Positions 1-64,000 of a stretch of 64,000 bases of DNA are shown here, piece by piece. Position numbers and translations under genes: made by a program. Location: the NCBI GenBank assembly GCA_030272155.1, contig CP126201.1, positions 4,128,501-4,192,500 on the forward strand. The letters are read 5' to 3'. The stretch's first letter is position 1. The number at the start of each line of letters is the position of its first letter. Origin of the DNA: Tetradesmus obliquus (taxonomy: Eukaryota > Chlorophyta > Chlorophyceae > Sphaeropleales > Scenedesmaceae). The notes beneath the pieces are model-generated. The model was not told the origin of the DNA. It worked only from the letters and a program-made list of their open reading frames with translations, and did no database searches.

Positions 1-411
1 TGTGTAGCAGGGCAGTGAACGCTGCACGGAGCAGCTGTGCAAGCTGCCGGCAGCCCAGCAGCTCGGCAGCTATGCCTTGCAGCAGCTGCTGCAGCAGGCG
101 GCGAGAAATACAACCCTGGATGTATTCAGCAGCTGTGCCAGCTGCCAGCGGTGCGACAGCTGAGCACCAAATGCTGTGCAGCAGCTGCTGCAGCAGGCGG
201 CGAGAAATACAACCCTGGATGTATTCAGCAGCTGTGCCAGCTGCCAGCGGTGCGACAGCTGAGCACAAATGCTGTGCAGCAGCTGCTGCAGCAGAGCAGC
301 GCTGAATGTAGGGCGCAGCTGCTGGCCAGCATCCCTGCGGCGATTGCGTGCTGCTCGCAGCTTGCACAGCTGCAAGTGTCAGCAGACAGCAGCGATGCCG
401 AATGTACATAG
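1..411 (+). CDS. 3' end of a probable Pumilio (PUF)-repeat-like protein, partial
   Basis: Two exons can be joined: about 11-121 and 229-411 (stop at 409-411). The reading frame is closed at 5-7, so an acceptor (AG at 9-10 or 14-15) must open the first exon and the gene continues off the left edge. The segments GSYALQQLLQQA and STNAVQQLLQQSS resemble the helical core of PUF RNA-binding repeats (known examples have forms such as GSYVLQ and ASNVVQ). Splicing GT at 122 to AG at 228 removes 107 nt and joins the frames in phase 0. Without splicing, the first frame stops inside each 99-bp repeat. The PUF assignment is a resemblance only, because too little of the protein is present to count repeats. 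It could also be another alpha-helical repeat protein. Confidence 0.45.
78..298 (+). repeat. 99-bp tandem duplication (2 full copies plus a partial third)
   Basis: The unit beginning TGCAGCAGCTGCTGCAG at 78 recurs at 177 with near identity, and its first 20 or so bases recur again at about 275. The period of 99 bp is a multiple of three. Each copy carries the sequence GATGTATTCAG, which contains both a GT and an AG, so two copies suffice to make a 107-nt GT...AG intron. Confidence 0.9.
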
Positions 412-1107
412 TAGCTGCCAGCAGTGTCGGATGTTGTGCTGCATTTGAGGGTCTAGCTAGCGCGGTGCTTTGAAGTTGCATGCTGTGTCTTTTGTCGCTT
501 TGTTCCAACATCTTGCGCCTGTTGCTATGTAGAATAATCCACAAATCGCATGATACAGCAGCATGTGTACACATGTTATGCTGTGCCCACCTATGCATGC
601 TTGCAGTCCCGTCCATTGTGGATATAAGATGAGGGATTGGGCGTGCAAGAGTGTGCATAGTGCTCCATTGTGTGCCCTTTTTATTTCTGGTCTCGGGCCA
701 TGTCTTCACCCTGTTGTGTCTTGACTTGCGGAACTTCAAGTTCCCATAAGTTATGGGACACAAACTTTTCGCAAGCTTGGGTGGGGGCGAGGTTGTGCAT
801 CTATGATGGTGCCAGGACCCACATGTAACTATCCTTTCTCACGAAGATTGTGTTAGCTTGGTGCCAAGCAAGCAGCGCAGCAGCTCCTGACAAGAGCTTG
901 CCACATGCAGCTCAAATGTCTGCATATCATTCACAATACCAGCTGCTGCAACAATTGTACCAGCCCTGCAACAGGCCACCAGCTGCACCCCTAACTTCAC
1001 CTAGTTAGGTAGTTTATAAACAGTATCAGATGCTGCATTTCCATGAAGGTAGCGTCGCCCATCACTCGTCACTCCTAGCAGGCTGCCGCAGCTGTTGGTG
1101 TATGTAG
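412..1107. other. Intergenic / 3' flanks, no gene seen
   Basis: Lies between the ends of two convergent genes. No coding exon was recognised. Positions 803-845 carry a 36-bp segment, including CCCACATGTAACTATCCT, that recurs at 11404-11447. Confidence 0.5.
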
Positions 1108-2125
1108 CTAGTCCGAGTAGGCAGCCACAGCCATGCCGTTGATTTTGAACTTGTGGCCTCCAGTGGTGGTCTGGTTGAGCAGCGTTACCGACACCACACA
1201 GCGCGGGTGGGCGCTGACCTGCAAAGCATGCATGCAGTTGGAGGGACGGACAGATCAGCAGGCAGCGGAAGTGCATGCTTGCTGGTGCACAGGGTTATAC
1301 ATTGGTCAGCAACCGGTGGCAACTGCCAGCTATGCTGCTGCATGACGTTGGGGCCAAACTTAAAAACACATGACACGTTGGTGTGCATGATGCGGCGATG
1401 ACAAGCCCGCACAAGCTGCAATGCAGCGCAGAGCAGATGCCACCTGTCAGCATAGTAGTGCCCCTCAGCTGGGGTATTGCTCAATCTTGCCGCTGTCATC
1501 ATTCTGTAATAAGATCATTGCCTGCACACGTGCTATGATGCAGCACTAGCCAACCCACCTGCGTCTGCACTGTGTCCAGCTCAGCAGTTCTGTCTGTGTT
1601 TTCGCCGTTGACCTCCAGAGCTTCGCAGCTGCAGCCCTGCTCACACTGCAGCCTCACAATGCCCATGCCATCAACTGCCCCCGAGCCATCCTCCGCCACA
1701 TATGACTGCTGCTTCAAAAATAACATAACAAGTGACAGCTTGCCCTTGCGCTGCAGCTGCTCCCTGCTCAGGATGCTGCTGATGTTGAATTCAAACACGA
1801 TCTGAGCGCCCGGCGTAACAGATTTGTAACCAAACTTCCTGCAGCCTGGCGAGCGGCAGTCATGCCGCCCTTCCTCTACCCAATCCCAGCCGTTGTTGCT
1901 AACAGCAAATGGCTGAAATGCCTGACCTGCAGCACAGAAAGTGTCCACATCCAGCTGCTGTGCTGCTACTGGGCTCACTGCACTTGGCAATGCAGGGGTA
2001 GCCCCCAGTGCAGCTGCCAGTGCTGTGCTTTGAAGGTCGTTTGGTGACTCCATGATTGGCCGCTGCGCAGAGATCATCCTGCTGTGCTGCCTGCCCCAGC
2101 CTGTGCTCAAGGGGAGGTTTGCTCC

Positions 2126-2162
<37 letters not shown>

Positions 2163-3236
2163 CTGCTGCTGCTGATCAGTCCCAGCAGCCCCCGCCGCCG
2201 TGTCGGTAACACGTCAAGGTAGCTGTGTGCATGGTGCCGGTAATGCTGCGCTGGCACTGCGGCCACACCATGATGCTGCTGCTGCTGTTGTGCCTGCAGC
2301 AGCAGCGACTTTGTGACAAGGTGCCGTATCGCCCAGGCCACAAACCCTGCGCCGTAAACCCTGGCGCCTGCCAGCTTGGGATGTATGTGGTCTTTGAGGA
2401 AGTCATCTCGTGTGAGGCCCAGCAGCGGCAGCAGCAGCGCATCATCAAACATGGCATTGTAGAGTGCATCCCGCACACTCACCATAGGCACGTTGTACCT
2501 GCACAGTGACAAATACAGATGTGAGGCGCTGGCGTCCTGGATGAGAACCACGTACAGAACGTGTTACTAAACGAGCCATGGGCGCGTCGACCCTGCACAG
2601 TGACAGCAAGGGAATGTGCACACCATTGCAGCTGTGAGGCGCTGATGTCTTATCAAAAGCATGTACACAACATGTTCAGGGACCAACAGCGCTGCCAGCA
2701 TGCATGATTTTCCTTCCCCCGTCTTGCTGGGAGCAGAGTAGCAGCAGCTAAACAGCAGCAGCAGCAGAGCCGCATCTCATCAGCAACCACACCCTTAACT
2801 TCATCAGTTGCCGGTGCTTTGCTGCTGTTCTTCAAACCCACCTCTTGGCTATCACTGCATGCATGTCCTCGCCAGTCTTCCAGTAAGCCCCTGGCATGCC
2901 CTTGTGTGTTATTTTGAAGGAGAAGCAGGCCATGCTGAGCAGTGCTGCCTGCGGCGCCTTGAGCAGCACCTTGCGCAACAACTGCTCATACCCGGCAACC
3001 TGCAGGCAGTCAGCAGAAGTTTTTTTGAGCAAGCAATGCGTGTGTGCATGGTCACGATCCTGTGATGCATCACAGCGGCTGCCATGTAGTGCCGTGCAGA
3101 GTGGCAGGCTTCAAGTTGGTGGCAACATCAGGATTGCAAAATCCGCAGGATGCCATGCAGTACAGCAGCTGCTTATGCATGCCTCTTGTATGAATGCGGC
3201 TGCATGCTGGCCTGCAGGCCGTGTGCTCTATGCCGC

Positions 3237-3268
<32 letters not shown>

Positions 3269-4442
3269 CCCACCTGTGGGTGTGAGAAGTCCAGGCACTG
3301 GCCAGATCCACACCCTGCAAGCAGTACACAGCAGCATGCTTGTCACGGGCAGCAGCAAAATGACTGATCAGCATGACCTGCATATCCTTCCAGTTCCAGG
3401 CCATGCTTGTACATAGGCAGTAACAGTGCTGGTCACATCCACTCCTGCTGGAGTGATTTGCAGCAACTGCAGCGCCAAATGTGCCCACCACGCATGCAGA
3501 CGCTGTGGCACGTGCACTGCACTGCGCTGTACGCACCATTAATTGAGTACTCCACGAGCACCAAGTCCGCATCAGCAGGCATGTCATGGTAGTAGCACAG
3601 CGCTGCTGCCATGGCCACTGTTGCGCCATGCCCCAGGTTTATGAAGCTGAATGTCACATCAGGAAAGGCAGCACGCATCCACGCCACTGTTTCTTCTGGC
3701 CAACTGCTGTCCTCGTTGAATGCATGGTGGCCAACTGTTACGCTGCCACCAAAGGCTACAACAGTTATGTTGCTGCCAGGGGTGATGAGTTTTTGAGAGA
3801 GCCGGTCCCAATTGCGAGGCAGCGGCACCTGCAGGCAAAGTCCAAGTGGCAGGAATGTGAGCCGATGTGATGTGGTCTGGGGTGGAAGTGTTCTTGGGCA
3901 ACAGGCAGGCTGCTACAGATAGGATGGCTGTGTTTCTGCAAATCTGAGAGAAATAGGTGAGAGGGACTGCCTCAAATAAGTATGCTGGAACTACTTGGCA
4001 CTTGTGAGCCGAACCACGACCTCGGAATGTACGTACGAGCCAACTCACGGTGAGAAAAGGTCCTCAACGTGTGCCACACGCAAATTAATACAGCTCAAAT
4101 AGTTTGTCCAGAATGACGGCCCCTCTGCGTGCTGCTGCTATTGCTGCTGTACATGCTGCTTCTGCTGTACCTGCTGCTGCTGCTGCTGCTATTATCCCCT
4201 GCATGCCCCACCTCGTATTTGTACGCTGACCGAAGTAGAGGTTCAACATGGTGGTCTTTTACAGCTAATGGAGCCTCCCAGATGGTTTTGAGCGCTGCCT
4301 TGGTGCTGCTGTCTGTCCTAGCGCCGTGGCGGGAACGGCTGTCAACGTCAAGTGCGGAAAACTCATATGCGCGGCACAAATAGTGACTGCTGAGCAATAC
4401 TGCGAATACTAATCTGACTACAACTTTAATGCGAGCGAGCAT
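1108..4442 (-). CDS. Secreted SGNH/GDSL-type hydrolase-like protein
   Basis: Exons in transcript order: a 5' exon from ATG 4442 to roughly 4095 (its donor is not resolved), then 3537-3828, 3274-3314, 2842-2999, 1559-2498 and 1108-1218 (stop TAG). The last five join in frame with GT-AG borders. The 5' exon begins with a hydrophobic stretch (VVVRLVFAVLLSS) typical of a signal peptide, then a Ser-rich stalk. SGNH blocks are visible: block I as FGGSVTVG (nucleophile Ser), NLGHGAT for block II, the Asn of VEYSINGC for block III, and DHIHPKLAG holding the block V Asp and His. A 41-nt micro-exon supplies NGCGSGQCLDF. Behind the catalytic part follow a His/Gln/Ser-rich linker and a Cys-containing C-terminal domain ending VAAYSD. 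This fits an extracellular or wall esterase/acetylesterase-like enzyme; the substrate is unknown. The join between the first exon and 3828 needs transcript evidence. Confidence 0.75.
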
Positions 4443-6763
4443 TGCTCATGCATCGGGGCGTGCCAGCGAGGTGGGTCCGACGGTGAGCGGTATCGACTTG
4501 CTCTCGTAGGTGTGAGCGCCACTGGAAGCACCACAGACATTCAGCAGTTCGCAGACTGCTATGGACGGTCACACCAACCAGCTTTGCTGGTAGTTCATGC
4601 TACTGGCTGTCATCAGTTTTTTGAACAGTTCCATAGCCCCTGGTGTCTAGCTGGCTACATCAGCCGAGTGCTGATCAAGCAAGGTATAAAATTGGTACAA
4701 CGTGCAAGCAGGTCAACCATTCCAAGTATAATGCAGCATAATGAGTACTCACATGGCTAGAAGTGGTCCCCCAAAAGGCCACCATGGCTGCTGAACCTCA
4801 GATTGCAAGCATGTGCAGCTCCTGCTTCTGCTCCTATGTGTCTTTTGTATTACCAGCATTCATAACAACACCTGGTCAGCGCCGTCCCAAAAAGGCCATG
4901 ATGCCTTTTGGCGGCAACGGCACTGACGGTCTTCAGCGCTCTTGTAGTCAGCCGTAGTCCTGGTAGTGACACCTTGTCAGTGACTCCATGCTTGTCAACC
5001 TCAACACAGGTGTGTGTGGTTTATATTTTCCTCGCAAGAAGCAGGAGGGGCAATAGTGTAAATTTCATGTATTGGGGTGTGTGTATGCCTGCTGTACTGC
5101 TTCATACCGCTGTCATTCAAAGTTGACTGTCATATTGACCATGTATGGCCATATGTACATTTTGTCGTCCTTAATCAGACAACGGGCGCTCAGCGCTCCC
5201 CATTGTCACCTTCGAGTGACTGAATGGGATGGGTTATGTGCATTGAGAGTAAGGTGTGTTCAAAGTACAAGCGACCTCGTCCTGAACTGCGATCAGCCCT
5301 ACTGCTGCCACAGGTGCCCCAAACAGACAGCTGCAGCCCAACTGCGGTGCTGCCAGCGCCGGTGATGCCAGGGTGCATGCATATAAACATGTAGCAGGTT
5401 CTCTGTCCTGCACATGATCTACCAGGAAACGAGCCACAGCCAAGTCAGCAACTGGAATGTTACACACAGAACAAAGCAGCGCAGCTGCAGCAGCCAGCCA
5501 ATAATCGCAGCGCCGCATAACAGACGACACAAGTCATCCTTTTGCATGCGCGCTCTCCTCCTGCAAGCTGCAGGCCCGCCTGCCCATTGCTGCTACTGCA
5601 GTATACAGAGTTGCAGCACTTCTGCTGCTCTCTTGCTGCGCGCCTTGCTGTGCAGCTGCTCCTGCAAGGCTGCTCCTGCATCTGCGTCCACTGCTAGACT
5701 ATGCAGCCTGCTGCAGCACCAGCCGGAGATGCGGCAACACAACTAGACCTGCGCAGGCAGCAGGAGCAGTGGAGACAAAGCAGCAGGGGCAGCACACCAG
5801 AGAGCTCCTGTGTAAGCATAGATCATACGCGTGTGTGTGCTGCTTGAGCAACCATGACAACTGAGGATGCACGGATCTCTGTGCGTGGTGCAGTAACAGG
5901 TGTGCATGCAACAGTAGAACATCAAGCGACGGCATAAAACCACATGCACACGTACAAAGCATTTTGGCGTCAGAAGGTGGAAGTTTTTTATTTCACTAAG
6001 CACAGCACAAGGCCGGCGTTCAGTGGTTTGAGTGAGATATTTAGCATCAGCCGCCCATACAGCCCAACAAAACACCGCGCTGCTTGCCACTGCTTGCAGG
6101 AAAGCAGCGCGGCTAAGCAAACAGGAACTACTCAGCCCTTTGAGATGCAAACAGAACACCCAAGTAGCCTGTGACCAGTCCATACAAGCAACTGCATCTA
6201 CAAAGCTGCCTGCAAGCACGCTGCGTGCGCTAGCGCAGCACAGTGCTGTTTCAACACGACCAGCAGCTAGCCGTGCATGCCACTGTGCTGCTGCCACAGC
6301 ACTTTCCAAGTGCTGAAACACCCTGGTGGTGACCTGGCTGTGGTAAGCATAGCCCATGTGTGCTGGCGACACTTGCGATGGTCTGAGCCTTGCCTGCAAG
6401 CAGCATATGATCTCACTGCGACGCTGCTGTCTATTGCTGGACTTCATCCTGACCTGCCAAGTGCGCAAGTGCACTGCAGCTGGTAAGCCGCCTGCTCTGA
6501 TGCTCCACCCATGCTATACTACCAGCAGTGCTTAATGATGGGCAAACAGGCACGATTAACAGCTCCCATGCACTGCCTGCTGCTGCTGATGCCAGCACTG
6601 CATGCGGCACCGCACAGCTGCTCGCTGCATGCGCTGCACTGCAGGGCATGCGCTGCTGCTGCTCCTGCTGCCGCACCCTTTTGTTGCTGCTGCGGCTGGT
6701 GCTGCTGCTGCTGGAGTGAGCACATGAGCCCACCTGCTACTACCCATCAACAGCGGCAGCTGT
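4443..6763. other. Intergenic region, no confident gene
   Basis: Only low-complexity open frames are seen. One minus-strand frame at 5743-6474 is open for 243 codons but is Ala/Cys/Ser-rich with no recognisable domain or splice pattern. Another at 5234-5530 reads like possible exon sequence (DLAVARFLVDHVQDREP), but I could not build a gene around it. Confidence 0.4.
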
Positions 6764-7244
6764 TTAAGGGTTGTTGCTGTTGGGGCCCTTCTTCTTGCCG
6801 AAGCCAACCACTGCAGCAGCACAAGCAAGGCAGACAGCAAACAAATAATCAGCAAGGGGTACTATGCATATGGAAGCACTCAGGCACGAGATGGACTGTG
6901 AAGCAGGCTGCAGCCCACACCCAGGCTGCTGCTACTGCTGCAGCTGCTGCACGCCTCTCACAAGCATCAAGGCAGCCCACAGCTACGCACCAACGTTCAC
7001 GAAACGGCGGTTGTACTTCACGCGCTTCATGGCACGGCCGGTGGGCTTCTTCTTCTTCTCCTGCTTGGGCACCTTGGGGGCCTGGCCACGCACCTTACCG
7101 GCACGGGCGAGCGAGCCGTGGACCTTACCTACGATTACAAACAAAAGGATCAACCACTTGACTTGACAGCCGAGCCAGCAGCACTAGAGCTTGAAAGACA
7201 GCAGTTCGGCGGCCTCAGGACAGCAGGAGAGCGCACTTACCCAT
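6764..7244 (-). CDS. RPS30: 40S ribosomal protein eS30 (not fused to ubiquitin)
   Basis: Three exons: 7241-7244 (ATG plus one base), 6991-7128 and 6764-6810 (stop TAA), giving a 62-residue protein. The translation starts [17 protein letters not shown], runs through the basic stretch [15 protein letters not shown] and the YNRRFVNV core, and ends [14 protein letters not shown], which is eS30 end to end. It is a small basic protein of the 40S subunit near the decoding site. In animals eS30 is made as a fusion to a ubiquitin-like domain (FAU); here the start codon lies directly before the ribosomal part, as in plants and algae. The first exon carries only four coding bases, so the junction GGTAAG is used both as donor and as the start of exon 2. 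All three junctions are GT-AG and in phase. Confidence 0.96.
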
Positions 7245-8960
7245 GATTGCTGTCTTCGGTTAATGCCACAAACTCGCAAAGAGGGGCCGAAACAGGTGAG
7301 CGGCAGTGGAAATGGTGCACAACACTCGCCTGCCACTTGTGTTATAACACAATCGCTGCGGTGCGTGGGGCTTGAAAGGGCTTCAAAATGTTTTAAGATG
7401 CGTAATTTTGCCAGTGTGTTCGCCTTGATGGCGTGCGCCCGTGCAGCACGAAAACTGCTCCTACTGCAGTGCCAAGCAGACCTGCTCTGATGCTGTCAGC
7501 TGTTTGAAGCTGAGTAATGCAAGCCATTGACCTGGCCTTGTGACGACATCTCATGGCTTTCAGAAAGTCTTACAGCAGCTACAGAGCTGCCAAAGTCGTT
7601 GTAGCAGCAAGCTCTGCCTGGCATGGCGCATATGCAAGTCGGACGCCAGTTGTCTGGTGGAGGCTGCCAATAAGCTGTGCTATGGCGCGAGCAGGCTCAG
7701 GACTTTGCAGACGTTAGTGTGCCATGGTAAGCACTGCGCAGATGCCAAAACAGACGCAGCAAGCGCAGACTTTTGTCTTGGCAGTGTTGCACTACAGTGC
7801 AGCCAGCTAGCTGGAATGCCTGCCGCTGTTTACGGCCAGCAGCTTCTGAACGCATGCAACAGTGATCTTGGTGACAGAATTGAGTCCTCAGCACACAGGT
7901 TGCAGGCAGGCGGCAGCACATGCTGAGGTGGCAGCTGCTACATCCGCACACGCAGCATGCGCATACTGCCAGCACAGCCGATAGCCAAGCAGCCAAGCAG
8001 TTGATGCTACCAGGCAAGTCAAGCCATGGATCTGCTCAGTAGCTGCCAAGCATCATGGCCGCACACAGCAATGGCTGCGCCATGCGACCCTCATAATCAT
8101 TTTGATCATCGTGTACTGTTTCAAGCCACAGCAACATGCACGCGAGATGGGAAGTGTGGCGGGAGCCAGCTGCAGCCTGCAGCTCGAGGCCACAGGTGGT
8201 GGATGTTGCACACGGCTGCGCAAACACTCCCCACCAGTGCTCAAAACCACTTCAAACATGTGACATGTGACAACATGTGACTCACTCTCGGGTGATAGCT
8301 TGCCTTCTCCTGTAACAAGCCTCTCTCTCGACAAACATGTGATCTGACAACTCGCGGCACTCATGCGTCCTGCCAGCTGCCCAATTTTCCTCGACTTTTT
8401 TTGTGACTCAACTGTGATTGCCTTTGATTGCCTTTGTTGCTCGTTCTTTTGGACAGAACACGCCGTGTGCCGCAACGTTGTAGGGCATCAGGTCTGCCAA
8501 CGTTGACGAGGAATGCATGAACTTGCGTGCATTGCTTTCTGGCTAGGCTGCAGTGCTGCTGCATGCTTGTCTCTTCGACCCTGCAGCAGCGCTTCTGCAG
8601 AGCCGCTGCAGCAGTGTTGTTTGAACACGCAAGCATGGTGTTTCCTGCTGCAGTGAGGGCAGGGTTGCCTTCTGTACGGCAAGGGCTACCTCTGCCAGCT
8701 GCTGTTCCAAGGCTGGCATCAGTGCCATTGGTTGCAACATATACAGTTACACGACAAAACTGAAGCAATCATATCAGGATGCTGTGTATGCATCTTGATC
8801 GTGTGTCAGATAGTCCATTGCCACAGGATGACCGGGCTGTTTTCACGTGCATGCTATGCTGCGCACCAGGGCTTTTGAGAACCCAAACATGCATTGTCCA
8901 ACAACAAACATGCGTTGTGCTTCATTACACACGCTGGGCTCCAAACCCAGCATCACCACG

Positions 8961-9135
8961 CAGTTGAGCATCATACTTGCTCATTATGAGCTTTGAGGCG
9001 GCCCCGCAGGAACCTGTCTACCTCGACCTGAGTATCACAGGCTCTATGGCTGTAGAGCCTGTGTTACTCGGATCAGGGTACACCGATTCCTGCGGGGCCG
9101 CCTTGAAGCTCATGAGCAAGTATGATCCGCAACTG
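8961..9135. other. 175-nt near-perfect inverted repeat (candidate small-RNA hairpin or MITE)
   Basis: The left arm runs from CAGTTG at 8961 through the GAGGCGGCCCCGCAGGAA block to GGCTCTA at about 9050. The right arm mirrors it down to CAACTG at 9130-9135. The arms are about 85 nt with roughly 85% pairing and a terminal loop of only about 6 nt around 9051. Mismatches are scattered as in a long stem with small internal loops. Either strand would fold into one long hairpin. No coding potential is evident. Candidates are a green-algal microRNA/siRNA precursor or a small inverted-repeat transposon remnant. Confidence 0.85.
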
Positions 9136-10922
9136 AGCCGATGGGCCCGCCTGCACTCACCCGATCCTCTGAGTCAGAGTCACATGATCTGCCATCATAT
9201 GTAGAGCTGGGCTGTGCCAGCAATGCAAGTCAGCGCAGATTGCACGCATCAGCACAATCAAAAGTCGCAGCATTCAATCACCTAGGTTGGTGGCAACAGC
9301 ACGATGTGTTGAAGCCGCCACCAGTCAAAAACAACGGCCTGCTTTGGGCCGTGTGTTGTGTGTGCTGCCAAGAATGTCCGCCAAGAACAAGGCTGTGCTG
9401 TACTGGCTGTATTGCCAGCACAACAGTCCAAACGTTTCCACAGCATCACGCAAGCTATGAATCCAGATCTGCAACAAGTCAAATCAGGTACAGCAAACAT
9501 GCGCTGCTGTGCCGGTACAAGAAACGCATGTACTCAAAACCGTCTCCGGTCAAAATGTAGCAGGCGGCCGGCAGCGATGTAGTGTTTTCACAGCAGTAGC
9601 AGCCAGCAAGGCTGACTCATGATCGTATCCATCAGCACTGTACTCGCATGACAAACCACCAGCGCACATGCGCCTGCGCAGACGCAGATGCCACGGCCTT
9701 CCGGATCTCATGTTGCACATCAAACATGATGGAAGAATGATGCCAGGACCCCTTGCCTTGCAACATCAGCAGGCGCAAACGCTCACCAAAACAGCCTGAG
9801 GATGTGTGTCACCACGCAGCACTGTGACAATGGCCAGCAGCGCGGTGACAAGCAGTAGGTTGAAGGGGCCTACCTAAAGCAAGCATTTGGTACAAAAGCA
9901 GCCACACACAATGCAAACAGAATGCGGCACACACCTGTGCTCAAGCGGCGATGCAAGGATTTTCGTGCATTTCTGTTGTGGGCCGTCACAGACACATGCT
10001 CAGCAGCAACACGCACCCAAGCCAACACGCAGAGTCGGACAGCTAGTAACCTGACAGCAGAAACAACCATGCTCTGAAAGTGCAGTAATAAGGCGTGCAG
10101 CGGCACCACAAACAGGAGAGAGCCGCTCCGGCCGCCACAACACGTTTGGCTGAGGCGTATTGGTATAGTGCTGAACACAGCATAGTATGACATGTCATGA
10201 GCACAAGCGCAGCACCTCGCCTGTGATGCAGAACCTGTTCCCCGGGGTCTTGTATGTGTTCACACCACTCATGCTCAACCCGTCCCCCAGCCAGGTGCAA
10301 TGCACCGCACCCTCAAGTGCGCCAGTTAACAACCCACCCCACCCCAGAGCGCAGGATGGTTTAGACACAAGCAGGAGACCACCACTCACGGCCCAAAGCC
10401 AAGCTTCCAAGCTATTATGATGCTCAACCTTTCAAGGTGTTATGATCATGCCTCCGTCACAGCACAGCCACAGGTATTATGGTGCATGCCCTTGCAACAG
10501 CATCAACAGCATTGTAAGCTGTCGTTTCAGCAATGCGGGCCCAATGTGCATGCAATGACAGTACCCCATGCCAAGAGACTCAAGTGGCAGGCACATGCCT
10601 TGTACAGCACACAATGACAGTATCCCACGGCACAACACGTATCCCACACCACCTGTTCCAAGTGGTGAACAAATGCATTGAACAGCACACTCACGCAGCT
10701 CTTGACAGCTGCGTGCCTCACAAAAAAGCACAACCAGGCGCTGCTGACACAGCCGCATGTACTGGCAGTACAGCGTGGTGCCATGTTTCCTGGTGGTTTA
10801 AAGCATGCGTTCCAGTGCCAAGGGGGGCCGCTGCATTGGAGGCTGCCATTCAGGCAGCGGGGCTGCTGCGCTCATACTCAGGAAGCTGCAGCCCCTTAGC
10901 ATGCTCCCCCTGAGGATTCTAG

Positions 10923-10956
<34 letters not shown>

Positions 10957-12052
10957 TGAGTCAACCACACAGCTCAGCCAACACCACAAAGTCAGCCAGT
11001 ATATGCCCCTGAACCAGGAAATGCATGCACCCCCAGTAGAGCTGCAGCTGGCAGTTCAGCCACAACACAACATCAACCCAGGGGCATCACCCCACACACA
11101 AACCATCAGGAGCAGCCTCAGCCAGCCAGCGATCCTGCACCCTTCAAGATAGCATGTTTGCAGTCGCGCAACGGAGGACCTTTCCTGTTGGCGGCGGAGG
11201 CGGCACGCGTGTGATGCTCGCAAGATGCGTCCTGCTCTCCCAGCACCCACTCTGATTCTGCCACAGAAAACCGTTTTATACTCTGAAGCAGGCAAGTATT
11301 ATTCCCCCTGACCACCCCACAGGCCAACTCACGGACCTTCTCACCAGTGTAGTGGTACACCCACAGAGCCACATGCCCTTCCAACGGCCACACAGCTGTT
11401 CAGGCCTGGATGGTGCTAGGGCCCACATGTAACTATCCTCTCTCAAAGGCCACACAGCTGTTAAGGCCTATGCCGGTGCTGCGGCCCCCAGTAATGATCT
11501 CCACCAAACGCGTTCAACAACAGTGCATGCAGCTGTTCTCAGCCCGCAACTAGGCATCTTCCGTCCCACAAAGCACTGCACACCTCCAGTGCATGCTGCA
11601 GACCGGTTGTAGCATGCACCAAACCTGCAGCTGTCCAGAAGCTGCTAATGCCATTGCCAGTCAGTTTGTATCAGTCACGCAAGCATTGCTATAACAACTG
11701 CACCGTGCAGCCAGTCTGCAAGCTGTGACAAGCCGCCGACAAAAGCCTGACACAGCGAGGTGTGAACTCACAATTTCCCACCACGCGGCATCTGCCTTTG
11801 AGGTGCTCCTGGGCGCAGATGTACTCCGCCGCAACAGCTGGGACGCATTCCGAGGCGCTGATGACGAATGTGGTGCAATACAATCTGCGGACAGTGAACG
11901 GCCCACCATCACCACCACCACCACCACCACCACCCCACCACACCCAACTCATAATTGTCATATAACAAAACTGTCATATTACAACTCCAGCAGCTGCCAT
12001 AGCTCTTAGAGCTGATCATATCACCACGCCAATGCAAACCGCCCATGCTGCC

Positions 12053-12350
12053 AACATCTGCCGCACCGTGCAGCAAGCAGGCTGTGCAGCGCCTGCCAGC
12101 CACCTGCCGCCACAAAAGCAATGCCCACATGCGCCACCAGACCTGACACTGCCGCAGTCCTCACGCGGCAGTGCCCGCACCACCACCAGCACCACCACCA
12201 CCCAACTTTAACAGCTGTCACAGCTCTCAACACCAAACCAACACGCCAAGGCACAATGCTCATGCCGCCAGCATTTGCCGCACCGTGCAGCAAGCAGGCT
12301 ACGCAGCGCCTTGCAGCCACCTGCCGCCACAAAAGCAATGCCCACATGCG
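12053..12350. repeat. Direct repeat of an ~80-bp block, 219 bp apart
   Basis: The block containing GCCGCACCGTGCAGCAAGC at about 12060 is repeated with few changes at about 12278, including the CCTGCCGCCACAAAAGCAAT tail. A more diverged third copy begins near 12575. The intervening DNA has CAC/CCA triplet runs. No gene was recognised over it. Confidence 0.7.
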
Positions 12351-12746
12351 GCTATCTAGACAGGACACTGCCGCATTCCTGGGTAGCCTGCTTGCGCTGC
12401 TATGCGGCTGTTTTGAGTTGGGTGATGCTGGTCACACATGACGCTGCTGCAGTCCTCACGCAGCAGCACCAACCTCTCCAGCACCACCCAACTACAACAC
12501 CTCCCAAATAGCAATCAGATCCTCATTCCACACGCCAAAATCAACACAATGACACTTCCATTGCCACGTCGTCAGCATTTGCCACACAGCGCCGCTTGCA
12601 GGCTGTAAAGCACCTTGTCAGCTGCTTACCACAGCACAAGCAACGGCCAAATGCAGCCAGCCGCACTGCCGCAATCCTCAACGTGGCAGTGTGCCAGCTG
12701 CTGCTGCAGCGCCTGCACGTGCCGCTGCGACAGCACACCGCCTCAA

Positions 12747-13873
12747 TCAATCAGTCCTCGCGCTGTTGTTGCACGCCCCCGGGATAAACACGCCAGTGCC
12801 CTTGCCGCTAGCCATCGCCCCACTCTTCACGAGCTCAGCTAGCGGGTGCCAACAGCTGCCAGCCCACTTGGGCGCTGCAGAGCGTGCCAGCTGCGCATTG
12901 CTGCTGCTGCTGCTGCTGTGGCCTCTGGTGGGCCGGCTGCTGCTGCAGCCAGCTGTGGAGTCTGCAGCCGGGCGCTGCGGCTCATAGCCCACCGTTGTGC
13001 AGGTGCTGCTGTAGCAGCGGGTTCTAGCAGCAGCAGCAGCAGCAGCAGTGGGAGATGTGCTTGGCCTGTTTGCTGCTGCTGCTGTGATACCTGCAGCAGC
13101 AGCAGCAGCAGCAGCCGTCCTGCCACATGCTCCAAGGTCGATGGACGCTGGCCTCCTGGCGCATGCTGCACCTGTGGGGCTGCCGGCAGTGCTGCTGCTG
13201 CTGCTGCTGCTGCTGCCATTGACAGCTGCCTTGAAGGCATATGCAGCCACTGTAGCACGCCTCGCAGGTGGCGGCTTAAACCACAGCACAGCCAGCCATA
13301 CCAGGCTGCACTAGCCCCAGTCTGCCTTGCTGGCGCGCCGCCATGGCTGCTGTTGCTACTGCTGTTGACGGCATCATATTCAGCTGGCCGTCGAAGCTCT
13401 GTCTGGCTGCGTAGCCAGCAGCTGCTGCTTCTGCTGCTGCTGCTGCTGCCGCTGATCTGCTGCTGCTGAGTGCCGCAGCCTCCTGTGCACACTGCCTGTT
13501 GTAAGCCTCCTGCACGCGTGCTGCTTCTGCTGCAGCAGCAGTGGCAGCAGCTGGGGCCGGGCTGGAGAAAGGGCTGGCAGCTGCCATTGTGGAACCAGCA
13601 GGGAGCGATGTTGTCTGGAAAACAAAACTCCCAGGCTGGCCCAGCTGCTGCTGCTGCTGCTGCAGCTGCTGCTGCTGGTTGAAGCCGCTTGCCATCACCA
13701 CTCCGCCACCTCTGCCACCGTCAACTGCTGCTGGTGCCGGTGCTAACACACACGGCGCATACAACAGGGATTGAAGTGCCACCTGCTGTGCCTGCTGCTG
13801 CTGCTGCATGGGTGAGCTGTAGCCTCCGTTTCCCTGCTGCACTTGAGTGTAACCGCAGCTGATGTTCGAGTTG

Positions 13874-13905
<32 letters not shown>

Positions 13906-14754
13906 TGCAAAGCCATCGTCAAGCAGCATGCTCGGCAACATGCTCAGCCCAGCTCCTTGCTGCTGCAGCAGCTGCTGCTGGTAGCTAGGAAGGCTCATCT
14001 GCTGCTGCATGCTGGCTTGCGCGTCAGTGAATGCGTCAGTGAATGCTGCGCTCGCTGGCACCATCATCTGACCTGGCGGAGCACCAGCAGCGTTGAGTTG
14101 TTGAGTCACCCCTGGTGACACCTGCTGAGTCACCCCTGGTGACACCTGCTGACTCAGCCCTGGTGACACCTGCTGACTCAGCGTCATGCACTGCAGCTGT
14201 CCTCGATTTGCCTGTGGGGAGGCAGCCTGAGCAAGCGGCAGATCAAAGCTTGCGGTGCCGTAGGTGCCGTACATGTCAATCATGCGCTGCTGATTGGTGA
14301 ATGCGCCTGGCATCTGACCGTCCAGCAGAGCTGTCAGGCAGCCCAGGTCAATGCTGTGCCTGTCGGAAAAGGCGGTAGGGGTAGCTGTAGAGCGGTTGGG
14401 CGCCCAGCTTGGTGCACTGCAGACAGTGGACACGGCAGAGTGTTGTTGACGAAAGCAGCAGCGGGCAAGGCGGTATCAAGCATGATGTGTTGGAAAGTAG
14501 AAAGCAGACTGATGCTGAGCTGGAGTCATGCAACAAGATGGCAGGCGTACGGCGCCACACTCCTGGCACAGCATGTTGGCGCTTACTGCCACGTGAGGAG
14601 CTGCATCAGCCGATGCAGAGCACGCAAGCCGTGTGTACCCAGCATGCTTCACTGCTGCAGAGCACAGCCCATTGAAAGCCTTACCTGTTGTATGAAGCGC
14701 CTGACCGTTCAACTGTCAGCAGCTCTGTCATGCCTGCTGCTGCCAGCTGGTCGC

Positions 14755-14798
<44 letters not shown>

Positions 14799-15100
14799 AG
14801 GCATTGCTCTTGCAGGCGTTGCTGCTGCTGCTGCTGCTGCCGTAGCTGCTGCTTGAGTGCCAGCAGGTAGTGGATCTCCTGGTCTATATCCTGCTCCGAG
14901 TTTGCGCAAGCAACATCAGGCAACACGGGTAGTTCTTCCGGGAACGACACTGTGGTAGTTGCGTCAGCTGCCTGCTGCTGCAGAGCCAGCAGCATCAAGG
15001 CATCATTCAAACTCATGTCCATGCTGGCGTCAATTGTGCTGCAGATGCTGCCGGCGTTGGATTGGACGAACACAGATGGTGTTTGGGCCGGAGACCGCAT
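12747..15100 (-). CDS. Gln/Ala-rich low-complexity protein with TGVFIP C-terminus
   Basis: Exon 1 is 14685-15100 (ATG at 15100). Exon 2 starts at 14416 and is read in frame with exon 1 (donor CAACAG/GTAAGG, acceptor CTGCAG). The frame either stops at 13276 (518 residues) or, if a 52-nt intron 13250-13301 is removed, continues in phase to 12747 (677 residues). The longer form ends with a non-repetitive tail containing GKGTGVFIPG; I recall similar GTGVF(L/I)P tails in uncharacterised plant proteins and therefore favour it. The body holds poly-Gln, poly-Ala and a fourfold SQQVSPG/TQQVSPG repeat (14095-14185). The N-terminal part (SLNDALMLLALQQQAAD, NSEQDIDQEIHYLLALKQQL) is predicted helical. No catalytic domain is visible. 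It could be a regulatory or RNA-granule type protein; function unknown. Confidence 0.6.
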
Positions 15101-16471
15101 CGTCGACTGGAACGCTTCACTCTCCAGCTTCAGGCTATAAACTGACAGCTTGAAAGTCTAGTACGGCAACCGGAGGTTGTGCCGTGCAGCGCTGCAAAAT
15201 CCCGAGCACACTGTTTCTCCTCTGTTCTGTGCGTAATCTCAGCCTTGCTGCGCCTGCAAGCAGCGACAACGAGAAATTTGTTTTTTTGTGTGTTAGAAGC
15301 TCGTGAGGTGGATTTGCACGCATCAACAGCACAAGGCACGGACCAACAGCCAAGGTGCTGCACACATGCCCAGGCACCTGACAGCACCCGACGCGCACGT
15401 TCGTGATGCTGAGTCTTTGTGTCTTGCCGTCAGCTGTTACTTTCGTCCGTAGCAGCGTGCTGATACGCTCTTACAGCTTGGGCAAGGCCGCACGATCACT
15501 CCGAGACTACGCTATCTGCAGATCAGGTGCAAACGTATACATTTGGTGGTGATGTGTGAACTCCGGATGTGCCATCGTGGTGAACCAGGGTGTGCAGATC
15601 TCGCGCCTGCACCCCAATCCCAGGCCCGAATTGCTGACGGTGCGAGCAACCGGCAGCCCAGTGACGCACCTTCATGCACCGCGAGCTACGGCAGGAACAT
15701 ATTTTTTGAATTACACCTCTGAGGAGGCCACAGATGACGATATGCACATAGTGTAATCATTTGGCCTGATGTGCCGCACGATCTTTGCAGCACAAACTGC
15801 GACCAAGCAGGCATTAGCAACGACACAGATGATTCATGATGGATATGTGCGCTGATAAGGCGTGTTAGGCAGTCATTGCCTGCTGTATATGCAAGTCACG
15901 TGGACGTCACCGCCATTCAGCACTGACCCCAGCCACAGTAGGGCATTATGCCGCGTGCCAGCATTGCACAGGCTGTGCGCCAGCGATGCAATGAACGCAA
16001 ACGATGGGTTTCATTTCAAAGCGTTGTTCAGGTGTAACCGCCTCTTGCTGCAGCAGGCTGGCGCATACATGATCGCTAATGGCTTGCTGAAAACTGACTC
16101 CTGAGCTGCTCAGTGACCATCATGATGCTGCACCAGTAGGCTGCCAAGCCACTGGACTACTGGACAATGAAACAGTTCAACCAGCTGTCCCAACAGCGAC
16201 AGCGATGCGATTGCAGACACAGCCTGTACAAACGGCGTGCTGAGCGCCCTTGCCGCTGTGCGCAACAAGTCAGACTCTGTCGGACTGCAGAGCCGCCAGC
16301 ACATCGGACTGCAGAGTCCGATCCAGTCGGACTGCAGAGCCGCCAGCACATCTGGTCACTGCTGGCTGTTGTCACAGCTTAGGTCCGCTGCTTACGGGTA
16401 CATTGTACATACTCTGTCAACAGCTGTCAACAGCAGCATACGTGCAAAGCACACCTGCCTCCTGGTCGTCT

Positions 16472-16519
<48 letters not shown>

Positions 16520-17401
16520 TGGCAGATGATAAATGCAAGGGGCTCAGCTGCACACATCAAGCGCAGCGACTTGTATGAAAGCAATTTGCTGGCAGCAAGC
16601 ACTAGGTGCAGTTACAAGACCTTGACAAACTGTGCAGTGAAGCAGCAGCATCGCAGCTTACCTGTTGTATCGTCCCTGCATACAGTCTGCCGGCAGACTA
16701 GCATGCCAGTTGCAACAGCATCCACAGCTGAGACTTTCTCAGAGGCAAGGGCACACTGAAGGTCAAGGGGTGCGTGAGTGCTCAACCCACCAGCATAGGC
16801 TAACGTGGAAGCGCGTAAGCTCACAGTGAATAGCAGCTGGAGCTGTGTGTGTGATGTGGCTGAAAACAGACCCTTGACCTTGCAATGTCATGGTGCTGGA
16901 TACGTGTGCAGATCACTCCCCAGGGCGACAACATCCAGCCAATGCCAAAGTGGCACACGCAGGCCTGCAGCAGTCGTAACAATCACACCTACTGCACCTG
17001 GTGGAAATTACACATACAGAGCGGCCTGGCGCTGATGGGAACGGCAGTGAGTGAAGAAGAACAATTTGAAGGGCTGCTGCTGTCATAACAGGGGCACAGC
17101 TGAACCCGGCATGCCAACCCTGCTGTCGTCCCTAATCGCAGCACTTGCCTGTCCTCATCTTATACGTATCTTCTGTTGAACGCAAGCATCGTCGCTGTCG
17201 TGCTCAATACTCACTTGTGCCACCTTTTGCTTGCCTGTGGTGCTGATCGCGTGATCTGGCAACTTAACGATACTTCTCCACAAACTAGAGGCCAACGAAA
17301 CACTCTCGCTGCTGCTGCCCGCGCTGCTTGCCTGCCTGGCCCACCCATAGCAGTAGTGCATAGCCAGCAGCAGCAGCAAGCAGCCACGGGGCTTCAACAC
17401 A
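15101..17401. other. Intergenic region between divergent genes, repeats only
   Basis: Lies between the starts of the Gln/Ala-rich gene (minus) and SmD1 (plus), so it must contain both promoters; no conserved core element was recognised. It includes a short tandem repeat at 16279-16352 (unit about TCGGACTGCAGAGCCGCCAG) and a (CTG)n run at 16473-16516. Confidence 0.4.
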
Positions 17402-17873
17402 ATGGTGAAGCTCGTCAGGTGCGATCTGGCTTCAAATCGCATTACAATCTTAGTAGTGGTCTGCAGACAGCCTGCACTTTGAACATCCAGCTTATACGTC
17501 TATGCATCAGCAGCAGTCTGTCCACAGGCAGCAGTGCGCCCTTGACGCGCTGTGGTTGTCCTGCAGATTTTTGATGAAACTGTCGAATGAGACAGTACAA
17601 GTAGAGCTCAAGAATGGCACAACGCTGCAGGGCACCATTACAGGTGTGTGCTGCGTGCTGCTGCACATGGCCCGCTTTTCTTTCAGCATTGCCATCACTC
17701 GCATAGGGTAGCAGCACCAGCGGGCACAGTGATCTTGCACCGCAAATTTTGCTGGGTTGTTTGCCAAGCTGTGACAGCCATGACAGACACTTCACAAGTG
17801 CAGCACAGCAGCGGGAACAGGCGTACAGTTCAGTAAGCGGCACATTCACACTGTAACAGGATGCTGTTGCGGC

Positions 17874-17910
<37 letters not shown>

Positions 17911-18935
17911 CAAGCCTGCAGCAGCGCCTGGGCAAACTACAATCCGCAACAGCCGCACCACCAACCCAGCAGCAGCAGCAGGCAGCAGCAGCAGCAGGCA
18001 GTAGCAACGGGCGGCAGCGCATGCACCTCACCACCCTCCCCGCATTGCCACCCTTTTCAACCCGCTGCACTCTGTTCAGGTGTTGATGTCGCCATGAACA
18101 CGCACCTTAAGGCAGTGAACCACGCAACATCCTGTAGCACTTTTGCTCTCACGCCTGCTCCGCCAACCGCCGCACTGCCTTCTTCTTGGTCTTTCACGCT
18201 CAGGTGTTGATGTGGCCATGAACACGCACCTCAAGGCAGTCAAGCTCATGCCCAAGGGCCGCTCACCGATCTCTGTGGACCACATGAGCGTGCGCGGCAG
18301 CAACATCCGCTACTACATCCTGCCAGACTCCCTCAACCTTGATACGCTACTGGTCGATATCGATCAGCCGAAGCAGCGGCCGCTCAAGCCGCCGAGGACA
18401 GGTGCGCCTGGTTGTCTGGGTGTGTGCTTGTGCAGGTTTGTGCGAATGTTGCTTGAAGGCATGGTGTGTCTGATGCGCACATGTCCAACGTGCGTTGGTG
18501 GCCATGTCGGGTCGTCCCTTGGCGCGTGTGCATGTGCGGCGACTGTGCACATCCATGTGTGCCGTCGTGTATGTCTCTCATTGCAAAAATTTCGCTGTGG
18601 CCGCAGCAAAATGCACGAATTGTTGGCACAAAGTCGCTGCCCTGCAAAAGCTAGTGCTCGCATGGCAGCAGCAGCACGATCTGCGGTGGCTGGGCAGCAA
18701 TCACCACTCACGCCCCTGAGACCTGACACATCACAACCTGGACACAGGTCACGTGACTTTGCTGGCAGTGCCAGCTGGGTGATCAATCTTATCAACCAGT
18801 TGCAAATGAGTGTTTTACCCTGCCCACTGCTGCCGCTGCTGCCGCCACTGCTGCTGTGTTGTTGTGTGTGCAGCCGCTGGCAGGGCCACCCGCGGGCGTG
18901 GGCGTGGCAGGGGCCGCGGCAGGGGCAGGGGCTGA
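17402..18935 (+). CDS. SNRPD1: Small nuclear ribonucleoprotein Sm D1
   Basis: Exons 17402-17418, 17567-17643, 18204-18401 and 18874-18935 (stop TGA) encode 117 residues, all joined in phase with GT-AG introns. The protein reads [18 protein letters not shown], then [20 protein letters not shown] (Sm1 motif), [14 protein letters not shown] (Sm2 motif) and LDTLLVD, followed by a Gly-Arg repeat tail in the last exon. This matches SmD1 of other eukaryotes in length and order. SmD1 forms part of the heptameric Sm ring on U1, U2, U4 and U5 snRNAs in the spliceosome. The GR tail is the usual target of arginine methylation. Intron 2 contains a (CAG)n run and, at 18074-18119, an extra copy of the start of exon 3 with its acceptor. 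Confidence 0.96.
18074..18119 (+). repeat. Duplicate of SmD1 exon 3 start and 3' splice site inside intron 2
   Basis: TTCAGGTGTTGATGTCGCC at 18074 onward matches the true acceptor and exon start at 18200 with about three mismatches over 46 bp, then diverges after GGCAGTGAAC. It is 127 bp upstream of the real exon. Use of this acceptor would start the right reading frame but run into unrelated sequence, so it is a decoy or cryptic exon. Confidence 0.85.
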
Positions 18936-20297
18936 GGCTCAGGCTGCTACTGGGGTAGTGCTGCAGCCCTGCGCAGCACACAGGGAGCAGCATGCGGCTC
19001 CAGCTCTGGGTTCTGGAGTGGGTGTTTCTGTTGCAGCTGCTGGCTGCAGCACGCTTCAAGCTTCGCGGCACTGGCAGACAGCCGAAGGCATTGTGCAGAC
19101 TGCGCCTGCCAGGCGGGTTGATGCGCAGCAGCAACGGTGTATATTGCAGCTGCTGAGTCGTTGGTTTTGTGGACAGTCAAGTGCTTGTGTTCACGTGGAT
19201 GATCACACTAAAATCGCAGATGCGGCATCCAGCGCAGGCATCAGCGTGCGTAAAGTCTGTGTGTGAAAGGTCAGATCTCTTGCCGACATGGCTGCGCTGC
19301 CGCTGTTGCAGTGTTGGTGCATTGCATGTTGGTGCTGCCTGACAAAGCAGCAGTCTGCTGCTTGAGGACTACTGATGTCTGCATGGTTCTCTGCGATGCT
19401 GTTGCTAATGGGATGTGCATATGGCACGATGCGTGTTGGACTGTGTTTGCAAGGCAGGTCTGCACAGGCCAGCGGCAGATGTGCCACATCGGATGTGCGC
19501 ACTGGTGGCTGCTGTGTTGCACACTGGGATAGTCTGATAGTCTGAAGGGACTGATGCAGTGTTTGCGGTTTTCCTTCTGACCGGCTGTACACACGGTAAG
19601 GTTGTGCATACTTTGGATGCTTGCAGATATCAAGCCACACAGCATGGCACCTAGATTTGTAACACGGTGTTGATTCATAACAATCTCAAGAATCTTTCCT
19701 TACGCACCTAATACGTGTAAGTGAAGTTGACAAATACTTTATGGGATATACATGTTACAACGGTGCTCACAGCTTCGACAGCTGTGAACACCAAAAGTCG
19801 GCATGCAAAGCCGCCAACCGACAGCACTAATTGACCCATGCCAGCTGCCTGCAGCAACATATCCTCATGCCCAACAGATCAGCAACCTGGCAGCCACCCG
19901 GTAGCCGTAGCGGTCACCGCTGACGGTCAGTGATCAATGCACATGACGATGTGAACGTTGACACAAAACAAGAGTGAGCAGAGCAAAGGGCTGCAGGCAT
20001 GCACTGCAGCAGCAGCAAGCTGCAACCAACAGGAACAGCCTGAACAAACCTCGGACACAAAGCGGTGGCAGTGTGGCTGAGTTGAGCACCATCACCACAC
20101 CCCACTCACAACTACTAGTGCTGGTAGCGCATGTGCGCTCAGTGTGCGGCAGAAGTGCTATGTGAAACCCTGCTGCCACTGCCGCTGCTGCTGCCGCCTA
20201 CTGCTCTGCAGCCTGGCGTGTGAACCTGAACTAGGGCTTGTTGCTGCCAAATCAGCCGTGCTGCTGCCACCGCTGCTGCTGCTGCCGCCGCTGCCGC
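18936..20297. other. Convergent 3' flank, no gene seen
   Basis: Between the convergent ends of SmD1 and the ClpR1-like gene. No domain or exon was recognised on either strand. A TGTAA motif at about 19659 (plus) could serve as a green-algal polyadenylation signal for SmD1, though it is over 700 bp from the stop codon. Confidence 0.4.
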
Positions 20298-20892
20298 CTA
20301 CTGCTCCCCGGCCTGCCTTGTGAACCTGAACTTGGGCTTGTCGCTCGCAAAGTAGCCCTGCTGCTGCGCCATGGCGTCCTTTGCGATCTTGCGGAAGCGG
20401 TTCATCTTGTAGCCAGGCACCAGCTTGTCAACAAGGCCCTCCTCGTAGGCCTGCTTGACGCTGAAGTAGCGCTTGCTGCAGAGCGCAACACAATATCGAA
20501 CAAGCAAGGGTGAGTGTAAGTAGTGTGTGCAAGAGATGTGTTCAGTGTCCTTCATAACGCCTGCTGCACCCTGAAGTAGCGCTTGCAGCACAACAGACAA
20601 ACAAACAGATGCACACAGTTGATGTAACAGGGCAAGTGGCAGTTGTGGCTGGGCACCAGCTTGTCAACCAAGCCTTCTTTGTAGGCCTGCTTCACACTGA
20701 AGTAGCGCTTGCTGCAGCACACACAAACAGAAGCAGTACCAAGAGGTTCATAACTACAGGTTTCCCACTGCGCCGCTCACCGTGAGAGGTACTCCTTCTG
20801 GCAGGTGGCCAGGTCCTTGCCGGTGCTGCGTGCCAGGATGGCTGCGTAGTACTTGGTGGCGTACTCCAGCTCGTTGGCCTGGTGACACAGGC

Positions 20893-20933
<41 letters not shown>

Positions 20934-21005
20934 GCAGTGAGAGGTTTGCACAACCACAGGATGGCTGCGTAGTGCTTGGTGGCGTACTCCAGCTTGTTGG
21001 CCTGT

Positions 21006-21074
<69 letters not shown>

Positions 21075-22688
21075 TGCACACGTGTCATTTGGCACATGGA
21101 CGCACGGGGCAGTGGTGGGCTGCAAGCCACCTGCAGCTGATTCATGAGGGTAAATACAACTTGCCAGCAGCATGCACGTCCCTATCATGTACAAGTTAGT
21201 GCCCAGTTTTGACCCCTCTGCACCTGCAGAAGCTGCATGGTGAAGGAACCAGCATGAACAACGGCAAAGCCGCCGCACCTGCAGCTGTGCGTCCACCGCC
21301 TGCCCAAACACCCGGTACTTGATCAGCCCAGCCAACAGCTGCATCGTCTGAAACGTATCAACCCACAATACCCATCATGCAGCAGCAAAGCCGCCGCACA
21401 TGCAGCTGCGCGTCCACCGCCTGCCCAAACATGCAGCTCATGACCAGGCAAGCCATAGTCAGGCAAGCCAAATGCTGCATCACCAAAAACGTATAACTCC
21501 CCAAAAAACACCGTGCAACACCGTGCAACAGCAAGCCGCCGCACCTGCAGCTGTGCGTCCACTGCCTGCCCAAACACGCGGTTCATCACGGGCGGCGCCG
21601 TGCTGATCTTGGCGTGAGGGAAGGTGTAGCGGTGCCCCTTCTGGCCTGCTGCCAGCAGCACCGCAGCCTGGTTCTGAGCCTTCCAGGTGACACCTGCGGC
21701 GCGATGATAAGCCAGCCACAGCAGCACAGCACAGCACGTGGGCACGAATGTGACACCTGCATCCCGCACAGCAAGCACGTGAGCGCACATACCTATGCAA
21801 GCACCGGATACACTGGCCAGGCCGCACGTCCTGCAGTCCTGGCTTGCATGCACACAACCTCACATGAAAATATAGTGATTTAGGCGACACGCCCACAAAC
21901 CTGCGCACCAGTCGCGCACCTGCTGTACAGCAATGCAGCAGAGGCAACGAACAACCAACACACGTGAAGCCGGTTTCGCTCACCTGTGTACAGCGGGGCG
22001 CGCGGGAAGCCCAGTGCCGCCAAGATGGCAACAAAAACAATCAACAAGCAACGCCCCACAATGCATCAAAGGCCCAGCACACAGCAAGGTAACAACATAC
22101 CCCACCAACCTGTGTACAGCGGGGCGCGCGTGAAGCCCAGCGCCGCCCAGATGGCGTAGAACATAGCACCAACAAGAAACACCCCACAATGCATTGAAAG
22201 TGCAGCACACAACAAGGTAACAACACACCCCACCAACCTGTGTACAGCGGTGCCCGTGTAAAGCCCAGTGCTGCCCAGATGGCGCAGCACACATCCATCT
22301 CAACAGCCAATACCCTCAAGGCACACAGAACAACAACTAGTACCCCCACCTGTGTACAGCGGGGCACGTGTGAAGCCGAGTGCCGCCCAGATGGCGTAGA
22401 ACTCGTTGTCTGCTGACACTGCCTGGCCCTGCTCATTGATGCAGCCCGTGGAGTTGAGGTACACGTAGATGGGCTTGGCGCGGTTCTTGTCATCGAAATC
22501 AAGGTAGTAGCACTGCGCAACCACCAGCTCCGTCACAGACGGCAGGAACTGCAGACAACGCGGCACACAAAGCAGCAGCGTCAGCCAATGTAAACAGCAG
22601 CACACAGCAGCACAGATGACACAAGTGCGCCACCACCAGCTCAGTCACCGTGGGCAGGAACTGCACAATGTATGTTGTCATACAGCAG

Positions 22689-22730
<42 letters not shown>

Positions 22731-24478
22731 TCTGCCGTGACAATGTGCAAATGCGTGGACATGAGTGTGTCAGGTGGTAGCACTGCACGTAAGCATTGCG
22801 CACAGCAAGGAAGGGGTACCAGGCCCAAGCACAGCAGGCTGGAGCAACGCCCTGGATGGGGTCCGCTGCTGCTGCTGCTGCTGCTGTTGCTGCTGCTTTC
22901 ACGGCTGCTGCCAGTCCTGCATGCTTGTTGCTGACCTGGCGCACACGCATGCAAACCAAACCTACGATGCAACAGCGACACCAACGTCGTACGCCGCCGC
23001 AGCTGCTGCTGCTGCTGCTGCTGCTGCTGCATTGACACGCCATGCCAGTCTGTCACAGCCGCCTACACTGCTGCTGCATTATCTCACCGGCATGCTGATG
23101 TAGATCACGCGCTGCTGCAGCAGCAGCGACGGCAGGTCAGGCGGGTTGCCAAACCGCTCCGCCTCTGGCAAGAAGATAGGCCTGCCCTCGGGGTAGCTCT
23201 GGTAGTCACCATACGCTGCGCGAGCACCTGAGTAGCTGCGGCCCCTGCCTGCCATTGTTGCTGCTGCCGCGCCGCCAGGGCCGCCTGCTGCTGCTGCTGC
23301 CGGCATGCTGTAGCTGCTGCTGCTGCTCTGCGTGGCTGCGCGCGCTGCAAAGCCGAGTCCTGCAGGGTTTGAGGGGTCGAAGCGCTCGCCGCGCATGTAA
23401 TGCTTGCTGGATAGCGTGGCCTGCAGCAGCAGCAGCAGCGGTGGCAAAAGGGTGAAGGTCAACACCCTATTCTTCGGCGCCAAGCAGTGCACTGTGTTTT
23501 CAAAGCATGGCCCAGTGCACAGTTGCCGATGTGTGCATCCTGCAGCAGCTGCGGGTGCTGCGGCCTGACAGCTGCGCTGAGCAAAGCCAAACGCATTACA
23601 GCTGTGCAATCGCTTGCAGGATGTTGGCAGCGCAGCGCATTGCAGGGATCCCAGTGGTCGCAACACCAGAATTTCAGCGCATCAATCGGCACATGAACAT
23701 AATGCGCATGCTGGCATGCTGCAGACTACCGGCTGCTTGCATTCACACGACGCTTGCAAGCATGGTGATGCCAGTCAGCTGCAAGCATATGCACGCTGCT
23801 GTCCTGGTTTGACGTAACAGCAGCAGCTGCATGCCGTGATTCTACAAGTTCCTTCAACAAATACCATGCGCAGCTGATAGCTGCAGTCATTCCCTACCAG
23901 AAAGCAGCAAGCAGCACGTGCATGGGCACCTTGCTGGTGCTGACATAGTAGCATTTGTACTGCACCACATGCTAAGACAAGCATCATGTATTGCATGTAT
24001 GCCAATATTAGCTGTTGTGCATCACAACAACACACTAGCAGACTGCGGGCCAGCTGCTACTTTGCTGCTGTCACGACTTCACCACTCTTCTGCCTGCCAA
24101 CCATGCCACATCGCTAGCTGGCCAGCTCACCGGATCAGGAGTGTTAGTGCCAGGCCCTGAAAGCCCCAGCGCAGCTATCTGCTGCGGTGTGAGGCCGTAG
24201 AGTGGCTTGTCCTCCTGCTGCTCCTCTGCTGCTGCCTGCTCCTCCTGCTGCCTGCCTGGAGCGAACCACTCATACTGGTCTGCTAGCTGGTTCGTAAGAC
24301 GGAAATACTCTGCATCTCCATCGGAGTATTCGCTCGAGGGCCCGAACACCTGCCACTTGTGGGCTGCTGGCACCGTTCTGCTCTTTGATGGCGAGATCAC
24401 TGGCCGCAGTGCTACGCGCGCGCTGCTGCGGCCGGCGTGCGCCACTGCACGTCTGCTGTCATGCAGACGGCAGTGCAT
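20298..24478 (-). CDS. CLPR1: Chloroplast ClpR1-like non-catalytic subunit of the Clp protease
   Basis: Exons 24131-24478, 23088-23420, 22350-22548, 21545-21693, 20781-20878 and 20298-20475 (stop TAG) join in phase to 434 residues. The frame is open upstream to 24583, but the Met at 24478 gives a basic, Ser/Ala-rich plastid transit peptide. Clp hallmarks: PPDLPSLLLQQRVIYISMP, VTELVVAQCYYLDFDD, KPIYVYLNSTG, AAVLLAAGQKGHRYTFPHA, and the handle region NELEYATKYYAAILARSTGK. Where active ClpP has its Ser and His, this protein has KAQNQAA (Asn at the Ser position) and ISTAPP (no His), so it is a ClpR, not a ClpP. The NR...A.D and NELEYATKYY positions resemble plant ClpR1 most. It would form part of the plastid ClpP/R ring. 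Five of its splice junctions have extra copies in the introns. Confidence 0.92.
20651..20713 (-). repeat. Copy of ClpR1 exon 6 start with its acceptor
   Basis: Encodes, after CTGCAG, KRYFSVKQAY-EGLVDKLVP as in the true exon at 20475, with one Glu-to-Lys change and then divergence. It lies in intron 5. A further 17-bp scrap of the same acceptor (GAAGTAGCGCTTGCAGCA on the plus strand) is at 20571-20590. Confidence 0.88.
20957..21003 (-). repeat. Copy of ClpR1 exon 5 start
   Basis: Encodes ANKLEYATKHYAAIL beside the true ANELEYATKYYAAIL at 20835-20878. It directly adjoins the long (CAG)n run at 21005-21073. Confidence 0.88.
21005..21073. repeat. Long (CAG)n microsatellite, about 23 units
   Basis: An uninterrupted AGC/CAG run in ClpR1 intron 4. 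On the transcribed strand it reads CTG. A second run of similar kind lies at 20893-20935, next to the true exon 5 acceptor. Confidence 0.95.
21264..21435 (-). repeat. Two copies of ClpR1 exon 4 end with its donor
   Basis: CAAAGCCGCCGCACCTGCAG at 21264 and CAAAGCCGCCGCACATGCAG at 21386 (plus strand) each repeat the exon 4 end at 21545-21590 (FGQAVDAQLQ plus donor GTGCGGCGG). Spacings are about 122 and 145 bp, so this is a three-member tandem array including the real junction. Confidence 0.88.
21981..22286 (-). repeat. Three copies of ClpR1 exon 3 end with its donor
   Basis: Blocks starting at about 21981, 22108 and 22236 repeat the exon 3 end at 22350-22400 (encoding AIWAALGFTRAPLYT and the following donor), together with intron sequence such as CACCCCACAATGCAT. 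The period is about 120-128 bp. The copies keep the open frame and the donor GT. Confidence 0.9.
22626..22664 (-). repeat. Copy of ClpR1 exon 3 start with its acceptor
   Basis: Encodes FLPTVTELVVAHL after GTGCAG, against FLPSVTELVVAQ in the true exon 3 at 22510-22548. It lies in intron 2, next to the (CAG)n run at 22690-22728. Confidence 0.88.
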
Positions 24479-26707
24479 GCTCAATGTGTGTCGTGTAGGA
24501 GGGGGGCCAGCAGCAGCAGCACTTCGGAGGTCCTCGGCGAATCGTGCAAGCCACGTAGCAAAGACGTTTAACGTTTGACTCAACTGTAAAACTTTTGCTA
24601 CAAGTGCTTAACGCACGCCCTGGCTTCAACATCCGACATGCTGTGGCTTGGACTGAACGGGTTTTGGCTGAGCGCTTGATCCAAGTATTGCAAGAACAAA
24701 TACATTCACTGTACCACCTATCTGCACTGATTGGAGGGCGGCGGTCGAACAGGCCTGTACTTGCTGCTTGTACTGCTGCTGCAGCAGCAGGAGTCCTGAA
24801 TCACCGACTGGGCATTTGGACAGTGGATTCGATGCTTGACAATGTAAGTGTCCCCGTTTACCTTCGTCAGCCGTCAACCGAGTACATCAAGGCACTCTGG
24901 CAAGCTACTTGTTGACAGCCATGCCAGCCTGGATCCATCGCACGGCTGTGACAGCCTGCCATGCAGCTGCCACAACACCCTTCATCATGTAGAGTTGTTT
25001 GGAAAGGCCGTGCATAATGCGAGAAGGAAATTGAAAGTCCGCGTTCACATGTTCAGCAACTGCGCAAAAGACATCCTGCACAAGTGCACCACCCCGCCCT
25101 GGGCGCACGCTGCACTGCTGGTAGCCGCATGACCATTTGCTATGACATGTGTGGTGGGCTAGCCCAGTCTATAGTAATGCAACCAGATACTCAATGACAG
25201 TACTGAACAACACATCGGAAAAGGGAGCCACAGTCATCAGTAGCACAACATCCCGACCTGGGCTGCTAGCGTGATGGAGTGCTTCACTATCCTGCTGACC
25301 CGGTCAGCTTGGGCCAAGCTAATCGCCTACCATGCTGGAACACCACTAGCTGGCATGCTCAACAGCAGGATGCAGCCCAATCAAAACTCACTGGTGAGCA
25401 TGAACAAGCCTTGCCTTGCTGGCGCTGCGTTCGCCTGTATGTCACCTCTCGAAACCAGCGGCTGCAGAAAGCTGGCAGCTGTCAGAGCGACTGCGCCAGT
25501 CACATTGTTTGGTGAAGTGCAACGCGCACCAAGCCTCAGCCTTCACCAGACTTGTGGTTTGATAAAACATCCCACTGACTCCTGACACATCACCTAAAGC
25601 TCAAGGCAACCACACGTTTCCGTGCACAACTAGCAGCTGGCAGCTGCTGTGTAGCAGCACTGGCACAGCTGAAGCATGCCCTGCGCAGCACCAGTGCTTT
25701 TCCCAGGTGCATGCAATGCTGACAAGAGGATGTACATCTGCACGCAAGGCCAAGGGTGAATCACAAACAATATGCAAAGGGCGGACCTCACCCCACAGTA
25801 GTAACAACAATACCTGCCAGGCCACCACAACGCAGAGGGCGCAGTGAGAGGCATGTGTGATGATCAGTGCTTGAGCAAAGCTGTAATAGCGCACACAGGG
25901 CGTGTCGCAACAAAATACTAGCACTGAGCCCTGAACTTTTGGCATAACATGAACTTGCAGCCCTGCAATAGACCTGCATCTGCAGATGAGGCCAACACCA
26001 AAATGTGGATGATTGCATGACTGTTTGCATGCGTTATAGGCCCGGGGTGACAGCCCCTCTGTGTGTGGGGCACTGGCAGTGTTGCAGCCAGCACAAACCT
26101 CGTGTATCCCAGAACTCCAAACATGTGCCCGCAACCAAGCAACGTTGGTTCGGCGGCAGCGCACCACCAGCACAGCACGCTAGCTGCTCCTGCTGTTGAT
26201 GGCCCACAATCCTACCAGCGCCTCACCAAGCAGAACATTCAAAGACGCAGAACAGTCATTACTAAACAATAGACAGCTCCCTATGCAAACACTGTGCAGC
26301 ATCTTTCAGCTGCTGACAAATGCCCCTCCCCAGCCCAGCATTCTCCCACTCCAGAACATCCTCCAACTGCACCGCATAAAAGTGCAGTTACACCATGAAC
26401 CCAAGAAACTCTACCTCAGAATGCGCTGTCACACGCTGGCCCCAATCTGCGTGTCGCCCGCTGCCCCTCCTGCCTAGTCCTGCTACCCTACAGTTTCATC
26501 TGCGGCCATGGCTTAGCAAGCTGCAGGATGCTGCAGCAAGCCAGTGTGGCACAGCATACTTCCTCTGCCAGCTAGTGATAACAGCCACTGCATAAGCCTG
26601 CACGTCACAACCTGCAACCAGCTACACCACCACCAGCTGCTACCTTACTCTCGCTCGCCGCAGCAGCTGCAGCACACTTGTGCACACATACAATGGACAA
26701 CACGCGC
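24479..26707. other. Intergenic region, no gene recognised
   Basis: Between the start of the ClpR1-like gene and the end of the kinase gene, both on the minus strand. Several open frames of about 100 codons occur on both strands but none shows a family signature or splice-linked continuation. Confidence 0.4.
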
Positions 26708-30480
<3,773 letters not shown>

Positions 30481-31095
30481 CTTTGAGCCTGGACAGTTTA
30501 TAAGAGAGCTTCGTCTCTCAGCACAGCTGTTGCTTGCGGAGCTCAGGCGGGTAGAGCGAACAATGCTTCTGATACCGTGCTTGGCTGTCGCACAATCCAA
30601 AGACTCAGAAGCTGCCGATACGTAACCTGAAATAACTATACGTCTGTCTATAGCTAGGTTTGCGAGACAGCTCTGCTCAATTGAACTGCAGTCTGACTGT
30701 ACAGTTATGATTTAGCACATCTACACAGTTTCCGACGCACCAGATAAAATTGCAAGCAAAAGATTAAGGTGAGCTGTAGTATGTGCGGGGCGCATACGTA
30801 GTGGCTGTAGCCTTGCACCGCTGCTGTAGCTGGCTGTAGCCCCTGCTGTAGCAGGGTAGTGCCAACCTGGCTGGTTGAACCCTGCTGTTCAGACATGCAG
30901 TTGACACGCCCTAATGACACCGTGAACCCGATATGTGCTCAAGAGCATGGTTCAGCCCCTACACATCGCAAGTGTTTCGTTTGGCGGATCTGACATGCCG
31001 GGGTGATTGACCTTGTGTTGACCTTCGATAGTCCATTGCTGTCCAGGCTTGTGAAGCTCTAGGTGCACTTGTGTGTTGCACAACCATATGATGTA
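30481..31095. other. Upstream region of the kinase gene, no gene seen
   Basis: Probable promoter/5'UTR of the kinase gene. No other feature was recognised. It ends at the 3' tail of a LINE copy. Confidence 0.4.
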
Positions 31096-32550
31096 CCATT
31101 ACATTACATTACATTACATGCTCCACTCAACGAGGAGTGGGAACCCCAGTCAGGAGCCAACGAGAGGCTCAAAGGGGGAGGAAACATCGAAGAACAACTC
31201 ATCATCATCCCAACCGTCAGTAAAAATCGCAGAAAAAAACTCATCAGCATCATCAATAACTTGAGCAATAGCCTGACAGGACAGAAGGACCTCAGGATCG
31301 GTGTCCGGGTGACACCGCATCAGATAGCAGCAGTGCACAAAAGCAGCCACCAAAGCAGGTGACTGCTTCATAAAAGTGATCATGTCATCGCCTGCTGGGT
31401 GGCAACCAGCAATAGTAGCCCATGTTTGTGACGAGTCCCCGAAGGGTTCGAACAACATAGCAAAACGCTCGCGGACTGGTGCATAGAAAGGGCACTCAAA
31501 GATCATATGAAACTCATCCTCAACAACCTCAGACTGGCAGCCAGGACGTAGGCACACCCTGTCACTTCGCGGCACAGGTGGTCGCTGCCACCTGCCACTG
31601 CAGACACGTAAATCATGGGCACCCAACCGGAAACGGGTCAAGGACCCCAGATGCTCTCTGTTGATCCCAGCAGTTTGAGAGACATAATCTGGGCGCCATA
31701 AAGCTGGGCTCACAGACAGCATGTCAGCAGAAGAGCATGCCGCAAACCACCGCTCATAGGTATTGTAGACACCATGACCACTAGCAGCATCACGCGGGTT
31801 GACAGGGCACCCCTGCCACTGCTGATACAAAACGCCATCAAAAGCACGCGCTATGGTTTTCAGATCCAGAGACTGGAAGTTTTGCAGCCGTTGCACGGCA
31901 TCTCCCAGCTGCTGTGAGTGGGCATGCACATATTCAAGTACACGTCGCAACTGTTTGCACCACACTGCGCCGCTGCTGGAAGCAGCGGACAACCGTAAGT
32001 TGTCACGCATAGCACAGGCCAAAAGGGAGGACGCATCCATATCCACAACCCTATTCCACATGCTCACCGCCGCACGAAGCCACAAACTGACCAAAGGCTG
32101 GGCCCCAAATTCTCTTGACAGAAGCAAGCGAGCAGTGGACTTGCGGACTCGTCCTGCAAGTGTACGCAGAAACGTGAACTGCACCCTGCTGATGACATTG
32201 TTCTGCAACTTGCCGACCAAAGCAGCACCCGAGCCCGCCTGGCTGAGCAGGGCTGGACCCCACACTTCGGAACAGTAACACAGAATTGGAGACACAAGAG
32301 AGTCGAAGAGCTGCACCTGCATTGACAAACTGCGAATGCCATGCTCCTTACATCTGGCCAGCATAGCCCACATCGCTCTACTACCAGCCGCAGCCAGAGC
32401 ATCAGTGCAAACAGACACACCCTGAGTCGAATGGAACTGGACGCCCAAGTACCTGAACTGCTGTGACACCGGAACCTGCTGCCCCTGGTACTGCCACACT
32501 GCTGCACCGCTGTAGCGCCTCCTGTCAAACACAATGGACAATACTGCGGT
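31096..32550 (-). mobile_element. 5'-truncated LINE (non-LTR retrotransposon), C-terminal part of ORF2
   Basis: A minus-strand frame is open from about 32703 to a TGA at 31150. From about 32545 it matches the region after the reverse-transcriptase catalytic core: RRRYSGAAVWQYQGQQ, QFRYLGVQFHSTQG, a thumb/connection-like helical part, then CLRPGCQSEVVEDEFHMIFE with the Cys-His motif common near the end of LINE ORF2. The 3' end is a TGTAA-type pentamer tail (31096-31120 on the plus strand as CATTA repeats). The RT active site is absent, so the copy is dead at the 5' end, but the remaining frame is intact. A second copy is at 55715-56170. Confidence 0.88.
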
Positions 32551-32647
32551 AACTGACAAAATTGGTATGTGAGTTACATAACTGACAAAATTGGTACCAT
32601 GGACAATACTGCGGTAACTGACAAAATTGGTATGTGAGTTACATAAA
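32534..32647. repeat. Tandem duplication at the 5' edge of the LINE fragment
   Basis: ATGGACAATACTGCGGTAAC occurs at about 32533 and again at about 32600, and ACTGACAAAATTGGTA occurs three times between 32552 and 32632. The repeat starts where LINE similarity ends, consistent with a rearranged 5' junction. Confidence 0.8.
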
Positions 32648-35600
32648 AAGGTGCCAACGGCAACGCGCTTGAGGCAGTTGGCTCCTGCAAGATTGGCGTT
32701 CACATGATGTGATCTCCGAAATCACAAACAACGAACGCGTACTGCCAGCAAAATCACCAATTTGGTGGTTCGGCATCGCTGTCCCTTCTGAGTTCGCAGT
32801 GCAACCACAATGACAAGTAATAAGCACACGCTAGATGGCAAAAACACACACAGCAGCAGCTGCAAGCCGGCCTCTTGCCCAGAACTTGTGCCATCAAGCA
32901 GCTGCATCTACTCTTCTACCAAAGTAAAATGCGTTGTGCTCTATCAGCATCAGCCGCGTCAACCTATATGTTGCCGCCAGCAGCACCAGCGTTGTGCACT
33001 GCCTGCACCACAGCATGGCACACGTTTTCGCTGTGACACCAATGGGTGCACAACTGATGCTACCCAAAGCTGCGAGAGTATGTTGTCTGACATATCGGTC
33101 TCACAGCAGATGCAGACAGCCTCCAGCCTTGATTCAAATAGTACTTTCAACCCAGCGTTCAGGTGTTGTATGCCGTCTCATGAGCACAGGAACCACACTG
33201 ACAAACAACTGCAATGCAGTGTGTTGCCACCCGTTTATGATCACCAAAGGCTTCGGCTGCAATGAGACAGCTTGCATGCCTTTGTGTATACCTGCATATT
33301 GGTTAATGGTCAACAAAATGTCACAGCAACACGGTGCTGAGATAAGGGCAGAGGGGAGAAATTGCATCTCAAGCACACATGTCAGCTGGCGGTCACCTGC
33401 TTGAAGACGTGTGATGCTCAGTGATGAGTGTTGTTGCTGCGGCAACGCACAGCATCTGGAACCGCATTGTAGAAGGCACTCAAACAGCCCCAATGCAAGA
33501 TCCCACTCAGCAACACATGAGTGGGTAAGTACAAGGAGTTGAAACAGACATCAGACACCCAAACAACACACAGCAGCAGGCCGCCACTGCAAGCAGTATG
33601 TTGCTAGTTCAGCGTGCAGCAGCTATGCACGGCAGCCTGATCGCTGAAGCCTAGCCAAGAACCAAAGGATGCTGTCCAGACCTCCTTTGCAAGATACAGA
33701 CATCTGCAATGGCATGGCTGTCAAAGCACAGGCCTAGTCAAGCCAAACAATATGCGGGCGGTCCATGACAACTGATTGCCTCTCTGTGACATGCACATGC
33801 CTTTCAAGCAGAGGATTGCAGGCATGGTGACTGTAGCTGTGCCCTGCTGCGCTGGGCAACCTGTGATACTACTGCACGGTCCCCCACGGGTGTCATGCAC
33901 AGCCCAGCTTTGGTGTTCCTGTAGTACAAATGTAACAGAAACAGGCAGTGCCAGCCAGCGCAGCATGACTAGCACTGGATGACAATGGATAACAGTTGAC
34001 CGCCGAAACAACAAACAAGCTCTATGGCAACTGGCATATTGCACACGTTGTCATTTGGCTGTTGCTCATTGTATGTGCCTGATGCGGCATCAGGCGCAGT
34101 AACTGTGCATGCAGTGGCCTGGCACAGCTGAACCGCCTGAAATGCCCAAAGCAGTGATAACAACCATGGGCACAGGAGAAAGATAACCAGAACAAGTGAA
34201 GTGTTCGGGTTGATGCCAGCAAAAGCATCTAGCCTGCAGTTCCGAGTCTTGAGCAGACAAACCTACTCTTGTCCTCTTCCTGGCGTGATCTGGCCACTTC
34301 TGCGTCTGGATGAAAACATCTTTGTTCACCAATGTCCTCTTCTCGGGATTAAGCACTGCACTGAAGATGGCATGCCACCCTCGAGCACATGCCCATATGC
34401 TAGCTCCACCATCACAAAATCCAACCACCCCCACACATATTATCACCGCCTGGGCTCCTGCTTGCTTCCATGGTCACTCTTAGCCTGTGGCATTCACCAT
34501 GGGCCAAATAACATGGAGCCAAAGCAGCATTGCTATTATGCAGTAAAAGTTGCACACGAGCTCGCGTGCATCTTTGCCACAAACAGCGTTATGCTCAAGC
34601 ATGCGGAAGGCAAGGTTGGCTACATGTATGACTAGCCGTGTGACACATGCACGCCCGAGTAGCCAGCACTTGCTGACATCAGGGGCGCCAGTGTCGTGCT
34701 TTACGAGGTCAGCATGGTGGCTGGGCCTGGCGCTGCCAAGTGCTGCCCGCTTTGCAATATGCAGTTCTTGTCGCAATGGCAACCACATGCAGCTGGGCTG
34801 ATGCCGCAGATTGTGCTGATTAGCCCAAATGTCCTTGACCAACAGCTTCACAGCAAAACGTCAGACTTGCTCAATGCATGCACAAGGCTTGCTGCTCTTC
34901 TACTGGTGGTTTCACCCGATGGAATCTGCTTGCAACAAGCAGCCCCAAGAATGCACATGCAACAAGCAAGGTTTAGTACACACCGTGTGTCACGTTGAGA
35001 GCCTACATATGGCTCAGCTCAGTGATTGTGGCAGTGGCATGTGAGTCACTCTGCATACACCGCCATAGACAAGGTCGCACCAGTGTGACGTGGAATAATA
35101 TGCCCACTTGCATCATCAAGAATATGCACATGAGCTTCCTGCAGTGACGGGCACTGCAGGCAGAAACAATGCATGTCTACGCCGCGCAGTCTCAGGAATG
35201 GGTCATGCATGCTGCATTTTAAATGCAGCTGCAGCCACCAGTAGCATGGAACTACTTGTGACAAAAAACATAGAGCGCATACCGTGGGTCTGTGTTGAGC
35301 GCCTTTGACAGAAGCCAGTCGGGATACATTGCGGTATCTCCACCAATAACAAACCGCTGTCTACCCTTTCTGCTGTCCCTGGACACCAGATGTAGCAGAG
35401 CTCAAATGAACCATGCTGACAGGACACGGTGGCCTACACGCCAGAATCAAACCCAGCATGCAGGAATGCTCCAGCCGTGCACCAGTAGCACTTAACCATG
35501 TGGTGTGATCCCCACCACACACGAAGCATCACTTTTGTGTCACGACAGTGTGCTAGCACCTACTAGGTGAGTGTAATGCAGTTGAACTGCAGCAGTGATC

Positions 35601-36256
35601 GTGAGCTGCAACTCATGATGTCGCAGCCAAGCGGCATGCGAAAAGTGCACAGCCCAGCAGCCTGCAATGCGCCAGACCCCACCATGCCACTGCAAACGCA
35701 GGTAGCCACATTCAACACATGCTCTTGTGCTACATTTGAATAGATACAAACCTGCAGATCTCAAAAATCTGCTTTCAGCCCAGAACTTCACCAAGCAGCA
35801 CTTTCCCAGCAGCACACCATCAGACAGTCCATGAACCATGCACCCAGGAAACATGTCTGGAATCGACTACCTACTGTTGACTGATACAGCCTCAATTCGT
35901 GATAAACAGCACACGAAGGCTGTCTGGTGATAAGGTTGGCAGGAGATGGGAGAAGGAATCAGCAGCCAATGGAAGCCCTTATTGCAAGGTTTTCACGCCC
36001 GAATCAACCACGGGTGCTGTGCCCAATCGCGCGCATTTTTTTGTGAACAACTCCTTGCTCACCCTACGCCCAAAGGTACCAGCGGATCCAGGGAACGCAA
36101 TATCTGCCACACACATATTGCTGAGCACCCATATACATGTCAACATGGCCCGAAGCATGCGGCACAGATGCTTGCCACGTCAACTAGTGCAATCCAGCAG
36201 TACACCCCATGTGGGCAGCCATGTGTTAGTCCGCTACCAGAGCATTGGCCTGCAGC
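32648..36256. other. Intergenic region of 3.6 kb, no gene recognised
   Basis: Unlike neighbouring DNA it has few long triplet runs. Open frames up to 144 codons (34201-34635, plus) show no family signature. I see no splice-linked exon series on either strand. Confidence 0.4.
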
Positions 36257-39200
36257 TCAGCTGCCCCACCTGTTCTCCCCTGTGAGCAGGTTACCCATGC
36301 TGCCATGGGATGGAAGCTCGGATGTCATTACATATGGCGCCAACCCGCTGCTATGACGGCGGACTGCTGTCGCAAACCTGGACGGGCTGGCAACACGCTG
36401 AGCAGCTGCCATCATGCCAGCAGCGGCAGCGCCCGCAAGCTGATCCTGCAGAGCAGCAGCGGCTGTAGAGGCGCTGTTTGCTGCACCCATGAGGTGGGTA
36501 CTGCCATACGCTGCTGGTGCAGCAGCTAGGCCCAGAAGTGGGTTGCTGCTGGAGCCGACAGAGTTGTTGTAGCCCTGCTGAAAGTACGTTGGAGTGCCGC
36601 TGGCGGCTGTCATAGGGCTGAGGTCCTGCCCGCACAAGCTGAACACACCCAAACCACATCCATCACTAGAGCGTGTTGCAATGCGAGGCAATGGCGCGCT
36701 AGCACAGCCATAGCCACCCGCAACACTGCTGCTGGCGCTGCCAGCAGCCACAATGTTTGCAGCAGCTGCAGCAGCGGCTGCAGCTGCAGCTGCTGCCATG
36801 CCGGGCGCAGTGTACTGGCAGTTGTTGTCAAAGAAGAGGTTGCCGCTGCCTGCAGCAGGCGAGCCTGTACGTGCTGCAGCCTGCAGCATGTTGTAGGCGC
36901 CTGCGGTGTTTATGCATCCAGCAGCTTGCAGTGGCGGTGCCCCGCTCATGCTTCCTGCCGCTGCATCTAAGCTGCTCAGGCCAGCAAGGTAGTTCTGGGT
37001 GTTGAGGTGCTCAAGCATCTGCTGCAGGTCTGGCTGTGACGCTGTGTGGGTTGCCCTGTATGCTGCAAGAGAGCCATCTGCACTCAGGCTGTTGTAGCGC
37101 TGAACTGCTGCTGGACCAGCAGCTGGCATGTTGGCTAGTGCTGCCTGCCGCTGCTGCTGCAGCAGCAGGTTTGCAACCGCAGCCCTGTCTGCAGCAGCTG
37201 CCTGGACCGCCGCGTGCGTGACAGCAGGCATGTGCTCGGACATGGTGTTCACTGCCCAGGAGGCGTTGCTGCCATCGTTGGAGTTGAGCGCGCCATACAT
37301 GGCAGGCAGCACGCCAGCACCCTAAAAACATGGTGGAGACAGCATGGCAGGGCGCAGTGTGACGCGTGATCTCGTTTATCACCAGCTGTTCCTGTTTACG
37401 GCTGTTCCTGTTGGCGTAGCTGGCCTTGTATGTGATGGTACGAAGAGATCATGCAGCTGAGCTGGCAAACACCATGCTAACATAGTGGTTGTTCAGCACC
37501 TACCTGGTCGAGGCCATGTGTGTGCAGCGGTGCCATGTTGCTGCCACGTAGCCCAACGGATGTGGAAGGGTCCACCAGGCCTGCAGTCATGCCAGCCAAT
37601 GCTGCTGCCTGGCGGAGTGCCAGGTCGCCAGCCGCCATGCCCATCACCCATGGTGCTGAGTACTGCTGTGGCGCACCATAGGGCATGTTGCCCAACGTGC
37701 CTGCCAGGCCCGCAACCATGGGCATCAGGCGGCTGCTCAACCCCATGTTGGGCATTGACATGGACATGTTGCTGAAGTTGCCAATTGGCAGGCAGGTGTT
37801 CTTGGCGTTGCTCCTCTTGCGCGCCGGCTTGGAGGCCTGTAGAGTGCCACCATTGCTGCGCGAGCCCTTGGCATCTGGTGTCATCCAGAGGAGGGATTGC
37901 AATGAACACATCAGCGCAGGGGTTGGTTGTCTGTTGCAGCTGCTGTGGTCCACATGTCCAACCAAAGCATAGCATCATGCATGCCCAGCTCTCACCACAC
38001 CTGCTGCTGCAGCAAAGCACGCAATTCAGGGAGACGCTGCAGTTGCGGTGAAAGAATATATTACAGCAACAGCAGTGGGAGGAGCAGCAAAGGAGCACGC
38101 ACTGTAGCTGAGGCTGCTGCAGCAAGCACGGCCTCACCATCCTCCTGTGCCTGCTTGTCCTTGCGGTGGCGTGCAGGGTCCATCCACTCCACCACCATAG
38201 TTGTGTCTCCACCTGTCCAGTGATACTTGGTGTGCAGAGCCTGCATGGCTGCCAGAGCAGCGGGTGCTTCCTCATACTCCACAATGCCGCAGCCCTGAAG
38301 GCGCGAAGCAGGAAAAAGCAGAAGAAGGTGGATCAGCAGAAGAGAAGAAGAAGCCGAATAACAGATTTGCCCACATTGCTGCTGGCAGGACTGCATGACG
38401 CGTGGTTGCAGGGTGTTGTTGCTCAGCTGACAAGTGCATTGGTGCATACACCTACTTTACTTGCTATAACATCAAGCCGTTTGCTGCTTGCAGCACTACC
38501 GTGAGGCCATGGCCTGCCGAAGCTACTGGCGGTAATCACACCCTTTTTGAACCACGGACGCCAGTCACATTGCTCACCTTGCTTGTCTTGGCCGAAGCCC
38601 AAGGCCTGAACAGGTTCAGGGAGTTGACGGTGCCAAACTGCTGGAACAGTGCCAGGATTGACTCGTAGAGCACAGTGGGTGGCACCCGCGCAAAGAAAAC
38701 ACAGCAGGACTCCTGCTCGTTGCCACTAGGTGGCATAGGCAGGCTCTGTTCTGCCACCTCTGAGGCCTCACTTCCCTCAACGTTAGCACTGGAGCAGTCT
38801 GCTCCTGCATGCTCCGAAACTGTTTGCTGCTGGGCGCTGGAGGCCTCAAAGGCATCCGCTGCACAAACTGCTGGGCTGCTGCTGAGGGCTGCAGCTGGCT
38901 CCTGCTGCTGCAGCAGCAAGTTATTGGTCAAGCTGTCATGGTCTAGCTGCTGGTAGCTCAGCGCTGCTGGTGTGCTCTTGCTGCAGGACACATCCAGCTG
39001 ACCTGCATCATCAAGGCTGCAGCTGCTTGTCAGCACAGCTGAATTATTGCTGACAAACAAGTCTTTGTTGTTTTGGACAGGGTTGCCCAGCTGGCTGCCT
39101 TTGTGAGGGTAGGTGCCACAAGTGAGCGCTGACTTGTGCAAGCCCTGCAGGAACAAAGACAGGAAACCAAAAGTTGTGGCGATGTAGCAGCATTCACAAC

Positions 39201-39608
39201 GTAAGTTGACCATCCAGCATGGTTGACAGTAACAGCTCGATGTCCTGATAGCATGCAGCAAGGCATATGAACCTGCAGGCCCCTGTATGTGTAAGTGAAC
39301 TGCCTCCTGGAAGTTGCAAGCACAACACCTGCACTGCCAACCCTGCATTGATGCTTGCACTCGCTCACCGTGTGCTGGCTTGCCAGGTCACCACCATTGG
39401 TAGGGCTGCCACTCAGTTCCCTGACATCAGAGCTGGCAGGGATCGTGTACACAACACAAGCCGCATCAAACTGCTGTGGCTGCTGCTGGCGAGCCAGGCT
39501 ACCGCTGTTCGTGAAGCTGCTGCTGTCACTCAAGGTGCTGATGCTGCTTGTGTTGTTCATGGCGTCCCAAGCACAACTGCTAGCGCAAAAGGGGCGGTGT
39601 TTGAGCAT
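36257..39608 (-). CDS. Single-RRM RNA-binding protein with long Ala/Gln-rich C-terminus
   Basis: Exons 39369-39608 (possibly extending upstream), 38578-39144, 38138-38294, 37504-37874 and 36257-37321 (stop TGA) join in phase to 799 residues from Met at 39608. The frame stays open above 39608 without another ATG and reads sensibly, so the true start may be on an upstream exon. One RRM spans the exon 2/3 junction: RNP2-like CCVFFARVPPT, helix YESILALFQQFGTVNSLNLF, RNP1-like KGCGIVEYEEAPAALAAMQAL, then GGDTTMVVEWMDPARHRK. This most resembles the RRMs of the CELF/Bruno and FCA groups, where the domain recognises U/G-rich RNA. The C-terminal 500 residues are Ala, Gln, Ser and Met-rich with no further domain. 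Role unknown; a post-transcriptional regulator is likely. Confidence 0.82.
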
Positions 39609-41159
39609 GCACTTCAAAGGGTTGTCCTTCTCAAAGCTTGACACCTCCTGCCTGAGACCAGCAGCATGCAACACAAGATGGCGCGGCGTCACGTCAGGCG
39701 ATAGAATAAGCTTATTGAGAAATGCGGCATACGAAGCGCCTCGCGCCTAGCAGCGGGCAGCTGCTGTAGCAATGCAATCGCGACAGCAGCACACTTTTGG
39801 CGCGCACTGTTGACCGCGTGCTGCTTGACCCACGCCTGAGCAAGGCCTGCAATTTAAGTTGTTTTTTGCCAGTTTATTTGGTTACCTGAGGACCTTGGTC
39901 AACTAAACAAGCAGGGTGCTGACTTCCGTATGAGCACCGGTGTCTGCTCTCGCAGCTGCCGGTAATATGCATGAACAAAACAGCTCGACGATAAAACGAT
40001 CAGGTCAATGTAATTATGCGACTGTCACAGCGACGAGCACAAGCAGCAGCAGGCCCTGTAGACTACTTGGCACTGCAATAGCTTAATGACTATGCAAGAA
40101 CTAGCAGAGTAAGTATTGAGGACGGTAGATGTGCGTGCATTTGGTCAACCTTTTATGCACACAGGGGGAGGTGAGGAGGCCAAAGAACCCGGGCTTAGTA
40201 GTAGGTGCACGCCTATCAGCTATTCCGTGTCCAGAAAGCAGAAACACTTACGATTATACGCTCAAAGTACTAAGCACTAGCGCGTCATGCTGCATGTTGA
40301 CCATACAGTGCAACGTGAAGCAATGTGATGAGTTTGTACCCCCAGCTGCCGATCTCTCGGATGGAATATGTTGGATCGACAGCTGAGTTGTTTCATTCAC
40401 TGTCTCTTTGTTCAAGTCGCAACTAGCGTGCAAAGCAATGCTTCCAAGCTGCAAACTGTAAAGGAGTGAATTTCAACCCCACTCAGTGACTGCCTGATCT
40501 GGTAGCAGCATATTATATGGCTCCATCGTCAATTTATCTAACACTTGATCATCCTTGGCACCAGCACAAAGCAAGCTGTACACCCTCAATGCATGCCCGG
40601 ATAAGGACTCCTAGCCGGGGAGGGGTGGCCACAGACCTCCTGGCACTGCCAGATGACCTGCCGCTCTGTGCAGCGCTTGCCGCCCATACAACGCCTGTGC
40701 AGCGCCTGCCAATCACAAAACAAAATCTGCAAGTCTGTCCAGTCACGCACACATCCTGATCACATGGAGAAGTCGCATGAACAAGCCGGAGCAGCAATCA
40801 CCTCATCACCTACAGCTGCAATGGCAAGGCTGAAATGCTGCAGGCGTGCCAGCCGTAGCTGTATGGTTTAGGCGATGAGCTGGCCACACGTGTGAAACCA
40901 TGCTGGCTAGTCAACATCCACTGCATTTTGCTCCAGGCCGGCTTGCGATTGCGCCTGCTGTGCAAGGCGGTGGTAGCCTGGCGTTAAGCCACGCTGCCCC
41001 TTGTTCATAACGGAGTGGCTGAAACACCGCCATCCACCAAAGAGCGATTGACGGTACGACGTGCAGACAACCCAGTCCACTGCATAATACCAATACAATA
41101 CACAATGAAAACAATATGTGTACAAACAACACTGTGTTGCTAGCTGAGTATAGCAGACA
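39609..41159. other. Intergenic region, possible 5' part of the RRM gene
   Basis: The RRM gene frame continues open to a stop near 39750. Beyond that no exon was recognised on either strand. Confidence 0.35.
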
Positions 41160-42071
41160 TCACCTGGTGTCTGCAGTTAGTGCAACCACATGCTGCGCTG
41201 GCTTGTCGGCAGCTGCTTGCAGCTGCCGCTGCTGTGCTTCGCTGCTGCTGCTGCTGCTGATGCCGGCTGCGCCCTGCTGCTGTGCCAGCTGCAACAGGTC
41301 ATGGTAATCCTGGATGAGCATGCAGCAGCCAGCTGCGATGAGCACAGCAGGGTCTTGGCCTGACGTGATGCCAAAGCACGGCACCCCTGCTGCAACAGCG
41401 GCCCGCACGCCTGCAACCACAGCAGTCCATGCAGCACACAACGCAAGCTGTCAGCGATTGGTTAGCCGCAAGGCGCTGCTTGATGCGGCACGAGGTATGG
41501 CTTGCAGGAAACTTAGCGCAGTAAGCTGGTGATATCATGCAAATCCAAACACAAAAGACTACGATGCCGCAACTTATGCAGACCTTCTGCATGCCATCAG
41601 AGCCCCTGCTGCCTTTGCACTGTGCCTTGCTCTGCTCTGTCTTGTTGCACTGCGGCGCTGCACGAAAACTTGCTGTACCTCGACCGCCTCATAGCTCGGC
41701 AGCTGCTGACTGGAGTCGCAATCACACTGCTCTCCCAAGTCCTCTCCTGAACTTTCTAGCTTGCAAACCTGCTAGCGTGTTTCATTATCGCTGACTGCTC
41801 ACCTGCCGGGGAGTCCTCTATCACGATGGCCTCATGCGGCTGCAGGCCCAGCAGCTGCAGCGCCTGCTGGTATGGGTCAGGATGCGGCTTGGCCCTGGCA
41901 CACTCCTCCCCTAGCACCACAGCTTCAAAGTATGTGTCCAGGTGCAGCGCAGACAGCATCAGCAGCGTGTTGTCCTTGGGCGCGTTTGTCACTGCTGCCT
42001 TGCACAGCGCGCGGCCCTCGAGCCATGCAAGGAACTCTGTTAGACCTGGCATGCGCTGCAGCTTGGAGCCT

Positions 42072-42116
<45 letters not shown>

Positions 42117-42255
42117 CGAAGGTTGTTGAGAGTGTGATACCAGTACAGCAACAGAGCAACGCAGCAGTTGTAGCGCTTGAATCACCAGCTCAGCCCCTGC
42201 CAGCCAGGCAACAGCCTCAGCGTACCAGCCCCACCTCCACAGCAGCTGCTGCTGA

Positions 42256-42295
<40 letters not shown>

Positions 42296-43208
42296 CTGTT
42301 GATATATTTGGCATCACTCTGGCACCAACAGCACCTGATACATGCTGCCAGTGTACTGCCAACTGCTACATGGCGGCACCCAGCAGCCAAATCCCCGACC
42401 CAGGTGTAGCAGCAGTGACAGCCGTGGAAAGCGCCAGCCATCTGCAGGGTGGCGTGGTTCAGTACCACGCCAACGGTGTTGCAGGGTATACTCACCTGCC
42501 ATGTCCCTGAATCGCTGCTCCTTTTCTTCGTAGAAGGCAGTGCGCTTCTCTTCTGGCCAGTCCGGAAACAGGTCAGCAGCAATTTCAGGGTTGTGCCGGC
42601 CACTGCATGCAGACAGCCAAACATCAGATCCCCATCTAACACATATGCAGCAATAGGCCACGTGTGGGTGGCTGAAAAGATGCAGAAAGCCTGCCACAAT
42701 GCAGTTCCAGCAAACAGGTGCAGCTGTTGTGGCTGTTACACCGCACGGTACTCAACTGGCTGCCTGTCTGCAGCACATCACCTGCCATTGCTGCTGCTGG
42801 TGGCACAACTACTGGTTTGTGCAGTGCCGCTGGTTTCAGTACACAAGTTTGCTGGCTGGCCTGCTGCAAATGCTCCTGCGAGCAGGCAACAGATGCTATG
42901 GCGCTGCCGCCCACCTGATGTGCTGCCTGAAGAACGTCTCATCAATTGGCTGGCCATTTTGAAACCCAACTTCTACCAGGATGTCCTGAAACCTGCGTGT
43001 TGTGCAGGCACGAGTACTTGTGAGTGGAGTGGGATTGGCCTGACATTGTTGCTGCTGGTGGGCCTGGAGAGCACCAGATTACTCACGCCTTGAAGTGAAG
43101 CGGGTCACTGCACGTCAGGGTTCCATCTATGTCAAACAGAACGCCTTTGATGGCGTTGAGATCCGGCACGTCGCCGTTCTGCACTGGATGGACGTTTGGC
43201 GCTGCCAT
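41160..43208 (-). CDS. HAD-superfamily hydrolase, beta-phosphoglucomutase-like
   Basis: Exons 43087-43208, 42915-42992, 42496-42602, 41803-42069 and 41160-41410 (stop TGA) join in phase to 274 residues. All four HAD motifs are present: motif I GVLFDIDGTLT (nucleophile and acid/base Asp), motif II AAVTNAPKD, motif III Lys in ARAKPHPDPY, and motif IV IVIEDSPAG. Between motifs I and II lies a helical cap (FPDWPEEKRTAFYEEKEQRF), as in the beta-phosphoglucomutase/phosphatase subfamily. There is no obvious transit peptide, so a cytosolic enzyme is expected; the substrate (sugar phosphate or similar) cannot be told from sequence. The acceptor of exon 4 is formed directly by a CTG run (about 15 units) ending in GCAG. 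The protein ends in a Ser/Gln/Ala-rich tail. Confidence 0.93.
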
Positions 43209-44349
43209 GTTGCTCACTGCTTGCTGTGCACGGCCCCCGATTAAGTTAAACGCAGCACGCAGTTTTGTGTTTCGTAGATGAAACGCTGTGCAGCTGCGAG
43301 CTTGCAGTGCAGCTTGCATCGGCGTTAAGATTCCTTTGTTTGTGTGCAGGTGTGTGGCACAGGACGCCCAGCGTTGCTGGCCTTTTGATGTGGTAGCAGT
43401 GTTCAATAATTCCAGGATCACTAGAATATGAAATCAAAGCGGCTTGTATGTCCTGCACGGGTACATAGGCAGCTGATCAGGCACATGACAAAAATTAAAC
43501 ATGGCAGTTTCACACTGCTGTCATGAGCGCATATCCTGCTGACATGCACAAGCTCCTCAGCTGTTTCCTGGTGACCATACGGATCAGGCGGCACTTATGC
43601 GCTAAATGCCCTGTTTGGGCAGCTGTGATGCTGTCAGCCAGCCCGGCACTGTGGGTCAGGCTGGCTTGCCTGGCACTGCCACCTGAGGTGGCGGCAAATC
43701 ATGCTAATACCTGTACAGAGTGCACCTGCACCTGCACGCCTGCTTGACATACTGGGTGTGTAAGATTACAAATGTGCCTCCAAAATGAAGGTGGGATGAT
43801 GTCAAGTTGTAACAGCTGCTGCACGATGCAGCACCACCAAGCTTACAGCGAAGCAGTCGAAGCAGCAGCCCTCCGCCGGCTGCGCGCATGCAAGTGCAGA
43901 GCTTGTAGCCTACAGACGGTCTGTCACAGCAGGGTGCACCATCAATGGTTGCCCTCCATTGACCTGAAAGTGTTACAAATGTGGTTGTCTGCTCCAGCCA
44001 CGTCAACAATGCAGGCCATCATGGCAATCCTCACTGCCATCTTGATGGTCATCAAGAAACTCCGCTTCAAACTGTGCACCATGCAGCCATAGCACAACGT
44101 TGGCAGTTAACTGCAGCCTACCGCAGCAACAGTTGCTTTGATCCCTTAAACACCACCTATCACGCTGTGCATCAGCACCGCATCAGCCATGCATCAACCG
44201 CTCACTCTGTGGCCAGCATGCAGTGGCCAGCAGCAGCAGCCCACCACTCTGCGGCACACCACCCACTGCAGCTGCAATATATGGCGAACTGCGCATCATC
44301 TTCAACAAATTAACACATTACCAATCACGATTTGTGTGCTGCACGACAA
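43209..44349. other. Intergenic region, no gene seen
   Basis: Separates the HAD gene start from the end of the prolyl hydroxylase gene on the same strand. TTACA (minus-strand TGTAA) occurs near 43765 and 43974 and could be polyadenylation signals. No exon recognised. Confidence 0.4.
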
Positions 44350-47097
44350 TCAAGCCGTAGCAATCTCTGCCTGGCTGCGCAGGTCTTTCCTGATGGCATT
44401 TCTTGCCCGCCTGACGCCAGCCTCCCGCGCCTTTGCCGACCAGCCCTGCCGCAAGCTATGCATGTTGTTGTACAGGCATCCAATATACTCCTGCATGCTG
44501 CTGGCCTGCACAACCTGTACAGCAGGTGCTGCTGCAGCCGGACCTTCAGGAATGCTCCCAAACTGCCCTGCCGGTGCTGCCCCAACAGCAGCAGCAGCAG
44601 GTTGTTGAGCTGCTTCAAACCCAGCTGCACCAATTGTCGGTGCAGCAGCATGATTTGCATCATCGTACATGCTGACTGTACTGCTGCTGCTGCTGCCGCG
44701 GGACGGCTGGCGGCACACGCTGCAGTCGCTGCAGCTGTATCTGCACATGCCGCGCAGGCCCAGCAGCATACCTGGTGCGTCGTCACAGAAGCCTTCGGAG
44801 GCCCACTTGCTGCAGCAGGAAATGAGCAGGAACAAACGTCAGGGCAACACAGAATATGCTTACACATTGAATGAGGACCAACAGTGGTTGAGCATGCATG
44901 CACCACAGTAAGCCATGGTGTTTTCAGCTGGTTGCTACCGCCGCCGCCGCTGCCGCCGCCGCAACAGCACCAGGAGGTAGCAGCTCTAGTTGAGGCGTCG
45001 CTTTCAAACCGCAGTGCATGAGCAAAGCCCAACGAACGCATCGCAGATCACCCTTTGAAGAAAAACACAGCTGGCACAGTGCAGCCTGCCACCACCGCCC
45101 ACCTGCACTGCTCGTTCTTGTCTGTGCACTCCGCCGCCAGGCCCAGTGGGTCGTCCTGCCCTGCTGGCAGGTTGTGCAGCCAGGTGGTGGCCAGCCAGGG
45201 CAGGCTGGAGGCCTGCAGGAAAAAAACAAACAGCAGCATGTCATGCGTTGCGCGCTAGACGTGTACCGCAAGCAGTGCAAGGCAGGTTGTGCAGCCAGGT
45301 GGTGGCTCCTACACAACAATGCCATTGAATACGCACCTTGCTCCTCCCAAAGGGCCGCACACAACATGCGCTGCAGTTGGGTCGGGCGTCTGCCCGTCCA
45401 CCAGCATATTCCAAACAGCAACGCGCTGCCCTTGCGGAAGCCAGTCAGCTTCAGGCCTGACTGCTTGCCTTTCAATTGCTTGCCTTCAAAGCTAGGTTCG
45501 CACACAACAAAACACCCACCGCGCAGGACACTCCGTGCTTCCACAGATATGGCCGCACACAACACAGCACACTGCCACACAGCACGCACCTTGCTCCCAA
45601 AAGTAGGGCCGCACACAACATGCGCTGCAGTTGGGTCGGGCGTCTGCCCGTCCACCAGCATGTTCCAAATCAGCAGTGCGCTGCCCTTGCGGAAGCCAGT
45701 CAGCTTCAGGCCAGACTGCTTGCCGCGGCACAGCTCGCCAGCGCTTGGTGCAGGCTGCAGCTTTAGCACCTCATCTTCTGACCGCCGCTGCCCGTGCGCT
45801 GCGAGCCCTGCTGCAGCTACCTGCTCGTGCACCTGCAACAACAGCAGCAATTAAACATTTATGTTGGGTTGGTGATGGAGGTGACGACACCAAGGGTTCA
45901 TTCAGATGCATCCCACAGTCAAGACCCTCAGCTGTGTTAAGTGGATGCTGTTCACAACAGTTGTCAGTTCTGCAGGTGAAGCAGGTGCTGCTGTGTGCGC
46001 AGGCTTCAACTGACTTGTGGCAACGTCTGCTTGCTGGTATGCATGCCTACAATGGTGGGTTTCAGCTGCTGCTGGCTGTGTGCTGCACACAAGTGTAGCA
46101 TACATTTTGCTGAGCCTATGCTGCATTTGTTCATGCCATGCCAAGCATGCTGCCCAGCACCATCAGATGCTGCTGCTGCAGCTCTGTTGCTGCTTCCTAT
46201 CAAGCAGCAATCCTGCGCCTGCCTCCCAGGCGAATTCAACAGAAGCTCTACGCCGTCAGTTGATACGCCTCAGCACATGCTAGCTCTATTGCTACCGCTA
46301 ATACAGCTGCAGGAGCTATTAAGTTGCAGGGTTGCTGTTGCTGCTCTGTTACACACTGCATTGCACACACACCTGCTTGCCAGCATCAATAAGCCTCAAG
46401 TGCTCCCCTGGCTGGGTGCTGCCCCTCCAGCTGCCACCGCGGGCCCAAGGGAACACAAGACTCCAGCCACTGCCACTGCTGCTGCTGCTGCCAGCTGCTG
46501 CTGCGGACGCTTCAGGCTCGGAAGGGACATCTGACAGGAACAGCAGCAGTGTGGCTGATCTGAATCGCTGGAAGTCTTCTGTTGTCAGCCTGTCTGTAAG
46601 CAGGTCCATGTGCAAGGCAGTCTGCTCTGCTGTGGCAAAGCCTTCAGTCATCTGCAGGCAGGATACAGAAAATAAAGAGCAGCAAAGCAGCAGGGCTTGG
46701 CGTCAGTGCTGTCCCTGTCATGCACAAAGTGCAACAGATAAGCCGCAATACATGCATGCTTTCTGCTTAATCACCAAAAAGCGGTGATTAACTGGACTGC
46801 ACAGTAGTGGCCGTCTCTCCCATCCTCTGTTGATGCAATGGTGTGCACGTGTCAACATGCACGTGTACTGCTGGGTGCAGCAGGATCACATGCCTTCAGC
46901 AGCACATCCTGCTGCAGTGGCACAGATGCACAAAAAACTGCCCGAACAGCAATCATTCAAAGCTGAACATTGTGTGTCGGCAGTTGATGGCCAGCAGTGC
47001 CGCAAGCGCACCTCCCAGCCTTCAAAGTGCACAGATGGCACAGCAGTCCAGTTGGCGATGCGCTGCTCGATGTCATACAGCAGCGTGTCATCACTGT

Positions 47098-47135
<38 letters not shown>

Positions 47136-47660
47136 GCAGCAATCAAGTGTGCGCAGCGCATCAGTGCTGCAGAGTAGTGCGCTGATTGATGTCATACAAC
47201 AGCAAGTCGTCACTGCGCAGCAGCAGCGCGACAGGCAGCACGGCCACGGCGCATCAGAGACAAACATATACAACAGAGTGCTGCAAGCTCCTGCTGAGTG
47301 CTGCCAGCGCCTCTTACTGCTAAACTTGTAAACACACGCGTATAGCAAACCAGAACACTGCAAGCCCTACGGCGCCAGCTTCCTGCTGGACCCTTCTCCA
47401 AAATAGTGCAGCTGCTGGGAGGCAACTGGCTGTCGCCCCTGAACCAGCCTGGCCGCTGCACGGCTCAATCCTGCTGGACCCTTCTCCAAAATAGTGCAGC
47501 TGCTGGGAGGCAACTGGCTGCAGCCCCTGAACCAGCCTGGCCGCTGCACGGCTCAATCCAATCTGAGCTTTCGATGCATGTCCTGCTGCCTTTGTGCTGC
47601 TCCGCCCATCTCCCCAGGGCCTGGCAGTGAGCTGGCACTGCAAACATGCCCTCTAACCCA

Positions 47661-47695
<35 letters not shown>

Positions 47696-48280
47696 GGCAG
47701 GGTGCTCACACTTGCTCCACGCCTGTGCCCTGGCCGCTGGCTGTGCGCAGCGCGATGAGCGCGTCACACTCGCGCGCTGTCAGCAGGTTGTGGTGCAGCA
47801 GCAGCCGCGGCTGCCAGCTCAGCACCTGCGCCCTGCACGCCGGCAGCAGCAAGATGTGTCACAACACTATCACAGCACAGTGTCAGGTTGTACTGTACAC
47901 CGCAGCTCAGCGCCTGCGCCGCGCACACCAGCAGCGGCAGCACAGCGCCCTGCATGTGACAGCCGCACGCTGCGCGCCAGTAACAGTTACTCTGCTTGCG
48001 GCTTCGAGCTGTGATGCTGGGCGATGTTGAACATATCCATGTGATTGTAATGCCAATCATGCCTCACCAGTGCTTGTGCCTGCCTGGCTCTGCTGACAGG
48101 TCCACGCGGTGCAGCTGCTCCAGCAGCGCCGGCGCCGGCGCACGCGGCACGGCAGGCGCAGGCGCATAGCCGCCAGTCACCTGCACGCCAACATGCAAAA
48201 GAATTAGCACTGCAGCTGCAAGGCACTGCCTTTTGTCAGACACGTATGACCAGCGCCTGGACAGGCTGCAAGCTGTACAA

Positions 48281-48311
<31 letters not shown>

Positions 48312-48739
48312 GCTGCTGCTGCTGCCAGCCGTACCTGAGGCGCCTGCACAGCTGGCTGTGCTGCCACCTGCGGTGCTGCTGGCTCAGGCGGCATGTAGCT
48401 CTCGCCCTTCCACCCGATGAGCCACTCCTGCAGCTGCTGTGAGTGGTCTAGGGAGCCTGCCCAGCAGTACAATGTTATGGTACATGACTGGTCAGTACTG
48501 GTCAACACCCTGATCATGCAATGTCAGTAGAGGTGATGGCAACAGCTGGCAGCTTGCTGTCACAGCAATGAACAGCTGTATGGCTTGATTGGTGTCGTTT
48601 TGTAAATGGAAGTCACAAACTGGCTTGTTGTCGTGTTGCTGTAGCACTTCATACCTGAACAGCACTCCAAGTACAGCAGTGACAGCAGCAGCAGCACTGG
48701 TCCAAGCCAAGTTATGTGCATCGCAGCTCTGAAGCTCAT
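44350..48739 (-). CDS. Prolyl 4-hydroxylase (2-oxoglutarate/Fe(II) oxygenase) with C-terminal ShK-type domain
   Basis: Exons 48655-48739, 48335-48456, 48068-48180, 47710-47832, 47012-47093, 46373-46651, 45590-45832, 45103-45212 and 44350-44809 (stop TGA) join in phase to 538 residues. The start MSFRAAMHITWLGPVLLLLS is a signal peptide or membrane anchor. P4H landmarks: VLSWQPRLLLHHNLLTAREC, DDTLLYDIEQRIANWTAVP, ALHMDLL (HxD iron ligands), ATLLLFLSDV, KGSALLIWNMLVDGQTPDP, and AHVVCGPTFGSK (distal His and Lys region). The Cys pattern CTDKNEQC...WASEGFC...C.YSCSDC is a ShKT domain, usual in plant and algal P4Hs. It would hydroxylate prolines of wall or secreted glycoproteins in the ER/Golgi. The segment normally holding RTSxGxFL is missing between exons 4 and 5; a micro-exon there may be overlooked. 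Confidence 0.85.
45281..45480 (-). repeat. Copies of prolyl hydroxylase exon ends inside one intron
   Basis: 45330-45480 repeats the last 150 nt of the exon at 45590-45832 with its donor; small indels shift the frame in the middle. 45281-45306 repeats 26 bp of the following exon (coding TTWLHNLPA). Both lie in the intron between those two exons. Confidence 0.88.
47185..47218 (-). repeat. Copy of prolyl hydroxylase exon 5 start with its acceptor
   Basis: Encodes SDDLLLYDINQR after GCGCAG, versus SDDTLLYDIEQR in the true exon at 47060-47093. The (CAG)n run at 47098-47134 sits between the two. Confidence 0.85.
47381..47556. repeat. Two tandem copies of an 88-bp unit
   Basis: TCCTGCTGGACCCTTCTCC begins at 47381 and 47469. 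The units differ in only a few bases (CTGTCGCCCC versus CTGCAGCCCC). They lie in intron 4 of the prolyl hydroxylase gene. Confidence 0.92.
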
Positions 48740-49562
48740 CCTGGTAATGTTATGTGCCCGGGTGCTTTTCAGCTATCAAATGGTTGTTGCTAGCGGAACG
48801 ATTCGTGTGGCCTGCCGGTTTCGGGTTGCGGGTGACAGTTGAGCCGGGAAACGTGCAAAAGACTCGAACCGCTGCTATCATTCACGCTTGATGATAATTT
48901 TAGGCATAAAAATGCTGTAACAGCTGCGGAAGCTACGATATGCCGCTCCGCGGTGATTCTGTTGTAACAGCACTACACGCAGCGCGATGCAGTACACCTC
49001 TCTGGTTCCCTGCCCGGCCAGTGCTGCTGGACTCGGTTCCCTGTCCCGTCAGTTCTGTTGGTTTCACAGAAATCATCTGGATCTAGATTATACAACTGGG
49101 GAGTTTGTATGGAGCAGCTGCTGGGCAGCAGCGCTTCTTGCTGCCATCACGGCAGGTGCACTGCATGCGGCGTTGGCAATGGCCACTGCAAGCGTCATTG
49201 CACAGTGTTGCTGCGCCTGCATTCCAGACGTTTTTTACCTGTACCTTCATGCGTCCAACAATTATACAGCGACAAACCATGCTAAAGTGTACCCAGGACC
49301 AGCTGCTGGGCGTAGCCAGCTGTGCAGTCCTGCACGCACTGCATTGAAAACTCAGCAGGCACAATGCAATACTGTATTGGTATTAATTGCAATGCTTCCA
49401 TCGAGCTGCTCACCATTTGCCACACACACCCCTGCAAGAGCTGCTCCAGCAAGCACGTCAATTGCTGCTGCAGCTGGCGGTGTATGCTGCCACCACCACC
49501 AGGCTTCACCAGCAGCGGCCGATTCACACCTCTCTGCAAGAGCTGCTGCAGCTGGCGCGTCA
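48740..49562. other. Intergenic region; possible small plus-strand gene
   Basis: From ATG 48987 a plus-strand frame starts MQYTSLVPCPASAAGLGSLS, which resembles a plastid transit peptide, and stays open into the 3' exon of the prolidase gene. A divergent promoter with the prolyl hydroxylase would fit, but no domain is recognisable, so it may be chance. Confidence 0.3.
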
Positions 49563-50466
49563 TCAGTTGCTGCTGCAGCTGGCGTTGTGTGCTGCCATGT
49601 ACGCCTCGATCTCTGCCGCCTCTTTTGGCATGCCAGCCGCCATGGTCAGGTTGAAGTGGCCACTGTCTGTCACCAGCACATTATCTTCGATGCGCACACC
49701 ACCCATGTCCAGCAGCGCTTCCACAGCAGGCTTGACCAGCAGCGGGGCCTGCAGCACAGCACACATGGCAGCAGTGCACAGGAGTCTAAAATGATGTGAA
49801 CTTGCTGCATGTCCAGCAGCGCTTCCACAGCAGACTTCGCCAGCAGCGGCGCCTGCAGCACAACACAGCAGCAGCACAGGCGTACAGGAAAAAAAGTCAG
49901 CCGCATTGTTGGGATCCAGGTGACGGTTTTGACACCGCCCATGTCCATCAGCGTTTCAACAGCAGGCTTGACCAGCAGCGGCGCCTGCACAACACCATAA
50001 GCCAGCAGCACAGGTGATGCTTTATGATGAATGAAAAAATTCATGTCGGAATTCAACGTTGCAGCAGCATGTGTCATGCTGTTTGCTGGCAGTGCAGCTT
50101 GCAAACGGCAGCAGCACATGGGCGAGTGGTGTTTTCAAATATGCAATGGTAGGAAACATACTGCGGCACGCGGCATGCTGCCTCCACCATGGCACTGCGC
50201 CCTGACCCTTCTGGAGCAGCACTCAAAGCATCAGCACTAGCATTATCATCAGCTGCAGCAGCCTCGCCTGCTTAGCGTCGCTGCACACGCGCAGGAGCAG
50301 CAGCGGCAGCACATGCATCATCAACAGAAGCAGCAGCCTCACCTGCTTGGGGTCGTTGAATGCGCGCTGCAGCAGCAGCGGCATGAGGTACAGCCCCGGC
50401 TCCACAGTGATGACCTGGCCCGCCTGCAGCCGCTGCGGCACAGGCCCAACGTCACTCACCTGCGGC

Positions 50467-50514
<48 letters not shown>

Positions 50515-50610
50515 GGCAACAACATTAGTGGCATGAAGTACAGCCCGGCTCCACAGTGATGACGTGGCCCTCACTCAGCCGCTGCGGCACTGGCCCCACG
50601 TCACTCACCT

Positions 50611-50649
<39 letters not shown>

Positions 50650-50740
50650 TCAGCAGCATGAAGTACAGCCATGGCTCCACTATTATGACGTGCCCCTCAC
50701 TCAGCCGCTGTGGCACTGTCCCCACATCACTCACCTGCGG

Positions 50741-50778
<38 letters not shown>

Positions 50779-50866
50779 TTAGTGGCATGAAGTACAGCCC
50801 TGGCTCCACAGTGATGACGTGGCCCGCCTGCAGCCGCTGCGGCACTGGCCCCACGTCACTCACCTG

Positions 50867-50937
<71 letters not shown>

Positions 50938-53900
50938 AAACATAGTCACAGCACTGCCAATGTCAAATAAACCCAAGACAGTGCTGCAGACCATGGGCTG
51001 CACCCTAATCCTACCCCACCCCACTCCCCAAACCCTAAATCACAGTACACATCTCTGCACGCTGTTTGATACTCACATCATGGACATCCAGCCCAAGGAA
51101 GTGCCCTAGTCCATGCGGTATGAACACTCTGTCGATGCCCGCATCTGCTAGCGCATCTGCCGAGCCCTTCACCAGCCCCAGCTGCTGCAGCCCGTGCGGC
51201 AGGCCATGGGCTGCACCCTAGTCCTACGCCCCCAAACCCTAAAACATGGTACAAACCCATACAAAACCCTGCGATGCTCACATCATGGACGTCCAGCCCA
51301 AGGAAGTGCCCCAGGCCATGCGGCATGAACACCCTGTCGATGCCTGCATCTGTCAGTGCATCTGTTGAGCCCTTCACCAGCCCCAGCTGCTGCAGCTGCT
51401 GCAGCAGCAGCCGCCGTGTGGACTGCTGGATGTCTGCCCATGACACGCCCGGCTGGATCTGTGACAGCGCGTGCTGCTGCATACTGAGCACGACGTCGTA
51501 GACTGCAGGGCATGGTTGAGGGCAGCAAGGGGCACACTCAGTGAAATTTACACTTTACAGCACAGGGGGCAGCGGCGCAGGGTGCACTAGATGAAAGCTT
51601 GATTCATGTGACAAACAGGAAGTGACACAATACCTTGTACCAGAGCAACTGGACCAAGGCATGGCTGCTTTGCTCTGCATAACCATAATCCGACCTTTGG
51701 TTCAGAAATGTCCCAAGAGTCTTCCCAACCATAAAGTACAGCGCTGCTCGCAATGCAGCTAGCTGCTGCAAGCCCCAGCGCCCCTGCGCACTTACTGTCT
51801 CGCTGCTGCGCTGTGAACTTGCCGCTTGCAGGGAAGGTGCGCGTGATGTCTGCAGTGTAGTGCCTGAACTCAGCACCTGCAGGGCAGCAGATGTACAGCT
51901 GTGTTGGGGGCCTTTCATGGCTGTGAGGCACATGGACATCTGCATGCGGCACCCACGCCAGGGCCAGCACCAGCACCAGCACCAGCACCAGCACCAGCAC
52001 CAGCACCAGCACCAGCACGCACTCGCCACACGTTGTGTGACAGTCCACTGCAGCATGTCCTGCTGCAGCTGGCCCAGTCAAGCTGTACAGCTGTGACATG
52101 CACAAGTTCACAGATGAACAGGGCATCTGAGGCTGCACTGCCTGCAGCACCCACCTGCATCAACCAGCACCAGGTCATTTGGCTTCACCGTAGCGCTGTT
52201 GCGCTCGTAATGCAGAATGGCCCCATTCGGCCCAGCACCCACAATGCAAGGATATCCCAGCTGCATCAGCCCTGCCTGCCCCGCTGCATGTGTAAATGCA
52301 GCTTCCAATTGATACTCCTTGAGGCCAGGTTTGCATGCTGCCCACATGGCTTTGTGTGCTGCTGCGGAGCCGCGGCTAGCTTCCATCAAGCAGCCCACTT
52401 CTGCTGCTGTCTTCGTCGCCCTGCAGCGGTGCAGTGTGGACTCTAGGAAAGCAGTACTGAGCTGGATCTGTTGACCTGTACTGCTGGACCTGGCAGCTGT
52501 ACTGCCTGTACCGCCAGACTTTACTGCTTGTAGTGCCTGCAGGCCTGCCAGCTGTTGTACTGCCTGCTGCTGGTGCTGCGCAAAGTGGGGCAGGCCCAGC
52601 AGCTGAGCCTGCTGCTGAGGGTCATCTCCCGGCAAGATTTGCAGCGTCTGAACATCGGCATGCTGCTGCTGCACGTATTGCGGCAGGTCTTCTGCGTAGA
52701 TGCATGCGTCTGCGCCTGCTTGCTCTGCGAGCTGGTCCAATCTGGGCAGGCCTCCCCACCACACTGCTGCGTCTTCCGGCACTTTTGGCGCCACCAGCGT
52801 AAAGCGCTGCAGCATTGCAAACAACGCACATCATCAATGAGACTGCACATTATCAATGAGACTGCAAAACAAACATGATAATCGTGGGTTGAGTTAGAAG
52901 TGCTCGCCCTTATGAGCTGCCTGGCTGGTTCACACCACACTGCTGCATCCTCGGGCACTTTTGGCGCCACCAGTGTGAAGCGCTGGAGATATAGACAGGA
53001 TTGCAACAGCAAACATCAGCGGTTCGTGGTCACATCCTGATGAGTTGCCTGGCAGGTGTCATCAACCGCAGCATCAACGGTGATGCCTAGGTATGTGTGT
53101 CATCATGATGTAAGCACGTCTGCAAGCAGGGTTCCACGCTGCCCTGTATGACGCATGCCAGCTAAGATATCGACCCTGTCCACAACAATGCTGCAAATGT
53201 CTGCTGCTCTGGATTCCTGCTGCTGCTGCTGCTGCTGCTGCCCACCTGTGTCTCAGGGTCCAGCAGGCACGCAAACCCTGGCTCAGTCACGCCAGTGAGG
53301 TAAGCAAAATCCGAGGAGGGCCTGAACTTGTAGTACACATCAGCGCCATTGCGGTGCTGCAGGTCGCCACCAGACACATATATCAAGCCGCCTGCAGTTG
53401 CAGTGGTGGTTCAGCATCAAGGAAGCATTAGGAAGATTGCAGATGAGGTGAGCAAAACGCGGCAGCGGACGAACTGTCCGGCAGGTGGGCAGCTGTGCCA
53501 TGCTGGCAGGAGATGTAAAGAAGGACGAAGTTGTGCGGCTGCTGTGGTGTGCTGCAGCAGCCTGCCTGCTGCTTTGAGGAATGTTGCGTCTGGCCCAAGC
53601 TGGTGGGCTGAGCCTGCTGTAGTAAGAGGTGTGGCTGCGAAGCTACAAAACGCGGCAGCGCACAAACTGTCTGGCAGGCGGGATGCTGTGCCATGCTGGC
53701 AGGAGTGGCGCTGCAACAGCCTGCCTGCTGCTTGGCTGTCCTGCTGCTTGGCTGTCCTGCTGCTCGGCCGCATAGGTGCTGTCCCTCTGCCCAAGCCAAC
53801 GCCATACAACAACAGGCAGTGGTGCAATGGGCGCTGTGCCCGGCCCAAGCTGGTGAGCTGAGTAGCTGCTGCTTTGGCGAGAGGCGTGGCTGCGAAGCTA

Positions 53901-54388
53901 CAGTGTCCACAATGGGGTGGGTGTCTGTTGCTTTCGCTGTTACATTATTGTAGGTGACTGCTGCTTTTGCTGCCACAGTAAGGGGTGTGGCTGCAAAGCA
54001 ACCATAACAACAGTGGTGCCCTCAGCATTGACAGCACTGCTGCTGTTGCTGCTGCTGCTGCTGCTGCGCCAGTAGCTTACCTGCAAGGGTTTCCTTGCAC
54101 ATCCTTGCCCGCAGCTCCTTGCATTGCTCTCTAATGTCCACAATTGGGTAGTTTTCTGCTGCTTTTGCTGCTGGTCCAGCTACTTCTGCTGCAACGGTGC
54201 TGCTGGCTCGGGGCCTGCAGGGCAGCAGCACACCACCACACAGGTGAGCCACGCGGGAGCCTTCGTGATGTTTGTCGCCCCGCAAATAAATAACAACTCC
54301 AAACTCACTTGAAGCATTGTCGCGCACGGCCAGCAGCTGCACGCTGCGAGGAAGGCGCGCGATGGCAGAAAGCCCTGCTGGGAAGCAT
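49563..54388 (-). CDS. PEPD: Xaa-Pro dipeptidase (prolidase, peptidase family M24), organelle-targeted
   Basis: Exons 54309-54388, 54081-54214, 53246-53391, 52155-52806, 51796-51876, 51282-51502, 50343-50459 and 49563-49748 (stop TGA) join in phase to 538 residues. The start MLPSRAFCHRAPSSQRAAAG is a typical mitochondrial/plastid presequence. The M24 metal ligands are all present in order: Asp in LVLVDAGG, Asp in YTADITRTFP, His in MPHGLGHFLGLDVHD, Glu in ITVEPGLY, Glu in GVRIEDN. Upstream lies the N-terminal domain (YYKFRPSSDFAYLTGVTEPG). It should cleave dipeptides with C-terminal proline using two Mn(II) or similar ions. The length fits, apart from a Gln-rich insert near 52560-52660. Extra copies of exon ends occur in at least four of its introns. 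It begins 210 bp downstream of the PsbP-like stop codon. Confidence 0.94.
49808..49988 (-). repeat. Two copies of prolidase last-exon start with acceptor
   Basis: 49808-49854 encodes APLLAKSAVEALLDM and 49934-49988 encodes APLLVKPAVETLMDMGGV, both preceded by TGCAG, versus APLLVKPAVEALLDMGGV in the true exon at 49748. They form a tandem array with a period of about 110-130 bp. Confidence 0.9.
50519..50873 (-). repeat. Three extra copies of prolidase exon 7 start, each with (CTG)n plus acceptor
   Basis: Units at 50519-50610, 50641-50735 and 50773-50873 each encode VSDVG(P/T)VPQRL..GHVI.VEP, matching the true exon 7 at 50459. Each is preceded on the transcribed strand by a CTG run and a CAG acceptor. 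The units stay open in one common frame through the CTG (Leu) runs. Confidence 0.93.
51071..51190 (-). repeat. Copy of prolidase exon 6 end with its donor
   Basis: About 115 bp repeat the end of exon 6 (51282-51400), including the LGHFLGLDVHD codons and the CTCAC donor complement. One in-frame stop (TAG on the coding strand, CTA at about 51107-51109) has arisen. Confidence 0.88.
51964..52018. repeat. (CAGCAC)n hexanucleotide repeat
   Basis: About nine units in prolidase intron 4. Confidence 0.95.
52928..52984 (-). repeat. Copy of prolidase exon 4 start
   Basis: Encodes RFTLVAPKVPEDAAVW, identical in protein to the true exon 4 start at 52760-52806, and lies 178 bp upstream in intron 3. The acceptor CAG is changed to CTCCAG here. 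Confidence 0.9.
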
Positions 54389-54598
54389 GCTGGCACACAG
54401 AACACGATAAAGCAGCGAGCACGATGTAAACATGCAATAAACGCGTAAGATGGGATGAATAAGCGACATTTGCTTCATAACAACGTAGTTGGGGTGGCTG
54501 CACAGACTGCCAGGACCTGAGCCCCAGGCTGCTACCTGTCACTGGCAAGCTTTCAAACAAACCAGACAGCCCTGGCCGCAGCGATAGCTCACCGGCGA

Positions 54599-57500
54599 TC
54601 ACACCAGCACCTGAAAGGATTGCACGATCCTGTTCACGGTCTGGTACCAGCCAGCGTTGCCCTCGATAATGTCTGCTTTGCTGCTGATGCGCAGCGTGTA
54701 CTTCTGGCCCTGTGCACGGCACATCAGCATACCTCACCATCAAAACCAGATGAAAAGGCCAAGAATATGTTAGGTTGCATGCATGCGCACGAGTTTTGCA
54801 ATTCTGAAGACGAAGTTGACTGCACGTAGGCCGTGGCGGTTGTGCTGCTGACAAGTACAGTGCCCCACCTCTGCCACCACGCAGCAGCGGATGTCCAGCA
54901 CGGCCCCAAACAGCCCCGCAGACACACCAGTGAAGCGCACCTGCAGCAGGCACAGCGCAGCGGACGATGCAATATGAGGGATTTGTATCCAAAGTTTGTG
55001 TATTGCAAGCCAGTCAGTCCACGCCAGTGGACCTGCAGCCGGCACAGCGCAGCAGCAGGCAATGCATGTGAAGGTATCCTGAAGTGACAGGCAGTCAGTC
55101 CACGCCATTTGCAGCACAATTGCGGAAGGTTGCAGTTGAGCAGCAGACCATTCACTTATCATTGCTGCTGTTGTTGAGCAGCAAGAGTCAGTACACAGAT
55201 TACAGATAAAAGAAGGGGACTTGCAGGATACACAGTTCCACTTAGCATGTGGTTTCACATGACTGTGTATGCAGTGCAGCAACGCGGCAACAAAGATGAA
55301 GAAGTGCAATGAGCTGCTGCTGTCAAGGTCTATGCGCCGTGCACACCCAGGCTCTGCTGCATGCCTCCAAACTCTCATGTTGCAATGCTTGCACGTGCCT
55401 GCCTTCCCGTACCACACAAAGCAACAAGCGCGCATCCCGCCAGTCAACCTTAGACATGCCTGACTACCCGACTGCCTGCATAAACAACGCAACCCCTCTG
55501 TCAACACGCATGCGTGTTCAGCACTCACCTGTGTTGTTATGTACTCCCTGTCTTTGCTGCGCCTGTCGCTGCCCCACTGCTGCAGGCTGCCGCCGGGTGA
55601 TATGCCAGCCAGGGCCTCCCCAACCTCCTGCAGGCATTGACGTGGCTGTTTGTTAAGACATATGTTTCCTTTTAGGTACGTATTACACATTGTACATTAT
55701 ACATTTCCATGAAAGGTACGTCCTGGCTGCACGTCTGAGGTTGTTGAGGATGAGTTTCATATGGTCTTTGAGTGCCCTTTCTATGCACCAGTCCGCGAGC
55801 GATTTGCTATGTTGTTCGAACCCTTCGGGCACTCGTCACAAACATGGGCTACTATTGCTGGTTGCCACCCAGCAGGCGATGACATGATCACTTTTATGAA
55901 GCAGGCACCTGCTTTGGTGGCTGCTTTTGTGCACTGCTGCTATCTGATGCGGTGTCACCCGGACACTGATCCTGAGGTCCTTCTGTCCTATCAGGCTATT
56001 GCTCAAGTTATTGTTGATGCTGATGAGTTGTTTTCTGCGTTCTCTTCTGACGGTTTGGATAATGATGAGTTGTTCTTCGATGTTTCCTCCCCCTATGAGC
56101 CTCTCGTTGGCTCCTGACTGGGGTTCCCACTCCTCGTTGAGTGGAGCATGTAATGTAATGTAATGTAATGAAATGGAAGCCACCTCTGGTGGTTTGGGAC
56201 TGCCAAGCAGCTTCCGTTGGTTGCTCTTGGTTGCTCTTGCTGGAAAAGCGTGTAATTGAATGAGTGATTGATTGACATCATACATATCAACGAACTGCAA
56301 CATATGTTAAGTTTTTGGGCACCGCAGCATTGCTGCAGGCTGCCGCCGGGAAGATGCCTGCCAGGGCCTCCCCAACCTCCTGCAGGCATTGACGTGGTTG
56401 GATTATAGGACATACATTGCAGATGCATATACATACCGTCATCTTTTAAGCACCGCTGCACCAGGCATGTGCGTAGTCACACGAGCCTGTGGCAACGCAT
56501 GCGGATGGCCTGTCACGCGTGTCACTTGCTGCCCAGCCATGATGTGCTGGTATCAGCAAGTGCTGTACAATCTGGCTGAGGCGCACAACTCTCTGCCGGG
56601 CTCATTGAGCAATGATCTGCGACTAGCCGCCACAGCGCTGCATCAAATCTTTGCTCATTGGGACGCAAAAGCTACCCATTTCACTGTAGTAGGTGTGCCA
56701 GGGCTACCCATTTTCCACACACACACCGCAGCTCACCTGTGCTGTGCCAAGCTCGCGCGTGCTGGCTGCAGCAGTAGGCGCTGCATACACCGCCAAGGTA
56801 TCAGACCCCCGGTTGGCTGGGTCATACCAGGACGCAAGAATGCCTGCAGGACAAGTGCAGCCAGCAGCAGCACAGCTTGTCAAAGCAGCAGGCAGTCACG
56901 GATGGGTACTCGCAGTGCTGATATCTTCGCACATGGTTGAGTCCTGCTGCCGCTGCATTGCGCTTGCTGCTTGTGCTCAGCTTCAGCAATGCCTGTTGCT
57001 GCCCAGGCCTGATTACATATTGCACGGCTTTGCCGGTACTAGATATGGGCTGTCACAGGCTGGGCTGGAGCTACAGAAAGTTGTCATCCCAGCCTGACAT
57101 GCGGCAAACGTGTCAGCCATGGTGCTGCCGTGCAGACAGCACCAAGCGCGTGCAGCCTCACTTGCCTGTGCCAGGCACTAGATTGACCTGCTGCCAGCCC
57201 TGCCGCAGCCTGAAGGTCCATACTGGAAGTGGAAGTACTTACCCCTCTTTTGCTTCTTTTGCTGGCCGCTGTCAGTGCTGCTTTGCACCCACACCCACAC
57301 TACTGTTGTCTGCTGCCCCACTCAGCACTGGTGCCGCAGTAACAACAGTGTCTTTGTGCAGCCATCGCACTTGCCTGTGCCAGGCACTAGGTTGACCTGC
57401 TGCCAGCCCTGTGGCACTTGCAGCCTGAAGGTCCCTTGAGGATCGACATACTCCATTGTGGGGACTGGCGCAGCTGCAGCAGCCGCAGGCAGCAGCAGCG

Positions 57501-57961
57501 GGCTGCTGCACCCACAGCAAGGGCAGACGCAACAGCAACTGCGTGAATGCTGCTGCTTGTTACGTCAGCGACTCAGAGAACATGGATGGGCGCAGCAGGG
57601 TTTGATTTCAGGCATGTAAGCTTGTTGACCCACAGGACAGATGCAGGCAGTGCAACATGAAGATTATGCTGGCTGGATGCAGGGCGGCCAGGTCAGACAA
57701 AACAAGTTTGCGTTGGTAACCAGCTGCTCAGCTTTGCCATCGCTCACTGCATGGAAGCGCATCGCTACTGCAGCTGGCCAGAGCTCTGAGCAGGTCTGAA
57801 CAGAGGCAAAGCGTAGGTGCAGGTGATGCAAACACATGAAACCTATCCAAGGGTGATGCAGGCACCCAAACCAAATCCCACCTAGCTATGAGAACGAAGC
57901 GTGCCGCAGTTTGCAGCAGTTGTCGTTTATGCACGGCAACTTCTGGCGCTGCTGCTTTGCT

Positions 57962-58020
<59 letters not shown>

Positions 58021-58219
58021 TGTTCTGCCTTGGTACCCGAGGCGGATGTGTCATTCGTGGACCTACACGCTTACACGCGTCGCTTCTGTGGTAGACACGC
58101 GGCAAGCATTGAATGCTCGCTTGATCATGTGCAGGCAGCCTTGGCATGTGCTGTTGTCGAGCCATCATCGTGATCAACTGTGTAGTGCGGAGTTCGCCTC
58201 TTCGCAGGGCAGCATGCAT
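54599..58219 (-). CDS. PsbP-domain protein of the thylakoid lumen
   Basis: Exons 57882-58219, 57375-57505, 56737-56843, 55529-55627, 54869-54940 and 54599-54709 (stop TGA) join in phase to 285 residues from Met 58219 (the frame is open further upstream). The N-terminus is basic with a long poly-Ala run, then HKRQLLQTAARFVLIASSPLL, a lumen-type transfer signal ending near AAAP. The PsbP fold follows: MEYVDPQGTFRLQVPQGW, SWYDPANRGSDTLAVYAAP, EVGEALAGISPGG, REYITTQ, GQKYTLRISS and the C-terminal WYQTVNRIVQSFQVL. PsbP-like proteins act in assembly or function of photosystem II, photosystem I or NDH; which one cannot be told here. The second intron has a GC donor (GCAAGT). A LINE fragment lies in the intron between exons 3 and 4. 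Confidence 0.88.
55715..56170 (+). mobile_element. Second 5'-truncated LINE copy, inserted in a PsbP-like intron
   Basis: From TACGTCCTGGCTGC at 55718 to the TGTAA pentamer tail (56148-56170) the sequence matches the 3' 460 bp of the LINE at 31096, in opposite orientation, with only scattered substitutions. The frame MVFECPFYAPVRER to the TGA at 56115 remains open. ATGAAA flanks both sides (about 55711 and 56167) and may be a target-site duplication. The insertion is antisense to the host gene. Confidence 0.9.
56331..56398 (-). repeat. Copy of PsbP-like exon 4 start and preceding intron end
   Basis: Repeats the acceptor region and first 55 nt or so of exon 4 (true copy 55570-55650), coding EVGEALAGI, then frameshifted. 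The LINE fragment sits between the two copies, so the duplication and the insertion share this intron. Confidence 0.9.
57157..57220 (-). repeat. Copy of PsbP-like exon 2 end with its GC donor
   Basis: Repeats about 60 bp of the exon 2 end (QGWQQVNLVPGTG and GCAAGT donor), located about 210 bp downstream in intron 2, with a small deletion. Confidence 0.88.
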
Positions 58220-59550
58220 GATGCGATCTGTTTGTTCGGGACCTTTCGCTGAGCGGTTCCAGTGACGGTTCAGCGAATGACTGTCGTGAGTTAGTGCCAA
58301 GCTCAGCTGGCAGTGCCACTTGAATCCAACTGTACTGCCCTTAAACTCAGCCATGTTGCATGTGCTGATGTATAAATTGAATTCATTTTTCTGCTGCAGC
58401 ATTCGGTGCTTCTGTACTGTCAGCCTCATGACTGGCAAGGCTGGTACCCTGCTATGTTGGGGCGGTTGTTGGGGCCCATTGGCTGGTGCCTGCTATGTTG
58501 GGGCGGTTGTTGGGGCCCATTGGCTGGTGCCTGCTATGTTGGGGCGGTTGTTGGGGCCCATTGGCTGGTGCCTGCGCAGGCATAGCATGCTATGTTGGGG
58601 CGGTTGTTGGGGCCCATTGTTGAACACAGGCACATGCACCATCAGCTTTACCAATGTCAATGTCAATCGTGACACAGAGTCTATTTCAATCACTTTGTCC
58701 TGCGACTGCCTGCAAGGGCAGTCTGTGCACATTTGGAGGCATCCCAACTTCACGTGTCCCACTGCCACAGAGCAGCCGGTGTGTCCAGGCCGTTGCCCTG
58801 CACTGCTGCTGCTAACAGGTCTTGCAAGCCACCGTCCCCACAGCGCGGTTACTATGTGCTGCACGTATGCTCATGCATTTAATAACCGCATACTGTCAAC
58901 TGTGGACCACGCCGCAGCCTTTAACAATGTTCCCGTGCTGTTCACGCTGACGCAAGATAGCTGGCAGAGTGAACATCCAGTTGAGCCCTCCGATGGCGGC
59001 ATACAAAGCCTGATATAGTTATAAATTGATTGAAAGATATTTAAGTATGCTCCACGGCTGCTGTGCTCGCCGCAGAGTGCTAGTGAAAATATGTGCCTAG
59101 TGGGAATCAGTCAAGAATGGTCCTCACAAATCTAGTTGAGGTGTTTCAGTTCTTGTCAGGTGATATTGAGAATCCTAGGTAGCTTGTTGAAATTTGCGCT
59201 CTTTAAAAATCAGCTGGCAAGCAGTGCACAACGTGCAGAAGACGACTAACACCACGTATAAAACAATTTAGAGATCATACAATTGAAATGCGACGGATCT
59301 GTTTGAAAAGCACGCAAGATGTTTTTTACCACTGCGGTGTGCTATTACGCTCTACAGCCATATGCGTCCACACTGCTTCACCGCAGCGCGCGCTGTAGCG
59401 TCCATTACAGTCCGGCATGCACAAACGTTCTTTAAGACACAGGCATCTCAGTAATAGTGCAAGTTTCGCGTGCGACCATTTGAGCCTAGCACCCACACCC
59501 ATCCCCATAGCAGCTGCGAGCACGCAACACGTCGTAGCAGCGACGGAAAC
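58220..59550. other. Divergent intergenic region with a 41-bp tandem repeat
   Basis: Between the start of the PsbP-like gene (minus) and the SBP-box gene (plus). Positions 58450-58619 hold four copies of a 41-bp unit containing CTATGTTGGGGCGGTTGTTG; the last is offset by a 15-bp insert. The remainder (58620-59550) is comparatively AT-rich with no recognisable gene and probably contains the SBP gene promoter. Confidence 0.6.
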
Positions 59551-60365
59551 ATGAATGAATGTGTTGTAGATGTGCTCGACAGCAATTGCCAGGTATGCTG
59601 CCGACGTGGGCCGGGACAGCGGTCGATCATGAAGGCACAGCTGCCTGATTAAACACGCAGCTGTGGATAGTGCCGGAAAGCTGCAAATAGTATCGCCTTA
59701 GTGGCTAATAGATTTGCGATGTTCAGCATCGGCTGTCCGTGCTGCAATTGCACGCCAGCTCTGGGCTGCCATGGCCCATGTGAACAGTGCTGTATGCACT
59801 GCAAACTTCATGCTGCTTGATGCCATCTTCTCACATACGGCGTGCTGCAAACAAAACGCCATGCGGCAGGTGCCAAGCTGTGGTGCAGACCTCAGCGATG
59901 CAGCAGGCTACTTCAGACGCCACCAGGTGTGCGCTGAGCACTGCCGCGCGCCTGTGCTGCTCATCGACGGCCAGCAGCAACGGTGAGATGCAAGGCCTTG
60001 CGTGCTTGCGTGGCAGTGAGTAGTAGTACTACAGCCTAGCAACGGTTAGGTGGGGAGCCTTGAGCAGTAGTGAGTGAAAAGGGCACAGCCTAGACGGCAG
60101 CAATCAAGCACACTTCCTGGGTCAAACCTCATTTGCCTGCTGCTGCCCGCCTGGCATGCACTTCATGTCACTTTGCCGCCGTCCTGCCACACCCTCATGC
60201 AGCTTCTGCCAGCAGTGCGGCATCTTCCAGCTGCTATCTGAGTTTGAAGGGACTCGCAAGAGCTGCAGGGCCGGCCTGGAAGCACACAATGCACGCAGGC
60301 GCATTAAGGGATGCTCGCCAGACGCAAAAAGCGACGCCTTAGAGCCGCGCACACACCGCCGGCAG

Positions 60366-60400
<35 letters not shown>

Positions 60401-61300
60401 GGTAGCTGGTCATGCCGAGCAGCTCAGCAGCGGCACAGACATAAGCAGCGCAAGCCGCGCCTTCTGCAACCTCACCAGCAGCAGCAGCGAAGACGAAAGC
60501 AGCGCTGCCACAGCTGGCAGCCGCCGCGTGTCCTGCCCCCGCAGCAAACCTGCCCTGTCAACTGCCGCCTGCCTGGCAGCAGCTGCTGCTAAGAAGCGAG
60601 GCACTTGCAAGCGCACCGGCAAGAAGCGCAGCAGTGCTGCTGCTGCTGCTGCTGCAGTTAGCCTGACAGGCAGTCCCGAAGAGCTGCTGCTTAGTTCGCA
60701 ATCAGCTGGTGCCCTGCGCAGCAGCAGCTGGCAGCATAACGCAGGCCAGCCAGAGCAGCAATGCAGTGCAGCACAGCACATGCAGCTTGATAATGAAGAC
60801 GACGAGGATTCTGCTGCTGGCCTGTACAACTGGCTACTGGGGATGTCCCAGAGTCAAGGTGCAGCAGCAGCAGCAGCAGCAGCAGGGTCAGTGCCGCTGC
60901 TGGATCATGAAGCTCGGCAGCAGCAAGAGATGGCAGCTGCAAGATTGCTGTGCAATGCAGGAGTGTTACACAGGACCCCCAGCCACCTGCCTCTCAGGCA
61001 GGTCCACCTGCCACCAGCAGCACTTACACAGGCCGCCAATTCACAGCAGAATGCAGCAGCAGCAGCAGCAGCAGCAGCAGCACCTGCCATAGATGTCTGG
61101 CATTCTGCTTTCATACAAGCAGAGGCACCGCCGCTGCAGCAGCCTGGCGCAGTGCTGTCTGCTGGGCATGTGCTGCTGGCACACAACCACCACCACCACC
61201 AGCAGCAGCAGCAGCAGCAACTGCGGCACAGCAGCAGTGACTTCGATCCGTTGGATGAGGAGATCATGGAGCTGGTGCTGCTGGCCTCCCTGACTGAGGT

Positions 61301-61333
<33 letters not shown>

Positions 61334-62000
61334 GCAGATGTCAGTCATCCACAGCAGCAGCAGCAACGGTGGCATTGCCCTGCAGTATGCTGCCCAGCAC
61401 GCGGCACAGCCACTGTGCCCTCCCATGCTCTCTCAGCAGCAGCAGCAGCAGGGAGCACAGCTCCAGCTGGTGCCGCCCACAGACCTCTGCTTTGCTGCAG
61501 ACGCAGTGCCAGGTGGCGCTTTCGTGGACACCGTTCGCTCAGGCCACGGGCCGGCACACGTGACTGCTGCCAACAACTGGCAGCCTTACCTGCAAGGTGA
61601 TTTGCAGCGCCATGCAAGCAAGCAGCGGTTGCACAAGCGTCCAAGCAGTCAGCTGATAACCCCAATGCTAGGTTACAGCAGGGTATTTTCAGCAGGCCAT
61701 GCAGCACAATGCACAAATGCAATGCAGTTCTGCCTGCAGCATCGCCTGACATTGTCGCCCTGCGGCTTGCTGCCCCTGTGCTGTGCTGCTGCAGGCCTGC
61801 CTGGCAGCAGCAGCTGCTTGAGCTTCCAAGGAACCCACACGACTGCAGCCGGTGCTGCTGCCTCACACGGCCTAACGTCCACATCCGCTGCTCTAGTCTG
61901 CAGCAGTTACCAGCCCAGTAGCGGGGCTGCTGCTGCTGCTGCTGCCAGCTGCTACCATGGCAGCAACGCCCTTGCCTGGCAGCAGATGCCACTGTACTAG
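59551..62000 (+). CDS. SBP-box (SQUAMOSA promoter-binding-like) transcription factor
   Basis: Exons 59551-59592, 59870-59982 and 60203-62000 (stop TAG) join in phase to 650 residues. The SBP domain sits at the N-terminus, residues 13-86: NCQVPSCGADLSDAAGYF, RRHQVCAEHCRAP, DGQQQRFCQQCGIF and EFEGTRKSCRAGLEAHNARRR. The first zinc site has its three Cys and one His. In the second site Cys54, Cys57 and Cys73 are present, but residue 61, normally His (CxxCxxFH), is Gln. The basic end (LEAHNARRRIK) serves as nuclear signal. SBP proteins bind GTAC-core DNA and are restricted to plants and green algae. The rest is a long region of poly-Gln, poly-Ala, His and Ser runs with an acidic patch (DNEDDEDS) that may be activating. 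The first exon has only 14 codons and was chosen because it supplies the first Cys of the domain. Confidence 0.9.
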
Positions 62001-64000
62001 CCAGTGTGCAGGGGTTCTGGAGGTTTCAAACGAGTTGATGTGACCAGGCACCTTGCTGCTTGGAAGTCAACGGGTCAAACCAACATTGTGTGTGCAGTGG
62101 TGCGCTGTTGCTTCGGATGTTGAGTGAGCGCACCAAGCAGATCTTCTGCAGATCTTCTGCAGATCTTCTGCATCGGTGCGCTGTTGCTTGGGATGTTGCG
62201 TGGGTGCACCAGGCAGCGCATCTGCAGGAGCAAACAAAGGCTCCGCCAGGAGCTCCAGGAGCTCAATACTGACAGAATGATTAACAGATTACTTAGAGAA
62301 CAAATTAACTATTGCGTTATCACTTTACTTTGGGTGCCCTTCTGCTCTCTCGGCTCATTGCCCCATCATGGCATGGTGTGGCGGCCCTGTGTGGCGAGGT
62401 GCGCTACTGTGCCACCGTTACTATTATATTAATTATGTTATTTCACATTTAGGAGTATCTGTTATTCAGGGAGCGGTACAAGGCAGCGCGTGGATCTGCC
62501 GGAGCATGAAGCCAGCTGAGGGCCTGGCAATGCAGGGCGATCCTTCACATATGTTATAAGCGTTATAAGTAACTGTTATTATGCAGCAAGCTGTTGTTAG
62601 CGTTGACCGCGTGCCGCGTGTTGGTCACGCCCCTGCAGGGTGTAGCTGGCATCAGAACAGACAGCTGGCAGTCATTTGTGACAATGATTACTGCTGCGAT
62701 TGGGCATGCCATAGGGTTCAGCGCCGCAGTGTTGTATTATTCTTTCAGGGCAGCAGTGCATTACTAATGCATATTACGGGCACAGAACCTCGGCTGCATG
62801 TTTTGTGTGTGCTTCATTGAAGGATTGGTGTGGGTGCGGCTGCGCCTGAAGTGTCGTTGGTGTCACATTTCTTACATGGCGAGGCGTGACAGGCACAGCA
62901 GAAAAGCAGCTTGTCAGGCCGTGGTGGCAGGCATCTGGAGTCCAAAAAAGTGTGAGCTAAAAAAATGGAGCTCAAAAAAATGCAGCTCAGAAAAGTGCAG
63001 GCGCTGGGGTTGCAGGCTGATGAGAGGGTGGATGGGTGGGCAAACGCAAAGCAAAGGTGGCAAGGGGAATGTGCAGGCGCGATCATGGGCTCGATGGTGG
63101 TTGCTCTCGTGTGCTTTAACAGTGTACCAGCAGTCCGGCACGACACCTGCTGACTGTTGCCTTGCAGGAATGCAGAGACTGTGATCAAAGCATGCAAAAA
63201 GCAGCTGGCCACAGATGGTGGGGTGTGCAACTATTGTACTGCGTCGTCTGCTGATGGTGTGGTGTGCTATGTGGCTGTTGTGACAGCAGTGCTGCCCACG
63301 CGCAGCAGTTTCAATGGAACTGTCGCAATTGTGGGCGACAAGCAGAGCTGTATGCCAACGGCTTGGATGTGCCAGTGTTGGGGCTTCCTTCAGATTCTTG
63401 ACCAGCTATAAGCTGCGCTGCAGAGTCCTGATTCGCAGTACAAGTGCTGTAATGCTTTGGTGCGTACATTCCTCATTTGTTATTTTTATTATACGGCTGC
63501 ATCCGTTTGAACAGGGCCTGACAGCTGTGCAGATGCTTGGCATGAATCTGCAGTTCAGCGCTGTGTTGCTTACACGCACGGCTGCACGTGCTCGCATGCA
63601 CACATTTGGGCTGCAGATATGCAACAGTATTGGTTGGCGTGCAAAGTACTGCAGCGCTGATGTTGCGCAACGCCAGCTGCAGCAGCATGCTTTACGGCAC
63701 CCTGAGCATCTGTTTCTGCAGCAGCGTACACGTTTTGCGAGCAGCGCACGTGTGAGATAAAGCTATTTCGGGTCTTTTGAGCACTTTACAGGGCTTCATG
63801 CATCGGCACTTTACAGCGCTTTATGCAGCGGCGATCTGTCAGGAATGCTGCAGGCTATCAATCCTGCGGCCACAGTGACTGCAGATCCGTGCTGTGTTCT
63901 GCTGCTATCTACTGGTGCAAAAAGCACGGGAAGCCATTCCGCGTGTCAGGAGCTACAGAAAGGCTGTTACATTATATGCCAGGGGACTGTACAGTACACC
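62001..64000. other. 3' flank of the SBP gene, no gene recognised
   Basis: A 76-bp direct repeat (62100-62175 and from 62176) includes three CAGATCTTCTG units. A plus-strand frame at 63157-63411 follows a plausible TTGCAG acceptor (63163-63168) and could be an exon of a gene running off the right edge, but I recognise no domain. Confidence 0.4.

Follow-up and report, generated by a model that had tools for sequence, protein, structure and literature searches.

The ClpR1-like gene in the window, the whole 64,000-nucleotide stretch of the Tetradesmus obliquus genome analysed here, raises the question of why introns should contain additional copies of the exon ends that border them. The sequence-only reading that drew attention to this locus attributed the copies to repeated tandem duplication centred on splice junctions, in what appeared to be one peculiar gene. 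Tandem duplication across exon–intron junctions is confirmed by our analysis, with nine such copies in ClpR1 and the same arrangement in other genes. The copies resemble harmless remnants left behind by small DNA duplications that happened again and again.

Copies at the splice junctions and stop codon of ClpR1

The gene model comprises six exons encoding 434 amino acids, with an intact joined frame and GT-AG ends at every intron. The protein belongs to the Clp protease family (Pfam PF00574, E 1e-24), and its closest match is a known algal subunit, PDB chain 7eko_I, which aligns without gaps over 246 of its 246 residues to residues 185-430 (E 1e-147). The listing of this chain names just "Clp proteolytic subunit"; we take it to be Chlamydomonas ClpR1. 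The alignment spans the last four of the five splice joins, and all five copy-bearing junctions fall within these four, so the outermost splice sites are those that give the conserved ClpR1 protein. The gene and its copies are as follows:

20298..24478, minus strand, ClpR1 gene; exons 24131-24478, 23088-23420, 22350-22548, 21545-21693, 20781-20878 and 20298-20475
22626..22665, minus strand, exon 3 acceptor copy (original 22514-22553; 87.5% over 40 nt, unit 112)
22236..22290, minus strand, exon 3 donor copy, nearest
22108..22162, minus strand, exon 3 donor copy, middle
21981..22029, minus strand, exon 3 donor copy, farthest; CAG|GTGAGCG, the strongest donor of the array
21380..21455, minus strand, exon 4 donor copy, near (spacings 121 and 145; GT retained)
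21259..21334, minus strand, exon 4 donor copy, far (93% over 58 nt; GT retained)
20957..21004, minus strand, exon 5 acceptor copy (original 20834-20881; 96% over 48 nt, unit 123)
20643..20729, minus strand, exon 6 acceptor copy (original 20407-20481; 87% over 75 nt; CTGCAG retained)
20559..20603, minus strand, exon 6 acceptor copy nearest the exon, degenerate (spacings 110 and 126; 32 nt at 87.5% against the exon, 45 nt at 87% against the next copy)
20187..20267, minus strand, copy of the coding-sequence end with stop codon, in the 3' flank (original 20287-20367; 84% over 81 nt, unit 100)

As originally described, five of the ten splice junctions have one to three extra copies, amounting to nine diverged copies in the adjoining introns: three of the exon 3 donor, one of the exon 3 acceptor, two of the exon 4 donor, one of the exon 5 acceptor and two of the exon 6 acceptor. 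Their placement is one-sided, also as described, with donor copies downstream and acceptor copies upstream of the true site (9/9 on the intron side). The exon-derived part of each copy measures 27-69 bases, similarity to the exon side stops 3-19 bases beyond the junction, and the arrays of exons 3 and 4 additionally show copy and spacer aligning with one another. A sixth event, absent from the earlier account, copied the stop codon and the last 70 coding bases into the 3' flank and involves no splice site.

Other parts of that account fared less well. Splice signals were said to be kept; the dinucleotides are present in all seven scored ClpR1 copies and, by eye, the AG persists in 22626-22665, but it has been lost, again by eye, in 20559-20603. 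The exon 5 acceptor copy outscores the true acceptor (7.7 vs 4.7). Reading frame is not preserved: the spacings (100, 110, 112, 112, 121, 123, 126, 126, 128 and 145) include three multiples of three among ten and share no common frame. The supposed decay of the innermost copies follows no clean rule: among the exon 3 donor copies, the middle one matches the exon best (score 45), ahead of the nearest (39) and the farthest (36).

Duplication at exon ends, exon interiors and introns

Frequencies were surveyed in 254 kb, comprising the window and 19 random pieces, these from contigs C1 and C2 only. One all-N piece (L021) was dropped from every count, and exons in the random sample are gene-finder predictions in which copies were at times called as exons, making the sample rates rough. 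Local duplicate pairs numbered 134, compared with one in an order-2 Markov control, which excludes chance; 14 of the 19 random pieces contained at least one pair.

The sequence-only reading had named equal copying of exon interiors as the result that would count against it. Ends are copied far more often: exon-terminal 50-mers recur in the adjacent intron at 24/406 ends, versus 6/2087 tests of 50-mers at least 75 bases inside exons, and the rate drops with depth into the exon (24/406, 9/379, 3/336, 3/687, 3/1400). Intron 50-mers are repeated downstream within the same intron in 56/1508 cases, and the reversed control yielded 0/4716. This test included ClpR1 and was confined to introns of 100-2500 bp and to 50-mers that were not mostly masked. 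Coverage by duplicates, ClpR1 likewise included, was 5.0% at exon ends, 5.3% in introns and 1.7% in exon interiors; when 10 bases were needed on both sides, it was 4.2% of junctions (18/428), 5.5% of intron positions and 1.3% of exon-interior positions. Coverage at junctions close to that of introns, together with low coverage of exon interiors, is what tolerance predicts without targeting. Exon-only duplications (nine in the sample, one in the window) and intron-only duplications (six and nine, respectively) exist too.

The same pattern in other genes

ClpR1 is not one peculiar gene, as a prolidase gene, three Clp paralogs and two proteasome loci show the pattern too. Within the window, the following features were identified:

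49423..51502, minus strand, part of the prolidase gene, with a donor copy of exon 51282-51502
50343-50459, minus strand, prolidase exon with an acceptor array (true site and three copies)
49603-49748, minus strand, prolidase exon with two acceptor copies
49525-49594 and 49423-49489, minus strand, prolidase pair crossing the stop codon (coding-sequence end 49563-49565, by eye)
52757..52988, minus strand, acceptor copy of prolidase exon 52155-52806 (89% over 56 nt)
45311..45724, minus strand, donor copy of exon 45590-45832 (89% over 164 nt, unit 251) in a gene guessed from its predicted protein to be prolyl-hydroxylase-like

The acceptor copy of prolidase exon 52155-52806 differs from its exon by five synonymous and no non-synonymous changes. 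Three of five Clp paralogs show the pattern, with copies at 11/32 exon ends. The gene at C1:1.02 Mb forms a head-to-tail array of one unit, as a minisatellite does, with five near-identical copies (97-98% identity) and four 50-bp spacers at a spacing of ~118 bp, versus one to three copies at most copy-bearing ClpR1 sites; copies in the gene on C15 reach 98-100% identity. Two of four proteasome loci show the pattern, with copies at 3/18 exon ends. Read by eye, L042 has two donor events, L043 one, and L041 and L044 none; the event tally used below counts the proteasome loci as one edge-crossing and two exon-only events, below this reading.

Origin of the copies

The copies probably arose by recurrent short tandem duplication, with tolerance of the events that cross a coding edge, followed by array growth and decay. 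Short duplications would recur in the genome at spacings of roughly 60-250 bp (100-145 in ClpR1), and those inside an exon would lengthen or break the protein and mostly be removed. A unit crossing one coding edge (donor, acceptor or stop codon) would be tolerated because the outermost boundary copy stays on an intact exon and remains in use, the other ending up in non-coding DNA. Once two copies were present, unequal exchange could build arrays of three to five, whose inner copies would lose constraint and decay. Presumably only the outer sites are spliced, and the initiating lesion may be ordinary slippage or break repair. The stop-codon-crossing events in ClpR1 and prolidase indicate that no splice site is needed.

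In three arrays read closely, the sequence past the last copy is unlike the spacer, a feature not produced by simple tandem duplication on its own; at the ClpA donor pair at 10093822 it resembles the spacer, both with a CAG tract. Target-site-like insertion, producing copy, spacer and copy with unrelated sequence after the last copy, was considered, but an older duplication with exchange within copies requires fewer new assumptions.

The proposed centring on splice junctions holds by event count and not by coverage, which shows no excess over introns, and stop codons in ClpR1 and prolidase are crossed likewise. Leaving out 13 exon-only events and all of ClpR1 (chosen for the pattern), 38 of 53 events cross a coding edge, versus 17.7 expected under uniform placement among tolerated sites. 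This excess could reflect a mutational process aimed at coding-segment edges, through breaks or template switching near splice sites, or through duplication starts favouring GC-rich exons (GC 0.63, versus 0.56 in introns). The five Clp paralogs also point this way, with 15 edge-crossing and no purely intronic events, the young ones on C15 and at C1:1.02 Mb included, although some of these edges belong to predicted exons without family support. We nevertheless regard such a process as rather doubtful. Allowing edge copies a detectable lifetime twice that of other copies raises the expectation to 26.2 edge events (P 0.0007), and three-fold and four-fold lifetimes raise it to 31.3 (P 0.03) and 34.7 (P 0.2), the excess fading at the last; among events above 93% identity in the sample and the window without ClpR1, 7 of 13 cross an edge versus 4.5 expected (P 0.12); these P values, like those below, assume independent events and substitutions, which copies of one array are not. 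Duplicates cover junctions no more than intron positions, events confined to exons or introns occur, and the random-sample exons are our own predictions. Much of the apparent centring may instead come from tolerance of edge-crossing units and from better detectability of exon-derived copies.

A stronger version, somewhat less likely still, is that an ongoing process favours duplicating coding-segment edges. Introns in many genes would then expand from their junctions and accumulate near-complete spare donors and acceptors, and through turnover between an exon and its copies the true edge could be replaced by a spare. If true, such replacement would account for the synonymous excess described below, and edge turnover would be a way for introns to lengthen or slide and for new splice sites to arise.

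It is improbable that the copies are functional, whether as spare or regulated splice sites or as alternative coding segments under selection. Differences between exon and copy are 119 synonymous to 73 non-synonymous in 33 copies (0.62, versus 0.42 for a neutral copy; ClpR1 included, the stop-codon copy and eight others with alignment scores below 30 omitted), or 65:32 with one copy per array, and single copies reach 8:0 and 7:0. This excess is consistent with function, as are splice dinucleotides kept in 32/35 copies, with 16/35 sites matching or beating the true site, and two ClpR1 copies picked by the gene finder, one at exon 5 that opens an in-frame 123-nt extension and one at exon 4 that gives an in-frame 60-nt exon. 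Constraint on the copies is nevertheless relaxed. In arrays with at least two copies (scores of at least 26, ClpR1 included), synonymous and non-synonymous changes number 16 and 6 among those found in the exon alone, but 23 and 33 among those found in copies alone, the latter spread over codon positions 16/14/26. These copy-specific changes are nearly neutral, being 41% synonymous where 26.5% is expected (P 0.013), or 33% if mutation bias is taken to be stronger (P 0.13). Copy splice sites are also weaker on average (5.2 vs 6.3 for true sites, P 0.009; 35 of 37 copies scorable, same score threshold, ClpR1 included), 7/10 ClpR1 spacings are not multiples of three, and the conserved ClpR1 protein is complete without the copies. 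Translation of copies through splicing was rejected as a general rule, spacings being mostly not multiples of three; by eye, the donor arrays inspected offer no frame-keeping route except those with an inner AGGT. Gene conversion between exon and copies was likewise rejected, by reasoning, as the source of the synonymous excess, since it cannot exceed the neutral-copy value.

CAG/CTG runs had been noted beside several copies. They do adjoin some, and (CTG)n tracts separate acceptor arrays in prolidase and the C15 Clp gene, but over all loci, ClpR1 included, tracts lie in or near 9/43 junction events versus ~16 expected when stretches of these genes are drawn at random; masking of tracts ahead of the duplicate search may have lowered the observed count. 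Such tracts are thus very unlikely to drive the duplications via slippage or microhomology.

An assembly artefact or collapsed haplotypes can hardly explain the copies: their identity is 72-100%, their units come in many different lengths, and the genes that hold them are unrelated and spread over several contigs. The DNA search gave one full-length ClpR1 match among the 40 of 290 candidates scored. In that search, which was genome-wide and skipped very common words, the scored candidates matched ClpR1 itself, stretches on its CAG/CTG tracts and the adjacent stop-codon copy; none showed introner-type dispersal of ClpR1 intron sequence to many unrelated loci, and an introner family was rejected on this ground. 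The window has no Rfam match at gathering scores.

Implications

The pattern illustrates how introns can fill with ready-made spare splice sites. If general, by extrapolation from about 280 kb, it would provide hundreds or more datable splice-site duplications within one genome, making it possible to test spliceosome choice among near-identical neighbouring sites, intron lengthening, and tandem duplication as a feeder of intron gain. Judged by the protein, the spliceosome must take the outermost of up to five sites. Gene finders will mistake copies for exons, as happened, by our reading, at six places in the window.

Comparison with known systems

Single junction-crossing duplications are already known, from potato; for junction-crossing duplication at many junctions and in several genes, a limited literature search found no precedent. 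Zhuo is said to have described, in 2007, introns arising from tandem arrays in human genes. The AGGT model, as far as its available descriptions go, shares with the present pattern a short tandem duplication that provides ready-made splice sites; there, an exonic AGGT yields both ends of a new intron, whereas here the unit holds one existing junction and the copy lies inside an existing intron. AGGT intron gain was rejected for ClpR1, whose units carry one pre-existing donor or acceptor within introns with outer sites in use.

According to the accessible part of the report on the potato RdRp gene, a tandem duplication over an intron-exon boundary copied the branch site, pyrimidine tract, acceptor and exon start (PMC4974935). 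The duplicated unit crosses an exon–intron boundary there as in ClpR1, but the potato case is one event that made a new intron via a cryptic donor, whereas the alga has many junctions per gene, donors as well as acceptors, and several copies. Novel introns through tandem duplication are described in Drosophila (PMC2891723); in the portions available of this work and its human counterpart (PMC2812944), internal tandem repeats at exon-intron boundaries alter splicing structure. Both works seek gained introns or changed exons, whereas in the alga the repeats sit silently within introns, at many junctions. Introners, as the available text presents them (PMC9860276), likewise consist of repeated intron sequence with splice signals; they represent one family inserted at many loci, whereas in the alga every copy matches its own exon.

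Copies of exon edges in ClpR1

ClpR1 is encoded on the minus strand by six exons separated by GT-AG introns, and these join into an intact frame of 434 amino acids.

24131-24478, minus, exon 1
23088-23420, minus, exon 2
22350-22548, minus, exon 3
21545-21693, minus, exon 4
20781-20878, minus, exon 5
20298-20475, minus, exon 6

The encoded protein matches PDB chain 7eko_I without gaps over the chain's entire length, spanning the last four splice joins, and also matches Pfam CLP_protease; at every copy-bearing junction, therefore, it is splicing at the outermost site that would yield the conserved protein. The sequence-only reading had described extra copies of splice junctions in the neighbouring introns, and self-comparison bore this out, recovering nine copies at 5 of the 10 junctions with 72-96% identity and a spacing of 110-145 bp between neighbours. 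A tenth copy, which that reading missed, covers the final 70 bases of coding sequence together with the stop codon and a short stretch of flank. No purely intronic pair was listed inside ClpR1 by self-comparison.

Copies in ClpR1 (self-comparison)
Exon 3 donor, minus, three copies
Exon 3 acceptor, minus, one copy
Exon 4 donor, minus, two copies
Exon 5 acceptor, minus, one copy
Exon 6 acceptor, minus, two copies
20187-20267, minus, stop-codon copy (original 20287-20367)

If used, the exon 5 copy acceptor would add 41 in-frame codons through a poly-alanine tract (window 20781-21001), and an exon 4 copy forms a possible in-frame exon of 60 nt (21279-21338); the gene finder picked both.

Distribution in other genes

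The duplicated-junction pattern is not confined to one gene. Local duplicate pairs numbered 55 in the window and 79 in 19 usable random 10-kb pieces, 14 of which held such pairs, with a single pair in an order-2 Markov control of all this sequence; the pieces were drawn from contigs C1 and C2 of the 104.66-Mb, 17-contig genome. In the prolidase gene, one donor is copied, one acceptor has an array of three copies, other acceptors are copied as well, and a duplicate pair spans the stop codon. Its exon at 50343-50459 (minus) starts with GTGAGTGAC immediately after CAG, so that the acceptor overlaps a consensus donor; CAG|GTGAGTGA is present at the true acceptor and all three copies.

Clp family loci were picked by family membership and not by presence of the pattern. 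Many junctions have copies in three of these genes (C1:10.09 Mb, C15:3.79 Mb and C1:1.02 Mb), and the genes at C2:4.25 and C2:3.72 Mb have none at family-supported exon ends. Adjoining copies were found at 11/32 exon ends in Clp genes, 3/18 in proteasome genes, 5/12 in prolidase, 5/11 in ClpR1 (counting the start-codon side as the eleventh end) and 3/56 in the rest of the window. The random sample gave 11/327 predicted ends, a rate diluted by false exons because its exons are predictions of a gene finder trained in this analysis. Family matches with internal stop codons, at G000:C2:4251883-4252107 (Clp) and C8:2744584-2744865 (proteasome), are possibly read-through introns or junction copies.

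Other repeats were also observed. A tandem pair with a 98-bp unit (window 30-294; 91% over 168 aligned positions) lies where no exon is predicted, and a minisatellite at 28582-28846, whose spacings are multiples of 37 bp and whose identity reaches 97%, ends five bases from an acceptor in a gene judged kinase-like on visual inspection. The genome piece L014, of lower GC (0.49) and with one predicted gene, contains a large array at 2991-10000 in which the shortest spacing is 312 bp and identity reaches 100%.

Array structure

In three closely inspected arrays, copies alternate with spacers, and the last copy on the intron side has no spacer-like sequence directly after it.

Copies and spacers in three arrays
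C1:1.02 Mb gene, exon 1, five copies, four spacers
ClpR1 exon 3, four copies, three spacers
C15 donor, three copies, two spacers

These three arrays probably began with an early duplication, the flanks of which have since diverged, and then underwent more recent unequal exchange within the copies. The strongest donor of the ClpR1 exon 3 array is that of the farthest copy. At the donor pair at C1:10093822, a CAG tract occurs in both the spacer and the following sequence, as plain tandem duplication would give. Of 43 junction events, 9 contain or adjoin a CAG/CTG tract of at least 12 bases, where about 16 are expected.

Constraint on the copies

Across 33 copies, exon and copy differ by 119 synonymous and 73 non-synonymous changes, a synonymous fraction of 0.62 against the 0.42 predicted when the exon is under constraint and its copy is neutral; the counts are 65:32 with one copy per array and 147:124 with low-scoring copies still included. 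When changes were polarised in arrays of at least three sequences, those unique to the exon numbered 16 synonymous to 6 non-synonymous and those unique to a copy 23 to 33. These counts place the constraint on the exon-joined copy and make the other copies nearly neutral, apart from a modest, partly explained synonymous excess. Two copies of one C15-gene exon show ratios of 8:0 and 7:0. Splice dinucleotides are retained in 32 of 35 copies, with a mean splice-site score of 5.2 compared with 6.3 at true sites.

Tolerance or edge targeting

Comparison of exon ends with interiors, as proposed in the sequence-only reading, favours the edges: in the window and sample, terminal 50-mers were copied within the next 500 intron bases at 24/406 ends, against 3/1400 windows starting at least 150 bases deep (9/379 at 25-49, 3/336 at 50-74 and 3/687 at 75-149). 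Intron 50-mers recurred downstream in the same intron at 56/1508, and the reversed-sequence control of the search gave 0/4716.

A duplication unit inside an exon would harm the protein, whereas one that crosses a single edge or falls within an intron can leave it intact. An exon copy, compared with a conserved original, would also remain recognisable longer than an intron copy. Alternatively, the duplication process itself may be biased to coding edges, as the event count suggests: 38 of 53 events cross an edge (sample 13/19, window without ClpR1 9/18, Clp paralogs 15/15, proteasome 1/1), against 17.7 expected for units placed randomly among tolerated positions. The expectation rises to 26.2 with a two-fold detection advantage (P 0.0007), 31.3 with three-fold (P 0.03) and 34.7 with four-fold (P 0.2), and among events above 93% identity in the window without ClpR1 and the sample, 7/13 cross an edge versus 4.5 expected. 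Against such a bias, base coverage reveals no targeting of junctions: the duplicated share is 5.0% at exon ends, 5.3% in introns, 1.7% in exon interiors and 13.5% elsewhere. When ten bases are required on each side, 18/428 junctions (4.2%) qualify, as do 5.5% of positions in introns and 1.3% of those in exon interiors; 2/11 ClpR1 junctions pass, since similarity often stops within ten bases of the junction. A splice-signal-specific process is disfavoured by the crossing of stop codons as well. On the coverage counts, the detection-adjusted event counts and the high-identity events, we hold tolerance together with detection to be the probable main cause of the edge-copy excess.

Comparison with known systems

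Among the literature matches listed, organism-directed ones included, none described copying of junctions to this extent. PMC3443670 reviews the AGGT and break-repair models, novel Drosophila introns are treated in PMC2891723, and human exon-intron boundaries with internal repeats in PMC2812944. The potato case reported in PMC4974935 is a single boundary-crossing tandem duplication that produced a new intron, whereas T. obliquus carries junction copies on a larger scale.
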